A stretch of DNA of 64,000 nt from an uncultured Phascolarctobacterium sp. (GTDB lineage Bacteria > Bacillota > Negativicutes > Acidaminococcales > Acidaminococcaceae). The translations under genes and the position numbers were made by a program. Shown in pieces: positions 1 through 64,000 of the stretch. The number at the start of each line of letters is the position of its first letter. The stretch's first letter is position 1. The stretch spans positions 1 through 64,000 of the forward strand of contig CASEIL010000001.1 of NCBI GenBank assembly GCA_949288065.1. The letters are read 5' to 3'. The notes beneath the pieces were generated by a model, which made no database searches, had not been told where the DNA came from, and saw nothing but the letters and a program-made list of their open reading frames with translations.

Positions 1-220
1 ACTCGCTTGCTGCGCAAGCTCAAACAGTCCTCGTAAAGAGCTGCAAGTGCCTTAATAATGGTTTGCCTATTTTTTGAAAGTCGCGGCTCCGCTCAAATTA
101 GTACTTTGTGTATATTTTTATTTTAGTTCAATTGTTGCCATACTAAATAAAAGAATGGTTGAAGTATGATATGCGCTTGCCAATTATAAAATAGTTATAA
201 AGTTAGACGCTCGGCAATAT

Positions 221-367
221 GCGGCATCGGATTTTAGCAACATTTACTAAAAAGCAACTGCAAAAATCGTGTCTGAGCGAAGCGAATCTCGAATTTTTGC
301 AGTTACGATACTAATAGTTGCGCAGCAAGTCACGATAGTGACGCAGCAAAAAATCCGACTCGCCGCG
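221..367. repeat. Nested inverted repeat (about 147 bp)
   Basis: Outer arms at 221-235 and about 349-367 are near complements (GCGGCATCGGATTTT against AAAATCCGACTCGCCGC). Inside them lies a perfect 12-bp pair, AACTGCAAAAAT at 256-267 and ATTTTTGCAGTT at 293-304, and a further small hairpin (GTCAC...GTGAC) at about 329-342. The nested layout resembles a small non-autonomous repeat or MITE-like element. No target-site duplication was identified. Confidence 0.45.
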
Positions 368-379
368 TGACTTTTCTTC

Positions 380-411
380 GCCGGTTCTTTTGGTCAGTCA
401 AAAGAATCGGC
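380..411. repeat. 13-bp hairpin
   Basis: Arms 380-392 and 399-411 pair over 13 positions with one G-T wobble, around a 6-base loop. There is no T-tract on either side, so it is probably not a terminator. It may be part of the same repeat family as the palindrome just upstream. Confidence 0.4.
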
Positions 412-524
412 ATGAATGAAAAAATATGAATTAAAAATCAGTAACGTAAATGCAAAGATGAAAAGCAAAAATAAATCGCCGCAAGGCAAATAAAAAAACA
501 AAATTTAATATTTAAACGTAAAAA

Positions 525-550
525 ACCGGAAGCACGTTTGCGCTTCCGGT
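525..550 (-). terminator. Terminator of the DUF1858 gene
   Basis: Arms ACCGGAAGC (525-533) and GCTTCCGGT (542-550) form a strong stem. On the minus strand it is followed by a run of T (A521-A525 on the plus strand), so it terminates the minus-strand gene ending at 567. A short T-run on the plus side could make it bidirectional. Confidence 0.75.
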
Positions 551-566
551 TTTGCTATGCCGCTTA

Positions 567-770
567 TTATTTTTTTGCAGCTTCGATGGCTTTGTTGCAG
601 TCGGCGATGAAGGCTTCCACATCAATGCCGTGGGCAGCGGCGCCCTGGCCGATGCTTTCAAAGTGGGATGCCATGCAGCCTACGCAGCCCAGGCCGTATT
701 CAGCAAAAACCTCTAAAATTTCGGGGTGGTTTTGAACGGCGTCGATAATGCCGGTATCTTTAGTAAGCAT
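567..770 (-). CDS. DUF1858 domain protein, small redox-type disulfide protein
   Basis: 67 residues that are almost entirely a DUF1858 domain, the small fold also found at the N-terminus of ScdA/RIC-type proteins and in hybrid-cluster-associated disulfide proteins. The CVGC motif at about residues 29-32 is the conserved cysteine pair. Family members are thought to take part in redox or iron-sulfur/NO metabolism, but the exact function is unknown. A clear AGGAGG lies just upstream of the ATG on the minus strand, and an extended -10 (TGGTATAAT on the minus strand, about 830) suggests its own promoter. Monocistronic, ending at the 525-550 terminator. Confidence 0.85.
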   Translation of the reverse strand: MLTKDTGIIDAVQNHPEILEVFAEYGLGCVGCMASHFESIGQGAAAHGIDVEAFIADCNKAIEAAKK

Positions 771-936
771 ATTTAATAATCCTCCTAACGTGCTTTTGGT
801 TTTACTTTTTGCCCTTCGGCTTTTATATTATACCACAATTTGCCAAAAATAAAAGTTTCCAGCGGGGCGCTTTGCATAAAAATATCGCCGCAAGGCTTAA
901 AATTTGCAATTTTTTACATTGTGGTGTGCAAAACGG

Positions 937-990
937 TTGTTTTTTGGCTTTAAGTGGGGTATAATGGTGTAAAGTGGTGGAAAAGGGAGG
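937..990 (+). promoter_or_regulatory. dcw promoter with MraZ-type repeat operator
   Basis: TTGTTT (937-942) and TATAAT (960-965) are separated by 17 bases, a good sigma-A promoter. Four consecutive 10-base units (951-960, 961-970, 971-980, 981-990) fit NAAGTGGNGN, with the best copies TAAGTGGGGT and AAAGTGGTGG. MraZ is known to bind direct repeats with a GTGG/TGGG core upstream of its own gene, so this is very probably its autoregulatory operator. The repeats cover the -10 region and the transcription start. Confidence 0.75.
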
Positions 991-1001
991 AAGGTGCCAT
1001 T

Positions 1002-1439
1002 ATGTTAATGGGTGAATTTACACATGCTATTGACACAAAAGGGCGCCTTTTTATGCCTGCGAAGCTGCGCGAAAGCCTTGGCGGCAGTTTTATTATCAGC
1101 AAGGGGCTGGATGGCTGCCTGTTTGTTTACGCTAAGGATGAGTGGCACAAGCTTGAGCTGAAGCTTAACGCTTTGCCGATGACGAATAAAAATGCCCGTA
1201 ATTTCAGCAGGTTCTTTTTTAGCGGTGCGGCCGAAGTGGAATGCGACAAGCAGGGGCGCGTGCTGCTGCCTGCTAACCTGCGCGAGTTTGCTGGGCTTGA
1301 TAAAAATGCTGTAATTGTGGGCGTTGGCAGCCGTGCCGAAGTGTGGGATGCTGAACGCTGGCAGCAATATAATGAAGAAAATGCCGAGGACGCCGATGCT
1401 GTGGCAGCGCAGCTGGCGGATATGGATATAGGTATTTAG
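1002..1439 (+). CDS. mraZ: Transcriptional regulator MraZ
   Basis: 145 residues with two tandem SpoVT/AbrB-like MraZ domains, each with the conserved DxKGR signature (DTKGRLFMP near residue 11 and DKQGRVLLP near residue 85). MraZ binds the repeats at its own promoter and controls the dcw cluster. The start at 1002 (MLMGEF) matches the family N-terminus and lies behind a purine-rich ribosome binding site; the upstream GTG at 954 would put the operator inside the gene and is rejected. First gene of the cluster, one base before rsmH. Confidence 0.95.
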
Positions 1440-1440
1440 T

Positions 1441-2376
1441 ATGACGGCAGAGTTTAAGCATACAAGCATTTTGCTTGCAGAGAGCGTTAAGTGGCTGATT
1501 ACCGATAAAAGCGGCGTGTATGTGGATTGCACCATGGGCGGTGCGGGGCATTCGTTTGGGTTTGCTTCGCAGCTTGACGAGGGCGGTATGCTGATAGGCA
1601 TTGACCAGGATGAGGACGCCATTGCCGCATCAAAGCAACGCCTGGCGCCGTGCAAATGCAAAATTGCCACGGTAAAAAGCAATTTTAAGGATTTTAATAA
1701 TGTGCTGGACAGCCTTAATATAGGGCAGATTAACGGCATATTTTTCGATTTGGGCGTTTCAAGCTATCAGCTGGATACGCCGGAGCGCGGCTTTAGCTAT
1801 ATGCACGACGGGCCGCTGGATATGCGCATGGATAAAAGCGCTAAGCTGAACGCGGAATATATTGTAAATAATTATTCTGAGGCGGAGCTGGCGTATATTA
1901 TTCACCGTTACGGTGAGGAGCGCTGGAGCAAGCGCATTGCCCAATTTATAGCGGCAGAGCGCAAAACAAAGCACATAAGCACCACCTTTGAGCTGGTGGA
2001 GATTATTAAAAAAGCAATACCCAAGGGCGCAAGAATGGACGGGCCGCACCCGGCAAAACGTACATTTCAGGCGCTGAGGATTGAAGTAAACAACGAGCTG
2101 GGGATTTTGCAAAAAACTATGGAGGACGCTGTGGCAAGGCTGAAACCCGGCGGCAGGATTGGCGTTATAACCTTCCATTCGCTGGAGGACAGGATTGTTA
2201 AGCAAACCTTTGCCTCGCTTGCAAAGGGCTGTGTTTGCCCGCCGCAGTTCCCCGTTTGTGTGTGCGGCAGAAAGCCGCAGCTGAAAAAGGTTGGCAATAT
2301 CGTGCCTTCGGCAGAGGAGATTGAACAGAACCCGCGTGCGCGCAGTGCAAGGCTGCGTTACGCAGAAAAATGCTGA
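1441..2376 (+). CDS. rsmH: 16S rRNA (cytosine1402-N4)-methyltransferase RsmH
   Basis: 311 residues, full length for RsmH (MraW). It methylates N4 of C1402 in 16S rRNA using S-adenosylmethionine. The SAM-binding motif [11 protein letters not shown] near residue 29, the [11 protein letters not shown] motif and the C-terminal [12 protein letters not shown] motif are all present. It starts one base after the mraZ stop, so the two are translationally coupled. Position 2 in the dcw cluster is standard. Confidence 0.97.
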
Positions 2377-2400
2377 CAGGCAGTTTTGGAGGAAAGCATT

Positions 2401-2808
2401 ATGTTAGCCAGAAAGTATGATGCATACGCATGGGAAACAATAGAAGAACAACAGCATACCGGAAGGCAGCTTAAACGTGAGCAGAAACCTAAGCAGCGCA
2501 ATTACAAACTTTTGCGCCGCAGGGTGTTTGTTGTGGCAAGCATTGTGCTGGCCACTTATTTTGCCTGCGTTGTGCGCAGCGAAATGTTAATTGCCAAAAG
2601 CAACGAGCTGGTGGCGTTAAAGCAGCAGGAAGCGGCTTTGATGCTGGAAAACAGCGAGGAGCGCATTATTGTTGAGGAGCTGAAAGGGCCGGAGAGAATT
2701 ACCTCCATTGCCGAAAAGCAGCTTGGCATGCAGGTGGCGCGCAACAATATTTACGTTAAGGCCGATAAGGCAAAAATTGCTTATGATGGTTATGCTTACG
2801 CAAAGTAA
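2401..2808 (+). CDS. ftsL: FtsL-like septum protein
   Basis: 135 residues with a basic cytoplasmic N-terminus, one transmembrane helix at about residues 43-62 (VFVVASIVLATYFACVV) and an extracytoplasmic coiled coil rich in E and L. This is the FtsL/DivIC layout; FtsL forms a complex with FtsQ/DivIB and DivIC at the division site. The assignment rests on topology and on its position directly after rsmH, since FtsL sequences diverge strongly. The ATG at 2401 follows GGAGG at 2388-2392; the in-frame TTG at 2386 lies inside that site. Confidence 0.85.
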   Translation: MLARKYDAYAWETIEEQQHTGRQLKREQKPKQRNYKLLRRRVFVVASIVLATYFACVVRSEMLIAKSNELVALKQQEAALMLENSEERIIVEELKGPERITSIAEKQLGMQVARNNIYVKADKAKIAYDGYAYAK

Positions 2809-2834
2809 AAATCATAGCCTTCTGCTGCAAGTTG

Positions 2835-2888
2835 TGGTATAATAATATAAAATTTTATGGGAGGCAGCCTGAGTGTATTAAGGCTGCC
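2835..2888 (+). promoter_or_regulatory. Internal promoter and leader hairpin before murE
   Basis: TGGTATAAT (2835-2843) is an extended -10 element; no good -35 is seen. About 20 bases downstream GGCAGCCT (2863-2870) pairs with AGGCTGCC (2881-2888) across a 10-base loop, followed by a weak T-rich stretch. This may be a second promoter for the mur genes with a 5' hairpin acting as attenuator or stabiliser. Confidence 0.4.
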
Positions 2889-2911
2889 GTTTCACTTTTG
2901 GAGGTATCCGG

Positions 2912-4393
2912 ATGGAAAAGAATTTACAGGCTTTGCTGCGGCTTTTGCCGGAAGCTGAAGTTACCGGCAGCGCAGATAAAACCATTACCGATATAACCGC
3001 CGATTCCCGCGTTGTGGTGCCGGGCAGCTTGTTTATCTGCCTGAAAGGCGCAACGGTTGACGGGCACAAGTTTTTAAGCCAGGCCTTTGCAAAAGGTGCT
3101 GTGGCAGCGATTGTTGAAGACGCTGCCGGCGCACCCGAGGGCATGACGCTTATTAAGGTTGGCGACACGCGCAGGGCCATGGAGTTAGTGACCCCTTATT
3201 TTTTTGACTACCCGGGCAAAAAAATGCGCATGATTGGCGTTACCGGCACTAACGGCAAAACAACGACGACCAATATCATCCGCCTGATTCTGCGTAAGGC
3301 AGGCTACAAGGTGGGCATGATTGGCACAATTAATATTATGATTGAGGACGAGGAAACCGTATCGCACAATACCACGCCGGACGTTGTTGATTTGCAAAAA
3401 ACGCTGCACAAAATGCAGCAGGCGGGCTGCGATTATGTGGTTATGGAAGTATCAAGCCACGCTTTGGCGCTGGGGCGCGTAGCGGGCATTGAATACGACA
3501 CTGCTGTTTTAACAAATATTACGCAGGACCATCTGGACTTTCACAAAACCTTTGAGAATTACCGCGACGCCAAGAGCCTGTTGTTTGAACATTTAACTGA
3601 CGGCAATAAAGAGAATAAAACTGCGGTGCTGAACATGGATGACCCCAGCAGCAAAATTATTGCTGCGCGCACCAAAGCGCCGGTAATTACCTATGGCGAA
3701 AGCAGCGAGTACGACATTTACCCGCTGAGCTTTGACGTGCAGGCCAAACAAATGGCGCTGAAGCTGCATACCCCTGCCGGTGAAATGGATTTGCTTTTGA
3801 AAATTACCGGCGAGTTTAACGTATATAATGTAATGAGCGCTGTGGGCGCGATGCTGGCGGAAAAAATTGACCCCGCGATTATTGTAAGCGTGCTGGACGG
3901 TTTTGACGGCGTGCCGGGGCGCTTTCAGCTGGTGGAGGCTGGGCAGCCCTACACCGTTATTGTAGATTACGCCCATACGCCGGACGGGCTGGAAAACGTG
4001 CTGAAAACAGCGCGCGGCATTACTAAAGGCAAGCTGTGGGTTGTGTTTGGCTGCGGCGGCGACCGCGACAATAAAAAACGCCCGATTATGGGGCGCATTG
4101 CGCTGGAGCTGGCAGACAACGTGGTTGTAACTTCTGACAACCCGCGCACGGAGAACCCGGAGCTGATTATCGACGAGATTGAAACCGCGCTGAAGGATAT
4201 ACCGGCAGGCAAAACCAGCGTGCGTTTAAGCGACAGGCGCGAGGCAATTAACTATGCGCTGGAGCACGCCGCTGCTGACGACGTGGTGCTGATTGCCGGC
4301 AAAGGGCACGAAAATTATCAGATTATCGGCCACGAAACCATCCACTTTGACGACCGCGAAGTGGTGCAGGAATACTGGCAGAACAAAAGGTGA
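2912..4393 (+). CDS. murE: UDP-N-acetylmuramoyl-tripeptide synthetase MurE
   Basis: 493 residues. ATP-dependent ligase that adds the third amino acid to UDP-MurNAc-L-Ala-D-Glu. The Mur ligase P-loop GVTGTNGKTTTT is near residue 110, the central domain carries the NITQDHLDFH motif, and the C-terminal domain contains DNPRTENP. The DNPR tetrad is the known signature of meso-diaminopimelate-adding MurE enzymes, so the peptidoglycan is predicted to be DAP type. A good ribosome binding site (GGAGG) precedes the ATG. In most Firmicutes a penicillin-binding protein gene lies between ftsL and murE; here there is none. Confidence 0.97.
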   Translation: MEKNLQALLRLLPEAEVTGSADKTITDITADSRVVVPGSLFICLKGATVDGHKFLSQAFAKGAVAAIVEDAAGAPEGMTLIKVGDTRRAMELVTPYFFDYPGKKMRMIGVTGTNGKTTTTNIIRLILRKAGYKVGMIGTINIMIEDEETVSHNTTPDVVDLQKTLHKMQQAGCDYVVMEVSSHALALGRVAGIEYDTAVLTNITQDHLDFHKTFENYRDAKSLLFEHLTDGNKENKTAVLNMDDPSSKIIAARTKAPVITYGESSEYDIYPLSFDVQAKQMALKLHTPAGEMDLLLKITGEFNVYNVMSAVGAMLAEKIDPAIIVSVLDGFDGVPGRFQLVEAGQPYTVIVDYAHTPDGLENVLKTARGITKGKLWVVFGCGGDRDNKKRPIMGRIALELADNVVVTSDNPRTENPELIIDEIETALKDIPAGKTSVRLSDRREAINYALEHAAADDVVLIAGKGHENYQIIGHETIHFDDREVVQEYWQNKR

Positions 4394-4397
4394 GAGC

Positions 4398-5768
4398 ATG
4401 TTTACTTTGCAGGAAGTTTTAGCGGCAACGGGCGGCAGCTGCGCTTGCACGCAAAACGCAGAATTTAGCGGCGTAAACACCGACAGCCGCAGCATTAAAG
4501 CGGGCGAGCTGTTTGTTGCCTTAAGCGGCGAAAATTTTGACGGGCATAATTACTGCGCTAAAGCGCTGGAACTGGGCGCGGCAGGCGTTGTTGTCAGCCA
4601 CGATGTTGAAGGTTTGCCGCAAAACGCAGTGGTAATTAAGGTTGGCGATACCTTAAGGGCTTACCAGCTGCTTGCCAAAGCTTGGCGCGATAAACAGAAA
4701 AATTTAAAGGTTGTAGCGGTTACCGGCTCCAACGGTAAAACTTCTACCAAGGATTTAATTGCCGCCTGCCTGAAAACGCAATATAATGTAGTAAAAACCG
4801 AAGCCAATTTTAACAACGAAATTGGTTTGCCTAAAACGCTGCTTAGCATTAAACCCGATACGGAAATTGCCGTGGTGGAAATGGGCATGCGCGGCCTGGG
4901 GCAGATACGCGCGCTGTGCGAGCTGGCAACACCGGACGTGGCCGTTGTAACCAATGTCGGCGAAACCCACATGGAGCTTTTGGGCAGCATGGAAAACATT
5001 GCTAAAGCCAAAAGCGAAATTGTGGAAGGCTTAACGGCGCAGCAGTTTGCCGTACTGAATAACGACGATGCTTTTGTGCGCCGGATGGCAGCTAAAACGG
5101 CGGCACAGGCTGTAACCTACGGCTGCGGTGAGGCAGACGTGCGCGCCGAAAATGTGCAGCTGAGCGCGGCGGGCAGCGAGTTTGACTGCGTTTGCGCCAA
5201 AACGGGCGAGTGTGCGCACATTGTGCTGCCGCTGTTAGGCGAGCATAACGTATATAACGCACTGGCTGCACTTGGCGTGGCGGTAACCTTTAACGTGCCG
5301 CTGGCGCAGGCTGCGGCAGCCTTAAAAAACGTGCAGCTTACCGGCAAACGGCAGGAGCTGGTGCAAATTGGAAGCGTAACCGTTATTAACGACGCGTATA
5401 ACGCAAGCCCCGCCTCAATGGCGAGTGCGCTGAAAACCTTGCAGGCAGTAAAAGCTGCCAAAGGCGGCAGGGCAGTTGCCGTGCTGGCCGATATGCTGGA
5501 GCTGGGCGAACTTTCGGCAGCGGCGCATACCGAGGTTGGCAAACAGGCTGCCGCTGCAGGCGTTGATGTGCTTATTACCTACGGCGAAGAAGCTGTAAAC
5601 ATCGGCAAAGCAGCGCAACAGGGCGGCGTTAAAACCTTTATTTGCCAAAACCGTGCGGAAGCTGCAAAAATTTTAAGCGGCGTAGTGCGTAATAATGATA
5701 TAATTTTGCTGAAGGGCTCTCATTCCATGCAGGTGGATGGTTTGATTGACCTTATTTTGAAAAAATAA
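4398..5768 (+). CDS. murF: UDP-N-acetylmuramoyl-tripeptide--D-alanyl-D-alanine ligase MurF
   Basis: 456 residues. Adds D-Ala-D-Ala to the UDP-MurNAc-tripeptide. The P-loop VTGSNGKTSTK lies near residue 111, NVGETHME follows in the central domain, and DAYNASPASM is the typical MurF C-terminal motif. The start is the ATG at 4398, four bases after the murE stop; the longer open frame from 4293 overlaps murE and is not used. Standard position in the dcw cluster. Confidence 0.97.
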   Translation: MFTLQEVLAATGGSCACTQNAEFSGVNTDSRSIKAGELFVALSGENFDGHNYCAKALELGAAGVVVSHDVEGLPQNAVVIKVGDTLRAYQLLAKAWRDKQKNLKVVAVTGSNGKTSTKDLIAACLKTQYNVVKTEANFNNEIGLPKTLLSIKPDTEIAVVEMGMRGLGQIRALCELATPDVAVVTNVGETHMELLGSMENIAKAKSEIVEGLTAQQFAVLNNDDAFVRRMAAKTAAQAVTYGCGEADVRAENVQLSAAGSEFDCVCAKTGECAHIVLPLLGEHNVYNALAALGVAVTFNVPLAQAAAALKNVQLTGKRQELVQIGSVTVINDAYNASPASMASALKTLQAVKAAKGGRAVAVLADMLELGELSAAAHTEVGKQAAAAGVDVLITYGEEAVNIGKAAQQGGVKTFICQNRAEAAKILSGVVRNNDIILLKGSHSMQVDGLIDLILKK

Positions 5769-5789
5769 TTACGGAGTGTTGATGGATTT

Positions 5790-6764
5790 ATGATAACCCT
5801 TTTAGGCGCTTTGGCGACGGCCTTTATGGTGTGCGCCGTTACCGGCAGCAGGTTTATTGCGCTTTTGCATAAGCTGAACTTTGGGCAGAGTATCCGCGAA
5901 TGCGGCCCGAAGGAGCACATGAAAAAAAGCGGTACGCCGACCATGGGCGGCATTATGATGCTTTTGGCAATGGTGGTTGCCGTTGCCGTATGGTGCAATT
6001 TTACACCGGCGCTGTGCATTGCGCTTTTGTTAACCTTCGGCCACGCGCTGATTGGTTTTGTGGACGATTACATTAAGGTTGTAATGAAGCGCAACCTGGG
6101 CCTGACGGCGATGCAGAAGTTTTTTATGCAGTTTGTACTGGCGGGCGCTTATGTTTATTATATTGAAACCCATGTGCAGAGCGATTTGAGCATTGCCGTG
6201 CCGGGCACGGAATATATGCTGCCGCTGGGCTGGTTTTACTATGTTTTGGTATTTTTGCTGCTGGTGGGCACAACCAATGCCGTAAACCTTACGGACGGTT
6301 TGGACGGGCTGGCTGCCAGCGTAACAGTACCGGTAACCGTGGCTTATGCCTTTATTGCTTACAACACCGGCCATTTTGATTTAAGCGTGTTTGCGCTGGC
6401 TATTTGCGGCGCGTGCCTGGGCTTTTTGCTGTTTAACCATTACCCGGCCAAAGTGTTTATGGGCGATACCGGCTCGCTGGCCATTGGCGGCGGCGTGGCG
6501 GCGCTGGCTCTTTTAACGCACACCGAGCTGTTACTTGTTATTTTGGGCGGCATTTATGTTATGGAGGCCGCTTCTGTAATAATGCAGGTTAGTTACTTCC
6601 GCCTTACGGGCGGCAAGCGCATTTTCCGCATGACGCCGATACACCACCACTTTGAGCTGGGCGGCTGGAAGGAAACTAAAATTGTGAAACGTTTTTTTGC
6701 CGCAAGCTGCCTGCTGTGCATTGCGGGCGTTATGCTGTGGCTTAACGGAAACGGAGGCTTTTAA
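5790..6764 (+). CDS. mraY: Phospho-N-acetylmuramoyl-pentapeptide-transferase MraY
   Basis: 324 residues, an integral membrane enzyme with about ten transmembrane helices. It transfers phospho-MurNAc-pentapeptide to undecaprenyl phosphate to give lipid I. Diagnostic motifs are KKSGTPTMGG, the acidic FVDDYIK, the NLTDGLDGLA loop and MTPIHHHFELGGWKE near the C-terminus. The Shine-Dalgarno GGAG lies somewhat far (about 13 bases) from the ATG. Confidence 0.97.
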   Translation: MITLLGALATAFMVCAVTGSRFIALLHKLNFGQSIRECGPKEHMKKSGTPTMGGIMMLLAMVVAVAVWCNFTPALCIALLLTFGHALIGFVDDYIKVVMKRNLGLTAMQKFFMQFVLAGAYVYYIETHVQSDLSIAVPGTEYMLPLGWFYYVLVFLLLVGTTNAVNLTDGLDGLAASVTVPVTVAYAFIAYNTGHFDLSVFALAICGACLGFLLFNHYPAKVFMGDTGSLAIGGGVAALALLTHTELLLVILGGIYVMEAASVIMQVSYFRLTGGKRIFRMTPIHHHFELGGWKETKIVKRFFAASCLLCIAGVMLWLNGNGGF

Positions 6765-6766
6765 TT

Positions 6767-8128
6767 TTGGATAAGGCGGTACTGGTTTACGGCATTGGCA
6801 TCAGTGGGTGCGGCGCAGCCGATATTTTGGCGCGCAAGGGCAAACGCGTGGTGCTTTATAACGACGCCGCGCACGAGGTTGACGCAGAGCTGAAAGCACT
6901 GCTTGCCCAAACCGGCGGGCAGGTTGTAATTGGCACAACAGAACATTTGCTGGACGATATAGAAGAAGTAATCCTTTCCCCGGGCATCAGTTTGGAAAAA
7001 CCGCTGGTGCAGGAGGCGCTGCGCCGTGGCATTAACGTTACCGGCGAGGCGGAACTTGCTTACCGTAATTACGGCGGGCATATTATCGGCATTACCGGCA
7101 CTAACGGCAAAACCACCACTACCATGCTGGTGGGCGAAATGCTGGCGACGCTGCCGTGCGTAACTAAAGTAGGCGGTAACATCGGCATGGCGCTGACTAA
7201 AGAGGTGGAAACCATGCCCGATAATTCGTGGCTGGCGGCAGAGCTTTCTAGCTACCAGCTGGAAACGGTGCAGAACTTCCGTGCGGAAATTGCTGTTATT
7301 TTAAACCTTACGCCGGACCATTTAACGCGCCACCACACTATGGAAGCCTACGGCGCTGCCAAGTGCAATATTTTTAAAAACCAGCACCCGGAGGATGTTA
7401 CACTGCTTAATTTTGACGACCCTATTGTTAAAAGCTGGGGCGGCTTAGTGCCGGGCAGGCTGTGCTGGTTTAGCCGCAAACAGGTTTTGCCGCAGGGCAT
7501 TTACATGGATAACGGCGATTTTGTTATCGCCTGGAATGATACTAAAGAAGTTATCTGCAACAAAAAGGATTTGCAGATTTTTGGCGGGCACAACGAAGAA
7601 AATGTGCTGGCAGCCATTGGTGCGGCGTTTTTTGCAGGCGTGGAGACCTGTAATATTGCCGCTGTGCTGAAAAACTTTAAAGGTGTTGAACACCGCATTG
7701 AATATACTGCCACCATTAACGGCGTGGCGTATTATAACGATTCCAAAGCGACGAATACGGATTCTGCCATTAAGGCGCTGGAAGCCTTTGCCAACGGGCA
7801 TTTAATTTTAATTGCCGGCGGCACGGATAAGCTGACGCCGCTGGAAGAAATGATGGCGCTTGTTAAAACCAAGGTTGATACTTTGATTTTGCTGGGCGAA
7901 GCGGCAGAACGCTTTAACGAGGCTGCCGTGAAAGCAGGCGTTGCCGATATCCGCAGGGTAAGCTCCATGCGCGAGGCGGTAGAGCTGGCGCATAAAATAG
8001 CGCAGCCGCCGCAAACGGTGCTGCTCTCCCCGGCATGTTCGTCCTTTGATATGTTCAGCGGCTTTCCGGAGCGCGGACGCTGCTTTAAAAAAATAGTTGC
8101 AGAACTGGCTGCTACGGAGGTACGTTAA
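6767..8128 (+). CDS. murD: UDP-N-acetylmuramoylalanine--D-glutamate ligase MurD
   Basis: 453 residues. Adds D-glutamate to UDP-MurNAc-L-Ala. The N-terminal Rossmann-like domain has GIGISGCGAA, the ATP site is GITGTNGKTTTT near residue 110, NLTPDHLTRH follows, and the C-terminal domain has LLSPACSSFDMF typical of MurD. The start is TTG at 6767, two bases after the mraY stop, with ACGGAGG at 6751-6757. Confidence 0.96.
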   Translation: MDKAVLVYGIGISGCGAADILARKGKRVVLYNDAAHEVDAELKALLAQTGGQVVIGTTEHLLDDIEEVILSPGISLEKPLVQEALRRGINVTGEAELAYRNYGGHIIGITGTNGKTTTTMLVGEMLATLPCVTKVGGNIGMALTKEVETMPDNSWLAAELSSYQLETVQNFRAEIAVILNLTPDHLTRHHTMEAYGAAKCNIFKNQHPEDVTLLNFDDPIVKSWGGLVPGRLCWFSRKQVLPQGIYMDNGDFVIAWNDTKEVICNKKDLQIFGGHNEENVLAAIGAAFFAGVETCNIAAVLKNFKGVEHRIEYTATINGVAYYNDSKATNTDSAIKALEAFANGHLILIAGGTDKLTPLEEMMALVKTKVDTLILLGEAAERFNEAAVKAGVADIRRVSSMREAVELAHKIAQPPQTVLLSPACSSFDMFSGFPERGRCFKKIVAELAATEVR

Positions 8129-8129
8129 G

Positions 8130-9233
8130 GTGAAGGTTATCCTTTCGGGCGGCGGCACCGGCGGGCATATTTACCCGGCGCTGACCATTGCCGACCAGAT
8201 TAAAAAGCTGCGCCCCGACGCCGAAATTATTTTTGTCGGCACGGAGCACGGGCTGGAAAAAAATATCATCCCGCGTTACGGTTACCCCCTGCGCTATATT
8301 GAAATTGCAGGCTTCCGCCGTAGCTTAAGCCTTGATACGCTGCGCAGCTTTGCCAAGCTGTTTAAGGGTTTGGCGGGTGCCAACAGCCTTATCAGCGAGC
8401 TGAAGCCCGACCTTGTTATCGGCACGGGCGGCTATGTTTGTGGGCCGGTGGTGCTTTTGGCGGCGCTGCGCGGCATACCCACGGCGATACAGGAGCAGAA
8501 CGCCATGCCGGGCGTTACCAATAAAATTCTGGCGCGTTTTGTTAAAAAGGTGTTTTTGGGCTATCACGAGGCGGAAAAATATTTTACCGGCAAATCGCAG
8601 AAGGTTTACACCGGCAACCCTATCCGCAGTGAAATTCTTTCTAACAAGCGCAGCGAGGGCGTGGAGTTTTTCGGGCTGGACCCGGAGAAGAAAACAATTT
8701 TAGTATCCGGCGGCAGCCGCGGCGCGCAGAGCATTAATAAAGCAATGCTGTATGTGGAAGAGGCACTGAGCGGCAGGCACGATGTGCAGGTGCTGCACGC
8801 CACGGGCGAAGCCAATTACGAAGCATATATGCAGGAGCTGAACAAAAAAGGCTCCGTTGATAGTAATATAATTGTAAAGCCTTATTTGCACGATATGCCG
8901 ATGGCGCTGGCGGCGGCAGATTTGGCGGTGTTCCGCGCCGGGGCGATTGGGTTGGCGGAGCTGACGGCGAAGGGCATACCTTCCGTTTTGGTGCCTTACC
9001 CTTATGCAACGGCGAACCACCAGGAGTTTAACGCCCGCGCGGTGGAGGCAGCAGGCGCTGCCAGAGTGATTTTGGACAAGGATTTAACCGGCGAGAAGCT
9101 GCTGGAAGAAATAGAGCATTTGCTGATTAAGGACAACGTCTTGCAGCGGATGAAAAAGGCTGCCAAAAGCTTGGGACGGCCGGGCGCCGCTAAAGAAATT
9201 GCGCAGCAGGCTTTGCAGCTTGTAAAAAATTGA
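8130..9233 (+). CDS. murG: UDP-GlcNAc:lipid I N-acetylglucosaminyltransferase MurG
   Basis: 367 residues, GT28 family. Adds GlcNAc to lipid I to give lipid II at the inner face of the membrane. The N-terminal GGGTGGHIYPAL loop and the C-terminal sugar-nucleotide-binding region with RAGAIGLAEL are clear. The start is GTG at 8130 (MKVILSGGG), one base after the murD stop and 9 bases after ACGGAGG; the open frame from 8097 overlaps murD. The flippase/polymerase gene ftsW, usually found between murD and murG, is absent. Confidence 0.97.
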   Translation: MKVILSGGGTGGHIYPALTIADQIKKLRPDAEIIFVGTEHGLEKNIIPRYGYPLRYIEIAGFRRSLSLDTLRSFAKLFKGLAGANSLISELKPDLVIGTGGYVCGPVVLLAALRGIPTAIQEQNAMPGVTNKILARFVKKVFLGYHEAEKYFTGKSQKVYTGNPIRSEILSNKRSEGVEFFGLDPEKKTILVSGGSRGAQSINKAMLYVEEALSGRHDVQVLHATGEANYEAYMQELNKKGSVDSNIIVKPYLHDMPMALAAADLAVFRAGAIGLAELTAKGIPSVLVPYPYATANHQEFNARAVEAAGAARVILDKDLTGEKLLEEIEHLLIKDNVLQRMKKAAKSLGRPGAAKEIAQQALQLVKN

Positions 9234-9248
9234 GCGGGGAGGATTTGA

Positions 9249-10637
9249 ATGCTTTCGGGAATACACAACATTCATTTTATCGGTATCGGCGGCGCAGGTA
9301 TGAGCGCACTGGCGCATGTGCTGTGCGAGCGCGGCTTTCACGTTACCGGCTCGGATAAAAATGCAGGCGGCGTGTGCGATAAGCTGCGCGCCTTGGGCGC
9401 TGTGGTTTATGCAGGGCACAGGGCGGAGCAGGTTGCAGGCAGCGACGCTGTGGTAATTTCTTCGGCCATCCATTCGGATAACTGCGAGCTGGTGGCTGCT
9501 AAAGAGCAGGGCATACGCATTATGCACCGCAGCGACGTGCTGGCGGAGCTGCTTAACCATGCCGACGGCGTGGCAGTGGCAGGCGCGCACGGCAAAACCA
9601 CTACCAGCGCCATGCTTAGCTGCATTGCGGCGGAAGGCGGCATCGACCCGACGATTGTTATCGGCGGCGAGGTTACCAGCTTGGGCGGTAATGCCCGCAG
9701 CGGCAGCGGCAGGTTTGTAATTGCCGAGGCCGATGAGAGCGACGGCTCGTTTTTAAAATTTTATCCGCTTTATGCGGTGATTACCAATATTGAAAATGAC
9801 CACATGGACCACTACGGCAGCGAGGAAAATATTTACGCCGCCTTTAAGCAGTTTGTGGGCAGCGTAAGGCCCGGCGGCGCAGTGGTGCTGTGCATGGATA
9901 ACCCCAAGCTGCGCAGGCTGGCGGGCGAAACCGCAACGCGCGTTATAAGCTACGGCATTGATAACGAGGACGCGGACTATGTGGCGAGGGATGTGTGCTA
10001 CCACACCGGCGGCACGGATTATAAGGTTTATAAAAACGGCAGCCTGTTTGCCGAGGTGCATTTAATTGTGCCGGGCAGGCATAACGTGCTGAATTCGCTG
10101 GGCGCTTTGGTGTGCGCGGTGGAGATGGGCATTAAACTGGACGCCATTTTGAGCGCGCTGCAAAAATTTACCGGTGCGCACCGCCGCTTTGAAACTAAAG
10201 GGCGCGCCGGAGGCGTGTGGGTTGTGGATGATTACGCTCACCACCCGACAGAAATTGGCGTTACGCTTAAGGCGGCGCTGCAAACGAAGCCGGAACGCCT
10301 AATCTGCGTGTTTCAGCCGCACCGCTACACGCGCACGCAGCTGTTGTTTGACGAGTTTTGCGCCTGCTTTAAGGGCTGCAGCAAGCTGTATGTAACGGAT
10401 ATTTACGCGGCAAGCGAGGACCCGATTGAGGGCGTGGACAGCAAGCGCCTTGCCGAAGGGATAAAAAAAGTATCGGGCGTGGATGTGGAATACATTGCTT
10501 CGATGCAGGATATTGAAAAGCTGCTGGCAGAAACCGCCCGTCCCGGTGATTTAATTATGACCATCGGCGCAGGCGATGTGTATAAAATTGGCGAAGCATT
10601 AGTAAGGGATTTGCAAAGGAGCAGGGAAAATGGTTAA
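9249..10637 (+). CDS. murC: UDP-N-acetylmuramate--L-alanine ligase MurC
   Basis: 462 residues. First Mur ligase, adding L-alanine to UDP-MurNAc. Motifs: HFIGIGGAGMSALA at the N-terminus, VAGAHGKTTTSAML (P-loop) near residue 110, NIENDHMDHY, and DDYAHHPTEI plus FQPHRYTRT in the C-terminal domain. Good GGGGAGG ribosome binding site. It overlaps ddl by eight bases, indicating coupled translation. Confidence 0.97.
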   Translation: MLSGIHNIHFIGIGGAGMSALAHVLCERGFHVTGSDKNAGGVCDKLRALGAVVYAGHRAEQVAGSDAVVISSAIHSDNCELVAAKEQGIRIMHRSDVLAELLNHADGVAVAGAHGKTTTSAMLSCIAAEGGIDPTIVIGGEVTSLGGNARSGSGRFVIAEADESDGSFLKFYPLYAVITNIENDHMDHYGSEENIYAAFKQFVGSVRPGGAVVLCMDNPKLRRLAGETATRVISYGIDNEDADYVARDVCYHTGGTDYKVYKNGSLFAEVHLIVPGRHNVLNSLGALVCAVEMGIKLDAILSALQKFTGAHRRFETKGRAGGVWVVDDYAHHPTEIGVTLKAALQTKPERLICVFQPHRYTRTQLLFDEFCACFKGCSKLYVTDIYAASEDPIEGVDSKRLAEGIKKVSGVDVEYIASMQDIEKLLAETARPGDLIMTIGAGDVYKIGEALVRDLQRSRENG

Positions 10638-11574
10638 TAAAAATCAGGTAGTTGCAGTTGTAATGGGCGGCCCGTCCGCAGAAAGGGAAGTATCCTTAAA
10701 CACCGGCGCGGCTATTGCAAGCGCCTTAAGGGAAGCAGGCTATACCAACGTGGTTGAGCTTGACCTTGACCCGCATAATTTTGCTGCGCAGCTGGCAGAA
10801 TGCAAGGCAGAGGTTGTGTTTAACGCTGTACACGGCCTGTACGGCGAGGACGGCCGTTTGCAGACGCTGCTTGAAATTTGCAATATGCCCTACACCGGCA
10901 GCGGCATGGTAGCAAGCGTGGTGTGCATGGACAAGGTGCTGACCAAACGCATGCTGCGCGACGCAGGCGTACCGACGCCGAAATGCCTGATTTTAAATAG
11001 CGGCGACGCTGATATTAAAGAACAGATTATGCAGACTTTTACCCTGCCGGTAGTTATTAAACCTGCCAGCCAGGGCTCCAGCATCGGCGTGGAAATTGTT
11101 AAGGAAGAAGCGCAGCTTGACGAAGCGCTGGCAAGCGCCTTTAAATATTCGCGCGATATTCTGGCAGAAGAATTTATTGCCGGTAAAGAGCTTACCGTTG
11201 CCATGATGCAAAAAGATGGTGAGGTTGTAGCGCTGCCGGTTATTCATATCGCCCCGCATTCCGGCACTTACGATTACCATTCTAAATACACCAAGGGCGC
11301 AACGGAATACATCTGCCCGGCAGATTTGGATGAAAAAACCACCAAAAAAGTGCAGGAAATTGCCAAACACGCTTACCGCGTACTGGGCTGCAGCGGCGTG
11401 GCGCGTGCCGATGTTATGCTGGACGAAGCAGGTAACGGCTATGTGCTTGAAATTAACACCGTGCCCGGCATGACGGCAACCAGCCTTGTGCCGAAGGCAG
11501 CAGCCGCTGTTGGCATGAGCTTCCCCGAACTTTGCGATATTATTTTGCAGTCCGCATCACTTGATAATAAATAA
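10630..11574 (+). CDS. ddl: D-alanine--D-alanine ligase
   Basis: 314 residues, ATP-grasp enzyme that makes the D-Ala-D-Ala used by MurF. The N-terminal MGGPSAEREVSLNTG, the HGLYGEDG loop, KPASQGSSIGVE and the C-terminal EINTVPGMTATSL (Mg-binding E and N) are all present. The short length matches the DdlB type. It directly follows murC where many bacteria have murB. Confidence 0.96.
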   Translation: MVNKNQVVAVVMGGPSAEREVSLNTGAAIASALREAGYTNVVELDLDPHNFAAQLAECKAEVVFNAVHGLYGEDGRLQTLLEICNMPYTGSGMVASVVCMDKVLTKRMLRDAGVPTPKCLILNSGDADIKEQIMQTFTLPVVIKPASQGSSIGVEIVKEEAQLDEALASAFKYSRDILAEEFIAGKELTVAMMQKDGEVVALPVIHIAPHSGTYDYHSKYTKGATEYICPADLDEKTTKKVQEIAKHAYRVLGCSGVARADVMLDEAGNGYVLEINTVPGMTATSLVPKAAAAVGMSFPELCDIILQSASLDNK

Positions 11575-11606
11575 TTTAAGTTGTTAATTTAAAGAGGTGT
11601 AAAAAG

Positions 11607-12374
11607 GTGCAGTCGACACGCGAACGATTAAGAGCAAACCGTAAAAAGCGGCGCTTGCGCCTTTTGCGCCTGTTTTTTATTGCCGCTGTTATTATTGGCG
11701 CGCTGTTTGGCGCATGGCGCTGGGCAACCGCGCCCGGCACAGCCTTTGGCAGCATTGTTATTGAAGGCACGGATAAGCTGACGCAGGAGGATATTTTAAC
11801 CATGTGCGGCACTAAGCCGCCGGTTAATTTGTTTGTGGTGCGCCCTTCTGTTGTGGAAACCGCCATTACCGGCGATGTGCGCTTTGAAAAGGCCGAAACC
11901 GAATACCGCTGGCCGGGCGTTTTGGTGGTGCGCGTAAAAGAGCGCATACCGGCGCTGTACATTGCCTGCTCGTACCACAGCTATGCGCAGGTGGATTACA
12001 ACGGCGTGGTAATGAGCGTCAGCGACGGCATTAAAGAGGCGGATGCGCCGATACTTTCGGGCGTGGTTACCGGCAACATCTTTTTTGGCGATACCATTAA
12101 GGAACAAAACGTGCTGGACATTTTGCAGTTTTTAAGCCGCCTCGATAAGGAAGTAATTAACACTATTTCGGAAATCGCCGTTGACGGCGAGGGTAACGTA
12201 AAATTTAACCTGAGCTACGGCTACCCGATACTTTTGGGCAGCGCCGCGCAGCTTAAAGACAAGCTGGACGTATTTATTACGGTCTTTAACGACATAAAAA
12301 CAAAAAATATTCGGGCGGAATATATTGACTTAACCTTCGCAAAGCCTTATATTAAGTTAAGGCAGAAAGCCTGA
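11607..12374 (+). CDS. ftsQ: Cell division protein FtsQ/DivIB
   Basis: 255 residues: a very basic N-terminus, one transmembrane helix at about residues 20-40, a POTRA domain (GSIVIEGTDKLTQEDILTMC) and a beta domain. This is the FtsQ/DivIB architecture, the scaffold of the FtsQ-FtsL-DivIC complex in the divisome. The start is GTG at 11607 behind AGAGG. Located after ddl and before DUF881, a common Firmicute arrangement. Confidence 0.92.
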   Translation: MQSTRERLRANRKKRRLRLLRLFFIAAVIIGALFGAWRWATAPGTAFGSIVIEGTDKLTQEDILTMCGTKPPVNLFVVRPSVVETAITGDVRFEKAETEYRWPGVLVVRVKERIPALYIACSYHSYAQVDYNGVVMSVSDGIKEADAPILSGVVTGNIFFGDTIKEQNVLDILQFLSRLDKEVINTISEIAVDGEGNVKFNLSYGYPILLGSAAQLKDKLDVFITVFNDIKTKNIRAEYIDLTFAKPYIKLRQKA

Positions 12375-12398
12375 TATTTTTGAAAGGACCATGAAGTT

Positions 12399-13109
12399 AT
12401 GTTCTCGAACAGACATGCAAAAATAATGCTGCTGGTAGTATTTGCCATTTTAGGCTTTATGATTGCCACGCAGATAAAAACCACAGAACGCCAAAAGACC
12501 ATTAATGTTCAGCGTGCTGAAGAGCTGACGGAACGCCTGCGCGTGGTTGAGCAGCAGCGCGACGACCTTGCTAAAGAAATGGAGCGTTTACAGGCAAGCG
12601 CAGGCAGCGATAAGGCGCTGGAAACCGAGCTGGAACGCCTGAAGGAATTTGCGGGCGAGGTGCCATTGCAGGGCAAGGGCATTCAGCTTATTTTGGACGA
12701 CAGCAAGGTAACGGCGCAGGTGGGCGAAAACCCCAACCTGTACATCATTCACGATGACGATTTGCTGCGTGTTATTAACGAGCTGCGTGCCGCCGGTGCG
12801 GAAGCCATTTCCATCAATGGCGAGCGCCTGGTATCTACCAGTGAAATCCGCTGCGCCGGGCCGACGCTTTCGGTAAACAACAACCGCAGCGCCCCGCCGT
12901 ATGTAATTCTTGCCATTGGCAACCCTTCTAATCTGGCAAGCGCCCTTAAATTAAGGGGCGGCGTGCTGGATACGTTTAAGTTTTGGGGCATTCAGGCCGA
13001 TTTAACGATGCCGGAGGTTGTAAAGGTGCCTGCGTTTAAGGGGCGCAGAACCTTTGAATACGCCGAGGCTGCGGAAGAACACGACGCTGCAAAGGATGGT
13101 GACAAATAA
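12399..13109 (+). CDS. DUF881 family membrane protein
   Basis: 236 residues: one N-terminal transmembrane helix (about residues 8-24), a coiled coil (about 30-90) and a DUF881 domain with GKGIQLILDD and the GAEAISINGERL stretch. DUF881 proteins are found beside divIB/ftsQ and the small basic protein in Firmicutes and Actinobacteria; the function is not established, but a role in division or septal wall synthesis is inferred from context. A TGAAAGGA ribosome binding site precedes the ATG. It overlaps the next gene by one base (ATAATG). Confidence 0.9.
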   Translation: MFSNRHAKIMLLVVFAILGFMIATQIKTTERQKTINVQRAEELTERLRVVEQQRDDLAKEMERLQASAGSDKALETELERLKEFAGEVPLQGKGIQLILDDSKVTAQVGENPNLYIIHDDDLLRVINELRAAGAEAISINGERLVSTSEIRCAGPTLSVNNNRSAPPYVILAIGNPSNLASALKLRGGVLDTFKFWGIQADLTMPEVVKVPAFKGRRTFEYAEAAEEHDAAKDGDK

Positions 13110-13438
13110 TGTTGTTTGCACTGGCAGGCCTTGCCATAGGCTTTTTGGCAGGGTGGTATTTTCCGTTATATTTGCCGCTGGAATACGCGCGTTTGCTTTC
13201 CGTATCTGTTATGGCGGCGTTTGACACCGTTTTTGGCGGCATCCGCTCCAGCATGGAAGGCAGGTATGACCATACCGTGTTTATTACCGGCTTTTTTACC
13301 AACGCTGTGCTGGCGGCGTTTATGTGCTATTCCGGTAATTTGCTGGGCATAGATTTATACCTGGTTGCCATTTTGATTTTTGGCGTGCGCATGTTTAATA
13401 ACCTTGCGGCAATCCGCCATTTGTTTCTTAAAAAGTAA
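13109..13438 (+). CDS. sbp: Small basic protein family (DUF1290)
   Basis: 109 residues with three to four hydrophobic segments (about 1-20, 30-45, 55-75, 80-95). It matches the small-basic-protein family encoded in division clusters between DUF881 or ftsQ and ftsA/ftsZ. The molecular role is unknown. Translationally coupled to the DUF881 gene. Despite the family name this copy is mainly hydrophobic. Confidence 0.88.
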   Translation: MLFALAGLAIGFLAGWYFPLYLPLEYARLLSVSVMAAFDTVFGGIRSSMEGRYDHTVFITGFFTNAVLAAFMCYSGNLLGIDLYLVAILIFGVRMFNNLAAIRHLFLKK

Positions 13439-13541
13439 AATATTTTTTACGGCAGGCAGGAGATTTTATTGCCTGTGTGGAATATTATCTTGATATTTTT
13501 ATTATGGAATTTACCCAATTTATAAGGGGGAATATAAAAGA

Positions 13542-14654
13542 ATGTTTGAAGAATTTGAAGAAAAGGGCATGGATAATCTTGCCAATATCAAGGTAATCGG
13601 CGTTGGCGGCGGCGGCAACAACGCTGTAAACAGAATGATTAGCGCAGGCGTAAAGGGCGTGGAGTTTATTGCCGTTAACTGCGATGCGCAGGCACTTTTG
13701 CTTTCCAAGGCGCCCACCCGCATCCAGATTGGCGAAAAGCTGACCAAAGGGCTTGGCGCGGGTGCGAACCCGGAAATCGGCGAAAAGGCCGCTGAAGAAA
13801 GCCGCGACCAGATTTTGGAAGCCTTAAAGGGCGCAGACATGGTGTTTGTAACCGCTGGCATGGGCGGCGGCACCGGCACAGGTGCAGCCCCGATTGTTGC
13901 CGAATGTGCGCGCGAGGTTGGCGCTTTAACCGTCGGCGTTGTAACCAAGCCGTTCTCCTTTGAGGGCAAACGCCGCATGAATCAGGCCGAAAACGGCATT
14001 GTAAACATTAAAGAAAAGGTTGACACCTTAATTACTATCCCTAACGACCGCTTGCTGCAGGTTATCGACAGAAGAACCTCGATGCTGGAAGCCTTTCGCA
14101 TTGCGGACGATGTGCTGCGTCAGGGCGTGCAGGGCATTTCCGATTTGATTGCGGTGCCGGGCCTTGTAAACCTGGACTTTGCCGATATTAAAACCGTTAT
14201 GTCCAACGCAGGCTCTGCTTTGATGGGCATTGGCATGGCCAAAGGCGACGACGGCGCACGCGCTGCTGCTGAGGCTGCCATTAAGAGCCCGCTGCTGGAA
14301 GCATCCATAGAAGGTGCACGCGGTGTGCTGTTTAACATTACCGGCGGCGCAGACCTGTCGCTGTTTGACGTTACCGAAGCCTCCAACATTATTACGGAAG
14401 CTGTTGACCCCGAAGCTAATATTATCTTCGGTGCTGTTATCGACGAAAACCTTAAGGATGAAATCCGCGTTACGGTTATTGCAACCGGCTTTAATAAAGA
14501 GATGCCTACCCACGGCGGCAAGGCCCCTGTTACAAGGCCGGGCGGCGGTTACACGCAGCCGCACGATAACGACGCCAAACCGCATGTCGGCGGCAGCGGC
14601 ATTATCCACAAGCATACCAACGATACGGAAATTCCGCCCTGGATTCGCGGTTAA
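13542..14654 (+). CDS. ftsZ: Cell division GTPase FtsZ
   Basis: 370 residues. Tubulin-like GTPase that builds the Z-ring. The tubulin signature [10 protein letters not shown] lies near residue 106 and the T7 loop [11 protein letters not shown] near residue 210. A short glycine/proline linker follows and the protein ends with the conserved tail peptide IPPWIRG that binds FtsA, SepF or ZipA-type partners. AAGGGGG precedes the ATG. About 100 non-coding bases upstream contain a weak stem (13453-13475) and may hold its own promoter. ftsA is not adjacent. Confidence 0.97.
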
Positions 14655-14673
14655 TTTTACAATTTAAAAGCGC

Positions 14674-14706
14674 AGAGCCCCTGCTTTAGTTAGCAGGGGC
14701 TTTTCT
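14674..14706 (+). terminator. Terminator of the dcw cluster
   Basis: AGCCCCTGCT (14676-14685) pairs perfectly with AGCAGGGGCT (14692-14701), loop of six, followed by TTTTCT. A strong rho-independent terminator ending the division cluster. Confidence 0.9.
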
Positions 14707-14743
14707 ATATTTTGGGGCTAATATTAATTAAAGGTTAAAATAA

Positions 14744-14785
14744 ACACAAGATATTGTTTCTTTTGCTTTGCGGGTATGGTATAAT
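14744..14785 (+). promoter_or_regulatory. nrdR-nrdDG promoter with NrdR box
   Basis: ACACAAGATATTGTTT (14744-14759) matches the known NrdR-box pattern ACACNATATATNGTGT closely. It overlaps the expected -35 region of an extended -10 promoter TGGTATAAT (14777-14785). NrdR binding here would repress its own gene and the linked class III reductase. Only one clear box was seen; NrdR usually binds two. Confidence 0.65.
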
Positions 14786-14823
14786 AAAATTACTTATTTA
14801 ATAATTAACGGGGAAGTGAATTT

Positions 14824-15318
14824 ATGAGATGCCCATTTTGTTCTTATCGCGACAGCAGGGTTGTTGATTCGCGTTCGGTTGACGACGGCGCTTCTATCCG
14901 CCGCAGGCGTGAATGCCCTGATTGCGGGCGCAGGTTTACCACCTACGAAAAATACGAGGAAACGCCGCTGGTTGTAAGCAAAAAGGACGGACGGCGCGAG
15001 CTGTTTGAATCGAAAAAGCTGCTGAACGGTTTAATTAAGGCTTTTGAAAAACGCCCGATTTCTTACGAAAAAATTAAGGAAATGGCAGACCATATTGAGC
15101 GCGAGCTGCGTATGCGCGGCGAATCGGAAGTGAGCAGCGAGATTATCGGCGAGCTGGTAATGAACCACTTGGAAAAGACCGACCAGATTGCCTATGTGCG
15201 TTTTGCCTCGGTATACAGGCAGTTTGCCGATGTAAACAACTTTATGCAGGAATTGCAGCGCATTATTAACAACAACGAAAATAGAGAAAGAAGTGACGCT
15301 GAGCATGGAAATTCGTAA
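14824..15318 (+). CDS. nrdR: Transcriptional repressor NrdR
   Basis: 164 residues. An N-terminal zinc ribbon (CPFC at 3-6, CPDC at about 31-34) and an ATP-cone domain (about residues 46-140) are typical of NrdR, which senses ATP/dATP and represses ribonucleotide reductase genes. A GGGGAAG ribosome binding site precedes the ATG. It overlaps nrdD by 26 bases. Confidence 0.96.
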   Translation: MRCPFCSYRDSRVVDSRSVDDGASIRRRRECPDCGRRFTTYEKYEETPLVVSKKDGRRELFESKKLLNGLIKAFEKRPISYEKIKEMADHIERELRMRGESEVSSEIIGELVMNHLEKTDQIAYVRFASVYRQFADVNNFMQELQRIINNNENRERSDAEHGNS

Positions 15319-17248
15319 ACGTGACGGGCGCGTGGTAGCGTTTGATGACAGCAAAATAACGGACGCCATTTTTAAGGCGGCAAAATCTGTCGGCGGCGCG
15401 GACCGCGAAATGGCTATGGAAATTACGCTGGAGGTTTTAAAATGCCTGAAAGCGGAAAATAACGACGTTGTAGATGTTGAGCATGTGCAGGACATCGTCG
15501 AAAAGGTGCTGATTAAAAAGGGGCACGCCAAAACGGCCAAATCCTACATTTTGTACCGTGCCAAACGCACGGATATCCGCAACGCGCGCAGCGAGCTGAT
15601 GGACACCGTGGCGGAAATTTTAAAGGAAACCGACCGCGACAATGCCAATATTTCCAACTCGCCTTCGGCAAAAATGCTGCAAATTGCTTCGGCGGCCAGC
15701 CGCGAATATTACCTGAACCGCGTGATACCGGAAGAAATGGCGGAGGCGCATAAGCGCGGCGATATTCATATTCACGACCTTGATTTTTACGGTAAAACCT
15801 TAAACTGCTTAAACATTCCGCTGGGCAGGCTGCTGCACGAGGGCTTCAACAACGGGCACGGCTATATCCGTCCGCCCAAGCGCCCGGGCAGTGCGGCAGC
15901 GCTGGCTGCGATTGTGCTGCAAAGCAATCAGAACGATATGTTCGGCGGGCAGTCCTTCGGTTTTTTTGATACCGATATGGCGGATTTTGTGGATGGCGCC
16001 GATGAGAACGAGGTGTTCCAGGCGATGGAGGCGCTGGTGTACAACTTAAACAGTATGCACTCCCGTGCCGGCGCGCAGGTGCCGTTCAGCAGCTTAAACC
16101 TTGGTTTGGACACAACCGAAAACGGGCGCAAGGTTACGCGCAATCTGTTAAAGGCTTACGGCAATGGCCTTGGGCGCGGCGAGAACCCGATTTTCCCGAA
16201 TGTTATTTTCCGCGTTAAAGAGGGCGTAAACCTTAACCCCGGCGACCCGAACTACGATTTGTTCCAGCAGGCCATCAGCGTCGCCGCAAGGCGTTTAAAC
16301 CCGACTTTTAGCTTTATGGACACTACCTTTAACCGCGATTACGGCGGGCAGGTGGCGTATATGGGCTGCCGCACGCGCGTTATATCTAACCGCCACGGCG
16401 AGGAAATTACTACCGGGCGCGGCAACCTTTCGTTTACCACCATTAACCTGCCGCGTTTGGCGATTAAGGCAGAACGCAATATAGATAAGTTTTACCAGCT
16501 GTTGGATGCGATGCTGGAGCTGGTGGCTGAGCAGCTGCTGCACCGTTACCATGTGCAGTGCAATCTGCGTGTGCGCGACCTGCCGTTTTTGATGGGGCAG
16601 GGCCTGTACATGGGCAGCGAGAAGCTGAAAAAGGACGACCGCATTGAACCGGCCATTAAAAACGGCACGCTGACGGTGGGCTTTATCGGCCTTGCCGAAA
16701 CGCTGACGGCGCTGATGGGCAAGCACCACGGCGAAAGCGAGGAGGCGCAGAAGCTGGGGCAGGAGATTATCGGCTATATGCGCAAGCGCGTGGACGAGTT
16801 TGCCGACAGGTACGATTTGAACTTTAGCCTGATTGCCACGCCGGCTGAAGGGCTGAGCGGGCGTTTTATCCGCATCGACCGCAGGGAATACGGCATTATC
16901 CCCGGAGTGACCGATAAAGCGTACTACACTAACTCCTTCCATGTGCCGGTTGGCTACCCCATCAGTGCGTTTGATAAAATGCGCATTGAAGGGCCGTACC
17001 ATAAATTTACCAATGGCGGGCATATCAGCTATGTAGAGTTTGAATCTTCGCCGGTGCATAATTTGCAGGCGGTTGAAGACGTTTTGCGCCACATGCTGGC
17101 GTGCGACTGCGGCTACTGCGGCATTAACTTCCCGATTGACTACTGCGAGGACTGCGGCTACACCGGCATTATTGATACGGATTACTGCCCGGTGTGCGAA
17201 AAGCAGCTGACGCAAATCCGCCGCCGCGCTAACTGCTGCACGGAATAG
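15293..17248 (+). CDS. nrdD: Anaerobic ribonucleoside-triphosphate reductase NrdD, lacking the glycyl-radical motif
   Basis: 651 residues. Class III reductase: an ATP-cone at about residues 1-95, then the catalytic barrel with HIHDLDFYGKTLNC, SNQNDMFGGQS and the active-site YMGCRTRV near residue 362. Near the C-terminus four cysteines (CEDC and CPVC) form the zinc site. NrdD proteins normally end with an RVxGYL glycyl-radical motif 10-20 residues after the last zinc cysteine. Here the protein ends IRRRANCCTE with no such motif, and no alternative frame supplies it. It may be inactive, rely on a separate radical domain, or be a diverged subtype. GTG at 15293 or ATG at 15305 is the start. Confidence 0.9.
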   Translation: MTLSMEIRKRDGRVVAFDDSKITDAIFKAAKSVGGADREMAMEITLEVLKCLKAENNDVVDVEHVQDIVEKVLIKKGHAKTAKSYILYRAKRTDIRNARSELMDTVAEILKETDRDNANISNSPSAKMLQIASAASREYYLNRVIPEEMAEAHKRGDIHIHDLDFYGKTLNCLNIPLGRLLHEGFNNGHGYIRPPKRPGSAAALAAIVLQSNQNDMFGGQSFGFFDTDMADFVDGADENEVFQAMEALVYNLNSMHSRAGAQVPFSSLNLGLDTTENGRKVTRNLLKAYGNGLGRGENPIFPNVIFRVKEGVNLNPGDPNYDLFQQAISVAARRLNPTFSFMDTTFNRDYGGQVAYMGCRTRVISNRHGEEITTGRGNLSFTTINLPRLAIKAERNIDKFYQLLDAMLELVAEQLLHRYHVQCNLRVRDLPFLMGQGLYMGSEKLKKDDRIEPAIKNGTLTVGFIGLAETLTALMGKHHGESEEAQKLGQEIIGYMRKRVDEFADRYDLNFSLIATPAEGLSGRFIRIDRREYGIIPGVTDKAYYTNSFHVPVGYPISAFDKMRIEGPYHKFTNGGHISYVEFESSPVHNLQAVEDVLRHMLACDCGYCGINFPIDYCEDCGYTGIIDTDYCPVCEKQLTQIRRRANCCTE

Positions 17249-17258
17249 GAGGCGCGCC

Positions 17259-17747
17259 ATGCTGAGGGTTGCAGGTATTGTAAAAGAATCTATCGTTGAT
17301 GGGCCGGGCATCCGCACCGTGGTATTTTTACAGGGCTGCCCGCGCCACTGCGAAGGCTGCCATAACCCCTCTACGCTGCCGTTTGAGGGCGGCACGGAAT
17401 ACACGGCGCAGCAGCTTGCCGAAGAGGTGGCAGGCATTATGACGCCGCTGCACAGGGGCATAACCCTAAGCGGCGGCGACCCGCTGGCCCAGGCGGACGG
17501 CGTGCTGGAATTTTTGCACGAGCTGAAAAAGCTGAAACCGGGCGTAAACGTGTGGTGCTACACCGGCTATGTGTACGACGAGGTTAAAAACCTTGCGGTG
17601 ATGCACGAACTGAACGTACTGGTAGACGGGCCGTTCATCCTCGCGCAGCGCGATTTGGATTTTCCGTACCGCGGCTCGCGCAACCAGAGGCTTATCGACG
17701 TACCGGCTTCGCTGTCCAAAGGCGAAGCGGTGGAGTATGAATTGTAG
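17259..17747 (+). CDS. nrdG: Anaerobic ribonucleotide reductase activating protein NrdG
   Basis: 162 residues. Radical SAM enzyme that installs the glycyl radical on NrdD. The cluster motif CPRHCEGC (CX3CX2C) is at about residues 26-33, with VDGPGIRTVVF before it and TLSGGDPLAQ after it. GGAGG lies just upstream of the ATG, ten bases after the nrdD stop. The intact activase beside an NrdD without the usual target glycine is odd. Confidence 0.95.
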   Translation: MLRVAGIVKESIVDGPGIRTVVFLQGCPRHCEGCHNPSTLPFEGGTEYTAQQLAEEVAGIMTPLHRGITLSGGDPLAQADGVLEFLHELKKLKPGVNVWCYTGYVYDEVKNLAVMHELNVLVDGPFILAQRDLDFPYRGSRNQRLIDVPASLSKGEAVEYEL

Positions 17748-17762
17748 GAGGGTTATTATATT

Positions 17763-18170
17763 ATGCTGCTGGAATTATTACAAAAAGGCTATGGCAAAGC
17801 CATGGGGCTGAATTGTGCCGAAAGAATACTTTATGGAGCAAACTGGGCGTATAACTTGCAGCTGCCGCCGCAGGCACTTAAAATTGCAAGCGGCTTTGGC
17901 GGCGGTATGGGCGCAGGTGCTGCCTGTGGCGTTGTTACCGGCGCCTGCATGGTGCTTAGCACGCTGTATGTAAAACGCAACGGCAAGGAAGAAGGCACTA
18001 AAATCCGCGCACTTTGCAAGGAATTTATTGATACCTTCAGCGCCGAAATGGGACACTACGACTGCCGCGAAGTAAAACCAAAATATTTTGAGCCGGAAAT
18101 CCAATGCGACAAAGTCGTGTTCAAAGGCGCAGAAATTCTGGATAGGATTGTGGCGAGGGAAGGTTACTGA
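17763..18170 (+). CDS. C_GCAxxG_C_C family protein (putative redox protein)
   Basis: 135 residues. It has the family signature: a single cysteine near the N-terminus (NCAE), then FGGGMGAGAACGVVTGACM, and later single cysteines near residues 83, 100 and 115. The family is common in anaerobes and is presumed redox-active or cofactor-binding, but no function is established. It follows nrdG by 15 bases with an AGGAGGG ribosome binding site and so is probably co-transcribed with nrdRDG. Confidence 0.85.
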   Translation: MLLELLQKGYGKAMGLNCAERILYGANWAYNLQLPPQALKIASGFGGGMGAGAACGVVTGACMVLSTLYVKRNGKEEGTKIRALCKEFIDTFSAEMGHYDCREVKPKYFEPEIQCDKVVFKGAEILDRIVAREGY

Positions 18171-18240
18171 GCCGCCACGGTTTTTGCCTGCTGTTTTATA
18201 GCATAAACCGTTTTAATGAAAACTAAAAAATATATTTCAA

Positions 18241-18277
18241 AATAGAGCTTAACCATATTGTTAGGCTCTATTTTTTT
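18241..18277 (+). terminator. Terminator after the nrd operon
   Basis: AATAGAGCTTAAC (18241-18253) pairs with GTTAGGCTCTATT (18260-18272) over 13 positions with one wobble, followed by an eight-base T-run. A strong rho-independent terminator. Confidence 0.92.
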
Positions 18278-18482
18278 ATGCCCTTTTTAGGGGAATAAAG
18301 TATAACATTTTGTTGTTTTGCTTTGTAAATAGAACCGTAACAAGCGATGGCAAACCCGGCAGGGAAAAAGTTTCCACAAGACCAGTAAAAGTTAGAGTTA
18401 CGCCAGCCAAAATGTCTTGCGGGGGGGTAAAGGTATGGTAAAATTATATTATAAACCTTTAGCTTAGTTAAAATTTAAAACT
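18278..18482 (+). promoter_or_regulatory. Upstream region and promoter of the polysaccharide locus
   Basis: About 200 non-coding bases before the polysaccharide genes. The promoter is TTGCGG (18417-18422), 16 bases, then TAAAAT (18439-18444) with an upstream TGG (extended -10). Before it, 18345-18422 has complementary segments (CAAG with CTTG, GGC with GCC, and a small CCC-GGCA-GGG hairpin), which suggests a structured RNA or operator but fits no riboswitch family I recognise. No Shine-Dalgarno is evident before the first gene. Confidence 0.45.
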
Positions 18483-19925
18483 TTGGTGATAAACTTGCCG
18501 GAACAACTGCAAAAAATAAATAAGTATACTAACATCATCCTGCCGGTGCTGCTCGTTATATTAGACTACATCGCTATAGTAAGTGCAGAACAGCTTGCCT
18601 TTAACTTCCGCAACTGGTATGTAGGCAACAATACCCTGCATATCTCCTGGCTCAACTTCTGGGTAGTATTCCCTGCGCTATACCTCATCTTTTTAAACAT
18701 CGAACAGCTATATAACCGCAGGGCACAGTTCTGGCAGATAATCCAAAAACTCTTTATTACAAGCTGCTACGCCGTTACGGCAATCATCATATTGTTTTAT
18801 ATAGCGCGTATAGCAGGCTCAACCAGCAGAATGTTCACCGCAGTCTTCTGGCTCTTAAGTTTTATTTTGCTGGTAATCTTCCGCTATATCGCCAAAAAAA
18901 TATTGGAGAAATACCAGCTTTTACAAATACCGGTGCTTATTATCGGCGCAGGCAAAACGGCAGAACTCTTAGTGCAGGGCATCAAAAATGACGCCGGCAT
19001 GGGCTATAAAATAATCGGCCTTTTAGAAGATAACAAAGTAGAACAAGGCATACTTGAAAACTACCCTGTACTAGGTAAATTCAGCGACGCTGAAAAAGTA
19101 ATAAGCAAATACAACATTCGTCATGTCTTTATAGCAGCACCGGGACTTGAACAGGAAAAACTGACCAAACTCATCTACAAAGTGCAGCCCTTAGTAAAAA
19201 GCATGGGCGTAATACCAAACCTCATCGGTGTGCCCATGGGCGGCATAGAAGCAGAAAGCCTGTTTAACGAAAAACTGATGCTGTTGCGCTTACGCAATAA
19301 CTTAGCGCGCCCTGTAAACCGCTGGATAAAAACAATTTTCGACTATGTTTTAACTATCATCGGCACAATCGCCATCAGCCCTATTTTACTTGTAATAGTC
19401 CTATGGATATATAAAGATTCACCCGGGCCGGTAATATTTAAACACCGTAGAATAGGCAAAAACGGCAACGAATTTAACTGCTATAAATTCCGCAGCATGT
19501 GCGTAGACGCCAAAGAAAAGCTGGAACAACTGTTAAAGAACGACCCTAAAGCAAGAGCCGAATGGGAAAAAGACTTTAAACTAAAAAACGACCCGCGCAT
19601 AACCAAAAGCGGGGCGTTCCTGCGTAAAACAAGTTTGGATGAACTGCCGCAGATATTCAACGTACTAAAAGGAGAAATGAGCCTTGTAGGCCCGCGCCCG
19701 ATAATAAGGGACGAAATGGCAAGGTATGGCGAATACATTAACGACTACCTGATGGTAAAGCCGGGTATCACCGGCATGTGGCAGGTAAGCGGTAGAAGCG
19801 ACACAGGCTATAAAGAAAGAGTACAGCTTGACAGCTGGTATGTACGTAACTGGAGCGTATGGTTAGACTTAATGCTGTTATGGAGGACGATGAAAATTGT
19901 TATTAAATGCAAAGGAGCATATTGA
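18483..19925 (+). CDS. Undecaprenyl-phosphate sugar phosphotransferase (WbaP-type)
   Basis: 480 residues. About five N-terminal transmembrane helices (residues 15-145), a Rossmann-like central domain ([15 protein letters not shown] near 150) and a C-terminal bacterial sugar transferase domain from about 276 with [32 protein letters not shown] and KPGITGMWQ. It starts the repeat unit by moving a sugar phosphate from a nucleotide sugar to undecaprenyl phosphate. The start is TTG 18483 or GTG 18486; neither has a clear Shine-Dalgarno. First gene of the polysaccharide locus. The substrate sugar cannot be told from sequence. Confidence 0.93.
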
Positions 19926-20688
19926 AAAAGAAGCAGAAAAACTATGCTCAATAATAATGCCAGCCTACAACAGCGAAAAATACATATCCCAAGCCGTAGA
20001 AAGTGTACTAAACCAAAGCTATAAAAACTGGAAACTGATAATAATCAACGACTGTTCAACAGATAATACCGAACAAATAATAAAAAGTTATCAGCAACAA
20101 TATGCAGCAAACAAAAAAATAAAACTAATAACCCTAGCACAGAATAAAGGTGTAGCAAATGCAAGAAATATAGGAATAAAAAATGCTAAAGGTAAATACA
20201 TAGCCTTTTTAGATGCCGACGACATCTGGCAAAAGGAAAAACTATATAAGCAAATACAACTGCTGAAAAGCACTAATACAGATATAACTTACACAGCCTA
20301 CCAGATGATAAACGAAACAGGACAAACAATAAAAGAACGCAGAGTAAAAGAAACACTGCATTTAAACGACCTGTTAAAAGAAAACAGCATTATCTTTTCA
20401 AGCGTAGCCTGCAAAAAAGAAAGCATAATAAACAAGCAATTTAAAAGTGAATGGTATCACGAAGACTATGTATTTTTGATTGATTTAGCTAAAGAAGGTA
20501 AACGCTTTAAAGGTATAAATGAAAGCCTGATGCAGTACAGAGTACATCAAAAAGGCAGGTCATTTAACAAACAAACAGCAGCAAAATACAGGTGGAAAAT
20601 ATACAGGGAATATTTAGGTATGAGCCTTTTACAAAGCCTGTATTATTTTGCTGTTTATGCATGGAGTGGGATTAGGAAGTATTTATAG
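19897..20688 (+). CDS. Family 2 glycosyltransferase
   Basis: 263 residues. GT-A fold glycosyltransferase: SIIMPAYNSEKYI at the N-terminus, NDCSTDNT, NKGVANARNIGI, and FLDADDIW, whose DAD is the DxD metal site. It probably adds the second or later sugar of the repeat unit. The frame overlaps the phosphotransferase gene. A TTG at 19897 lies 10 bases after GGAGG; an in-frame ATT at 19921, 4 bases after AAAGGAG, would give a more typical N-terminus. A hydrophobic segment near the C-terminus may be a membrane anchor. Confidence 0.9.
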   Translation: MLLNAKEHIEKEAEKLCSIIMPAYNSEKYISQAVESVLNQSYKNWKLIIINDCSTDNTEQIIKSYQQQYAANKKIKLITLAQNKGVANARNIGIKNAKGKYIAFLDADDIWQKEKLYKQIQLLKSTNTDITYTAYQMINETGQTIKERRVKETLHLNDLLKENSIIFSSVACKKESIINKQFKSEWYHEDYVFLIDLAKEGKRFKGINESLMQYRVHQKGRSFNKQTAAKYRWKIYREYLGMSLLQSLYYFAVYAWSGIRKYL

Positions 20689-20709
20689 TTAATTGTAAGT
20701 GAATAGAAA

Positions 20710-21756
20710 ATGATAAATAAGAAACCAAAAGTATCAATAGTAATACCTGTATATAATGCAGAAAAATATTTAGAGCAATGTTTAAATAGCATAGTATCAC
20801 AAACATATCATAATATAGAAATAATTTGCATTGATGATGGTTCAAAAGATAATTCTTTGAAGATATTAAAGAATTATGCTGAAAATGATAATAGATTTAT
20901 TGTTTTAAACCAACAAAACCAGGGGGCTGCTGCTGCTCGCAACAAAGGCATAAAAATGGCGGCAGGAAAATATATTATATTTTTGGATAGTGACGATTAT
21001 TTTAGTATTGATTTAATAGATAAAACTTTAAACAAAGCTGAAAAGTTTAATGCTGACATAGTTATATTTAAAGCAGTATCTTTTAATAGTAAAACAGGAA
21101 AAACAAGAATTTTAAATGATGAAATTAATAAATTAAAATCATATTTCAACAAAACATTTTCAGTAACTGATATACCAGATAATATTTTTAATTCATTTTT
21201 GCTTGCTCCATGGAATAAATTTTATAGAACAGATTTTATAAAAGAGAATGGATTATATTTTCAAAATATAAAACGGTCTAATGATATTTATTTTACAACA
21301 ACTTCACTTGTAAAAGCTCAAAAGATAATTTTGCTTAATGATGTTTTAACTTATTACCGTAAAGGGACTAATACAAATTTACAAGCCGGAAATGAAAAAA
21401 CGCCATTAGAATTTTATAAAGCCTTAAATAAATTGAAAAACTATCTTGAAAGAGAAAACTTATACAAGTTAACAGAAAAAAGCTTTATAAAATTAGCCTT
21501 AGAAACTACTTTTTATAATATTAATTCTATAAAAAATAAAAAAGTAAAGTTTAATTTAATGCATTTTATGAACAATGAAGGTTTTAAAAATTTAGGCATT
21601 AATGATTATAAACACCTGTATATATTAGATTTATGTTTGTATTGCATGTTGCAAGTAGCAAAAAAATATAATTTGTTTCTTTTTAATAAATTATATTTTG
21701 CATTAAAAATTAAACAATATTTACCAAAAATTTTATTAAAAGTTTTTAAATTTTAA
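20710..21756 (+). CDS. Family 2 glycosyltransferase (capsule type)
   Basis: 348 residues. KVSIVIPVYNAEKYLEQCLNS, DDGSKDNS, NQGAAAARNKG and FLDSDDYF show a GT2 enzyme with DSD as the metal-binding motif. The C-terminal half has the extended helices common in CpsJ/EpsJ-like capsule transferases. The base composition is markedly more AT-rich than the upstream genes. Likely function: transfer of a sugar to the lipid-linked repeat unit; donor and acceptor unknown. Confidence 0.92.
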   Translation: MINKKPKVSIVIPVYNAEKYLEQCLNSIVSQTYHNIEIICIDDGSKDNSLKILKNYAENDNRFIVLNQQNQGAAAARNKGIKMAAGKYIIFLDSDDYFSIDLIDKTLNKAEKFNADIVIFKAVSFNSKTGKTRILNDEINKLKSYFNKTFSVTDIPDNIFNSFLLAPWNKFYRTDFIKENGLYFQNIKRSNDIYFTTTSLVKAQKIILLNDVLTYYRKGTNTNLQAGNEKTPLEFYKALNKLKNYLERENLYKLTEKSFIKLALETTFYNINSIKNKKVKFNLMHFMNNEGFKNLGINDYKHLYILDLCLYCMLQVAKKYNLFLFNKLYFALKIKQYLPKILLKVFKF

Positions 21757-21762
21757 ATTATT

Positions 21763-22662
21763 ATGGTGACAAATATGCGTTTATTTATAGGTAGAGTTGT
21801 TTCGTGGTTTGGCAAACATGAATTATTAAATTTTATTAATGACAAATTATATTTAAAAATTATTTATTATTTTTTTATGGGCCAAAAATTAAATTTATAT
21901 AAACCATTAACATTAAATGAAAAAATACAATGGTTAAAAATTTATGATAGAAAAAAGATATATCCTGAGTTAGTTGATAAATATATTGCAAAGAAACATA
22001 TTGAGAAATGGATTGGAGCGCAATATATTATACCGACCTTAGGTATTTGGAGTAATTTTGATGATATTGATTTTACAAGTTTGCCTAATAAGTTTGTCCT
22101 AAAATGTACACACGATTCAGGAAGTTGTGTTCTATGTAAAGATAAAAATAATTTTGATTACCAAAAAACTAGAACTTTACTTTCAAAAAAATTATCTCGT
22201 AATTATTTTTGGTTAGGTCGTGAATGGGCATATAAAAATATAAAACCACAAATAATTGCGGAACCTTATTTAGAAGATAATATTGGTAACGGTTTAACTG
22301 ATTATAAATTTTATTGTTTTAATGGAAGGGTTGATTGTGTTTTATTGTGTTTTGGACGCGAAACCGGAAATACACGATTTTATTTTTTTGATAGAGATTG
22401 GAAGTTAAAACGCTATAATAAACTTGGCAAAAATGCACCTAAAGATTTTACATTACCAAAGCCAGATAATATAAATGAAATGTTTGATATAGCTGGTATT
22501 TTAGCTGCCAAAAGTGAAGCACCCTTTGTAAGAGTTGATTTATATAATGTTAATGGGAAGATATATTTTGGTGAGTTAACATTATATCCAAATTGTGGAT
22601 TAGATAGAAATAGATTACCTGAAACAGATTTGTATTTCGGAGAATTGATTAAATTGCCTTAA
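21763..22662 (+). CDS. TupA-like ATP-grasp protein
   Basis: 299 residues. Matches the TupA-like ATP-grasp family: NEKIQWLKIYDR near the N-terminus, LPNKFVLKCTHDSG as the nucleotide-binding lysine region, LTDYKFYCFNGR, and FVRVDLYNVNGKIYFGELTLYP with the acidic metal ligands. TupA is named for teichuronopeptide synthesis in alkaliphilic Bacillus, where an amino acid polymer is joined to glucuronic acid; other homologues sit in polysaccharide loci. The likely reaction is ATP-dependent amide bond formation. ATG 21763 or 21775 is the start; no strong Shine-Dalgarno. Confidence 0.88.
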   Translation: MVTNMRLFIGRVVSWFGKHELLNFINDKLYLKIIYYFFMGQKLNLYKPLTLNEKIQWLKIYDRKKIYPELVDKYIAKKHIEKWIGAQYIIPTLGIWSNFDDIDFTSLPNKFVLKCTHDSGSCVLCKDKNNFDYQKTRTLLSKKLSRNYFWLGREWAYKNIKPQIIAEPYLEDNIGNGLTDYKFYCFNGRVDCVLLCFGRETGNTRFYFFDRDWKLKRYNKLGKNAPKDFTLPKPDNINEMFDIAGILAAKSEAPFVRVDLYNVNGKIYFGELTLYPNCGLDRNRLPETDLYFGELIKLP

Positions 22663-22721
22663 AAAATACGATGTAAATTTATGCTGTGTATGAATATTAT
22701 AAAAATAGGAGTGTGTATGTT

Positions 22722-25709
22722 GTGAAAGAATTTATAAAAAATTTATTAAGACGTATTTTTTCTAGATTTCCATGGCTCCGCCGTTTTGTGTCAAGACTGA
22801 ATGGCTTGGCTAATGGTAGAGGTAAAGGCGATACTATTTCTGGAATAAAAATCAAACCTGAAGAACGTAATTTGTTTACAAGCAAAGCATTATATTCAGG
22901 ATACAGTGTTGAATATCTTAATGCCAGAGCACTTACAAAAAAAGAACGTGCTTGTGAATTGAAAAAAATATTTTATAGTAAGGTCGGTTATTATTTGGAT
23001 TTAGATAATCCTAAAACATTTAATCAAAAAATACAATGGCTTAAATTAAATTATATGAATCCAGCTATGCCGCGTTGTGTCGATAAGGCAGAATTTAAAA
23101 ATTATATTGATGAGCAATTAGGTAAGGGTTATACTGTTCCAAATTATGGCGCATATGAAAATGAAAATGATATTGATTTTGATGCATTGCCGGATAAATT
23201 TGTATTGAAGTCAAATGTTCAAAGTGATGCAAGGCATATTTTATTAGTAACAGATAAGACAAAGCTGGATATTGATAAAGCTAAAACAGTAATGGCTACG
23301 TGGTTGTTAAAGAAAAACAATCTTTGTTGCTCTTATTGCAGTGCATATTGGAATGTTACACCTAAAATCGTTGTAGAAGAATTTTTGGATACTGGTTCCG
23401 GCGGTATTAACGATTATAAATTTTATTGTTATAACGGTAAATGCAGACATTTCCTTGTATGTAAAGACAGGCAAACTAAAACAAAATATATTAATTATGA
23501 TATGAATTTTAACTGTATAAAACCATCTCCTAATAGTTATTACCACGAAGGCCAATGTGAAGATATAGATAGTATTAAAGAAATGATAAGATTAGCAGAA
23601 AAATTAGCGGCACCTTTTCCGTTTGTTAGAGTTGATTTTTATGACGTTAATGGAAAAATATACGTTGGAGAATTAACTTTTTATCCTGGTGGTGGGTATA
23701 ATTCTTATTCTCGCGAATGGGATGAAAAGTTTGGCGAGTATTTAGTATTACCAGAGACTAAACAAGATTTTACTTTAGGGCAATTGGCAAGAATTATGGA
23801 AATAAAATTGCCAGTACAAGTGAATGACTCTTTAAAATATAAAAGAGTTCTTACACAATCACAATATTGTACACCTGAAGATGTTGTTGTAAGTGCAGGA
23901 TGGTATAATTCTAAGACAATTATAACTGAAGCGTTAAAAAAAGGTGCTGTAGCTATTTTTTGTAATCATGAAGATAAAAAAGAATTTTTACAAGAAAATG
24001 TTATTGCAGTCGATAATCCATTGCAATGTGTACAAAATTTTGAACGTTGGAAATTAAAATTTTTTAATACTAAATTAGTGACAATTACTGGTAGTGTGGG
24101 TAAAACTACAACAACAGGATTAATAAATACTATATTTAGTAATAATTTTAATACTTTAACTGGTCACAGTATGGCAAATAGCCATGGTGCTATTTTAAGA
24201 AATATACAAAAATTAAAAGCCGATTATGATTGGTGGGTACAAGAAGTAGGAGGCGTTCAGCCTGGTTATATTGAGAGTTCAGCGCAAATACTAAATTCAG
24301 ATATTGTAATTTTAACAAATATTGGGGAGTCTCATTTAAACACATATCTTACCAAAGAAAATATTTTTTATGACAAAAGTAGTTTAGAAAGATATGCAAA
24401 AAAAGGTGCTACAGTTATTGTAAGTTATGATGATGAGATACTTCGTAACGCTAAGTACACTCATAAATTAATTACATGCTCAATAAGTGACAATAATGCT
24501 GATTATTATGCAAAAGATATAAATGTGACTTATTATGGATTAGAGTTTACAGTTATTAGTAATATTACAAATAAATCTTTTGAAGTTAAGTTGAAACTGT
24601 TCGGTAAATATAATACTATGAATGCACTTTTTGCTATTGCTGCTGGAGATATTGCAGGTATACCAGTAGAAAATATTGTTAAAGCAATAGAATCTTATCA
24701 ACCTAGTGGTATGAGACAAAATTTTATTAATGTTGGTGGGTTTCATATTATGGTTGATGCGTTTAATGCAGAGCCTAAAACTGTTTTAGGTTCCGCAATT
24801 ACACTTACTGAAATGCCTAAACCGAAAGGGAAAAAAATTTTTATTACAGGTCATATTGATAAATTGGGTGCGGCATCTGCAGAATTGCATGAAAAATTAG
24901 GGCATAATTTAGCTAAACTTGATATTGATATAATTGTTTTATTTGCCGGGGATAGTAAATTTACCTATAAGGCATTATGCAATGAGGGGAATACTAATGC
25001 TTTGTTAATGAATAGTAGAGAAGAATTAGATAATTGGATGAGAGATAATATTTCTCATGATGATGTAGTTTTCTTTAAAAGTGGGCAATTTGAAGCAGCT
25101 TTAGCAAAATCGGTAGATAATGTATTTGGTACTACTTTTCAAAATGAACAGCAATTTAATGAAGGAGAAGTTGTTAATAAAGACGGATACAAAATAAGAA
25201 TAAGACGTGATAATATTGCTGAAATTGAGAGTTATATTGGCAGTGAGTTAGAATTGATTTTGCCAGATAATTATGAAGGAATACCCATATTACGTATTAG
25301 ACCATTTGCGTTTTCCAAAAATACAAAAATATCTTCTGTAGTAATACCAGATAGCGTAGTTAATATTGGACGAGAGGCTTTCTATGAATGTACTAATCTT
25401 AAAAATATAGTATTACCAAAGAATTTAAAGATTATAGAAAAAAATGCATTTAATTATAATAAAAATTTGACAAATATAGTAATACCTAAAGGAACTATTC
25501 ATATTGATAGACATGCTTTTTTTGATTGTCTTTCATTGGAAAAAGTTTATTTACCTCAAAGTGTTGGATTTATGGGAGAAGATGTTTTTGGATTTAGTAA
25601 AAATTTAAAACATGTTAATCTTCAAGCTATTATAGAAGATAATGATTATATACAAAAATATATGGAAAAGCATTTAATAAAATATGAAATTATAAAAAAT
25701 ATTGATTAA
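22722..25709 (+). CDS. Three-domain fusion: TupA-like ATP-grasp, MurF-like ligase, leucine-rich repeats
   Basis: 995 residues. Residues about 80-345 are a second TupA-like ATP-grasp domain (NQKIQWLKL, LPDKFVLKS, FVRVDFYDVNGKIYVGELTFYP). Residues about 345-800 are a Mur ligase most like MurF: P-loop TGSVGKTTTT near 456, NIGESHLN near 534, LFGKYNTMNALFA, and DAFNAEP near 678. Residues about 825-965 are BspA-type leucine-rich repeats (VIPDSVVNIGREAF and similar). No signal peptide or membrane helix, so it is cytosolic. Two separate ligase engines suggest two successive amide bonds, perhaps assembling and attaching an amino acid or peptide. Start GTG 22722, 10 bases after TAGGAG. AT-rich. I know of no described protein with this architecture. 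Confidence 0.88.
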   Translation: MKEFIKNLLRRIFSRFPWLRRFVSRLNGLANGRGKGDTISGIKIKPEERNLFTSKALYSGYSVEYLNARALTKKERACELKKIFYSKVGYYLDLDNPKTFNQKIQWLKLNYMNPAMPRCVDKAEFKNYIDEQLGKGYTVPNYGAYENENDIDFDALPDKFVLKSNVQSDARHILLVTDKTKLDIDKAKTVMATWLLKKNNLCCSYCSAYWNVTPKIVVEEFLDTGSGGINDYKFYCYNGKCRHFLVCKDRQTKTKYINYDMNFNCIKPSPNSYYHEGQCEDIDSIKEMIRLAEKLAAPFPFVRVDFYDVNGKIYVGELTFYPGGGYNSYSREWDEKFGEYLVLPETKQDFTLGQLARIMEIKLPVQVNDSLKYKRVLTQSQYCTPEDVVVSAGWYNSKTIITEALKKGAVAIFCNHEDKKEFLQENVIAVDNPLQCVQNFERWKLKFFNTKLVTITGSVGKTTTTGLINTIFSNNFNTLTGHSMANSHGAILRNIQKLKADYDWWVQEVGGVQPGYIESSAQILNSDIVILTNIGESHLNTYLTKENIFYDKSSLERYAKKGATVIVSYDDEILRNAKYTHKLITCSISDNNADYYAKDINVTYYGLEFTVISNITNKSFEVKLKLFGKYNTMNALFAIAAGDIAGIPVENIVKAIESYQPSGMRQNFINVGGFHIMVDAFNAEPKTVLGSAITLTEMPKPKGKKIFITGHIDKLGAASAELHEKLGHNLAKLDIDIIVLFAGDSKFTYKALCNEGNTNALLMNSREELDNWMRDNISHDDVVFFKSGQFEAALAKSVDNVFGTTFQNEQQFNEGEVVNKDGYKIRIRRDNIAEIESYIGSELELILPDNYEGIPILRIRPFAFSKNTKISSVVIPDSVVNIGREAFYECTNLKNIVLPKNLKIIEKNAFNYNKNLTNIVIPKGTIHIDRHAFFDCLSLEKVYLPQSVGFMGEDVFGFSKNLKHVNLQAIIEDNDYIQKYMEKHLIKYEIIKNID

Positions 25710-25738
25710 AGTTATACTTTTATATAGGAGGCAGTAAT

Positions 25739-26713
25739 ATGAAAACAGTAGGATTTGTTATTAGCCATAAAAATAATGAACGTAGACGTGCTTTATTACC
25801 TGATGATTTAAATAATATCGAAAACAGACAAAAGCTATATTTTGAAAAAGGATATGGAGAATCGGTAGGATATTCTGATGAAGAATATTTAAAATATGGC
25901 GCAAATATTGCAACACGACAGGAAGTGTTAAATTGCGATGTTATTGTAGATGTGAAGCTTGGGGATGCAGATTACTTTGATGATGTAAAAGGGCCTAAAT
26001 TATTGGTCGGCTGGGCACATGCTGTGCAAAATTTAGAATTTACTACAGCTGTTCTGAATGGTGGACATTCTGTAATTGCATGGGAAGAAATATTTGAAAA
26101 TGGCAGGTATATTTTCTACCGCAATAGAGAGATTGCAGGAGAAGCTGCTGTGTTACAAGCTTTTAGATTTAGCGGGAAGTTACCTTATGACAGTAAAGTA
26201 GCAATTATTGGGAATGGCCAAACAGCAAAAGGGGCATTTAGAGTACTTGCTGGGTTGGGTGCTGAGGTTGATATATATGCAAGAAAAAATGAAGAACAAT
26301 TCAAGCAAAATATGTTTAATTATGATGTTTTGGTAAATTGTGTCATGTGGGATACTAATAGAAAGGATCGTTTAATTTATAAATCTGATTTGAAAAAGTT
26401 TAAAAAAGGAACTTTAATTATTGATGTAAGTTGTGATCCGCATTTGGAAATAGAAACATCTCATCCAACAACTATAGATAATCCTGTTTATGTTGTAGAT
26501 GATGTTATTCATTATGCTGTCGATAATACTCCGGCAATGTATCCTATAAGTGTAACGAAAAATTTAAGTAAGCAATTCAGTAAATATATTGACAATATTA
26601 TTAAAGAAGAATATACGGATTCATTAAAAGAAGCTCTTATTATAGATAAAGGGCATATTTTAGATGAAAATATAATAAAGTTTAGAACAAGTCGTGGAGT
26701 ATTTTGCAAATAA
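25739..26713 (+). CDS. ceo: N5-(carboxyethyl)ornithine synthase-like dehydrogenase
   Basis: 324 residues. It belongs to the alanine dehydrogenase / lysine-oxoglutarate reductase superfamily and looks most like N5-(L-1-carboxyethyl)-L-ornithine synthase, which condenses pyruvate with the side-chain amine of ornithine (or lysine) using NADPH. The N-terminus KTVGFVISHKNNERRRALLP, the H in GWAHAVQN and the Rossmann motif VAIIGNGQTAKGAFRVL support this. A TAGGAGG site precedes the ATG. Within a polysaccharide locus the product could be an N-(carboxyethyl) amino acid decoration; alanine dehydrogenase activity is an alternative. Confidence 0.75.
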   Translation: MKTVGFVISHKNNERRRALLPDDLNNIENRQKLYFEKGYGESVGYSDEEYLKYGANIATRQEVLNCDVIVDVKLGDADYFDDVKGPKLLVGWAHAVQNLEFTTAVLNGGHSVIAWEEIFENGRYIFYRNREIAGEAAVLQAFRFSGKLPYDSKVAIIGNGQTAKGAFRVLAGLGAEVDIYARKNEEQFKQNMFNYDVLVNCVMWDTNRKDRLIYKSDLKKFKKGTLIIDVSCDPHLEIETSHPTTIDNPVYVVDDVIHYAVDNTPAMYPISVTKNLSKQFSKYIDNIIKEEYTDSLKEALIIDKGHILDENIIKFRTSRGVFCK

Positions 26714-26740
26714 CATCATTTCTAAGAAGGAATATAAGTA

Positions 26741-28057
26741 ATGAATTTAACCATAGTAGGTACAGGTTATGTTGGTTTGGTAACGGCTGTTTGTTTTGCT
26801 GAAAAAGGGCATAACGTAACTTGTGTTGATGTAGATGAAGAAAAAATTGAAAAATTAAAACATGGTGTGCCAACAATTTTTGAAGAAGGCTTGCCGGAGT
26901 TGATGAAGAAAAATTTCGGAAGGATAAATTATACGTCTGACGGCAAAAAGGCTTATACTGCAAGTAATTGTGTTTTTATTTGCGTTGGTACGCCTGAAAA
27001 ACAGGATGGCAGTGCTAATTTAAAATTTGTGTGGAATGTTGTAAAAGATTTAGCAGCAACAATTAAGAACAATTGTGTTGTAGTGGTTAAATCAACAGTT
27101 CCGGTTGGTACAAATGCAAAAATTAGCAAATATTTAGCTGAACATAAACAAATAGGTGCAGAATTTTACGTAGTTTCTAACCCGGAATTTTTATCTCAGG
27201 GTAGTGCTGTGCATGATACATTACATGCTTCACGTATAGTTATCGGTGCAGATGATGATTATGCTAAAAGGCAAATGGAAGCAGTGTATCAAAACTTTGA
27301 TGTTCCTAAAGTATTCGTGAATCCACAAAGTGCCGAGATGATAAAATATGCCTCCAATGATTTTTTGGCACTTAAGATTTCTTATATTAATGAAATTGCC
27401 AACTTATGTGAGCTTGTAGGCGCTGATATTAGTGATGTAGCAAAAGGAATGGGGTTTGATAAGCGTATTGGCGAAAAGTTTTTACAGGCGGGGGTAGGAT
27501 ACGGAGGGAGTTGTTTTCCGAAAGATACTAAAGCACTGCATTGGATGAGCGCATTTTATGATAAAGAATTAAAAACTATAAAAGCAGCAATAGAAGTTAA
27601 TGAACAACAGAAACTTTTATTAATAAAAAAAGCAAGAAAGTATTATGATAGCTTTGAAAACTTAAAAATAGCAGTTTTGGGTGTAACTTTTAAGCCGGGT
27701 ACTGATGATTTACGTGATGCTCCTTCTTTAGTAAGTATACCCATATTTTTAGATGATGGTGCAGAGGTAAATGTTTATGACCCGATTGGAGAAAATAATT
27801 TAAAGAAGATTTTAAAAAATAAAATTACTTATTGTAAAACGCCGCAAAAAGCACTTACAAATGCAGATTTATGCTTTATTTTTACAGAATGGGCGGAGAT
27901 AAAAAATTTAAAATATGCTGATTTTGCCTTAATGAAGCAAGTTATAATTTTTGACGGCAGAAACTGTTATGATTTGCATGATGTGAAAAAATATCCTGTT
28001 ATTTATGAATCTATTGGCAGAAAAACAATTAATAATTTAAGTGATGAAAATGTTTAA
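26741..28057 (+). CDS. ugd: UDP-glucose 6-dehydrogenase
   Basis: 438 residues. NAD-dependent oxidation of UDP-glucose (or a related UDP-hexose) to the uronic acid. The N-terminal IVGTGYVGLVTAVCFAEKGH is the Rossmann motif, STVPVGTN and SNPEFLSQGSAVHD follow, and GVGYGGSCFPKDTKAL carries the catalytic cysteine at about residue 260. FKPGTDDLRDAPS opens the C-terminal domain. It would provide the carboxylate-bearing sugar to which amino acids could be amide-linked. UDP-ManNAc dehydrogenase is a less likely alternative. Confidence 0.93.
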   Translation: MNLTIVGTGYVGLVTAVCFAEKGHNVTCVDVDEEKIEKLKHGVPTIFEEGLPELMKKNFGRINYTSDGKKAYTASNCVFICVGTPEKQDGSANLKFVWNVVKDLAATIKNNCVVVVKSTVPVGTNAKISKYLAEHKQIGAEFYVVSNPEFLSQGSAVHDTLHASRIVIGADDDYAKRQMEAVYQNFDVPKVFVNPQSAEMIKYASNDFLALKISYINEIANLCELVGADISDVAKGMGFDKRIGEKFLQAGVGYGGSCFPKDTKALHWMSAFYDKELKTIKAAIEVNEQQKLLLIKKARKYYDSFENLKIAVLGVTFKPGTDDLRDAPSLVSIPIFLDDGAEVNVYDPIGENNLKKILKNKITYCKTPQKALTNADLCFIFTEWAEIKNLKYADFALMKQVIIFDGRNCYDLHDVKKYPVIYESIGRKTINNLSDENV

Positions 28058-28817
28058 AAGGTATTTAAAATATAAGTTTCTTTTTGAAGAACTTGTAAAA
28101 AGGGATTATAAAAAACGCTATAAACGTACTATTCTTGGTATGGTATGGAGTATACTTTCTCCACTATTAATGCTTACTGTTATTGCAGTTATTTTTGGTA
28201 ACTTTTTTGGGCGCAGTATTGAGCATTATATTATTTATTTGTTCAGCGGGCAGGTAATTTACAGTTATTTTTTAGAAGCTACTAATGAAGGTATGCTGGC
28301 TTTAGTAAGCAATTCCTCAATTTTTAGTAAAATAAATGTGCCTAAATATTTATTCCTGTTTTCTAAAAATGTGTCGGCTTTAATTAATTTTGGTATAATT
28401 TTAGCTATTTATTTTTGTTTTGTAGCTTTTGAAGGAATAAGTTTTACATGGCAATTTTTGCTTTTGGTATATCCGGTAATCTGTCTTATTTTAATCAATG
28501 TCGGCATAGGGTTAATACTTTCGGCATTATTTATATTTTTTAAAGATATACAGTATTTGTACCGCTTGTTTACGCAAATTGTAGCTTATGGTTCGGCTAT
28601 CTTTTACAGTATTGATATTCTGCCACAACATTTACAGGCTTTGTTTTACTGCAACCCGATATTTGTATGTATAACGTACTTTAGAAGTATTGTATTACAT
28701 AATGCTGTCCCTGATTTACGTTTGCATCTGCTTTTGGCAGGCTATGCTTTGGTATTGTTTGGAATAGGCTGCTGGGTGTATAAAAAATATAACTATAAGT
28801 TTTTGTATTATGTGTAA
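28044..28817 (+). CDS. ABC-2 type polysaccharide export permease (Wzm/TagG-like)
   Basis: 257 residues with an N-terminal amphipathic stretch (ELVKRDYKKRYKRTILGMVWSILSP, shown in part) followed by six predicted transmembrane helices. This is the Wzm/TagG/KpsM layout; with the next gene it exports a lipid-linked polymer across the cytoplasmic membrane. It overlaps ugd by 14 bases. ATG at 28044 is taken, with GTG 28041 and ATG 28050 also possible. Confidence 0.93.
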   Translation: MKMFKRYLKYKFLFEELVKRDYKKRYKRTILGMVWSILSPLLMLTVIAVIFGNFFGRSIEHYIIYLFSGQVIYSYFLEATNEGMLALVSNSSIFSKINVPKYLFLFSKNVSALINFGIILAIYFCFVAFEGISFTWQFLLLVYPVICLILINVGIGLILSALFIFFKDIQYLYRLFTQIVAYGSAIFYSIDILPQHLQALFYCNPIFVCITYFRSIVLHNAVPDLRLHLLLAGYALVLFGIGCWVYKKYNYKFLYYV

Positions 28818-28826
28818 GGTAAGTTG

Positions 28827-29579
28827 ATGAAAGAAATATTAAAAGTAAATAATGTATCAATAAAATATATTACCGGCGACTTTAAAAGCATTGGTTTAAA
28901 AGAATATGTAATGCGACGGTTAAAGGGTAATTATACCGTTAAAGAATTCTGGGCAAACCGTAATATAACCTTTAGTTTAGAAGAAGGTGATATGCTGGGG
29001 ATAATCGGCACAAACGGCGCCGGTAAATCAACATTGCTTAAAGCTGTATCCGGTATAATGCGTCCATCTGAAGGAACGATAGTACGGCATGGAACAATAG
29101 CTGCATTATTGGAACTGGGCAGTGGGTTTGACGGTGACTTAACGGTAAAGGAAAATGCTTATTTACGTGGAGCGATGCTTGGTTATACACGTAAGTTTAT
29201 GGACGAAACCTACGAGCAGATTATAGATTTTGCAGAATTAAAAGAATTTGAGGACAGGCCTTTTAAACAGCTTTCCAGTGGGATGAAATCACGCCTGGCG
29301 TTTTCAATAGCGTCAATGGTACGCCCTGACATTTTAATACTTGATGAAGTATTGTCTGTTGGTGATGGTGCTTTCCGCAAAAAAAGCGAGGCTAAAATGA
29401 AAGAGATAATTAACGGTGGTGCAACGACTATACTGGTATCACATTCCTTAAATCAAGTGCGTAGTATGTGCAGCAAAATACTGTGGCTGCACAAGGGCAG
29501 GCAAATAACTTTCGGCAGTGATGTGCAAAAGATTTGTGACGATTACCAAAGCTTTTTGGATGGTAAGTTGAAAATATAA
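28827..29579 (+). CDS. Polysaccharide ABC exporter ATPase (Wzt/TagH-like)
   Basis: 250 residues. ABC ATPase with Walker A GTNGAGKST near residue 70, signature LSSGMKSRLAF, Walker B DILILDEVLSVGD and the H-loop VSHS. It is Wzt-like in the long N-terminal region before the first strand, but lacks the C-terminal carbohydrate-recognition domain found in O-antigen Wzt proteins, so it resembles TagH/KpsT-length exporters. Last gene of the locus. No Wzx flippase or Wzy polymerase is present, consistent with an ABC-dependent pathway. Confidence 0.94.
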   Translation: MKEILKVNNVSIKYITGDFKSIGLKEYVMRRLKGNYTVKEFWANRNITFSLEEGDMLGIIGTNGAGKSTLLKAVSGIMRPSEGTIVRHGTIAALLELGSGFDGDLTVKENAYLRGAMLGYTRKFMDETYEQIIDFAELKEFEDRPFKQLSSGMKSRLAFSIASMVRPDILILDEVLSVGDGAFRKKSEAKMKEIINGGATTILVSHSLNQVRSMCSKILWLHKGRQITFGSDVQKICDDYQSFLDGKLKI

Positions 29580-29612
29580 AAAACCACACCATTTTGATAA
29601 TGGTGTGGTTAA
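29577..29612 (-). terminator. Terminator between convergent genes
   Basis: AACCACACCATT (29582-29593) pairs perfectly with AATGGTGTGGTT (29599-29610) around five bases. The T-run is on the minus strand, so it chiefly serves the small minus-strand gene ending at 29626, but it also marks the end of the polysaccharide locus. Confidence 0.8.
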
Positions 29613-29625
29613 AAATAGCGTTTGT

Positions 29626-29847
29626 TTAAGTTGCTTGTTTGTAGGAAATAACTGTAATTTCCGTAGCGGAATTTTTTAACTGATTCACAATAGTTTCTAA
29701 TCTTTCGGCTACATCGGCAGAATAAGAAACTTCTCCGCATTGGCTGCAAACTTGCGAAGGAACATTTTTTACAATAACAATGCAGGAACCTAAATCTACC
29801 ATAAAGGTAGTTAATTTATTTTCTAAATTACCAAAGAATTCAGTCAT
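29626..29847 (-). CDS. YgiT/MqsA-type antitoxin-like protein, N-terminal zinc finger incomplete
   Basis: 73 residues. The stretch from about residue 14 on (VDLGSCIVIVKNVPSQVC, then CGE, then a short helical tail) matches MqsA/YgiT-type antitoxins, which normally begin with a CxxC pair that completes a zinc finger with the second CxxC. Here the first pair is missing: the N-terminus reads MTEFFGNLENK. No DUF4258 or MqsR toxin gene adjoins it. It is probably an orphan remnant of a toxin-antitoxin system; it may still fold if another start or a sequence change restores the N-terminus. Confidence 0.65.
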   Translation of the reverse strand: MTEFFGNLENKLTTFMVDLGSCIVIVKNVPSQVCSQCGEVSYSADVAERLETIVNQLKNSATEITVISYKQAT

Positions 29848-29933
29848 TTTGTAGTTCCATTAATATTAAAATATCAATTATATTCTAGCATAATATATTT
29901 TTAAACTCAAATTTTGAATTTTCCGAGGTTTAC

Positions 29934-31166
29934 ATGTACATCACACGCGAGATTGAAGAAACGGTAAAGAGAATATCGGGGCAGTTTAAGGTGCTGCTGC
30001 TTACGGGGGCACGGCAGGTGGGAAAGACTACGCTGCTTAAGCATTTGGCGCAGGGCAGCGGGCGTACTTACGTTACGCTGGATGATTTAGCAGTGCGAAG
30101 TTTAGCACTTAGCGACCCGGCGCTGTTTTTGCAGCGCTACACGCCGCCGCTTTTAATTGACGAAATACAATACGCGCCTGCGCTTTTAAGCTACATTAAA
30201 ATATATGCCGATACGAAAGCACAAAACGGCGATATATGGCTGACGGGTTCGCAGCGTTTGCCGTTAATGCAGGGCGTAACGGAAAGTTTGGCAGGCAGGG
30301 TAGGCATTATTGACCTGCAAGGCTTAACTGCCGGTGAAATTAACGGAGCGGAATATACAGAGCCATTTTTGCCCACGGCAGAGCAGCTTTTGCGTCGCCT
30401 TAAAAATGCCAATAAGCAAAGTTTAAAGGAGATATACAAGCTCATCTGGCAGGGTAGCATGCCTGCGCTTTACAACGGTGGCGAGCATGACTGGCAAAGC
30501 TATTACGCCAGCTATGTGCAAACCTTTTTGCAGCGCGATGTTATGAAGCTATTACCAGTGAATGATGAAATGGTCTTCTTCCGCTTTTTATGCGCAGCAG
30601 CTGGGCAGACAGGCAAAATGATAAACTACGCCGAGCTTGCCAAAGCGGCAGAAGTAAGCGCGCCGACAGCCAAGCAATGGATTAAAACGCTGGAAGCTGC
30701 GGGTATAATTTACCTGTTACAGCCATTTATGCCGCCGGGGGCAAAATACATAGTAAAAGCACCGAAGCTGTACTTTTTTGATACCGGACTTGCAGCCTAT
30801 TTAACACGCTGGAACAATGCTGAGGCTTTAGAGATGGGCGCGATGAGCGCAGAATTTTTTGAAACATGGATAGTGGCAGAAATCTACAAAAGCTATGCCA
30901 ACAAAGGCATCGTACCGCCGCTGTACTACCTGCGCAACTTTAATGGCAAAGAGCTGGAGCTAATCATCTACGAAAATGGCACTGCCTACCCGGTAGCAAT
31001 TAAAAAAAGCGCACATCCGCAAAAAGCGGTAAAAACCTTTGCGATACTGGAGCCGGTAAGTGCAGACGCCAACATAAAAATTGGCGAGGGCGGCATAATT
31101 TGCTTTGCCGATGATTTACTGCCTGCGGCGCAGGATTTGTGGTATATTCCGGCGTGGTTGGTGTGA
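29934..31166 (+). CDS. AAA family ATPase with DUF4143 domain
   Basis: 410 residues. N-terminal ATPase with Walker A LLTGARQVGKTTLL near residue 20 and Walker B PPLLIDEIQYAP near residue 70, a helical region, then a DUF4143 domain (LYFFDTGLAAYL, FETWIVAEIYK, YYLRNFNGKELELII). Such stand-alone ATPases are widespread in gut anaerobes and archaea; the C-terminal domain has a nuclease-like fold, but the role is unknown. Single gene flanked by repeats and convergent genes. Confidence 0.9.
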   Translation: MYITREIEETVKRISGQFKVLLLTGARQVGKTTLLKHLAQGSGRTYVTLDDLAVRSLALSDPALFLQRYTPPLLIDEIQYAPALLSYIKIYADTKAQNGDIWLTGSQRLPLMQGVTESLAGRVGIIDLQGLTAGEINGAEYTEPFLPTAEQLLRRLKNANKQSLKEIYKLIWQGSMPALYNGGEHDWQSYYASYVQTFLQRDVMKLLPVNDEMVFFRFLCAAAGQTGKMINYAELAKAAEVSAPTAKQWIKTLEAAGIIYLLQPFMPPGAKYIVKAPKLYFFDTGLAAYLTRWNNAEALEMGAMSAEFFETWIVAEIYKSYANKGIVPPLYYLRNFNGKELELIIYENGTAYPVAIKKSAHPQKAVKTFAILEPVSADANIKIGEGGIICFADDLLPAAQDLWYIPAWLV

Positions 31167-31185
31167 AAATTTATACCGTTACAAC

Positions 31186-31345
31186 AAAAAGAGCCTGCTG
31201 ACCGTCAACTCAAAAATTTAAGGCAATAATTTTAGCAAAATAACAGTCAAAACACTTATTCACTACGTTCAAAGCGTGTTTTTTGACTGTTATTTTTTAT
31301 GGAATATTGCAATTTTTGAATGTTTCCTGTCAGCAGGCCCTTTTT
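31186..31345. repeat. Large nested palindrome (160 bp) between convergent genes
   Basis: Outer arms 31186-31202 (AAAAAGAGCCTGCTGAC) and 31329-31345 (GTCAGCAGGCCCTTTTT) match in 16 of 17 positions. Middle arms TCAAAAATT (31210-31218) and AATTTTTGA (31311-31319), and inner arms about 31237-31255 and 31276-31296 (AACAGTCAAAACAC with its near complement), are nested inside. Each end has an A/T run placed to act as a terminator for the gene on that side. It may be a MITE-like element used as a bidirectional terminator. Confidence 0.65.
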
Positions 31346-31380
31346 AATTTTGGGTTGAGAATATTATTGAAGTTTTATTT

Positions 31381-31680
31381 TCATTCCTTCGGCAGCGTAT
31401 ACGCTTCAACGGCGGCGATAAAGGCTTCGTCATCCGCGTGAGCGGCGCGCAGGGCTTTAAGGGCGGCGAAGTTTTGCAGTTCTTTGCCCCACATAAAGGC
31501 GTCTCGGTTGTCGTAGCAGGCGGCAACAATGGGTGCAGCGGCGTCCACCGGCGTTTTGCCGTCAAGGTCGGTAAAAATAATGTAGCAGGTATCAAAATCA
31601 AGCCCGTAAACGCTGATGTGATCTTCTTCGGTCGGCGCGCTCCAGCAGCCGAGCGCTTCAAATTCTTTTTGCAGTGCCAT
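31381..31680 (-). CDS. Hypothetical protein, small acidic
   Basis: 99 residues, not recognised. Acidic, alanine-rich, with no signal peptide, membrane helix or cysteine motif; three cysteines are scattered. It has a good minus-strand Shine-Dalgarno (GAGG, seven bases before the ATG), and the base usage is like the core genome. The other minus-strand frame at 31344-31661 is a shadow. Confidence 0.65.
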   Translation of the reverse strand: MALQKEFEALGCWSAPTEEDHISVYGLDFDTCYIIFTDLDGKTPVDAAAPIVAACYDNRDAFMWGKELQNFAALKALRAAHADDEAFIAAVEAYTLPKE

Positions 31681-31822
31681 AATGTAACCTCGCTTAAACT
31701 TTATTTAATAATAGCATATAAAATTTTACGCGGTTTGTCCATAAAACTTGCGGCAAAATATGCAAAAATTTGCGCAAGTAGTGTATAATAGGTTAGTAAG
31801 GCCGCAAAGGAGTTGACGGAGT

Positions 31823-32020
31823 ATGAAAAAGTATCAGCCCGGCGAAAATATGCAGGTGCTTTTTGTGTGCCCAAAATGCGGCAGGCAGCTGGCGTGGGCT
31901 TTGCCCATGGCGGAGATGCAGTGCCCCAGGTGCGGCACCTGGGTAACAAGCAAAAACCGCAAAGGGCGCGGGCGCGATATTTTTTTGCCGGCAGACAGCG
32001 ACCAGACGGTTTTGTTTTAA
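31823..32020 (+). CDS. Small zinc-ribbon protein
   Basis: 65 residues with CPKC at about residues 16-19 and CPRC at about 34-37, a single zinc ribbon followed by a basic tail (SKNRKGRGR). Function unknown; such proteins often bind nucleic acid or act as small regulators. AAAGGAG precedes the ATG and a TATAAT lies at 31784-31789. Overlapping frames are shadows. Confidence 0.7.
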   Translation: MKKYQPGENMQVLFVCPKCGRQLAWALPMAEMQCPRCGTWVTSKNRKGRGRDIFLPADSDQTVLF

Positions 32021-32102
32021 GTGAGCCGCCATTTAGTGACGAGCGGTTCATTTTATGAATTTATTTATTAACAAAAACTACAATATGAAAGAGGTATGAA
32101 CT

Positions 32103-32747
32103 GTGAAGATTTTTATGGATACCGCTAATGTGGCGGAAATTGCAGAAATGGCGGCGCTGGGCGTTGTGTACGGCGTTACCACTAACCCGAGCCTGATTGC
32201 CAAAACCGGCAGGACGCAGGCTGAGGTTATCCCCGAAATTTGCGCTTTGGTGGAAGGCCCGGTAAGCGCCGAGGTTATCAGCACCGACTGCGAGGGCATG
32301 GTTGCCGAAGCACGCAAGCTGGTAAAAATTTCTGACAAAGTTGTTGTTAAAATTCCCTGCATTGCCGAAGGCTTAAAGGCTGTTAAAATTTTGGCGGCAG
32401 AAGGCATTAAAACCAACGTAACGCTGGTGTTCAGCCTGGGGCAGGCTCTTTTAGCGGCGCGCGCAGGCGCGACCTATGTAAGCCCGTTCATCGGCCGTTT
32501 GGACGACATTGGCGAAAACGGCGTGGCGCTGGTTGAAAACATGGTTAAAGTTTTCCGCCAGTACAATTTGAGTACGCAAATTATTGCTGCCAGCATCCGC
32601 AACATGGAGCACGTCGATAAGGTAATGCTCGCCGGTGCGGATATTGCTACCATCCCCACTAAGGTGCTGAAGGAAATGCTTTTGCACCCGCTCACCGATA
32701 AAGGTTTGGCGCAGTTCCTTGAGGACTACAAAAACAGTTTAAAATAA
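32103..32747 (+). CDS. tal: Transaldolase (TalC/fructose-6-phosphate aldolase family)
   Basis: 214 residues, the short class I aldolase of the TalC/MipB type. The catalytic Schiff-base lysine is in VVVKIPC near residue 83; TNPSLI, NVTLVFS and [13 protein letters not shown] are conserved. The [10 protein letters not shown] form is more typical of true TalC transaldolases than of fructose-6-phosphate aldolase. It joins sedoheptulose-7-phosphate and glyceraldehyde-3-phosphate in the non-oxidative pentose phosphate route. Start GTG 32103, behind AAAGAGG. Monocistronic. Confidence 0.93.
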
Positions 32748-32843
32748 CAGTAAGCGGCGGCGCAAAGCTGCCGCTAAATTTTTATCTGCGTAAGCAGGAT
32801 TTTTTGCGAACGCGTAGAATATAAAATTTTGGAAAAAATCAAC

Positions 32844-33094
32844 AGGTGATGCGGTTAACCCCGCGAGCTTAATAGGGAAGCCGGTGCGAATCCGGCGCAG
32901 TCCCGCTACTGTAATGGCGAGCCGTCTGCAAGATGTCACTGAAGCAATGCTTTGGGAAGGCGCAGTACGGCGATGAACCTGAGCCAGGAGACCTGCCTGT
33001 TACGAATATCACGGCCTACGGGGGATAGGCAGGTATTTGCATATTTGTAGAAGTGTATCCTCTTTGCAAAAAGGGGATTTTTTGTTTTTAGAAA
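32844..33094 (+). ncRNA. Cobalamin riboswitch with terminator
   Basis: A cobalamin riboswitch is plain: the GGTGA start, AATAGGGAAGCCGGTGCGAA, CAGTCCCGCTACTGTAA, and the B12-box GAGCCAGGAGACCTGCC near 32980-32996. The expression platform includes ACCTGCCT (32991-32998) complementary to AGGCAGGT (33027-33034) and then a terminator: ATCCTCTTT (33057-33065) with AAAGGGGAT (33070-33078) followed by a T-run to 33089. When cobalamin binds, transcription of the cob genes downstream should stop here. The control is transcriptional because the terminator precedes the cobU Shine-Dalgarno. Confidence 0.95.
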
Positions 33095-33105
33095 GGAGTT
33101 TTGTT

Positions 33106-33684
33106 ATGCCGGGTAAACTTGTTTTGGTAACGGGCGGGGCACGCAGCGGCAAAAGTGAATTTGCCGAACGCTATGTGCTGCACTATGGCAAAAAATGCGC
33201 CTACATTGCCACTGCCGAAATTTTGGACGCCGAAATGGCTGAACGTGTACGGCTGCACCAGGCGCGCCGCCCCCAGACGCGCTGGATAAATTTTGAAGCG
33301 CCTTACGATGCGCACGAGGTTATGGCAAAGGCCGCCTGTGAGGCGGACGCAGTTTTGTTCGACTGCCTGACGCTTTACATGAGTAATTTATTGTACGGCA
33401 AAAACGCGCCGCAGGGCACAACGGAAGAAAAAGCGCAGGTTGTGAAGGCGGAGATTGCCAAATTGCTTGCCGCTGCACGCCGGAGCGGCAAAACCGTGGT
33501 GTTTGTAACCAACGAGGTTGGCGCGGGCATTGTGCCCGAAAACGCCATGGCGCGCGAATACCGCGATATTGCCGGCTGGGTGAACCAGCAGGTGGCAGAG
33601 GAGGCAGACAGCGTGTTTTACTGCGTGGCAGGGCAGGCTGTGGATATGAAAAAGCTGGCGTTTAAGTTTGAGGAGGAAAATTGA
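33106..33684 (+). CDS. cobU: Adenosylcobinamide kinase / phosphate guanylyltransferase CobU
   Basis: 192 residues. Bifunctional enzyme that phosphorylates adenosylcobinamide and activates it to adenosylcobinamide-GDP. P-loop TGGARSGKSEFAE at the N-terminus, YIATAEILD, the RLHQARRP histidine that accepts GMP, DCLTLYMSNL and VTNEVGAGIVP are conserved. Start ATG 33106 behind GAAAGGAG; an upstream frame from 33037 runs through the riboswitch terminator and is not used. Confidence 0.95.
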   Translation: MPGKLVLVTGGARSGKSEFAERYVLHYGKKCAYIATAEILDAEMAERVRLHQARRPQTRWINFEAPYDAHEVMAKAACEADAVLFDCLTLYMSNLLYGKNAPQGTTEEKAQVVKAEIAKLLAAARRSGKTVVFVTNEVGAGIVPENAMAREYRDIAGWVNQQVAEEADSVFYCVAGQAVDMKKLAFKFEEEN

Positions 33685-34712
33685 TGCAGAAAATTAATGT
33701 GCCGCCGCTGAACAGCGAGGCGGCAGCAGAAGTACATAAAAAATGGCTGGCGCTGGACGAGGCGCCATACCAGCTGGGCAATGTGGAGCGCATGGTGGAA
33801 AAATACGCCGCTATTTGCGGCACTGCGCATTTTGAAGGCAAACTGAAGCCCGCGATGCTTTTAATGTGCGGCGACCACGGCATTGCCAAATACGGCGTAA
33901 GCGCCTATCCGCAGGAAGTAACCATGCAGATGATTAACGGCTATATGCGCGGCACGGCTGGCGCTAACGTAATGGCGCGCCATGCCGGTGCGGAGGTTTT
34001 TGTGGTGGACATGGGCACCACCTTTGATTTAAGCTATCTTTCCAGGGTGCGCAACGAAAAGGTTGCCTGGGGCACGGAAGATTTTACCCAGGGCCCTGCC
34101 ATGACGCTGGAGCAGGCGGAAGAAGCCTTGCAGCGCGGCATGAAGGTTGCCGATGAGTGCATAGATAACGGCTACAACATGTTAGTAACGGCAGAAATGG
34201 GCATTGGCAATACTACCAGTACGGCGGCAATAGTATCGGCCTTTACCGGCCTTGCGCCGGAGCTGACGGTTGGGCGCGGCACCGGCATTAACGATGAACG
34301 CATGAAGGTAAAACGCCAGGTTGTTGCCGATGGTTTAGCGTTTAACAAGCCCAAACTGGGTGACGCGATGGACATTTTGTGCAAGGTTGGCGGCTACGAC
34401 CACGCAGGCCTTGCAGGCATGATTATTGCCGGTGCGCGCCGCCGCGTGCCCACGATGGTGGACGGCGTAAACGCAACGGCAGCGGCGCTCTTGGCTTACG
34501 GCATTGAGCCTGCCTGCGCGGATTATATGTTCTGCTCGCACTTATCGGCAGAAATTTCCCACGCTAAAATGCTGGAAATTTTAAAACTCAAGCCGATTGT
34601 CGATGCAGGCATGCGCCTCGGCGAAGGCACGGGCGCGTCGCTGGCCATTGTAATTTTGCAGGCAGCGCTCGATTTATACAACAGCTTAACCGCAGGTGAA
34701 ACCAATGCGTGA
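33684..34712 (+). CDS. cobT: Nicotinate-nucleotide--base phosphoribosyltransferase CobT
   Basis: 342 residues. Makes the alpha-ribotide of the lower base from nicotinate mononucleotide. CGDHGIAKYGVSAYP, EMGIGNTTSTAA (phosphate-binding loop, near residue 172) and RLGEGTGASLA with the catalytic glutamate near residue 315 are intact. Start ATG 33684 overlaps the cobU stop, behind AGGAGG. A second, degenerate CobT-like gene lies two genes downstream, so this may be one half of an ArsAB-type pair that accepts phenolic lower ligands. Confidence 0.94.
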   Translation: MQKINVPPLNSEAAAEVHKKWLALDEAPYQLGNVERMVEKYAAICGTAHFEGKLKPAMLLMCGDHGIAKYGVSAYPQEVTMQMINGYMRGTAGANVMARHAGAEVFVVDMGTTFDLSYLSRVRNEKVAWGTEDFTQGPAMTLEQAEEALQRGMKVADECIDNGYNMLVTAEMGIGNTTSTAAIVSAFTGLAPELTVGRGTGINDERMKVKRQVVADGLAFNKPKLGDAMDILCKVGGYDHAGLAGMIIAGARRRVPTMVDGVNATAAALLAYGIEPACADYMFCSHLSAEISHAKMLEILKLKPIVDAGMRLGEGTGASLAIVILQAALDLYNSLTAGETNA

Positions 34713-35457
34713 TTTTATTACCTGCCTGGAATTTTTAACACGCATCCGCTTCAGCCACCGCACGGACTGGCGCGACGAGGATTTTTCGCGCAGCGTGCCG
34801 TATTTTCCGCTGGTGGGGCTGGTTATCGGCGCGTTTCTGGGCGCTGTTAACTATGGTTTGGCATGGCTTTATGTGCCCGATTTTATGCGCGCGGCGCTCT
34901 TAATCCTTGCGGAGATTATTATTACCGGCGGGCTGATGTACGACGGCTTTATGGATACCTCGGACGGCGTTTTTTCGGCGCGCAGCCGCGAGCGTATGCT
35001 GGAAATTATGAAGGACAGCCACGTCGGCTCTAACGCTGTTTTGGCGGTGGTTACGCTAATCCTCTTAAAGGTGGCGGCGTATGTTTCCATTGCGCCGCAG
35101 CAGCTTACAATGGCGCTGGTTGGCATGAGCGTGGCGACGCGCACCTTTATGGTAATTTTTATCGTTAACTTTCCCTACGCGCGCAAAACGGGCATTGGGC
35201 ACATGTTTACCATGTACGCTAAACCGGTGTACACCGTCATCGCGCTGGCGCTGGGCATTGGCATAACGGCGCTGTGCGGCACTTATTACCTGGCGGTGAT
35301 GGCGGTAACCTTTGTGCTGGCGTTTGCGCTGGCTAAGTTTTTGCAAAGCCAGCTGGGCGGCCTTACCGGCGACACTTACGGCGCTTTAACGGAATGCGGC
35401 AACGTGCTGTATTTAATTACGGTTATAATTTTGGCGCGCGCGCTGATGAATATATAA
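34705..35457 (+). CDS. cobS: Adenosylcobinamide-GDP ribazoletransferase (cobalamin synthase) CobS
   Basis: 250 residues, membrane protein with about six helices. Joins adenosylcobinamide-GDP with alpha-ribazole phosphate. The acidic motif DGFMDTSDGVFSAR and KDSHVGSNAVLAV are typical. It overlaps cobT by eight bases; GTG 34696 is an alternative start. Confidence 0.94.
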   Translation: MRDFITCLEFLTRIRFSHRTDWRDEDFSRSVPYFPLVGLVIGAFLGAVNYGLAWLYVPDFMRAALLILAEIIITGGLMYDGFMDTSDGVFSARSRERMLEIMKDSHVGSNAVLAVVTLILLKVAAYVSIAPQQLTMALVGMSVATRTFMVIFIVNFPYARKTGIGHMFTMYAKPVYTVIALALGIGITALCGTYYLAVMAVTFVLAFALAKFLQSQLGGLTGDTYGALTECGNVLYLITVIILARALMNI

Positions 35458-35470
35458 AGGATGGTGCAAA

Positions 35471-36331
35471 ATGGAGATAGATGTTCTGGCTGGCACGGTT
35501 CAGCCTGTTGATAAAACACTGGTTGCCAAAGCGCAGGAGCGTTTTGACAATTTAATTAAGCCGGTTGGCTCGCTGGCGAAACTGGAAGAAATGGCGACGC
35601 GCTATGCCGCTATTTACGGCAGCGCCGATAAAAACGACGTTAACTTTCCTAATAAAGCGCTTTTGCTGTGGACGGAGGACGCTGCGGAAGCGGCAGCCTA
35701 TATGCAGGGCAGCCGCCCCGTGTGCGTGCTGGCCCAAAACAGCGGCGTAAAGGCCGAAACCTTTTTAATAACGGCTGAAACTATGGAAGAAGCGCTTTTG
35801 GAGGGCGCACTTTTGGTGAAGGAAGCAGCCGGGCAAAACGGCGGGCAGCAGGTGCTGGCGTTTGGCTTTGCCGACAGCAGCGTGACGGAGTACGATTTGA
35901 ACGCTGCGGCAGAAACGGGCTACGACTTTTTGCAGCAGCTCGGCAGCAAAACCATCGCCGCTATGGCAGGCGGCATTTTGCAGGCAGCTGCTTTAAAGGT
36001 GCCTGTAATGCTGGATGGCGCTGCAACGGCTCTTGCTGCACTGGCGGCTGTTAAATACAATGCCAACGCCGCAGGTTATGTTTATGCGGGGCATGTATCG
36101 CAGGAACCGGGCATGGAAGATTTATTAACCGCCATCGGCCTTGCCGCGCCGCTGAGGCTGGATATAAAAATCTGCCACGGCGAGGGCGCTGTGCTGGCGT
36201 TGAGTTTACTTGACGCAGGCATTAAGGCTTATAAGGAAATGGAAACCTTTGCCGAAGCAGGCGTACACGTGGAGGTAAAGGAGTTCTCGCACGCCGAAGA
36301 ATTAAAGGCAGGCAAACAGGAGGCAAAGTAA
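35471..36331 (+). CDS. Diverged CobT paralogue (ArsA/ArsB-like candidate)
   Basis: 286 residues, clearly related to CobT: the N-terminal FDNLIKPVGSLAKLEEMATRYAAIYG (in part), GGILQAAALKVPVMLDGAAT and the C-terminal HGEGAVLALSLLDA with a retained Glu near residue 238. It is about 55 residues shorter, and the CGDHG and GxGNTT phosphate-site motifs are replaced (LLWTEDAAE, FADSSVTEY). In Veillonella and Sporomusa (both Negativicutes) two CobT homologues, ArsA and ArsB, act together to make phenolyl or cresolyl cobamides; this gene with the neighbouring cobT is a candidate for such a pair. Same operon as cobUTS. Confidence 0.8.
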   Translation: MEIDVLAGTVQPVDKTLVAKAQERFDNLIKPVGSLAKLEEMATRYAAIYGSADKNDVNFPNKALLLWTEDAAEAAAYMQGSRPVCVLAQNSGVKAETFLITAETMEEALLEGALLVKEAAGQNGGQQVLAFGFADSSVTEYDLNAAAETGYDFLQQLGSKTIAAMAGGILQAAALKVPVMLDGAATALAALAAVKYNANAAGYVYAGHVSQEPGMEDLLTAIGLAAPLRLDIKICHGEGAVLALSLLDAGIKAYKEMETFAEAGVHVEVKEFSHAEELKAGKQEAK

Positions 36332-36940
36332 ATGGGCAGGTTGTATCTTATCCGCCACGGCGAAACGGATTCCAACAAATGCTTTCGTTTTCAGGGGCAA
36401 ACCGATATTGAACTGAACGCTAAGGGCAGGCAGCAGGCGGAAATGCTGGCAGAGCATTTTAAAAACATCCCGCTTGATGCGGTGTATTGCAGCAGCCTTA
36501 AACGCGCCCGCCAGACCGCCGAACCTTTGGCAGCACTGCACGGGCTGGAGGTGCAGCCGGTAGACGCCATTAAGGAAATTGCCTTTGGCGAGTGGGAAGG
36601 GCTGACCTTTGACGAAATTAACGCTAAAGGGCTGGGGCAGGTTGACGAATTTTTTAAGAACCCGGGGCTGTGCCAGGTGCCCGGCGGCGAAAATTTTACC
36701 GCCGTTGCCGCACGTGTAGAGCCGTTTTTTAAAGAGTGCTTAAAGCTGATGGACGAAAAGGACATTGCCGTTGTGTCGCACGGCGGCATTATCCGCGTGC
36801 TGCTGTGCCTGTTTTTGGGCGTGGATTTAAACAATATCTGGAGCTTCAGCGTTGCTAATTGCAGTACCACCACGCTTGCCAAATGGCGCGGCTACAACAC
36901 CGTGCTGGAAAGCACCAATGCGCACTACTATTTGCGCTGA
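36332..36940 (+). CDS. cobC: Histidine phosphatase, probable alpha-ribazole phosphatase CobC
   Basis: 202 residues of the phosphoglycerate mutase-like superfamily: LIRHGETDSN with the phosphohistidine near residue 9, SSLKRARQTAEPL, EIAFGEWEGL and VVSHGGIIRVLL. In this operon it most likely removes the 5' phosphate of alpha-ribazole phosphate or of adenosylcobalamin phosphate. It starts directly after the stop of the CobT paralogue, with AGGAGG inside the preceding gene. Confidence 0.88.
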   Translation: MGRLYLIRHGETDSNKCFRFQGQTDIELNAKGRQQAEMLAEHFKNIPLDAVYCSSLKRARQTAEPLAALHGLEVQPVDAIKEIAFGEWEGLTFDEINAKGLGQVDEFFKNPGLCQVPGGENFTAVAARVEPFFKECLKLMDEKDIAVVSHGGIIRVLLCLFLGVDLNNIWSFSVANCSTTTLAKWRGYNTVLESTNAHYYLR

Positions 36941-36978
36941 TATTTGTTAGAAAATTGTTAAAAAACAGCCGCGGCGTA

Positions 36979-37137
36979 TTGACATTTGTATTTTAAAAAG
37001 ATATACTTTAAATAGTATATCTCTGTTGGTGCATCTTAGGGTTCATATCTTCTTTAATGCTTCTTGCATTTTTATCGAAGCCGTGGCACATCTACGAAGT
37101 CCTATGGGGTATGTTTAATGTAAGGAGCTGATTACAA
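36979..37137 (+). promoter_or_regulatory. Strong promoter and long 5' leader of a zinc-ribbon gene
   Basis: TTGACA (36979-36984), 17 bases, TATACT (37002-37007): a near-perfect sigma-A promoter. A palindrome GATATACT (37000-37007) / AGTATATC (37014-37021) covers the -10 and start site and may be an operator. A leader of about 115 bases follows before the Shine-Dalgarno AAGGAG, with at least one stem (GCTTC 37059-37063 / GAAGC 37077-37081). Such a long leader before a 96-residue protein suggests post-transcriptional control; it matches no RNA family I recognise. Confidence 0.6.
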
Positions 37138-37428
37138 ATGAAAGAAGACAAAACTTTAGTATGTAAGGAATGCGGCAAAGAATTTGTTTTTTCTGCTTCT
37201 GAACAGGAATTTTATGAATCCAAAGGCTTTACCAACGAACCGGGCCGCTGCCCCGCCTGCCGCCAGGCACGCAAACAGCGCCTCGGCATTGTAAGCGAAC
37301 GTCCTGCACGCCAGATGTATCCGGCAGTTTGCGCCGAATGCGGCAAAGAAACCGAAGTTCCGTTTAAACCTTCTGAGGACCGTCCGGTTTACTGCCGTGA
37401 GTGCTTCAACGCCCATCATCGTGCATAA
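37138..37428 (+). CDS. Double zinc-ribbon protein
   Basis: 96 residues. The N-terminal ribbon has CKEC (residues 9-12) paired with CPAC (about 39-42), in the family often called probable zinc-ribbon domain (zf-trcl). The C-terminal ribbon has CAEC (about 62-65) and CREC (about 83-86). No catalytic motif. Function unknown; it is highly conserved in Firmicutes and often strongly expressed. The strong promoter and terminator on either side show it is monocistronic. Confidence 0.85.
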   Translation: MKEDKTLVCKECGKEFVFSASEQEFYESKGFTNEPGRCPACRQARKQRLGIVSERPARQMYPAVCAECGKETEVPFKPSEDRPVYCRECFNAHHRA

Positions 37429-37440
37429 CAAACAAATACA

Positions 37441-37473
37441 GCCTGCCGTTTTTGCGGCAGGTTTTTGTTTTTT
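37441..37473 (+). terminator. Terminator after the zinc-ribbon gene
   Basis: CCTGCCG (37442-37448) pairs with CGGCAGG (37455-37461), followed by TTTTTGTTTTTT. Confidence 0.9.
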
Positions 37474-37506
37474 GCGGCAAATTTTATAAATAATGTGACA
37501 GAAACT

Positions 37507-37536
37507 TTGAGAAAATTTTGCAGGGTATGGTATAAT
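37507..37536 (+). promoter_or_regulatory. Promoter of the DUF2156 gene
   Basis: TTGAGA (37507-37512), 18 bases, TATAAT (37531-37536) with TGG directly before it. The extended TGGTATAAT form also occurs at several other promoters in this window. Confidence 0.65.
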
Positions 37537-37568
37537 ATTTTAATAAGAACAAAATTGGGGGTCATTTT

Positions 37569-38453
37569 ATTTTAAAACTTAAAGAAATTGCCGTCACAGA
37601 CAAGGCTGTTTTTGAAAGTTACATGTCGCGCCCGTATTATCACGGCTCGGAATGTGCTTTTGGCAACCTGTTTATGTGGCAGACCTGTTATGATATTTTT
37701 TGGACCGAAGCTCATGGCTTTCTGGTTATTAAAGTAAAACGCAACGATGTGGATTTCTTTTTGCAGCCGTTTGGCGGCGATGATAAAGACCTGCCTCTTT
37801 TAATGCAGGAAATTAAGGAATACAACGGCGGGCAGCCGTTTGAAATTCACGGTATTTACGAGGATGGCAGGGAAAGGCTTTTAAAGGCGTTCCCCGAGCT
37901 TGAAATGACGGACGACCGCGATAACTGGGACTATGTTTATTTGCAGCAGAATCTGGCGACGCTGGCGGGCCGTAAATACCACGGCAAAAAGAACCACTGC
38001 AACGCTTTTGTAAAAGAGTACCCGGATTATGTGTACGAGCCGATGGACCGCAGCAATATTGATGAATGCTTGGCCTTTGGCGATAAGTGGTGCGAGCGCC
38101 GCATGTCGGAAGACCCATCGCTGCAATGCGAAAAATGCGCCATCCACGAAGCGCTGGATAATTTTGAAGCGCTGAAGCTGCGCGGCGGCGTTATCCGCAT
38201 CGACGGCAAGGTAGAAGCCTTCAGCTTTGGCGAAAAAATTAACGACGATACCGCAGTGCTGCACGTGGAAAAGGCCAACCCCGAAATCCGCGGGCTGTAT
38301 TCAGTAATCAACCGCGATTTTGCCAAAAATGCGTGGGGCGACGTTACTTACCTGAACCGCGAGGAAGATATGGGGCACGAGGGCCTGCGCAAAGCCAAGG
38401 AATCGTACAAACCGGAATTTATGGTTAAAAAATATTCTACCATTTTTAAATAA
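37569..38453 (+). CDS. DUF2156 domain protein, probable AUU start
   Basis: 294 residues if started at 37569. DUF2156 proteins are GNAT-fold enzymes related to the C-terminal domain of MprF lysyl-phosphatidylglycerol synthase; this one is soluble, with no membrane segments. The first ATG in frame is 37623, but the 18 codons before it (LKLKEIAVTDKAVFESY) match the usual family N-terminus and contain no ATG, GTG or TTG. The ATT at 37569 is seven bases after GGGGGT and is the best start. Adjacent to a second GNAT-type gene. Substrate unknown. Confidence 0.8.
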   Translation: MLKLKEIAVTDKAVFESYMSRPYYHGSECAFGNLFMWQTCYDIFWTEAHGFLVIKVKRNDVDFFLQPFGGDDKDLPLLMQEIKEYNGGQPFEIHGIYEDGRERLLKAFPELEMTDDRDNWDYVYLQQNLATLAGRKYHGKKNHCNAFVKEYPDYVYEPMDRSNIDECLAFGDKWCERRMSEDPSLQCEKCAIHEALDNFEALKLRGGVIRIDGKVEAFSFGEKINDDTAVLHVEKANPEIRGLYSVINRDFAKNAWGDVTYLNREEDMGHEGLRKAKESYKPEFMVKKYSTIFK

Positions 38454-38464
38454 AAGAGGGCTTT

Positions 38465-39643
38465 ATGGATTTCAGGCTTTTAAACGCCCAGCTACTGCCG
38501 CAGGCGGCAGATTTGTGGGACTACTGCTTTGAAAAAAAGGGCGACCCTTTTTTTGAGTGGTATTTTAAGGAATATTGTTTAAAGCAAAACAGCATTATTG
38601 GCGGGTTTGACGGCGATAAACTGGCGTGCATGCTGCACTTAAACCCGTATGCCATAACGCTGCGCGGGCAGCAGGTGCGCCTGCCCTACATTGTGGGCGT
38701 GGCAACCGCGCCGGAATACCGCGGGCAGCATTTAACACGCCCGCTTTTAGAAACCGCCTTTACCGTTTTGCGGGCGCAGGGCGCGGCGTTTGCGCTGTTA
38801 ATGCCCATTAACCCCGCCATTTACACGCCGTATGGCTTTAGCTACTGCTATTACCGCCATTATTACAAGCTGCCGCTGACAGAGCTTAAACACCTGCCGC
38901 CGGTGCAAAATGTTAAACTTGTGCGTTACGCAGATATAACAGAAGGTTTGGCAGCAGCCGATGCTGTTTACACTGCCTGCGGGCAGGAACTGAACGGCAT
39001 GGCAGTGCGCAGCAAAGCCAAATGGCAGGAGCTTTTGCGCGGCTACGCAGCCGAAAAGGTAATGCTGGCAGCGGCTATGCAAAATGACAGGCCGGTTGGC
39101 TATATGCTGTATAGCATCGCCGGAGGTACGTTTAAAGTGCAGGAAATGCTGACGCTGAATAACGAGGCGCAAACCGCGCTTCTGCGTTACGCAGCGGGGC
39201 ATTTAAGCGACGCCGAAACGCTGGAATGGCTGGCAGAACCCGGCAATATGGCGCATCTTAATTTTGCGGGCGCAGATTATTGCGGCAGCGTAAGGCCATT
39301 TATGATGGCGCGCTGCATTAATATCCGCAAGGCGCTGGAGCTTTTGCCGGTGCCGCAGGGCACGGAAGGCGAGGCCACGCTTTTAATTACCGATAAGTTT
39401 TTGCCCTTAAACAACGGGCTTTTAAAAATAAAAGCGGCGGGCGGCGTGCTTACCCACGCCAGCACTATGGACGACGAGGACGTAGTAATGGATGTTGCCG
39501 CCTTTACGCAGCTTGTTTTCGGCACGTTCAGCTTTGACGAACTGGTGCGCGCCGCTAAAATAAAGGTTAATAATCCGCACCAAAGCGGCTTTTTGCGCAG
39601 CCTGTTCAGCACGCAGCGCAACTATATCAACGAGTATTATTGA
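38465..39643 (+). CDS. Eis-like GNAT acetyltransferase
   Basis: 392 residues. N-terminal acetyltransferase with VGVATAPEYRGQHLTRPLLE (acetyl-CoA binding Q/R-x-x-G-like loop), a middle domain, and a C-terminal sterol-carrier-like domain; this is the Eis architecture. Eis proteins acetylate amines such as aminoglycosides or polyamines, but the substrate here is unknown. It follows the DUF2156 gene by 11 bases and has AGAGGG before the ATG. Confidence 0.88.
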   Translation: MDFRLLNAQLLPQAADLWDYCFEKKGDPFFEWYFKEYCLKQNSIIGGFDGDKLACMLHLNPYAITLRGQQVRLPYIVGVATAPEYRGQHLTRPLLETAFTVLRAQGAAFALLMPINPAIYTPYGFSYCYYRHYYKLPLTELKHLPPVQNVKLVRYADITEGLAAADAVYTACGQELNGMAVRSKAKWQELLRGYAAEKVMLAAAMQNDRPVGYMLYSIAGGTFKVQEMLTLNNEAQTALLRYAAGHLSDAETLEWLAEPGNMAHLNFAGADYCGSVRPFMMARCINIRKALELLPVPQGTEGEATLLITDKFLPLNNGLLKIKAAGGVLTHASTMDDEDVVMDVAAFTQLVFGTFSFDELVRAAKIKVNNPHQSGFLRSLFSTQRNYINEYY

Positions 39644-39667
39644 AATTAAAGCAGGGAGGCTGATTTA

Positions 39668-42600
39668 ATGGACAAAATCAGACGCATGTTTGTAGAGAAA
39701 AAAGATGCTTTTGCCGTTGAAGCAAGGGGCCTTTTGGCCGATTTGCAGACCAACCTCGGCATGAAGGGCTTAACCGGCATCCGCGTTATTAACCGTTACG
39801 ATGTAATGGGCGTAACCGACGAGGAGTTTGCCGCTGCCAAAGCGCTTGTGCTGAGCGAGCCGCCGGTTGACACCGTTGTTGACGAAACGCTGGAGGTGCC
39901 CGCAGGCTGCCGCGCCTTTGCCGTGGAATTTTTGCCCGGCCAGTACAACCAGAGGGAAGACTTTGCTGCGCAGTGCATTCAGCTGATTACGCAGAAGGAG
40001 CGCCCACTGGTAGCTTCTGCCAAGGTGTATATTTTGTCCGGCACAATCAGCGACGAAGAGCTGGCCAAAATTAAGGCTTACTGCATTAACCCCATTGAAG
40101 CGCGCGAGGCTGCCTGGGAAAAACCCGAAACCCTTGTGCAAACCTGCGAGGAACCCGAGAAGGTTAAATCCGTAGAAGGCTTTTTAACCTTTACCAAAGA
40201 AGAAATGGAAGCCTACCGTGCAGCCAACGGCTTTGCCATGAGCCTTGAGGATTTGCTGTGGTGCCAGAAATACTTTAACGAAGAACACCGCGAGCCGACC
40301 GTGACGGAAATTAAGGTGCTGGATACTTACTGGTCCGACCACTGCCGCCACACCACGTTTATGACGCAGATTGAGGACGTGGAGATTGAGCCCGGCCTTT
40401 ACACCCAGCCGGTGCAGGCTGCGCTGGATAAATACATGGCTGCGCGCGACGAGGTTTACGGTGCTGATACTAAACGCCCGGTAACCTTAATGGACATTGC
40501 CGTTATCGGCATGAAAAAGCTGCGCGCCGAAGGCAAACTGGACGATTTGGACGAATCGGAAGAAATTAACGCCTGCACCATTGTTGTGCCAATCGAAGTG
40601 GACGGCAAAACCGAAGAATGGCTGCTGCTGTTTAAAAACGAAACCCATAACCACCCGACGGAAATTGAACCGTTCGGCGGCGCTGCAACCTGCCTTGGCG
40701 GCGCTATCCGCGACCCGCTTTCCGGCCGTGCCTATGTATATCAGGCTATGCGCGTAACCGGCGCTGCCGACCCGCGCGTACCTGTTGAGGACACCCTGCC
40801 CGGCAAGCTGCCGCAGCGTAAAATCACTATCGGCGCTGCTGCCGGTTACAGTTCCTACGGCAACCAGATTGGCCTTGCCACAGGGCATGTACAGGAATAT
40901 TACCACGATAAATTTGTTGCCAAACGCATGGAAGTTGGCGCTGTTGTAGGCGCTGTACCCCGTAACCTTGTTAAGCGCGAAACGCCGGAACCGGGCGACC
41001 TGTTAGTGCTGCTCGGCGGAAGAACCGGCCGTGACGGCTGCGGCGGCGCAACCGGCTCTTCTAAAGAGCACACCGTTGATTCGCTGGCAAGCTGCGGCGC
41101 AGAAGTGCAGAAGGGCAACCCGCCGACCGAGCGCAAAATTCAGCGTTTGTTCCGCAATCCGGAAGTAACGCCGATGATTAAACGCTGCAACGACTACGGC
41201 GCGGGCGGCGTATCCGTTGCCAACGGCGAATTAGCTGACGGCATGGTTATTAACCTTGATAAAGTACCGAAAAAATACGAAGGGATGGACGGCACCGAAC
41301 TTGCCATTTCCGAATCGCAGGAACGCATGGCGCTGGTTATCGCCCCGGAAAATATTAAAAAATTTGTGGCTTTCGCCGATGAAGAAAACCTTGAAGCAAC
41401 CGTTATTGGCGAAGTTACCGATACCAGCCGCCTTGTTATGTTCTGGCGCGGCGATAAGATTGTTGACCTTAGCCGCGACTTTTTGAACACCAATGGCGTG
41501 GCACAGCATGCCGACGTTAAGGTTTGCTGCACCGAAGAGGAATGCGTATTTGACAAGCTGCCAGCAGAGGTTGCAGGCAAAGCCCTGAAAGACGCATGGC
41601 TGGCTAACCTTGGCAGGCTGAATGTTTGCAGCCAGAAGGGTTTAAGCGAACGCTTTGACAGCACCATCGGCCGCGGCACCGTACTGATGCCGTTCGGCGG
41701 CAAAAAACAGCTTACCCCGTCTGAGGGTATGGTTGGCCGTCTGCCCGTGCTGCACGGCAAAACCACTGCGGCTTCCGTTATGGCGTGCGGCTATAACCCC
41801 GACGTTGCCTGCTGGAGCCCGTTCCACGGTGCAATGTACGCAGTTGTGGAATCCGTAACCCGCGCTGTTGCACTGGGCGCCGACCCGGCCAAGCTGCGCC
41901 TGACCTGTCAGGAATACTTCCCCAAACTGCACACCACCGAACTGTGGGGCCAGCCGTTTGCAGCACTGCTCGGTGCTTTTACAGCGCTGGACGCTTTGGA
42001 ACTGCCTGCTATCGGCGGCAAGGACAGCATGAGCGGCACCTTTATGGATAAAACCGTTCCGCCGACACTGGTTTCCTTCGCGGTTGACGTTATCGACGGC
42101 GACAAAGCCGTATCGGCAGAATTTAAACAGGCAGGCAGCAAGGTTGTATTCCTTTCCTGCCCGCGCGATAACAGCGAGATGCCCGACTTCACCGCGCTGA
42201 AAGCTAACCTCACCGCAGTGCACAAGGCCATTCTGGCAGGTAAAATCAGCGCCGCCGCTGCTGTAAAAGAGGGCGGCATTGCAGCGCTTATTACCACTAT
42301 GTGCCTCGGCAACAACCTTGGCTTTGAATTTATTAAACCCTACAACGACACCGACGGCCTGTTTACCTTGCAGCCGGGCGGCATGGTGCTGGAGCTTGCC
42401 GCAGGTACAAGTCCGGAAGACCTGTTTGAAGGGCTTGACTATATGCTTTTGGGCCATACGTCCGAAAAACCGGTTATTGCCATTAACGACGACGTTATTG
42501 CCATCGACGAGGCAGAAGCTGCTTACAGCGCACCGCTGGAAGGCATTTTCCCCTCCAAAACAGCAGATAAGGACGACAAAGACATTGACCTGCCGCTTTA

Positions 42601-43438
42601 CAAGGCGGAGCTGCCCTTAACCGCACCGGTAACCATCGCCAAACCGCGCGTATTTATTCCGGTGTTCCCGGGTATTAACTGCGAATACGACAGCGCCCGT
42701 GCCTTTGAAGACGCAGGCGCAGTTGCCGAGACCTTTATCGTGCGCAACCTTACCCCGCAGGCGGTTGAAGAATCCGTTGAAGCGATGGTAAAAATGATTA
42801 ACAACGCGCAAATTGTAATGCTTCCGGGCGGCTTCAGCGCCGGCGATGAACCGGACGGCAGCGGCAAATTTATTGCTACCATGCTGCGCAACCCGCGCAT
42901 TAAAGAAGCTATTGAACGCCTGTTAAACGACCGCGACGGTTTGATGCTCGGCATCTGCAACGGCTTCCAGGCACTGGTTAAACTCGGCCTTGTGCCTTAC
43001 GGCGAAATCCGCGATATGCAGGCTGACAGCCCGACGCTGACTTTTAACAACATCGGCCGCCATGTATCGCAGATTGTAAGCACACGCATTGTTTCCAATA
43101 AATCCCCGTGGTTCAGCGCTGTTGAACCGGGCGAGATTCATTCCGTTGCCGTATCCCACGGCGAAGGCCGCTTCTACGCGCCGGAAGAAACCATTAAAAC
43201 GCTGTTTGCCAACGGCCAGGTTGCAACGCAGTACGTTGACGAAAACGGCAAGCCGACCATGGCAATGCCGTACAACCCCAACGGCTCGCTGTACGCTATC
43301 GAAGGCATTACCAGCCCCGACGGCAGAATCCTTGGCAAAATGGGCCACACCGAACGCTTCGTGCCCGGCCTGTTCCAGAACATCAGCGGTAATAAAGACC
43401 AGAAAATCTTTATTAGCGGCGTAAATTATTTTAAATAA
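39668..43438 (+). CDS. purL: Phosphoribosylformylglycinamidine synthase (single-chain PurL)
   Basis: 1256 residues. Fourth step of purine synthesis: ATP- and glutamine-dependent conversion of FGAR to FGAM. The N-terminal part is PurS-like, followed by two AIRS-type halves (ETHNHPTEIEPFGGAATCLGG; GYNPDVACWSPFHGAMYAV) and a C-terminal glutamine amidotransferase domain with the nucleophile in GICNGFQALVKLG near residue 1095 and later HGEGRF. This long all-in-one form occurs in several anaerobic Firmicutes and in Bacteroidetes. Good GGGAGG before the ATG. Monocistronic. Confidence 0.96.
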   Translation: MDKIRRMFVEKKDAFAVEARGLLADLQTNLGMKGLTGIRVINRYDVMGVTDEEFAAAKALVLSEPPVDTVVDETLEVPAGCRAFAVEFLPGQYNQREDFAAQCIQLITQKERPLVASAKVYILSGTISDEELAKIKAYCINPIEAREAAWEKPETLVQTCEEPEKVKSVEGFLTFTKEEMEAYRAANGFAMSLEDLLWCQKYFNEEHREPTVTEIKVLDTYWSDHCRHTTFMTQIEDVEIEPGLYTQPVQAALDKYMAARDEVYGADTKRPVTLMDIAVIGMKKLRAEGKLDDLDESEEINACTIVVPIEVDGKTEEWLLLFKNETHNHPTEIEPFGGAATCLGGAIRDPLSGRAYVYQAMRVTGAADPRVPVEDTLPGKLPQRKITIGAAAGYSSYGNQIGLATGHVQEYYHDKFVAKRMEVGAVVGAVPRNLVKRETPEPGDLLVLLGGRTGRDGCGGATGSSKEHTVDSLASCGAEVQKGNPPTERKIQRLFRNPEVTPMIKRCNDYGAGGVSVANGELADGMVINLDKVPKKYEGMDGTELAISESQERMALVIAPENIKKFVAFADEENLEATVIGEVTDTSRLVMFWRGDKIVDLSRDFLNTNGVAQHADVKVCCTEEECVFDKLPAEVAGKALKDAWLANLGRLNVCSQKGLSERFDSTIGRGTVLMPFGGKKQLTPSEGMVGRLPVLHGKTTAASVMACGYNPDVACWSPFHGAMYAVVESVTRAVALGADPAKLRLTCQEYFPKLHTTELWGQPFAALLGAFTALDALELPAIGGKDSMSGTFMDKTVPPTLVSFAVDVIDGDKAVSAEFKQAGSKVVFLSCPRDNSEMPDFTALKANLTAVHKAILAGKISAAAAVKEGGIAALITTMCLGNNLGFEFIKPYNDTDGLFTLQPGGMVLELAAGTSPEDLFEGLDYMLLGHTSEKPVIAINDDVIAIDEAEAAYSAPLEGIFPSKTADKDDKDIDLPLYKAELPLTAPVTIAKPRVFIPVFPGINCEYDSARAFEDAGAVAETFIVRNLTPQAVEESVEAMVKMINNAQIVMLPGGFSAGDEPDGSGKFIATMLRNPRIKEAIERLLNDRDGLMLGICNGFQALVKLGLVPYGEIRDMQADSPTLTFNNIGRHVSQIVSTRIVSNKSPWFSAVEPGEIHSVAVSHGEGRFYAPEETIKTLFANGQVATQYVDENGKPTMAMPYNPNGSLYAIEGITSPDGRILGKMGHTERFVPGLFQNISGNKDQKIFISGVNYFK

Positions 43439-43452
43439 AATAAAGGCTGAAT

Positions 43453-43488
43453 AAAAAGCTCCCATACTAAAAAGTATGGGAGCTTTTT
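43453..43488. terminator. Bidirectional terminator
   Basis: AAAAAGCTCCCATACT (43453-43468) pairs perfectly with AGTATGGGAGCTTTTT (43473-43488) around a four-base loop. With T-runs on both strands it serves purL and the convergent HTH gene. Confidence 0.95.
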
Positions 43489-43503
43489 GCTATACACTAA
43501 CTT

Positions 43504-43926
43504 TCACTCCAAAACGGCTAATTCGTTTTCCAGCAGCGTATCGTTAATATCGGATAAATTTTTGCAGTGTTTAATGCCGTAATAAATTAAGCTATCGCGG
43601 CGGTCGCGCACATACAGCGGGCGCTCTTTGGCGTATTTCAGCAGCTTTTGCGCTTCGTCAATGCTGGCGCGTACAGCAATGGCAAGTATAATCAGCCTGT
43701 CGCGGCTGGGCTTTTTGGCGCCGCTTAAAATATGGTAGGCGTAAGTACGCTCTAAATTAGTGGCGGCAACAAGCTCTGCCCTGCTGATGTTTTTGCTCTC
43801 CATCAAAGAACGCAAATACTCCATTGCCGCAGGGTAAGCCAGTTCTTCACTGTTCTGGCGGCAAAAATCCTTAAACGAGCGGGCGCGCGTCAGCTCGCTC
43901 TGCAAATCTTCGGTAGATTTATCCAT
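43504..43926 (-). CDS. HTH regulator with conserved C-terminal tail
   Basis: 140 residues. A helix-turn-helix lies at about residues 45-75 (ISRAELVAATNLERTYAYHI), followed by a helical tail to the end. The whole 35-135 region is homologous to the C-terminal 100 residues of the macro-domain protein at 52730-53716 (compare SIDEAQKLLKYA with [12 protein letters not shown] and LIYYGIKHCKNLSDIN with [17 protein letters not shown]). Divergent from the kinase gene 58 bases away, so the two likely share a control region and pathway. Target genes unknown. Confidence 0.8.
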   Translation of the reverse strand: MDKSTEDLQSELTRARSFKDFCRQNSEELAYPAAMEYLRSLMESKNISRAELVAATNLERTYAYHILSGAKKPSRDRLIILAIAVRASIDEAQKLLKYAKERPLYVRDRRDSLIYYGIKHCKNLSDINDTLLENELAVLE

Positions 43927-43984
43927 AATGCACCTCGCTTTTATGTGTTATAATATTATACAACAAATTAACGGGCGGGGCAAA

Positions 43985-45349
43985 ATGGGCGCAACGGCAA
44001 AATTCATCCAAAACAATTTTAAAAGCATATCGGTGTTAAAAAGTGGTGCGGCTGGCGTTACGGAACTTGTCGCAGGCAGCGGCGGCGCGGTGTATATCCG
44101 CAAAAGGGTCAACGCCGCCGGTTTGCCTTATCGCGCTTTGGCGCAGATAAACTGCACTGGCCTGCCGAAAATTTACTACTGTGCGGAAGAAAACGGCGCA
44201 ACCTGGGTTATTGAAGAATACATTAACGGCGTAAATTTGCAGGAGGAGCTGGAGCAGCGGCATTTTGGCGAGAGGGAAGTGCTTGCCATTGCCTTGCAGC
44301 TGTGCAAAGTGCTGCAAGTGCTGCACGCGCACAATATTTTACACCGCGATATTAAACCAGCCAACATAATTTTGCAAAGCGGCACGGCATGGCTGATTGA
44401 TTTTGGCGCGGCAAAAATTGCAAATTCTGCCCGCGGGCAGGATACGCGTATTTTAGGCACGCCCGGCTATGCGCCGCCGGAGCAGTACGGTTTTAGCACG
44501 ACTGACGCCCGCAGCGACATTTACGCGTTGGGTAAAACTATGGAGGCATTACTCGGCGCAGGTTATAACGGCAGGCTGAAGCAGGTTATTGCCAAATGCA
44601 CTGCGTTTGACCCGCAAAAGCGTGTTGCCAGCGCTGCTGAACTGCAAAAGTTGCTTGCCAAAACGCAAACAAACACCAAAAAGCGTGCGGCAATAGCGGC
44701 AGTGCTGCTTTGTGTTAGTGGCTATTTTTATTTAACGCCGCAGGCGGATGAAGTTCCTGTGCAGCAAGTACCGGCGGTGGATGTTCAGCCGCAAAAAGCA
44801 ACCGAGCCGCAAACAGAAGCGCAGCCCCGAACGCAGACGAAAGTACAGGAAACAGCACCGCCACAGGCAGAAACAACGCCGGAAGCAGCGGCAAGTTTAA
44901 CGGCACAAAATTTAGAATTTACCATAAGCACCAACCCGCTTTACCAAACTGCCCGCGAGCAGGGCAAAGCCGCAGGGCTTACCTTGGTAGAACTGCCCAA
45001 AGGCAAATGGCCGGTGTTTACTGTGCATAACAGCGGCACGCAGGTGCTTACAAACCCGCAGCTAACTTTAACCTTCAGCAACATGTTTGTTGCCGGCAGC
45101 AACTTAACTGCTAATGCGTGGGGCGGCAGGTCAATCAGCTGGCAGCTTGCCAAAAATGGTAGCGGCTATGCCTCGCAGGTTACAATCCGCCTGAGCGGGA
45201 CTATACCGGCGGGCGATTATTTTGGACTGCCGCTGACGGGCGTTGTGGCAAATTATTATATATCCGGGCAACCGGCGGCGGTAAAGGCTGCCTTAACGGC
45301 AGACAACCTGCCGCAAACAGTGCAAACCTACAACATAAAAATAAACTGA
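43985..45349 (+). CDS. Membrane Ser/Thr protein kinase with extracytoplasmic domain
   Basis: 454 residues. Hanks-type kinase domain (about 10-225): YIRKRV contains the ATP-binding lysine, HRDIKPANI near residue 119 is the catalytic loop, DFGAAK near 139 the metal site, and GTPGYAPPEQY the activation segment. One transmembrane helix at about 233-250 is followed by a P/Q/T-rich linker and a roughly 140-residue extracytoplasmic beta-rich domain without PASTA repeats, so the ligand differs from PrkC-type kinases. Start ATG 43985; an upstream frame to 43928 has no ribosome binding site. Faces the HTH gene. Confidence 0.9.
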   Translation: MGATAKFIQNNFKSISVLKSGAAGVTELVAGSGGAVYIRKRVNAAGLPYRALAQINCTGLPKIYYCAEENGATWVIEEYINGVNLQEELEQRHFGEREVLAIALQLCKVLQVLHAHNILHRDIKPANIILQSGTAWLIDFGAAKIANSARGQDTRILGTPGYAPPEQYGFSTTDARSDIYALGKTMEALLGAGYNGRLKQVIAKCTAFDPQKRVASAAELQKLLAKTQTNTKKRAAIAAVLLCVSGYFYLTPQADEVPVQQVPAVDVQPQKATEPQTEAQPRTQTKVQETAPPQAETTPEAAASLTAQNLEFTISTNPLYQTAREQGKAAGLTLVELPKGKWPVFTVHNSGTQVLTNPQLTLTFSNMFVAGSNLTANAWGGRSISWQLAKNGSGYASQVTIRLSGTIPAGDYFGLPLTGVVANYYISGQPAAVKAALTADNLPQTVQTYNIKIN

Positions 45350-45353
45350 TTTT

Positions 45354-45382
45354 TAGCGTAGCTTAAAAACTGCGCTATTTTT
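45354..45382 (+). terminator. Terminator after the kinase gene
   Basis: TAGCGTAG (45354-45361) pairs with CTGCGCTA (45370-45377), loop of eight, T-run to 45382. The next 200 bases (45383-45583) hold no recognisable gene. Confidence 0.65.
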
Positions 45383-45583
45383 GTGCCCTTTTTGGACACC
45401 GCTAAGCTGGAAATTTTTATTAAAATATAAATAAATAAGCCGCAGAGTAAGAAGATTTGCCCTTGCAGGAAGATTTTTAAGCTGCACCGGCGGCTGGCGC
45501 AAACTATTAATGCTAATTTTAAAACCATAAATGCAAGTGGGCGGCGGGCAGACGTGTAATAATAGTGTAAGGTTGGTGATTTA

Positions 45584-45811
45584 ATGAGCGGCGAGAGCGA
45601 AAAATTTATAAAGATAGGCGCTAAAATAAAATTTTACAGGCAGCTTAAAAAAATAGGGCAAACGGAACTGGCAGGGCAGGTGGGCATAACGTCGCAGTAT
45701 TTAAGCAAAATAGAATGCGGCAAACAGATGCCAAGCCTGCAAGTGCTGCTACTTATTGCCGACAAGCTGGAAATTGACGCGGCGGTGCTGATTAGCGACA
45801 GCGTGGTGTGA
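45584..45811 (+). CDS. XRE-family HTH regulator
   Basis: 75 residues, a single lambda-repressor-like helix-turn-helix (IKFYRQLKKIGQTELAGQVG, then SQYLSKIECGKQMPSLQVLL). No sensor domain. Second of three small HTH proteins in this island, with a close relative at 48443. GGTTGGTGAT precedes the ATG. Confidence 0.88.
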   Translation: MSGESEKFIKIGAKIKFYRQLKKIGQTELAGQVGITSQYLSKIECGKQMPSLQVLLLIADKLEIDAAVLISDSVV

Positions 45812-45882
45812 TGGCGCAGGCGGAGGTGATACGGCAAAAAGTAGTAATTTTGTTGGTTAAAATTTTATTTAAAGGAGCGAGT

Positions 45883-46272
45883 ATGATGAAAGTTTTAAAA
45901 AATTTATTTGTAATGGTTGGTATTTGTATGCTGTGTTTGTTTAATGCCGGTACGGCTAACGCCGAAAACTGGATAGCGAAGGATAGTTATTATAACGCTC
46001 AATGGGATGCGGATTCGGTTTATTCTAATGATCATGGCAATATTATTAATTTTACTATGAAATTTTATAACGCAAATAACGGCACAACTACGGTAATGCT
46101 TGCCCAGCTTCATAATCAGGAAATGTTTAAAACCATTTATGGTAAAGTTTATGATAGCAATGGCAATTTGCTGGAAGAAGGGCCTTTGAATGCAATATAT
46201 CCAATATTTATGATGGATAGCAAGGATATGTGTTATGACGTTATAAGATATTATCAGCAGTATGTAAGATAG
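45883..46272 (+). CDS. Small exported protein of unknown function
   Basis: 129 residues. A clear signal peptide (KVLKNLFVMVGICMLCLF..., cleavage after TANA near residue 27) is followed by about 100 residues with many N, Y and D residues and one cysteine. Not recognised. Start ATG 45883 behind AAAGGAG. Lies between an HTH regulator and two zinc-ribbon membrane proteins and may be regulated with them. The AT-rich base usage starts here. Confidence 0.75.
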   Translation: MMKVLKNLFVMVGICMLCLFNAGTANAENWIAKDSYYNAQWDADSVYSNDHGNIINFTMKFYNANNGTTTVMLAQLHNQEMFKTIYGKVYDSNGNLLEEGPLNAIYPIFMMDSKDMCYDVIRYYQQYVR

Positions 46273-46339
46273 AATTTATTTTTAAAAACTATGTGTTTAG
46301 TAATAAATAAAGTGAATTTAAGAAAAGAGGGTGTTTTTT

Positions 46340-46840
46340 ATGAATGAGAATCAAAAGTATGTGTGCCCAAAATGTAATGGGTTAGTGGATTATGGAACTC
46401 GGTTTTGTCCGCACTGTGGTAATGCCTTTGGAGTTTGGAACAATCAGGTAGTTAGTCAAACAAATTTTCAAACTACCCAAAATTTATATGTAAATAGTGA
46501 TGAAAAAAATGATATTTTTAATGATTATTTTTCTCCTAAAGGCCGTATTGGTAGAAAAAATTTTTGGATTAGAAATATAGCACTTGGTTTTTTGTTAGGT
46601 ATGATAGAATTTCTTTTATTGGATAGTGGAGGTTTAGGCCTTGTTTTGTATACGATTACATCTTTGATAGGAATTTACATTAGCGTAATTTTTGGTATAA
46701 AAAGATGGCATGATTTAGATAAATCTGGTTGGTTTGTTTTGAGTCATATATTATTTTTGCCGGCTCTTTATGTATGTTTTGTCAAAGGCACAACCGGTCC
46801 TAATAAATATGGGCCTGACCCGCTTGCCGGTAAAAACTGA
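46340..46840 (+). CDS. Zinc-ribbon DUF805 membrane protein
   Basis: 166 residues. N-terminal zinc ribbon (CPKC at 9-12, CPHC at about 25-28), then a DUF805 membrane domain from about residue 60 with the conserved FSPKGRIGRKNFW, three to four helices and IKRWHDLDKSGW, ending KYGPDPLAG. DUF805 proteins are inner-membrane proteins of unknown function. The ribbon is nearly identical in plan to that of the next gene. Start ATG 46340 behind AAAGAGG. Confidence 0.88.
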   Translation: MNENQKYVCPKCNGLVDYGTRFCPHCGNAFGVWNNQVVSQTNFQTTQNLYVNSDEKNDIFNDYFSPKGRIGRKNFWIRNIALGFLLGMIEFLLLDSGGLGLVLYTITSLIGIYISVIFGIKRWHDLDKSGWFVLSHILFLPALYVCFVKGTTGPNKYGPDPLAGKN

Positions 46841-46857
46841 GACAGGATGTGTTAATA

Positions 46858-48285
46858 GTGGATGCGCAAAAATATGTATGCCCTAATTGCGGCGGTCTTG
46901 TAGATTACGGCAGTAAATTTTGCCCGCATTGCCGTTATGAATTTGGCGAGTGGGAAAATCAAAACACAAATTTTCAATGTGAGGGCGACACTGTTTTAAA
47001 TACTTCTGCTAACGCAGAAATAGAAAATGAGCCAAAACCTAAAAATAATATTATTGTAATAGTTGCCGTTGTTTTAGCCGCAATAGCCGGTGTCGTTTAT
47101 TGGCTTACTAAAGACGATACCAAACAAATAGTAGCTGAAGCCATAAAAACAGGCAATATGGCGCCGGTATTTGAACTTTACCGCAAGGCAGCAGACGAAG
47201 ATAAACCTCAAACCGCCTATAAAATTGCAGACGCTGCCTTTGAAATAACTATTGATGAAGTTAATGGTAATGATAACAGGGCATTTTTGGAAACTTTGTA
47301 TAATGCCGTAAATAACGATAAAAATACTAATCTGAATATTGAAGCAGGCGGCAGGGATGAATATATGTCGCCATTTGTGGCATTGGTAAAATATGCTTAT
47401 GTGCAGTCTGAACTGGAAGATATGAAAATAACCACGGATAACGATATTCAAAATTATTTGCCTGCCGGTGTAAATATTGACGCTGCAAAATTAGACCCGC
47501 ATAATATCCGCAGCATTTATGCCTGGGTTGAACACCCGTTAGACGGCGGCTATGTTTTATATGGCACAAGAACCTTTTTCTACGAAACATTTCCAAACTA
47601 CCGCAACTGCCTTGGTTTGTTGTACTTGCCCAATGGTGGTGATGGCAGTACTTTGCCTGGTTATGCTTACAATGTTGATGTGTTGCAGTTTGGCACAACT
47701 ACATTAACATGGCAAAACGGCAGAATGCAGGACGTACCGGAACTGCTTGCGGTTGATGGTTATTTTAAAGACTTGTTGTGGAAAAGAAATTCATTGCAGG
47801 ATGTATATAAACCGCTTGACAGGGTAAAAAAAGATTTGCAAACAATGCACGATAATTTGCAGATTATTAAAAAGTATTACAAAACATCAACGCCGAACCT
47901 TAATTTTGACGGGCTTAACTTTAATTCTACTGAGGAAGAATTTTACGCCAAAGCTCCATTAAGCGGGCAAAAAGGCGAGGGAACAATTCACGTTAGCAAT
48001 ATTTTTGCCAACGGCGTTGTAGTTGATTTTATGCCGTATTTTAATTATCAGGTGCAGGATTCGGTAACAATATTAGACAACTACACCGGCAGCCTGAGCA
48101 ACGGCATTAAAATTGGCAATAGTTTGAGCGAAGTTACACAAAAAATGAAACCCTATTATCAGCTTAGCACTAATAATAATTGGGTAACATATCTTATGCC
48201 TAATGGGCAGACTTATAGCTTCAGGTTTAATAACGGCTATTTAGAACAGATAAATATCCGCGAAGCGCCGGGCTGGAAAAATTAA
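46858..48285 (+). CDS. Zinc-ribbon protein with one membrane helix and a large outer domain
   Basis: 475 residues. N-terminal zinc ribbon (CPNC, CPHC) matching the previous gene (QKYVCPNCGGLVDYGSKFCP), one transmembrane helix at about 62-82, and about 390 residues outside the membrane. The outer part is not recognised: an alpha-helical section (about 90-165), then a beta-rich section with many aromatic residues. GTG 46858 gives an N-terminus equal to the neighbouring protein; GTG 46849 is the alternative. Likely a cell-envelope sensor or structural protein. Confidence 0.75.
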   Translation: MDAQKYVCPNCGGLVDYGSKFCPHCRYEFGEWENQNTNFQCEGDTVLNTSANAEIENEPKPKNNIIVIVAVVLAAIAGVVYWLTKDDTKQIVAEAIKTGNMAPVFELYRKAADEDKPQTAYKIADAAFEITIDEVNGNDNRAFLETLYNAVNNDKNTNLNIEAGGRDEYMSPFVALVKYAYVQSELEDMKITTDNDIQNYLPAGVNIDAAKLDPHNIRSIYAWVEHPLDGGYVLYGTRTFFYETFPNYRNCLGLLYLPNGGDGSTLPGYAYNVDVLQFGTTTLTWQNGRMQDVPELLAVDGYFKDLLWKRNSLQDVYKPLDRVKKDLQTMHDNLQIIKKYYKTSTPNLNFDGLNFNSTEEEFYAKAPLSGQKGEGTIHVSNIFANGVVVDFMPYFNYQVQDSVTILDNYTGSLSNGIKIGNSLSEVTQKMKPYYQLSTNNNWVTYLMPNGQTYSFRFNNGYLEQINIREAPGWKN

Positions 48286-48298
48286 ATAACTTATTCCA

Positions 48299-48333
48299 AG
48301 CAGGCAGAATGAAAACGCTGCCTGCTGTTTTTT
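48299..48333 (+). terminator. Terminator
   Basis: AGCAGGCAG (48299-48307) pairs with CTGCCTGCT (48318-48326), followed by TTTTTT. Confidence 0.9.
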
Positions 48334-48442
48334 ATGCTGATAAACACTAAATACCAACTATATACCTAAATAAACAATCTATAAGTACAAAATAAAAAGT
48401 TAAAAATATGAGAAAATTTAATATAGGAGGGTGGTGATAGCC

Positions 48443-48673
48443 GTGTTTGCAATGCGCTATAAAATGATAGGCTTAAAAATTGCATATTACCGCAAGCTGC
48501 GCGGCTACACACAAGGGCAGCTGGCAGGCAAAATCGGAATTAGCACAACCTATCTGGGGCAAATTGAGCGCGGCAACAACGGTAAAAGCTATTCACTGGA
48601 AACTTTGCTCTTAATCGCCCAGGGGCTGGATGTTGATGTTAACCTTTTGATGAACGCTGGTGAAAATATATAA
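48443..48673 (+). CDS. XRE-family HTH regulator
   Basis: About 76 residues, a lambda-repressor-like helix-turn-helix (IAYYRKLRGYTQGQLAGKIG, STTYLGQIERGNNG). Very similar in layout to the 45584 gene. The start is uncertain: in-frame GTG codons at 48431, 48434 and 48443 and an ATG at 48452 follow AGGAGGG at 48425-48431. Probably regulates the AT-rich genes that follow. Confidence 0.85.
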   Translation: MFAMRYKMIGLKIAYYRKLRGYTQGQLAGKIGISTTYLGQIERGNNGKSYSLETLLLIAQGLDVDVNLLMNAGENI

Positions 48674-48804
48674 ATACTTAAATTAAATTTTAGGTATATG
48701 AAGGAAATTAAGTATAAATGCCGAAATAAAATGAATTATACGATTGGGAGAATATACATAGACAATAACTGTCCATGTGATTTTGTGTGGAGGAAATAAA
48801 AATA

Positions 48805-50472
48805 ATGAATACAATGAATTCTAAACAGAATTTTCAAGAAATTGATAATATAGAAGAGTTTGATTTTGATGCCTTAGAAGCACAACTTGAAGCAAAATTT
48901 GAAGAAGAGTTATCAGATTATAAAATTTTAGAAGAAGAAAAAGAGAAGATTGGTAATCCGGAGGCTCTTACTCAGGTTATTTCAGATGAAATTTGGAAAC
49001 AATTTGCTAATCAAATTGGTCTTGATATTACTAATGAAACTTTAATTCAGAAATATGATCGTGAGCATCCAGAAACATATGCAGAAGTTAAAGATAAAGT
49101 TATGCAAGATAAAAAATATAAAGAAGCTAATAAAAAAATGAAAGATAAGCAACAAGCGGGGGAGCTGACAGATGCTTATACAGGGAAAAATTTAGGTAAA
49201 AATGATAAAGCTAATTTAGATCATGTCGTATCACGAAAAGAAATTTATAATAACCCAAGAAGAAAACAGGCAAATTTAAGTACAGAAGAATTAGCTAATA
49301 AAGATGAAAATTTGCAACCTACAAATGAATCACTAAATAAAAGTAAAAAAGAAAAAAGTGTTGATAAATATATTGAGCAAAGAGAAGAAAGGGAACGCAG
49401 TTTAAAAGAACAGAATGAAAAAGCAAATAAAAAAATAGATGAATCAAATATGAGTTCTGCTGAGAAAAAAGCAGCTAAAGCTAAAAATAATAAGCATTTA
49501 CAAGACAAACTTGATGCTGATGATGAACTAATGAAGGAAGCTGATAAAAAAGCGCGTAATGCTATTAATAAAGATATTGCAATTGGTGTAACAAAACAAG
49601 TTAGTAAAAAAGCTTCTCTAGACGCTTTAAAACAAATGTCTATTGAGGCGTTGTTTACATTATTAAAAGAAATAATGAATGGTATGGTTCGCTTTTTTAA
49701 ATCTCAAGCCAAATCGTTCAACAGCTTTTTGGAAGAGATGAAAAAGGCAATTCGTAATTTCTTTAATAAAATAACAAGCTTTTTAAAAACTGGAGCAACA
49801 AGTTTTGTCGGAACTGTTGTTTCTGAAATTTTTGGACCAATTGTTAGTTTGTTTAAAAGACTTGCAAGTCTTATTAAGCAAGGTGTATCTACAATATGGG
49901 ATGCAATAAAATATTTAAGAGATGAAAAACATAAAAATGAACCTTTTAGTATCAAAGTAGCTCAGGTTGGAAAAATTATAGTTGGTGGACTTGTTGCAGG
50001 AGGAGCAATTTTGGGTGGGGAAATATTTGAAAAAGCTATTTCTACTATCCCAGGTATGCAAATAACAATTCCAGTGTTAGATTTGTCATTAGCAAATATC
50101 ATAGGATATTTTTTTGCAAGTTTATTAAGCGGCGTTGTTGGTGCAATTGTTTTGAATTTAATTGATAAATATATTGCTAAAAAACGTAAGTCAAATATAC
50201 TTAAAGAACAAATTAATAAAAATAATAAAATGTTAAAACAGCTAGAACAGTTAAATTTGGTTCAAAGAATGCACAATGAGCACGTTAAAAGAAATGTAGC
50301 AGAATCTATTGGTAATAGACATAAAGAAGCTGCAGTGATAATAGAAGATGTAGTTGAAAAAATAACTAATTATAAGATTGATGAGGTGGATTACAACAAA
50401 AAAGAAGTTAAGAGTGATAATGTGGAAGATATTGATGAAATGGATAAAATGTTAAAAAATTTAGGAATGTAA
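48805..50472 (+). CDS. HNH-like membrane protein of unknown function
   Basis: 555 residues. An acidic N-terminus (to about 60) precedes a section at about 115-180 with DAYTGKNL, LDHVVSRKEIY and NLQPTNESLNKSK, an arrangement like an HNH nuclease core without zinc cysteines. A charged coiled coil (180-245) and amphipathic helices follow, then two membrane helices at about 387-407 and 428-452 and a C-terminal coiled coil. No signal peptide. First of three AT-rich genes encoding a likely complex with the coiled-coil and AAA+ proteins downstream. Start ATG 48805 behind TGGAGGAAA. Confidence 0.7.
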   Translation: MNTMNSKQNFQEIDNIEEFDFDALEAQLEAKFEEELSDYKILEEEKEKIGNPEALTQVISDEIWKQFANQIGLDITNETLIQKYDREHPETYAEVKDKVMQDKKYKEANKKMKDKQQAGELTDAYTGKNLGKNDKANLDHVVSRKEIYNNPRRKQANLSTEELANKDENLQPTNESLNKSKKEKSVDKYIEQREERERSLKEQNEKANKKIDESNMSSAEKKAAKAKNNKHLQDKLDADDELMKEADKKARNAINKDIAIGVTKQVSKKASLDALKQMSIEALFTLLKEIMNGMVRFFKSQAKSFNSFLEEMKKAIRNFFNKITSFLKTGATSFVGTVVSEIFGPIVSLFKRLASLIKQGVSTIWDAIKYLRDEKHKNEPFSIKVAQVGKIIVGGLVAGGAILGGEIFEKAISTIPGMQITIPVLDLSLANIIGYFFASLLSGVVGAIVLNLIDKYIAKKRKSNILKEQINKNNKMLKQLEQLNLVQRMHNEHVKRNVAESIGNRHKEAAVIIEDVVEKITNYKIDEVDYNKKEVKSDNVEDIDEMDKMLKNLGM

Positions 50473-50496
50473 TATATTAGTTTGAGGTGAATGAAG

Positions 50497-51513
50497 ATGA
50501 ATGAAATACAAATTCTTTCGAGTAAAGAGGTATCAAAACATAATTTTGATACATATAAAAATGCACTAAAAAGATTTTCAGAAAAACCAGATTATGATTT
50601 TAAACTTCCATCAGTGGAAACAGATTCGTTTTTAATATTTGACCATAAGGTTACTGGTGAAGAACTTAATGATATTACCCAAAAAATAGGAAAGCATTTA
50701 ATCGAAATTAATAAGAAGCAAAATGAGTTAGTAAAAGAGTTTAATGTTATATATAATGCTTTTGAAAGTCTTGATAAAGATTATATTGGAGGAATATTAT
50801 CTTCTATTAAAAGTGCTGAAATAGCGTTTAATAATTCTGTATATGCAATTAATCAAGCTGTTTATGCAATAGAAGAATTACAAAAAGCACAAAAAGATAT
50901 AAAATCAACAATAGATATTCAAAAACGGCTTATTAAAGGCTTTGGTGATTTTCAAAATAAGTTAAATAAGAATGTTCATTTGAATGATATTGATAAAATT
51001 TGGGATAAAACACAACTTTTAAATTCTAATTTAGATAAATTAAAAATAAAAATTGATAAATTGGAAAAAGCTAAAAGTGATATAATTACTAAAATTGAAA
51101 AGTTAGAAGAATCTATTAGATATGAAAATACTGAAACTAAAAATACGATTGGAAAAATCGTATATATTATGGAAAATAGCCAAAAAGCAATAGATGAAAT
51201 AAAATTAAATCAAGAAAATTATGTTAATAAGTTTGATGTATTGCAGAAAAAGTTAAACAATAGTATACATTTTGATGACATTGATATTATTTGGAAGAAT
51301 ACACAATTGTTAACAGATAATTTTGAAACCTTAAATAATAAGATTGTAAATTTGGAAAATGAAAGAAATGATTTGTTGGCAAAAAATGAACAATTAGCAG
51401 AAATAATTAATGATAAAAAAGAAGAAAGCGAAAAATTGAAAAAATTAAATATCGCTGTAATTGTTTTAATCGTTTTAGTTATTGTTAATTTTTTGGTTAG
51501 CAATTTTAGGTAA
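50497..51513 (+). CDS. Tail-anchored coiled-coil protein
   Basis: 338 residues, mostly long coiled coil (about 65-315), rich in K, N, I and E, with one C-terminal membrane helix at about 317-336 (IAVIVLIVLVIVNFLV). An internal duplication is visible: FQNKLNKNVHLNDIDKIW near 152 resembles LQKKLNNSIHFDDIDIIW near 250. Not recognised. Start ATG 50497 behind GAGGTGA. The gene follows the HNH-like gene by 24 bases and ends seven bases before the AAA+ gene. Confidence 0.72.
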   Translation: MNEIQILSSKEVSKHNFDTYKNALKRFSEKPDYDFKLPSVETDSFLIFDHKVTGEELNDITQKIGKHLIEINKKQNELVKEFNVIYNAFESLDKDYIGGILSSIKSAEIAFNNSVYAINQAVYAIEELQKAQKDIKSTIDIQKRLIKGFGDFQNKLNKNVHLNDIDKIWDKTQLLNSNLDKLKIKIDKLEKAKSDIITKIEKLEESIRYENTETKNTIGKIVYIMENSQKAIDEIKLNQENYVNKFDVLQKKLNNSIHFDDIDIIWKNTQLLTDNFETLNNKIVNLENERNDLLAKNEQLAEIINDKKEESEKLKKLNIAVIVLIVLVIVNFLVSNFR

Positions 51514-51520
51514 TTAAGTT

Positions 51521-52630
51521 ATGGAAAAATATCGTGATAGGTTTTTAAATTTTGCTTCAAAATTTGATGCTGTTATTAATGCAAATGGAAAAGTAATACA
51601 AAATGCTAATTTAATAGTTGAAACAGACGATGAAAAAGCAACAATAAAATTGCTAAAACAAATATCTGATGCAATAGCTAATAAAGAAAAAACGAATATA
51701 ATAGTTCAATTAGGGCACGCTGTAAAAGATTCTTTAATTGAATATTTTGGCTACAAAAGGATTATAGAAATTTGTAAGCCGGAACGTTTTGATGATGATA
51801 AAAGAACATTAGAAGAACTTTTACGCGATTTGAATTCATTGGTTGGGCTGAAAGAAGTTAAAGCAAAAGTTTATAATTTAATTGCTTATCAAAAAGTTCA
51901 AAAATTACGCAGAGATAATAATTTATTTTCATCAAAAAATACATTGCATTTGGCTTTTACAGGTAATCCGGGAACAGGAAAAACAACAGTTGCCCGTATT
52001 GTTGGGCATATTTATAAACAATTGGGTTTACTTTCAAAAGGACATTTTATTGAAGTTTCAAGAACTGATTTAATTGCAGGATACCAAGGGCAAACTGCAC
52101 TTAAGGTTAAACGGGTTATTGAACGCGCAAAAGGTGGAGTTCTTTTTATTGATGAAGCGTACAGTATTACTGAAAATGAACATAGCGATTCCTACGGAAG
52201 GGAATGTTTAACAGAGTTAACGAAAGCATTAGAAGATTATAGAGATGATTTGGTGGTTATTGTTGCCGGATATACTGAACCGATGAAAAAGTTTTTTGAA
52301 TCAAATCCCGGTTTAAAATCACGTTTTAATACATTCATAGAATTTCCTGATTATAATGCAGATGAGTTAGAGAAAATTCTTGATTTTATGTGTTTGCAAA
52401 ATAATTACACAATTGAACAGAGTGCCAAGAAATTAATAAATGATTTTTTGATTAAATGTGTACAATCCAAACAAGATAATTTTGCTAACGGAAGATTAAT
52501 TAGGAATATTTTTGATGATTTAGTTATGAATCATGCAAGAAGAGTAGTAAAAATAGAGAATCCTACAAAAAAAGATTTATCTCTTATAATTAGTGAAGAT
52601 TTTCAAGTAAATTACTCTAATTTAACATAG
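51521..52630 (+). CDS. AAA+ ATPase, CbxX/SpoVK type
   Basis: 369 residues. An N-terminal helical segment of about 100 residues is followed by LNSLVGLKEVKAKV and a CbxX/CfxQ-type AAA+ domain: Walker A FTGNPGTGKTTVAR near 147, the pore loop region with YQGQT, Walker B GGVLFIDEAYSI near 206, and SNPGLKSRFN as arginine finger. Relatives include SpoVK, EccA of type VII secretion and CbbX; they remodel protein complexes. Here the likely substrate is one of the two membrane proteins encoded directly upstream. Confidence 0.9.
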   Translation: MEKYRDRFLNFASKFDAVINANGKVIQNANLIVETDDEKATIKLLKQISDAIANKEKTNIIVQLGHAVKDSLIEYFGYKRIIEICKPERFDDDKRTLEELLRDLNSLVGLKEVKAKVYNLIAYQKVQKLRRDNNLFSSKNTLHLAFTGNPGTGKTTVARIVGHIYKQLGLLSKGHFIEVSRTDLIAGYQGQTALKVKRVIERAKGGVLFIDEAYSITENEHSDSYGRECLTELTKALEDYRDDLVVIVAGYTEPMKKFFESNPGLKSRFNTFIEFPDYNADELEKILDFMCLQNNYTIEQSAKKLINDFLIKCVQSKQDNFANGRLIRNIFDDLVMNHARRVVKIENPTKKDLSLIISEDFQVNYSNLT

Positions 52631-52637
52631 GTAAATT

Positions 52638-52674
52638 AAAGCACTGCTACCGGTTTGATGGGTGGTAGTGCTTT
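52638..52674 (+). terminator. Hairpin after the AAA+ gene
   Basis: AAAGCACTGCTACC (52638-52651) pairs with GGTGGTAGTGCTTT (52661-52674) over 14 positions with two wobbles. The T-run is only three bases, so it is a moderate terminator. Confidence 0.65.
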
Positions 52675-52729
52675 GTACAGCTAATTGCGGTAAAATAGTA
52701 GTAAAGCTTGTAGGTTAGGGGTGGGCGTT

Positions 52730-53716
52730 ATGCCGTTGCAAATTATTAATGGTGATATTACTAAGTTAAAGGTGGATGCTATTGTTAATGCCGCCAACAG
52801 TAGCCTTTTGGGCGGTGGCGGAGTGGATGGCGCTATTCACCGCGCGGCGGGCAGGGGGCTTTTGGAGGAGTGCCGTACACTTAACGGCTGCCGCACGGGC
52901 GAGGCTAAAATTACGGGTGGCTACAATTTGCCTGCCAAATATGTAATCCATACCGTTGGGCCGCGCTGGCGCGGAGGCAAATATGGCGAGGCGGAGCTTT
53001 TGGCGTCGTGTTATCGCGAGGCGCTGAAGCTGGCGGTGGCAAATGGGTGCGGGTCGGTGGCGTTTCCGTTAATATCCGCGGGAGCGTATGGCTACCCGAA
53101 GGATGAGGCGCTGGATATTGCTGTTAAAACGATTGGCAGTTTTATTTTGCAGTGCGACCTTGAGGTTTTCCTTGTTTTGTTTGGGGCAAGGCCTAAGCGG
53201 ACGGAGCGCGAAATTGCTGATGCGCTGCATGAATTTATGCCTCTTGAGGTGTGTGAGGCACCTGCGGAGATGACCAAATGCATTGATTTTGTACATGTTG
53301 CCAACAAAAAGACTTTTGCTAGAGGCTTGCACGATGAGGAACTTAAGCGCCGCCTTGCTTACGCAGATGAGAGCTTTAGCGAGATGCTGCTGCGCAAGAT
53401 TGATGAGCTGGGGCTGAGTGACGCTGAGTGCTACCGTGCGGCGAATGTTGACAGGCGGCTGTTTAGCAAAATTCGCAGCGACAAAAATTATAAGCCCAGC
53501 AAGCAGACTGCGGTGGCGTTTGCTGTGGCGCTGAGGCTGCCGCTGGAGGAGGCTAAGGAGCTTTTGGCAAAGGCTGGGTATGCACTGTCGCCTTCGCGCC
53601 CGTTTGATATTATTGTGGAGTATTACCTGACGCGCGGCATTTATGATGTGCATGAGATTAACCTTTCGCTGTATAAGTTTGACCAGGTGCTGCTTGGTGC
53701 GCAAAATGTCGTGTAG
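52730..53716 (+). CDS. Macro-domain protein fused to HTH-tail domain
   Basis: 328 residues. N-terminal macro domain (1-165): [51 protein letters not shown] and [11 protein letters not shown], as in O-acetyl-ADP-ribose deacetylases that bind or hydrolyse ADP-ribose. The C-terminal 100 residues are homologous to the HTH protein at 43504-43926. The fusion links ADP-ribose chemistry to the same regulatory module. Start ATG 52730; GC content is like the core genome again. Confidence 0.88.
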
Positions 53717-53803
53717 CGGGCGACCTTCTGCAAGAGAAAATGTTTTACAATGAGGCTGTAAGCAAAAGCTTGCAACTTTAATTTTTTGCAGGAGGTAGTA
53801 GTT

Positions 53804-54448
53804 ATGAAGAATATGGAACTGGTATTTATTTTGGATTGCAGCGGTTCGATGAGCGGGCTGGAGAGTGATACTATCGGCGGGTTTAATGCGATGCTTAAAA
53901 AGCAGGCTGGCAGCGAGGCGCTGGTGACGACGGTGCTTTTTAACCACGAGCTGAAGGTTGTGCACGATAGGCTGCCCATTAGCGGCATTAAGCCGATGAC
54001 GGAGGCTGATTACTGTGCGTGCGGCTGCACGGCGCTGTTGGATGCGGTTGGCAAAACGGTTGAGCATATTAAAACCATACATAAATACGCCCGTGCGGAG
54101 GATGTGCCGGAGTATACGCTGGTGGTGATTACTACCGACGGTATGGAGAACGCCAGCAGACAGTACACGGCGGCACAGGTTAAGGCGCTGATTGAAGAGC
54201 AAAAGCAGCGTGGCTGGGAGTTTTTGTTTTTGGGCGCGAACATTGATGCGGTGCAGACGGCGGCGAGCTTTGGCATTGCCGAGGAGCGTGCGGTGAATTT
54301 TAATAACGACAGCAAGGGCATAGAGCTGAACTACAAGGCTGTTTGCAGCTTTATCGGCAGTATGGATGCCGGTAAGCCTGTGGGCAAAGGCTGGAAGGCT
54401 GGCATTGAGGAGGATTTTGCCAAACGCAGCGGCAAGGGTAAAAAATAA
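53804..54448 (+). CDS. von Willebrand factor A domain protein
   Basis: 214 residues, a single vWA domain. The metal-ion-dependent adhesion site has DCSGSMSG near residue 13, a conserved threonine in CTALLDAVG and the aspartate in VITTDGMENAS. No signal peptide, so a cytoplasmic protein of the TerY-like kind. Sits 87 bases after the macro-domain gene with CAGGAGG before the ATG. vWA, macro and kinase proteins together suggest a stress or defence signalling set. Confidence 0.88.
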   Translation: MKNMELVFILDCSGSMSGLESDTIGGFNAMLKKQAGSEALVTTVLFNHELKVVHDRLPISGIKPMTEADYCACGCTALLDAVGKTVEHIKTIHKYARAEDVPEYTLVVITTDGMENASRQYTAAQVKALIEEQKQRGWEFLFLGANIDAVQTAASFGIAEERAVNFNNDSKGIELNYKAVCSFIGSMDAGKPVGKGWKAGIEEDFAKRSGKGKK

Positions 54449-54454
54449 ACGCTA

Positions 54455-54491
54455 AAAAACAAGATAGCCGGAAACTGGCTATCTTGTTTTT
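54455..54491 (+). terminator. Terminator after the vWA gene
   Basis: AAAAACAAGATAGCC (54455-54469) pairs perfectly with GGCTATCTTGTTTTT (54477-54491), followed by more T. Confidence 0.93.
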
Positions 54492-54520
54492 TATACTATA
54501 TATAAAAGGGGAGTGGTAAT

Positions 54521-54700
54521 ATGTTTTATGCTTTAGGTGCCTCGCTTTGCACGGCTGTAATGTTTGTACTGACAAAATATTTTTGGTGGGAAGAGCGCGC
54601 AGCTGTACTTATGCTAATGCTTGCTGTTACCTGCGTCGTTTTGTTTGGCTTGTATACCCTGCCGGATAATGTTTCGTTGACAGGTTTGCTTTTTAGGTGA
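54521..54700 (+). CDS. Small two-helix membrane protein
   Basis: 59 residues starting MFYALGAS. Two hydrophobic segments at about 3-20 and 29-46 with a short charged turn (WWEERAA). AAAAGGGGAG lies eight bases before the ATG. Not recognised; it could be a holin-like or stress peptide. First of three consecutive tiny membrane proteins. Confidence 0.6.
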   Translation: MFYALGASLCTAVMFVLTKYFWWEERAAVLMLMLAVTCVVLFGLYTLPDNVSLTGLLFR

Positions 54701-54711
54701 GGGTGATAGGC

Positions 54712-54813
54712 ATGGAAAAATTTACTAAAGAGGATTTTATAATGTTAGTCTGTCTGGCGCAGATGTTCTTGATAATTTTTAATGCCATGCAGCTAAAGGG
54801 AATCACGCTTTAA
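54712..54813 (+). CDS. Very small membrane peptide
   Basis: 33 residues, MEKFTKEDF followed by one hydrophobic helix (IMLVCLAQMFLIIF). GAGGGTGATAG precedes the ATG. Its spacing between two similar genes with good ribosome binding sites supports it, but the length makes the call tentative. Confidence 0.45.
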   Translation: MEKFTKEDFIMLVCLAQMFLIIFNAMQLKGITL

Positions 54814-54829
54814 GCGGGAGGTGTTTTTG

Positions 54830-55012
54830 ATGACTACACTTGAGATAATTTTTATTGTAGTAATGGGAGCGGCTGCTGTTATAAGCTTTTTGCAGACGCA
54901 CTGGTTTGTAGCCATATTAATTGTGGCGCTGCTTGGCGTGCTGCTGTGGCTGTTGTTTAGTATTTTAAGTAACATCAACCTTTTTGTAATACCGCTTTTG
55001 CTGTGGAAGTAA
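54830..55012 (+). CDS. Small membrane protein
   Basis: 60 residues, MTTLEIIF then two hydrophobic segments (about 5-23 and 26-52) with almost no charge. GGGAGG precedes the ATG. Not recognised. Same orientation as, and close behind, the two preceding small genes. Confidence 0.6.
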   Translation: MTTLEIIFIVVMGAAAVISFLQTHWFVAILIVALLGVLLWLLFSILSNINLFVIPLLLWK

Positions 55013-55144
55013 TATAGATAATATTTTATCCAAAACTTGCGTTTTGATGGATGAGTAGTTAAAATATTGGCTGTTAATTTTGCGGCTCAGGCTGTTTTAT
55101 GGTAATATTAAAGGGTAAATTAACCTTTTGAAAGAGTGTGGGCA

Positions 55145-56128
55145 ATGGAAGAAAAATATAATCCTCCATATACAATTACCAATAAAATAGTCGCTTTAAT
55201 TGCCGAAATTAGCGAGCTTATCGGTCATATTACGGTTACGTCAGGGCTTAACAATAACCCTAAACTGCGCCGTGCCAACAGGATAAAGACCATACAGGCC
55301 TCGCTTGCTATTGAAAATAATACGCTGACGGTGGAGCAGATAACGGCGCTGTTAAACGGCAAACGTATCTTAGGCACGCCTGCGGAGATAAAAGAAGTTA
55401 AAAATGCTTATGAGGTTTATGAGCAGCTTTTAACTTTTAATCCTTTCAGCGTAAGCGATTTATTAAAAGCGCATGGCATATTAATGGCAGAACTTGTTAA
55501 AAATGCCGGGCATTTTAGAACAGGCGGGGTAGGCGTGTTTAAAGGCAGCCAGGTTGTGCACATGGCGCCGCCTGCTGAGTTTGTGCCGGAGCATATTGCC
55601 AATTTGCTGGTGTGGTATCAAAAATCAACAGCGCACCCGCTGATTAAAAGTGCTGTGTTTCATTACGAATTTGAGTTTATCCATCCATTTGCAGATGGCA
55701 ACGGGCGTATGGGCAGATTGTGGCATACATTGCTTTTGGCAGAGTGGAAAGAAATACTGGCGTGGATACCTGTTGAAACACTGGTTAAAGAACGGCAGGA
55801 AGAATATTATGACGCATTAGGCAAAGCCGATAAAGAAGCAGACAGCACCGTTTTTGTAGAGTTTATGTTGACGGCATTGCGTGACGCATTAAAAGAAATA
55901 CCTGCAATCGACCAAGATGCCGACCAAGATACCGACCCAGTTAAACGTCTTTTGAATGTTTTAGAGGATAAAGAACTCAGCATTACAGAATTAATGAACC
56001 TGTTGAACCTTAAACATAAGCCGACTTTCAGGCAAAATTATTTAAAACCTGCGCTTAAAAACGGTTTAATTGAAATGACAATACCTGATAAGCCAAACAG
56101 CAAAAACCAAAAGTACAGAAGAAAGTAA
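55145..56128 (+). CDS. Fic family protein
   Basis: 327 residues. Fic domain in the middle with the catalytic motif HPFADGNGRMGR near residue 179 (histidine first, NGR for phosphate binding), and an upstream ASLAIENNTLT segment of the inhibitory type ([S/T]xxxE[G/N]), so the enzyme is likely self-inhibited. The C-terminal winged-helix-like region (LSITELMNLLNLKHKPTFRQ) could bind DNA. Fic proteins usually transfer AMP to target proteins. Start ATG 55145, GTG 55136 possible. Confidence 0.9.
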   Translation: MEEKYNPPYTITNKIVALIAEISELIGHITVTSGLNNNPKLRRANRIKTIQASLAIENNTLTVEQITALLNGKRILGTPAEIKEVKNAYEVYEQLLTFNPFSVSDLLKAHGILMAELVKNAGHFRTGGVGVFKGSQVVHMAPPAEFVPEHIANLLVWYQKSTAHPLIKSAVFHYEFEFIHPFADGNGRMGRLWHTLLLAEWKEILAWIPVETLVKERQEEYYDALGKADKEADSTVFVEFMLTALRDALKEIPAIDQDADQDTDPVKRLLNVLEDKELSITELMNLLNLKHKPTFRQNYLKPALKNGLIEMTIPDKPNSKNQKYRRK

Positions 56129-56134
56129 TAAAAC

Positions 56135-56163
56135 AGCCCCATGGCACAAGCGGCTATGGGGCT
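56135..56163 (+). repeat. Inverted repeat after the Fic gene
   Basis: AGCCCCAT (56135-56142) and ATGGGGCT (56156-56163) pair perfectly. No T-run follows on the plus strand, so termination function is uncertain. Confidence 0.4.
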
Positions 56164-56180
56164 AAAGTTATTATATAAAC

Positions 56181-56210
56181 AAAAAACGCTTCCGATTTAT
56201 CGAAAGCGTT
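56181..56210 (-). terminator. Terminator of the tRNA-Leu gene
   Basis: On the minus strand, AACGCTTTCGAT pairs with ATCGGAAGCGTT (plus-strand 56185-56210), followed by a T-run (A-run 56181-56186 on the plus strand). It lies directly 3' of the tRNA. Confidence 0.85.
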
Positions 56211-56220
56211 CAATTCTCTT

Positions 56221-56307
56221 TGGTGCCGAAGGCCGGACTCGAACCGGCACGAGCGTAAACCCGCTTGATTTTGAGTCAAGTGCGTCTGCCAATTCCGCCA
56301 CTTCGGC
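56221..56307 (-). tRNA. tRNA-Leu (CAA anticodon)
   Basis: 87-base class II tRNA with encoded CCA. Acceptor stem GCCGAAG / CTTCGGC, D-loop GTGGCGGAATTGGCAGACGC, anticodon stem CTTGA / TCAAG around loop CTCAAAA (anticodon CAA), a long variable arm GCGGGTTTACGCTCGT and T-arm GCCGGTTCGAGTCCGGC. Reads UUG codons. Confidence 0.97.
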
Positions 56308-56520
56308 ACGTTTGGTTTCCGTTTATCACGGAACATTAATAATAATACCACGCGCAAAAGAGTTTGTCAACAAATTTTAGGCGCAGCGGGCAAATTTATA
56401 TGCGCGGCAAAAAATATCCGCCGTAAGGCGAAGGGGGTGCTGCTGTTAAATATTTTTAATTTTTATTTTTAGTTTATTTTGATATAATATAAGCATAACA
56501 CATAAAAGAAGGATTAGACA

Positions 56521-57267
56521 ATGAGAGTTAAATTTGATGAACCTTTAACAATTACCGGGCCTTACGGCGATATGGAGGCTAAGTTTCAGCCATGCCAGGA
56601 CGATGAAGGGCCCAACAACCTTTTAATTATGGCGCACGGCTTCCGCGGCAGCATGGAGGGCGGCGGCAGGGCGGCGTATCTTTCGCAGATGGCGTCGCTG
56701 TTTGTGAATGTTTTGCGTTTTAATTTTACGGGCAGCCAGATTTTGTCGCACCAGATTGCGGAACTGAACGCCGTTATTGATTTTGCGTTGGAGCATTACA
56801 AGAGCCCGCACCTGTTTTTGCTGGGGCGCAGCATGGGCGGGGCGGCTTCTTTGGTAACGGCTTCTCGCCGCAGCGAGATTGGCGGTTTAGCCCTGTGGGC
56901 TACGCCTAACGATTTGCACGCTACCTTTAAAAACGCACTGGGCGACGATAATTACACCCGCCTTAAAAACGGCGAAACGCTGAATTTGGAGGACGAGCGC
57001 GGCAAAATTACGCTGACGCCGGATTTTTTAACCGACCTTGATAATTATAATTTGCCGCTGCTTTTAAAGAACTGGCAGAAACGCCCGCTGCTCATCATTC
57101 ACGGCAGCAATGATGAAACGGTGGACAGCGCGCAGGCTCAGCGCAGTTTTGCCCTGGCAGGGCGGCCGAAGAAGCTTGTTATTGTAAGCGGGGCTGACCA
57201 CAGCTTTACCAACCACAGCAACAAGGCTGCAGAGGAGGTTATCGGCTGGCTGCGCGCGCATTTGTAA
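56521..57267 (+). CDS. Alpha/beta hydrolase
   Basis: 248 residues. Alpha/beta hydrolase fold: oxyanion HGFRGSMEGGG, nucleophile elbow GRSMGGA near residue 103, acid in HGSNDETVD near 198 and the histidine in GADHSFTNH near 224. Similar proteins are annotated as serine aminopeptidase or acyl-hydrolase-like; the substrate is unknown. Monocistronic; GAAGGA precedes the ATG. Confidence 0.9.
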   Translation: MRVKFDEPLTITGPYGDMEAKFQPCQDDEGPNNLLIMAHGFRGSMEGGGRAAYLSQMASLFVNVLRFNFTGSQILSHQIAELNAVIDFALEHYKSPHLFLLGRSMGGAASLVTASRRSEIGGLALWATPNDLHATFKNALGDDNYTRLKNGETLNLEDERGKITLTPDFLTDLDNYNLPLLLKNWQKRPLLIIHGSNDETVDSAQAQRSFALAGRPKKLVIVSGADHSFTNHSNKAAEEVIGWLRAHL

Positions 57268-57337
57268 GTTTTGACGGGCAAGCGCGTTAAGAGTTATAAT
57301 ATTATTATACGCATTTTATTTTACGGAGGTTTTTATT

Positions 57338-57886
57338 TTGAAGAAACTGTTAGTTTTGATAATGCTTTTGTGCAGCTTTGCCGTAAGCGCCTGCGGCAGC
57401 GAGCCGGAAAAGCCTGCTTTGCCGCCCGCAACCGCTGTGTTTGAGACGAATATGGGCACTTTTGAAATTGCTTTGGCGACGGATTTGGCGCCGAACACCT
57501 GCAAAAATTTTATTGACCTTGCGAACAAGGGCTTTTACAACGGTGTGATTTTTCACCGCGTAATTGATAATTTTATGATTCAGGGCGGCGACCCGACGGG
57601 CACCGGCATGGGCGGCCCCGGCTACACGATTAAGGACGAGTTTAGCAGCAAACTTTTGCACGACGGCCCGGGCGTGCTTTCGATGGCTAATGCAGGCCCG
57701 AACACCGGCGGCAGCCAGTTTTTCATCACGCTGCGCGATTGCCCGTGGCTGGACGGCAAGCACGCCGTTTTTGGCAAGGTAACGAAGGGCATGGATGTTG
57801 TGTATAAAATCGGCCATGTGGCCACGGATGCCAACGACAGGCCTTTAACCGACGTTGTGATTAACAAAATAACCATTAAGCAGTAA
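57338..57886 (+). CDS. Cyclophilin-type peptidylprolyl isomerase, lipoprotein
   Basis: 182 residues. The N-terminus [18 protein letters not shown] is a lipoprotein signal with the lipid-modified cysteine near residue 19, followed by a cyclophilin domain: [31 protein letters not shown] and [12 protein letters not shown]. It catalyses cis-trans isomerisation of prolyl bonds, here in exported proteins. Start TTG 57338, nine bases after ACGGAGG. Confidence 0.95.
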
Positions 57887-57902
57887 CGAAAGGAGCGCGA
57901 AC

Positions 57903-58916
57903 TTGACTTTAATGCAAAGCGAGGGCTTGATTGAAGTAGCTGACCAGCAGGAGATGCTGGCGGTTTTGGGGCGCAACGATGAACTTTTGCGCGTAATTCA
58001 GGAGTGTTACAGCGCAAGGATTGTGGCGCGCGGCAATGTGATTAGCTTTAGCGGCAGCGAGGAAGAGGTTAAGCAGCTGGAAAGCCTGTTTAAGGAGCTG
58101 CTGTTTTTGGAGCGGCAGGGCGCTGCGATAACGACGCACGACGTGCGTTACAGCATCCGCATGATTGCCGAGGCGCAGCTGGACGCACTGCACCGTATGT
58201 ATGCCGATACGATTATCGTTACCCGCCGCGGCAGGCAGGTTAAGGCTAAAACGCTGGGGCAGTGGAACTATATCGATGCCATCCGCCGCAACGCGATTAC
58301 CATTGGCATTGGCCCTGCAGGCACGGGCAAAACGTATTTGGCGGTTGCCCTGGCGGTGAAGGCGCTGAAAAACAAAGAGGTGGAGCGCATTATTTTAACG
58401 CGCCCCGCGGTGGAAGCAGGCGAGAAGCTGGGCTTTTTGCCGGGCGATATGCAGGACAAGGTTGACCCTTACCTGCGCCCTTTGTACGACGCGCTGTATG
58501 ATATGCTGGGCAACGAAACCTTTCAGAAATATATTACGCGCGGCACGATTGAGGTGGCGCCGCTGGCCTATATGCGCGGGCGCACTTTAAACGAAGCGTT
58601 TATAATTTTGGACGAGGCGCAGAACACCACGCCGGAGCAGATGAAGATGTTTTTAACGCGCTTCGGCTTCGGCTCCAAAATGGTTATTACGGGCGACGTG
58701 ACGCAGATAGATTTGCCGGGTGGCAAAAAGAGCGGCTTAAAGCAGGCGGCTTACATTTTGCGCAACACCCCCGGCATTGGCGTGGTAAGCTTTGGCGAGG
58801 CGGACGTGGTGCGCCACGAGATTGTCGGCGCCGTTATCCGCGCTTATGAGGAATACGAAAAAGAACGCGAAAAGCATAAACGGGAGAAGAAAAATGCTGA
58901 TAACCTTAGAAAATGA
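57903..58916 (+). CDS. phoH: PhoH family ATPase
   Basis: 337 residues. PhoH/PhoL type: an N-terminal KH-like domain and an RNA-helicase-related ATPase with Walker A IGPAGTGKTYLAV near residue 138 and Walker B FIILDEAQNTTP near residue 237. Coupled to ybeY (23-base overlap) as in most bacteria; the pair is linked to ribosome maturation and RNA metabolism. Start TTG 57903 behind AAAGGAG. Confidence 0.96.
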   Translation: MTLMQSEGLIEVADQQEMLAVLGRNDELLRVIQECYSARIVARGNVISFSGSEEEVKQLESLFKELLFLERQGAAITTHDVRYSIRMIAEAQLDALHRMYADTIIVTRRGRQVKAKTLGQWNYIDAIRRNAITIGIGPAGTGKTYLAVALAVKALKNKEVERIILTRPAVEAGEKLGFLPGDMQDKVDPYLRPLYDALYDMLGNETFQKYITRGTIEVAPLAYMRGRTLNEAFIILDEAQNTTPEQMKMFLTRFGFGSKMVITGDVTQIDLPGGKKSGLKQAAYILRNTPGIGVVSFGEADVVRHEIVGAVIRAYEEYEKEREKHKREKKNADNLRK

Positions 58917-59382
58917 CCAGGACAAAATTGCCATAGACGAGGCGCTGGAAGAGCGCTTAATTGCAGGCTTAAACGCTGTGGCGCGCCTGCACGGGCTGAC
59001 GGAGCAGACCGAGGTTGATATTACCATTGTGGACGATGAGGAAATACACCGCCTGAACCGTGAATACCGCAATGTTGACCGCCCCACCGACGTTTTAAGC
59101 TTTGCACTGGACGAAGGCAGCGAGGACGAGCCGGAACTTGTAGACGCGCCGGAAGAACACCTTTTGGGCGATATAATTATCAGCGCCGAAACGGCCGAGC
59201 GCCAGGGCGAGGAGTTTGGCCACGGCTTGACGCGCGAGATGGTGTACCTTGCCGTGCACGGGCTGCTGCACCTGTTGGGTTACGACCACATGGTGGAAGA
59301 GGACAAGGTAATTATGCGCGCGAAGGAAGAAGAAGCCCTGCGCGAGATTGAACTGAGCGAAGAATTTTTGGAGCAGAAATGA
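58894..59382 (+). CDS. ybeY: Endoribonuclease YbeY
   Basis: 162 residues. The zinc motif HGLLHLLGYDH (three histidines) near residue 127 and RPTDVLSFAL are diagnostic. Acts in 16S rRNA 3'-end maturation and ribosome quality control. Start ATG 58894 inside the end of phoH, behind GGGAG; the longer frame from 58792 is not used. Confidence 0.96.
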   Translation: MLITLENDQDKIAIDEALEERLIAGLNAVARLHGLTEQTEVDITIVDDEEIHRLNREYRNVDRPTDVLSFALDEGSEDEPELVDAPEEHLLGDIIISAETAERQGEEFGHGLTREMVYLAVHGLLHLLGYDHMVEEDKVIMRAKEEEALREIELSEEFLEQK

Positions 59383-59777
59383 TGGACGCATTGGAAAAAG
59401 AGCTGTGGCAGGCGGCGGTAAAGGTTAGGCAAAACGCCTACACGCCGTATTCTCGCTTTAAGGTGGGGGCGGCGGTGCTGGCTGCCAGCGGCAAAATTTA
59501 CACCGGCTGCAACATAGAAAACGCCAGCTATGGCTTAACCTGCTGCGCGGAACGCAACGCCATTTTTGCGGCGGTGTGCGCGGGCGAGCGCGAGCTTAAA
59601 CTGCTGTGCGTAACGGCTGAGGGCGAACTGCCCGTAGCGCCGTGCGGTGCGTGCCGGCAGGTAATTGCCGAATTTGCCATACCAAAAATAATTATGACTA
59701 ATTTACAGGGCAGCGCCAAAACAATGACGGCAGAGGAGCTTTTGCCGTACAGCTTCGGCGCAGCCAGCATGGAATAA
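59379..59777 (+). CDS. cdd: Cytidine deaminase
   Basis: 132 residues, homotetrameric type. The zinc site has CAERNAIF (catalytic Glu) and PCGACRQV. Converts cytidine and deoxycytidine to uridine forms. ATG 59379 overlaps the ybeY stop; the order ybeY-cdd-era is common in Firmicutes, though dgkA, often between them, is missing. Confidence 0.95.
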   Translation: MMDALEKELWQAAVKVRQNAYTPYSRFKVGAAVLAASGKIYTGCNIENASYGLTCCAERNAIFAAVCAGERELKLLCVTAEGELPVAPCGACRQVIAEFAIPKIIMTNLQGSAKTMTAEELLPYSFGAASME

Positions 59778-59791
59778 AGGAGAGGACGAAC

Positions 59792-60694
59792 ATAGATAAG
59801 CAAAACAAGCATTACACCGGCTTTGCCGCTATGGTAGGCAGGCCTAACGTGGGCAAAAGCACCTTAACCAACGCGCTGATTGGCGAAAAAATTGCCATTA
59901 TGAGCGACCGCCCGCAAACCACGCGCAACAAAATTATGTGCATTTTAAATACGGATAACGCTCAGATAATGTTTCTTGACACGCCGGGCATCCATAAGCC
60001 GCACCACAAGCTGGGGCAGTACATGGTGCGCGCGGCGGAAAGCACGCTGAAAGAAGTTGACGTTATTTTATTTGTGGTTGACGTCAGCGAAAAGCGCGGC
60101 GCGGGCGAGGATTACATTATTGAACAGCTTAAAAAAGTTAAAACGCCGGTAATTTTAGTTGCCAACAAAGTAGATAAGTTAGACGATAAATCCAGACTCT
60201 TCGGCATTATTGCAAATTATGTAAACGATTACAATTTTGCCGCCGTGGTGCCGGTATCTGCCTTGCAGGATACGGATTTTAAAGGTTTGGTAGAAGAAAT
60301 TACCAAGCATCTGCCGGAAGGACCCGCCTATTACGACGAGGACATGATTACCGACCAGCCGGAGCGTGTAATTGCCGCTGAAATGATACGCGAAAAGGTG
60401 CTTACTTCCACGCGCGATGAAATTCCCCACTCCGTCGCAGTTGAGGTTGAGGAGTTTAAGGTGCGCGGCAACAATGATATTTACATCCGCGCTACAATTT
60501 TTGTAGAGCGCGAATCGCAAAAAGGCATTGTTATCGGCGCGAAGGGCAGTTTGCTGAAGAAAATCGGGCTTGAGGCCCGCCAGGATATTGAGGCGCTTTT
60601 GGGCGACAAGGTATTTTTGGATTTGTGGGTTAAGGTTAAGCCGGACTGGCGCAACAAGGATAAAGCCTTAAAACAGTTTGGCTATTCAATTTGA
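59792..60694 (+). CDS. era: GTPase Era, probable AUA start
   Basis: 300 residues from 59792, the usual Era length. GTPase motifs GRPNVGKST, PQTTRNK, DTPGIHKP, NKVDKL; a C-terminal KH domain (VIGAKGSLLKKIG). Era binds 16S rRNA and assists 30S assembly. The first in-frame ATG (59831) lies directly before the P-loop and would remove the first beta strand. The upstream codons DKQNKHYTGFAA match the family N-terminus, and the only plausible start is ATA 59792, nine bases after AAAGGAG (59776-59782) and 14 bases after the cdd stop. Confidence 0.93.
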   Translation: MDKQNKHYTGFAAMVGRPNVGKSTLTNALIGEKIAIMSDRPQTTRNKIMCILNTDNAQIMFLDTPGIHKPHHKLGQYMVRAAESTLKEVDVILFVVDVSEKRGAGEDYIIEQLKKVKTPVILVANKVDKLDDKSRLFGIIANYVNDYNFAAVVPVSALQDTDFKGLVEEITKHLPEGPAYYDEDMITDQPERVIAAEMIREKVLTSTRDEIPHSVAVEVEEFKVRGNNDIYIRATIFVERESQKGIVIGAKGSLLKKIGLEARQDIEALLGDKVFLDLWVKVKPDWRNKDKALKQFGYSI

Positions 60695-60715
60695 TTTAGT
60701 AGGGAGTGATGTCTT

Positions 60716-62044
60716 ATCGACAGTCACGTGGCGGATTTATTAAAGATTTTAGCCGCTTTATTAATTACAGGTTTAAACGCATTTTTTGTAATATCGGAAT
60801 ACGCGCTGGTAAGCGTGCGCCCGGGCAGTTTGCAGGAGCTGATTGACGCTGGCAACAGCCGTGCGGCGCTGGTGCTTAAAATGACCCAGAAGCGCGACAC
60901 TTATTTAAGCGCTATTCAGCTGGGCATAACGGCGTCGTCGCTGATTTTGGGCTGGTTTTGCGGCCCGCTTTTAGCGGGGCTTATTGCCGATGCCTTTGAT
61001 TTGATTGGCGAGCACTGGTACGACGACGGTGTTGTTGTGCTGTGCGCTTTTATGCTGATTGTGTTTGTGCATGTGGTGTTTGGCGAGCTGGTGCCGCGTG
61101 TTATCAGCCTTGCGCATGTGGAGCGCGCGGCGATGGCGGTGGTGTACCCGCTGGCGTTCTTTCATTATTTAATGTACCCTTTGATTTACTTTTTTAACAA
61201 GGTGGCTAAGGCGGTGCTGAAGGCGATGAAGATGGACAAGGTGCCGGTGGAGGACATAAGCCGCAGCGAGGAAGAGCTGCGCATGATTGTAAGCGCCAGT
61301 GAGCGCGGCGGCAAGCTGGACCACATGGAAAGCCGCCTTTTGGACAACGTGTTTGACTTTGCCGACCGTGTGGCGCGCGAGGTTATGGTGCCGCGCCAGG
61401 ACATGGTGTGCCTGTACGCTGAGGACAGCTACGAAAAGAACATCGGCAAGGTGCTGGCAACAAAGCATACGCGCTACCCGCTGTGCGAGGGCGACAAGGA
61501 CCACGTTTTGGGCGTTGTACATGTGCGCAGCCTGCTGAACATTACCGAGGAAGAAAAGCAGAACTTTGATATCCGTGCGCGCATGAACAGCGTGCTGGCC
61601 GTGCCCGAGAGCATGGAAATAAGCAAGGTGCTGCAAACCATGCAGTCCAAACGCGTGCAGCTGGTTGTGGTTGCCGATGAGTACGGCGGCACGGCGGGCC
61701 TTGTAACTATGGAGGACTTGTTGGAAGAAATCGTCGGCGACATTCAGGACGAGCACGACGAGGAAAAAGAAGAAGAGGTTGTGCACCGCGCCGACGGCAC
61801 CTACGAGTTTGACGGCAGGGTGCTTTTGGACGATATTACCGACCTTTTGCATATTAAATTTGAAGAGCCGGAGGAGGACACCATCGGCGGGTTTGTGTTT
61901 GGGCTTTTGGAGCGCAAGCCCGAAACCGGCGACAAGGTGGAGGTTGACGGCTGGAGCTTTGAGGTGCTGCGCACGGAGGGCTTCCGCGTAACGCGCGTGC
62001 GTGCCCTTAAACTGCCGGAGCTGCCGGTTTATGCGGATGAATAA
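60716..62044 (+). CDS. CNNM/CBS-domain membrane protein (hemolysin-C/CorC family), probable AUC start
   Basis: 442 residues from 60716. A CNNM/DUF21 membrane domain with four hydrophobic segments (about 5-180), two CBS domains (about 210-330; MVPRQDMVCLYAEDS begins the first) and a CorC_HlyC domain at the C-terminus. Members are magnesium or metal transporters. GTG 60728 is 22 bases from the Shine-Dalgarno AGGGAG (60701-60706); the in-frame ATC at 60716 is nine bases away and gives the usual MDSxx-like N-terminus, so AUC is the probable start. Confidence 0.9.
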   Translation: MDSHVADLLKILAALLITGLNAFFVISEYALVSVRPGSLQELIDAGNSRAALVLKMTQKRDTYLSAIQLGITASSLILGWFCGPLLAGLIADAFDLIGEHWYDDGVVVLCAFMLIVFVHVVFGELVPRVISLAHVERAAMAVVYPLAFFHYLMYPLIYFFNKVAKAVLKAMKMDKVPVEDISRSEEELRMIVSASERGGKLDHMESRLLDNVFDFADRVAREVMVPRQDMVCLYAEDSYEKNIGKVLATKHTRYPLCEGDKDHVLGVVHVRSLLNITEEEKQNFDIRARMNSVLAVPESMEISKVLQTMQSKRVQLVVVADEYGGTAGLVTMEDLLEEIVGDIQDEHDEEKEEEVVHRADGTYEFDGRVLLDDITDLLHIKFEEPEEDTIGGFVFGLLERKPETGDKVEVDGWSFEVLRTEGFRVTRVRALKLPELPVYADE

Positions 62045-62046
62045 CG

Positions 62047-62781
62047 ATGACGGACAAAGCATTTGGCGATGAGGCAATAATTTTAAAGGTTAAAAACTGG
62101 CAGACTGCGGATAAGTACGCAGTCTGCTTTGCGCGCACGCATGGCAAAATAAGTTTTCTGGCTTATGGGGCGCGCTATGCGCGGACTAACGGCGGCAGGC
62201 TGATTCAGCCGTTTGCGGTGCTGGACATTAATTTTTTTAGCGGCAAAAAGCTGGACACCTTAAAAAGCTGCGAGCTGATAAGCTACCCGGCGCAGTTTGA
62301 TTTAAAGCAGATGGCTTATGCGGCGCTGATTGCCGAGGTGACGGAAAATTTAACTGAGGAACACCAGCCGCAGGAGGAGGTTTACGAACTGCTTTTAGCG
62401 GTGCGGGAGGTGCTTTTAAAGCGCAACCCGCGTCTGGTGGCGCTGTCGTACATCGTTAAGCTGCTGTTTTTAACGGGCATTTTGCCCCAGCATTTAACCT
62501 GCGTTAACTGCGGCAAACCTGCTGAGGGCGATGCGCATTTTAGCGTGGTGCAGGGCGGGCTGGTGTGCGATGAGTGCTGCGGCGGCGAGGAGCTGCCCTT
62601 CAGCCGTGAGGCGCAGGAATTTTTAACGGAGCTTTTAACGCTTGATTTTAAAAACCCCGCTACTTTTTTTGTGCGCGGAGGCACGCTGATGGAGCTTGAG
62701 AAAATTTTGCAGCGCTTTATTGTGTACCAGACGGATAAACCCCTAAAAAGCCTTGCTTTTTTAAGCCAGACGGGGCTTTAA
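62047..62781 (+). CDS. recO: DNA repair protein RecO
   Basis: 244 residues. N-terminal OB fold (DEAIILKVKNWQTADK), helical middle and a zinc-binding region CVNCGKPAEG...CDECC near residues 155-178. It loads RecA on SSB-coated DNA with RecR. Placed directly after the CNNM gene, in the common era-recO neighbourhood. Confidence 0.95.
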   Translation: MTDKAFGDEAIILKVKNWQTADKYAVCFARTHGKISFLAYGARYARTNGGRLIQPFAVLDINFFSGKKLDTLKSCELISYPAQFDLKQMAYAALIAEVTENLTEEHQPQEEVYELLLAVREVLLKRNPRLVALSYIVKLLFLTGILPQHLTCVNCGKPAEGDAHFSVVQGGLVCDECCGGEELPFSREAQEFLTELLTLDFKNPATFFVRGGTLMELEKILQRFIVYQTDKPLKSLAFLSQTGL

Positions 62782-62784
62782 GCA

Positions 62785-62813
62785 TTGACAAACGCAGCGT
62801 TATTTGCTATATT
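62785..62813 (+). promoter_or_regulatory. Promoter of the glyQS T-box transcript
   Basis: TTGACA (62785-62790), exactly 17 bases, TATATT (62808-62813). Start is expected near 62820. Confidence 0.85.
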
Positions 62814-62825
62814 TTGTTGTAAGCA

Positions 62826-63016
62826 ATGATGAGGAGTAGTAACCGCTAATTTTAGCGAGCCGGGACGGTGCAAGCCGGCAACAGCGGCGAAGGCGCCTTG
62901 GAGCGTAAGTGTATAACATCGAGGCGGGCGGCGTAAGCTGCCAAGCAGGGTGGAACCGCGGAGACTTTGTGCCTCCGTCCCTGTAACTATTTTGTTACAG
63001 AGACGGGGGCTTTTCG
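62826..63016 (+). ncRNA. Glycine T-box leader
   Basis: The T-box sequence AGGGTGGAACCGCGG is at 62947-62961. Stem I elements are present: GATGAGGAGTAGTAA (loop-E side AGTA), the AGCGAGCCGG...CCGG distal arm, and GAA followed by GGC (62892-62894) as the probable specifier, a glycine codon. The terminator arms are about 62971-62990 and 62993-63010 with CTGTAAC / GTTACAG at the tip and TTTTCGTTTTT after. Uncharged tRNA-Gly should stabilise the antiterminator and allow glyQS transcription. Confidence 0.93.
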
Positions 63017-63046
63017 TTTTTGTAACGCATACGCAGGAGGGATATT

Positions 63047-63925
63047 ATGGATTTTCAGACAATTATTTTGAAGCTGCAAAAGTTTTGGGGCGAACAAAAC
63101 TGCATTTTAACCCAGCCCTACGATATTGAAAAGGGCGCTGGCACGATGAACCCGCGCACGTTTTTGCGTGTTTTGGGGCCGGAACCCTGGCGCGTGGCCT
63201 ATGTTGAGCCGAGCCGCCGCCCGGCAGACGGACGCTACGGCGATAACCCGAACCGTCTGTTCCAGCATCATCAGTTTCAGGTTATTATTAAACCGTCGCC
63301 GGATAATATTCAGGAGCTGTATTTGCAGAGCCTGGCGGAACTGGGCATTCATCAGGATGAGCACGACATCCGCTTTGTAGAGGATAACTGGGAATCGCCT
63401 ACTTTGGGCGCTTGGGGCCTTGGCTGGGAAGTTTGGCTGGACGGCATGGAAATTACCCAGTTTACCTACTTCCAGCAGGTGGGCAGCATCGACGTTAAGC
63501 CCGTCAGCGTAGAAATTACCTACGGTTTGGAGCGCCTTGCCATGTATATTCAGGGCGTGGAAAACGTGTTTGACATTCAGTGGGTGGAGGGCGTTACCTA
63601 CGGCGACGTGTTCCACACCAACGAGGTAGAGCAATCCTACTACAACTTCCAGGTTGCCGATACCGATTTGCTGTTTGATTTGTTCGACAAGTACGAGGCA
63701 GAGGCTAAACGCGTTATCGCGCTCGGCTACATCCGCCCGGCGTACGATTATGTTTTAAAATGCTCGCATACTTTTAACCTTCTCGATTCGCGCGGAGCCA
63801 TCAGCGTAAGCGAAAGGACGGCGTTTATTGCCCGCGTGCGCGCCATGGCAAGGCTGTGCGCCGCTGCGTATGTTGAACAAAGGGAGAAGCTGGGCTTCCC
63901 GATGCTGAAAGGGGAGAATTTATAA
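63047..63925 (+). CDS. glyQ: Glycyl-tRNA synthetase alpha subunit
   Basis: 292 residues. Catalytic subunit of the bacterial alpha2-beta2 enzyme: [20 protein letters not shown]-like N-terminus, [24 protein letters not shown] and [14 protein letters not shown]. Full length. GCAGGAGGG precedes the ATG. The stop overlaps the glyS start by one base (TAATG). Confidence 0.97.
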
Positions 63926-64000
63926 TGGAAAAATTACTGTTTGAAATTGGCACCGAAGAAATTCCGGCAAAGTTTATGCCCGCAATTCTGGCGCAGTTAA
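63925..64000 (+). CDS. glyS: Glycyl-tRNA synthetase beta subunit (partial)
   Basis: Only the first 25 codons are in the window. [19 protein letters not shown] is the standard glyS N-terminus (FEIGTEEIP). The gene continues beyond the right edge. Confidence 0.95.
   Translation, partial: MEKLLFEIGTEEIPAKFMPAILAQL

Follow-up and report, generated by a model that had tools for sequence, protein, structure and literature searches.

A polysaccharide locus with a fused double ligase

The window analysed here, i.e., the whole stretch of 64,000 nucleotides, carries on its plus strand a surface-sugar gene cluster that begins with a WbaP-type undecaprenyl-phosphate sugar-1-phosphate transferase (18483-19925, 43% GC; TIGR03022, 481 bits, above cut-off; Bac_transf, PF02397) and continues with two family 2 glycosyltransferases, the first of them TuaG-like (19897-20688; PF00535, E 6e-43; TuaG as best NCBIfam model, below cut-off) and the second matched by the same Pfam family (20710-21756; E 1e-42). 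Downstream follow a stand-alone TupA-type ATP-grasp amidoligase of 299 aa (21763-22662; PF14305, E 1e-63), a fusion gene for a TupA ATP-grasp, a MurF-like ligase and BspA-type leucine-rich repeats (LRR; 22722-25709), and an opine-type dehydrogenase of 324 aa related to N5-(carboxyethyl)ornithine synthase (CEOS), as judged from its AlaDh_PNT N and C domains and a tree (25739-26713). The cluster ends with a TuaD-like UDP-glucose 6-dehydrogenase as putative source of UDP-glucuronate (26741-28057; TIGR03026, 433 bits, above cut-off; TuaD the best model, below its cut-off) and an ABC exporter composed of a Wzm-like permease (28041-28817; PF01061; NCBIfam galactan permease, below cut-off) and a Wzt/TagH-like ATPase (28824-29579; PF00005; PRK13545/TagH best, below cut-off). 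The genes form a tight operon with gaps of 59, 29, and 27 bp and then an overlap, the dehydrogenase starting 29 bp after the fusion gene; promoter counts were close to chance. The GC content of the island is 22-43%, compared to about 50% in the surrounding stretch, and the cluster is horizontally acquired. As the genome also encodes LpxK, the bacterium is probably LPS-bearing. Straight after the operon lies an AAA_14/DUF4143 ATPase gene with normal GC content (29934-31166; 49%), and a second AT-rich stretch (46849-52630; 25-36% GC) encodes a zinc-ribbon protein, proteins of 561 and 340 aa without a Pfam match, and an AAA ATPase with AAA_lid_6.

The frame of the fusion gene is open over 995 aa from a GTG at 22722, preceded by ten bases by a ribosome-binding site (AGGAG, 22707-22711), to a stop at 25709. 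Residues 1-30 (22722-22811) form a cationic helix in the structure model (net charge +7) with an amphipathic moment equalled by 10% of shuffles, and the first 40 residues contain no hydrophobic run that could act as a secretion signal (maximum mean hydropathy 0.23); a contact of this helix with the membrane surface is tentatively possible. The TupA-type domain covers residues 103-341 (23028-23744; ATPgrasp_TupA, PF14305, E 6e-47, 160.5 bits against a gathering cut-off of 25). The MurF-like part as a whole spans about residues 350-805 and consists of a substrate-binding N-terminal domain delimited by alignment (residues 349-445, 23766-24056), a middle ATPase domain with the motifs GSVGKTTT, EVGG, NIGESHL, DKSSLE, and GKYN (residues 455-641, 24084-24644; Mur_ligase_M, PF08245, E 5e-30), and a C-terminal domain with VDAFNAEPKT for the NDAYNASP of MurF (residues 665-786, 24714-25079; Mur_ligase_C, PF02875, E 8e-6, 27.1 bits, just below the cut-off of 28.4). 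A conserved linker (NEQQFN..DGY..R.R.DNIAEIE; residues 806-858, 25137-25295; 47-64% identity to the type-1 relatives described below) leads to the BspA-type repeats (residues 859-971, 25296-25634; LRR_5, PF13306, E 1e-26, 93.5 bits against a gathering cut-off of 27.7).

The three-part architecture proposed in a first-pass annotation of this DNA is thus borne out by Pfam, NCBIfam, and structure models, as are the placement of the middle region inside the Mur ligase family by domain search and fold match and the occurrence, in a polysaccharide locus, of a single cytosolic protein with two different amide-ligase domains; the repeat block, put at about 140 residues, proved to be shorter (about 100-113 residues). 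The best NCBIfam Mur family is clearly murF (TIGR01143, 213.5 bits), yet below its cut-off of 288.6, and relatives from Frisingicoccus (L007) and an Oscillospiraceae genome (L095) score much the same (213.7 and 217.7 bits). Structure prediction agrees with both ligase assignments. For the model of the Mur part, the top matches are crystal structures of MurF (Z 30.1, 430 residues aligned), with an rmsd of 9.9 that indicates a different domain orientation, and the TupA domain modelled alone resembles D-Ala-D-Ala ligases of the ATP-grasp type (Z 14.7, 210 residues aligned, rmsd 4.0), at fold level only, no solved structure close to it by sequence having been found. The mutual placement of the domains is uncertain because the pTM of the whole-protein model is 0.49.

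Mur ligases carry on a conserved lysine a carbamate that serves catalysis, and the fusion protein retains this position together with the P-loop (GxxGKT[TS]), the glutamate, the histidine, GxxN, and NAxP of the superfamily, including the GSVGKTTT and DAFNAEP singled out by the first-pass annotation. The lysine that the latter reported in place of the MurF histidine came from a misaligned motif: GKYN corresponds to GEHN, so that tyrosine occupies the histidine position and lysine the R/E position, and the relatives with the same repeat domain have GKYN, GEYN, or GEHN. Alignment with the genome's own MurF and others further showed that the N-domain motifs TDSR and GExFDGH, which have a role in acyl-substrate recognition by MurF, have given way to LTQSQY and SAGWY, a change consistent with another acyl substrate for the Mur part.

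MurF being, in both sequence and structure, the closest Mur family, a paralogue that modifies peptidoglycan precursors might be considered. This appears extremely unlikely in view of the loss of the MurF substrate motifs, of the position within an operon for an exported polysaccharide, whose UDP-glucuronate and opine genes such a role would leave unexplained, and of a true MurF gene in the cell-wall cluster: the genome's own MurF lies at 4524-5720 beside other Mur ligase matches, which makes the fusion a paralogue rather than the housekeeping enzyme.

The fused TupA domain keeps the ATP-grasp lysine and the metal-binding motif (RVDFY..GELTF). After the ATP-binding strand it reads KSNVQSD, in place of the KxNH/KxTH of most other TupA domains. 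The same KSNVQSD occurs in the TupA protein of the Frisingicoccus contig, which points to a conserved subtype rather than a decaying domain, and a Chlorobiaceae protein (L012) departs from the common motif too (KLTN). Judging from these residues, the activity or specificity of the fused domain may differ.

A rare family of MurF-like ligases with repeats

The combination of a MurF-like ligase with LRR (MurF-LRR) recurs in a few Clostridia, while the TupA::MurF-LRR fusion was seen in the window only, the parts being separate elsewhere; the search for the same domain order thus succeeded for the two C-terminal parts and not for the three together. No further copy of the fusion turned up when 379 other genomes of its class and 397 others of its phylum were searched. 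MurF-LRR itself was present in 2 of 300 genomes sampled from the family of one Oscillospiraceae genome (L009) and in 1 of 348 sampled from the family of the Frisingicoccus contig, the query genome being counted in each, and we conclude that the family is rare and real. A literature search combining MurF, BspA, LRR, TupA, and ATP-grasp returned nothing, which is weak evidence of absence as most subscription papers were outside its scope.

At least two types of MurF-LRR can be distinguished. Relative to the window, type 1 has 57-70% identity in the LRR block and 52-61% in the middle Mur domain, and type 2 has 47% in the LRR block, 37% in the middle domain, and 22-25% in the N domain, which is the least conserved ligase domain within the family (22-44%). 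The core of the LRR block measures 99-100 residues in 7/7 sequences compared, whereas BspA-type surface adhesins vary in repeat number. This fixed length, with a conservation about equal to that of the catalytic core, indicates that the block is integral to the enzyme and not an adhesin; it would form a fixed part of the ligase and probably serve for the docking of a partner protein.

In the Frisingicoccus contig, TupA and MurF-LRR are separate neighbouring genes in the same order as the domains of the fusion, and the MurF-LRR half is 61% identical. Two Oscillospiraceae genomes have a type-1 gene about 20 bp after an aminotransferase gene (L008:3239-6448, L009:8654-11995) and also a type-2 gene that has an alanine dehydrogenase gene on one side and ATP-grasp genes on the other, with glycerophosphotransferase-like and LytR-CpsA-Psr genes nearby where the type-2 locus was scanned more fully. 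Some genomes have MurF-LRR without TupA and without sugar genes. The expectation of a small family therefore held, and its restriction to polysaccharide loci did not, given the Oscillospiraceae genes beside an aminotransferase gene or alone. An Oscillospiraceae operon (L095:5953-15803, L093:5402-14419) combines alanine dehydrogenase, type-2 MurF-LRR, and proteins of 650-721 aa with ATPgrasp_ST in the C-terminal half and, by eye, a diverged second copy in the N-terminal half.

An assembly chimera, named beforehand as a possible refutation, was ruled out by the independent genomes and the uniformly low GC content over the three parts (25-31%): MurF-LRR occurs in other assemblies, and its gene adjoins that of TupA in Frisingicoccus. 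We also rejected a viral origin, since no relative was found in viral contigs and the phage and plasmid matches were ordinary MurF-like proteins, none covering 80% of the query.

The separate genes in Frisingicoccus and the solitary MurF-LRR in Oscillospiraceae bear on whether both ligases act on the same glycan. The TupA domain might amidate a uronate while the MurF-like domain works on a substrate of its own, or the KSNVQSD domain, which has lost the histidine of KxNH/KxTH, might be an inactive binding module, in which case the fusion would merely join neighbours. We regard this as unlikely: the catalytic motifs of both ligases are kept, the altered TupA motif belongs to a conserved subtype, and genes that are adjacent in one organism and fused in another argue for a shared pathway.

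Other relatives of the TupA part differ in architecture. As many as 51 of the 60 loci found for the fusion protein (L016-L066) come from two Candidatus Gastranaerophilales genomes, which seemingly carry dozens of TupA-type ligase genes each. The Chlorobiaceae protein mentioned above (L012:9926-13534, 1202 aa) has an N-terminal TupA domain followed by a part that looks, by eye, like a glycosyltransferase, and a 460-aa frame (L010:9872-11254) contains one TupA domain plus part of a second copy.

The opine-type dehydrogenase and recurring gene pairs

In trees, the dehydrogenase encoded after the fusion gene groups with annotated CEOS and an enzyme from an E. coli glycan locus, apart from alanine dehydrogenases (support 100/99-100). 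It is 33% identical to annotated CEOS, an annotation that itself rests on homology; its product could also be alanine or a different amino acid. A search of 378 other genomes of the class at E 1e-25 gave no match to it.

An alternative is that plain alanine, or a dipeptide such as the D-Ala-D-Ala normally added by MurF, is attached to glucuronic acid and that the dehydrogenase is an alanine dehydrogenase. Its best NCBIfam match is indeed alanine dehydrogenase, below cut-off, the tree places the enzyme encoded next to MurF-LRR in the Oscillospiraceae operon among the alanine dehydrogenases, and uronic acids amidated with L-alanine are known (PMC10609480). The window enzyme is, however, short (324 aa against about 370 for alanine dehydrogenases) and has NTP where those have N[MIQ]P, which together with its well-supported position beside CEOS makes the alanine version quite improbable.

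Lachnospiraceae and E. coli repeatedly have TupA-type or other ATP-grasp ligases encoded beside uronate enzymes and dehydrogenases of the opine type, a suggestive association that comes from few, non-randomly chosen loci and carries no significance value. In Candidatus Pseudolachnospira avium (L014), a TupA gene, whose product is the closest relative found of the stand-alone TupA of the window (about 54% identical), is directly followed by a dehydrogenase 48-49% identical to that of the window; the polysaccharide locus also contains a UDP-glucose dehydrogenase-like enzyme and an epimerase, both named by reading translations and by similarity. On an E. coli plasmid (NZ_AP027746.1; L078:9022-18420), an O-antigen-like cluster between two IS91-family transposase genes encodes a weakly RimK-like ATP-grasp protein that precedes a CEOS-like dehydrogenase, plus a uronate dehydrogenase (UGDH) and an epimerase. 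Relatives of this pair occur on three E. coli chromosomes (71% DNA identity), one of them close to a fragment of TupA that lies among insertion sequences. The same ATP-grasp and CEOS-like dehydrogenase pair is present in a second record annotated as plasmid.

A candidate two-step decoration of glucuronic acid

Our preferred reading of the locus, with a probability of roughly 0.5, is a two-step amide ligase whose target is glucuronic acid in an exported polysaccharide, to which it would attach an opine-type amino acid or a short peptide. The protein would work in the cytosol, probably at the membrane surface, in a capsule- or O-antigen-like polysaccharide pathway for which the UDP-glucose dehydrogenase is predicted to make UDP-glucuronate. 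The CEOS-like dehydrogenase would supply an opine-type amino acid, in the simplest case an N-(1-carboxyethyl) amino acid from pyruvate and lysine or ornithine as presumed substrates. The stand-alone and the fused TupA would convert a carboxylate, likeliest the C6 of glucuronic acid, to an acyl phosphate and couple it with an amine, of which the opine-type amino acid is the likeliest first candidate. The fused MurF-like domain could then spend a second ATP on adding a further amine to the carboxylate exposed by the first step, if the order is as supposed, and the ABC transporter would export the product, glucuronic acid bearing an amino-acid or short peptide side chain. The assignment of steps is uncertain, as two TupA domains and one MurF-like domain are available for one side chain.

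Three precedents underlie this reading. The TupA-like domain of Cj1438 amidates the C6 of glucuronic acid (PMC11800379); N-epsilon-(1-carboxyethyl)lysine is amide-linked to galacturonic acid in Providencia rustigianii O14, and amino-acid amides of uronic acids, N-carboxyethyl-lysine included, are known from many O-antigens and capsules (PMC10609480); and cyanophycin synthetase has ATP-grasp and Mur-like domains that act in turn in one chain (PMC9262961). Our literature search, with most subscription papers outside its scope, found no paper on the genes behind synthesis and attachment of the opine type.

The first-pass annotation had suggested a processive or two-step ligase; the operon context and the TupA-like and cyanophycin synthetase precedents make two steps the best reading, and nothing among the domains speaks for processivity. 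Repeated cycles could in principle build a poly-amino-acid chain, as in teichuronopeptide, after whose synthesis TupA is named, or in cyanophycin, whose synthetase shares the ATP-grasp-then-Mur order and aligned to the fusion protein over some 830-840 columns in Foldseek. With 29.4 bits to the cyanophycin synthetase models (cut-off 850) and no sign of processivity in the sequence, we consider such a chain very unlikely.

The locus might represent a new bifunctional ligase type that places an opine-containing short peptide side chain on glucuronic acid, with an internal LRR fixed in a Mur-type family; we propose this fuller version only tentatively, and it may well not hold. The pair of a TupA or other ATP-grasp ligase and a CEOS-like dehydrogenase provides a directly testable gene set. 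In the MurF-LRR family, a cell-wall ligase fold has apparently moved to another polymer and gained a repeat domain, which few would expect on a cytosolic ligase.

Among known systems, Cj1438 of Campylobacter jejuni resembles the fusion protein in having a TupA-type domain (C-terminal, PF14305) in a multidomain protein encoded in a polysaccharide cluster with UDP-glucuronate, and carboxylate-amine ligation is expected for both. In Cj1438, however, the fusion partner is a glycosyltransferase, and serinol phosphate or ethanolamine phosphate serves as substrate (PMC11800379), whereas the TupA of the window is fused to a MurF-like ligase with LRR and has KSNVQSD for KxNH/KxTH. With MurF, the UDP-MurNAc-tripeptide:D-Ala-D-Ala ligase and its nearest Mur family, the fusion protein shares the fold, three-domain layout, and catalytic motifs of the Mur ligases, and it differs from MurF by a score below the family cut-off, the loss of TDSR and GExFDGH, EVGG for EMGM and NAEP for NASP, a C-terminal LRR, and a position outside the cell-wall gene cluster. 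As in the cyanophycin synthetase CphA1, an ATP-grasp precedes a Mur-like ligase in one chain, and two coupled amide bonds are proposed for the fusion too; CphA1 has a different ATP-grasp family and N-terminal part, lacks LRR, and makes a polymer of Asp-Arg. The downstream dehydrogenase groups with the CEOS of Lactococcus against alanine dehydrogenases and, unlike the genes of Lactococcus cremoris and Vagococcus, stands in a polysaccharide operon beside TupA. The repeats, finally, are of the type of BspA surface proteins (PF13306), but form a short, highly conserved block of fixed length on a cytosolic ligase without signal peptide.
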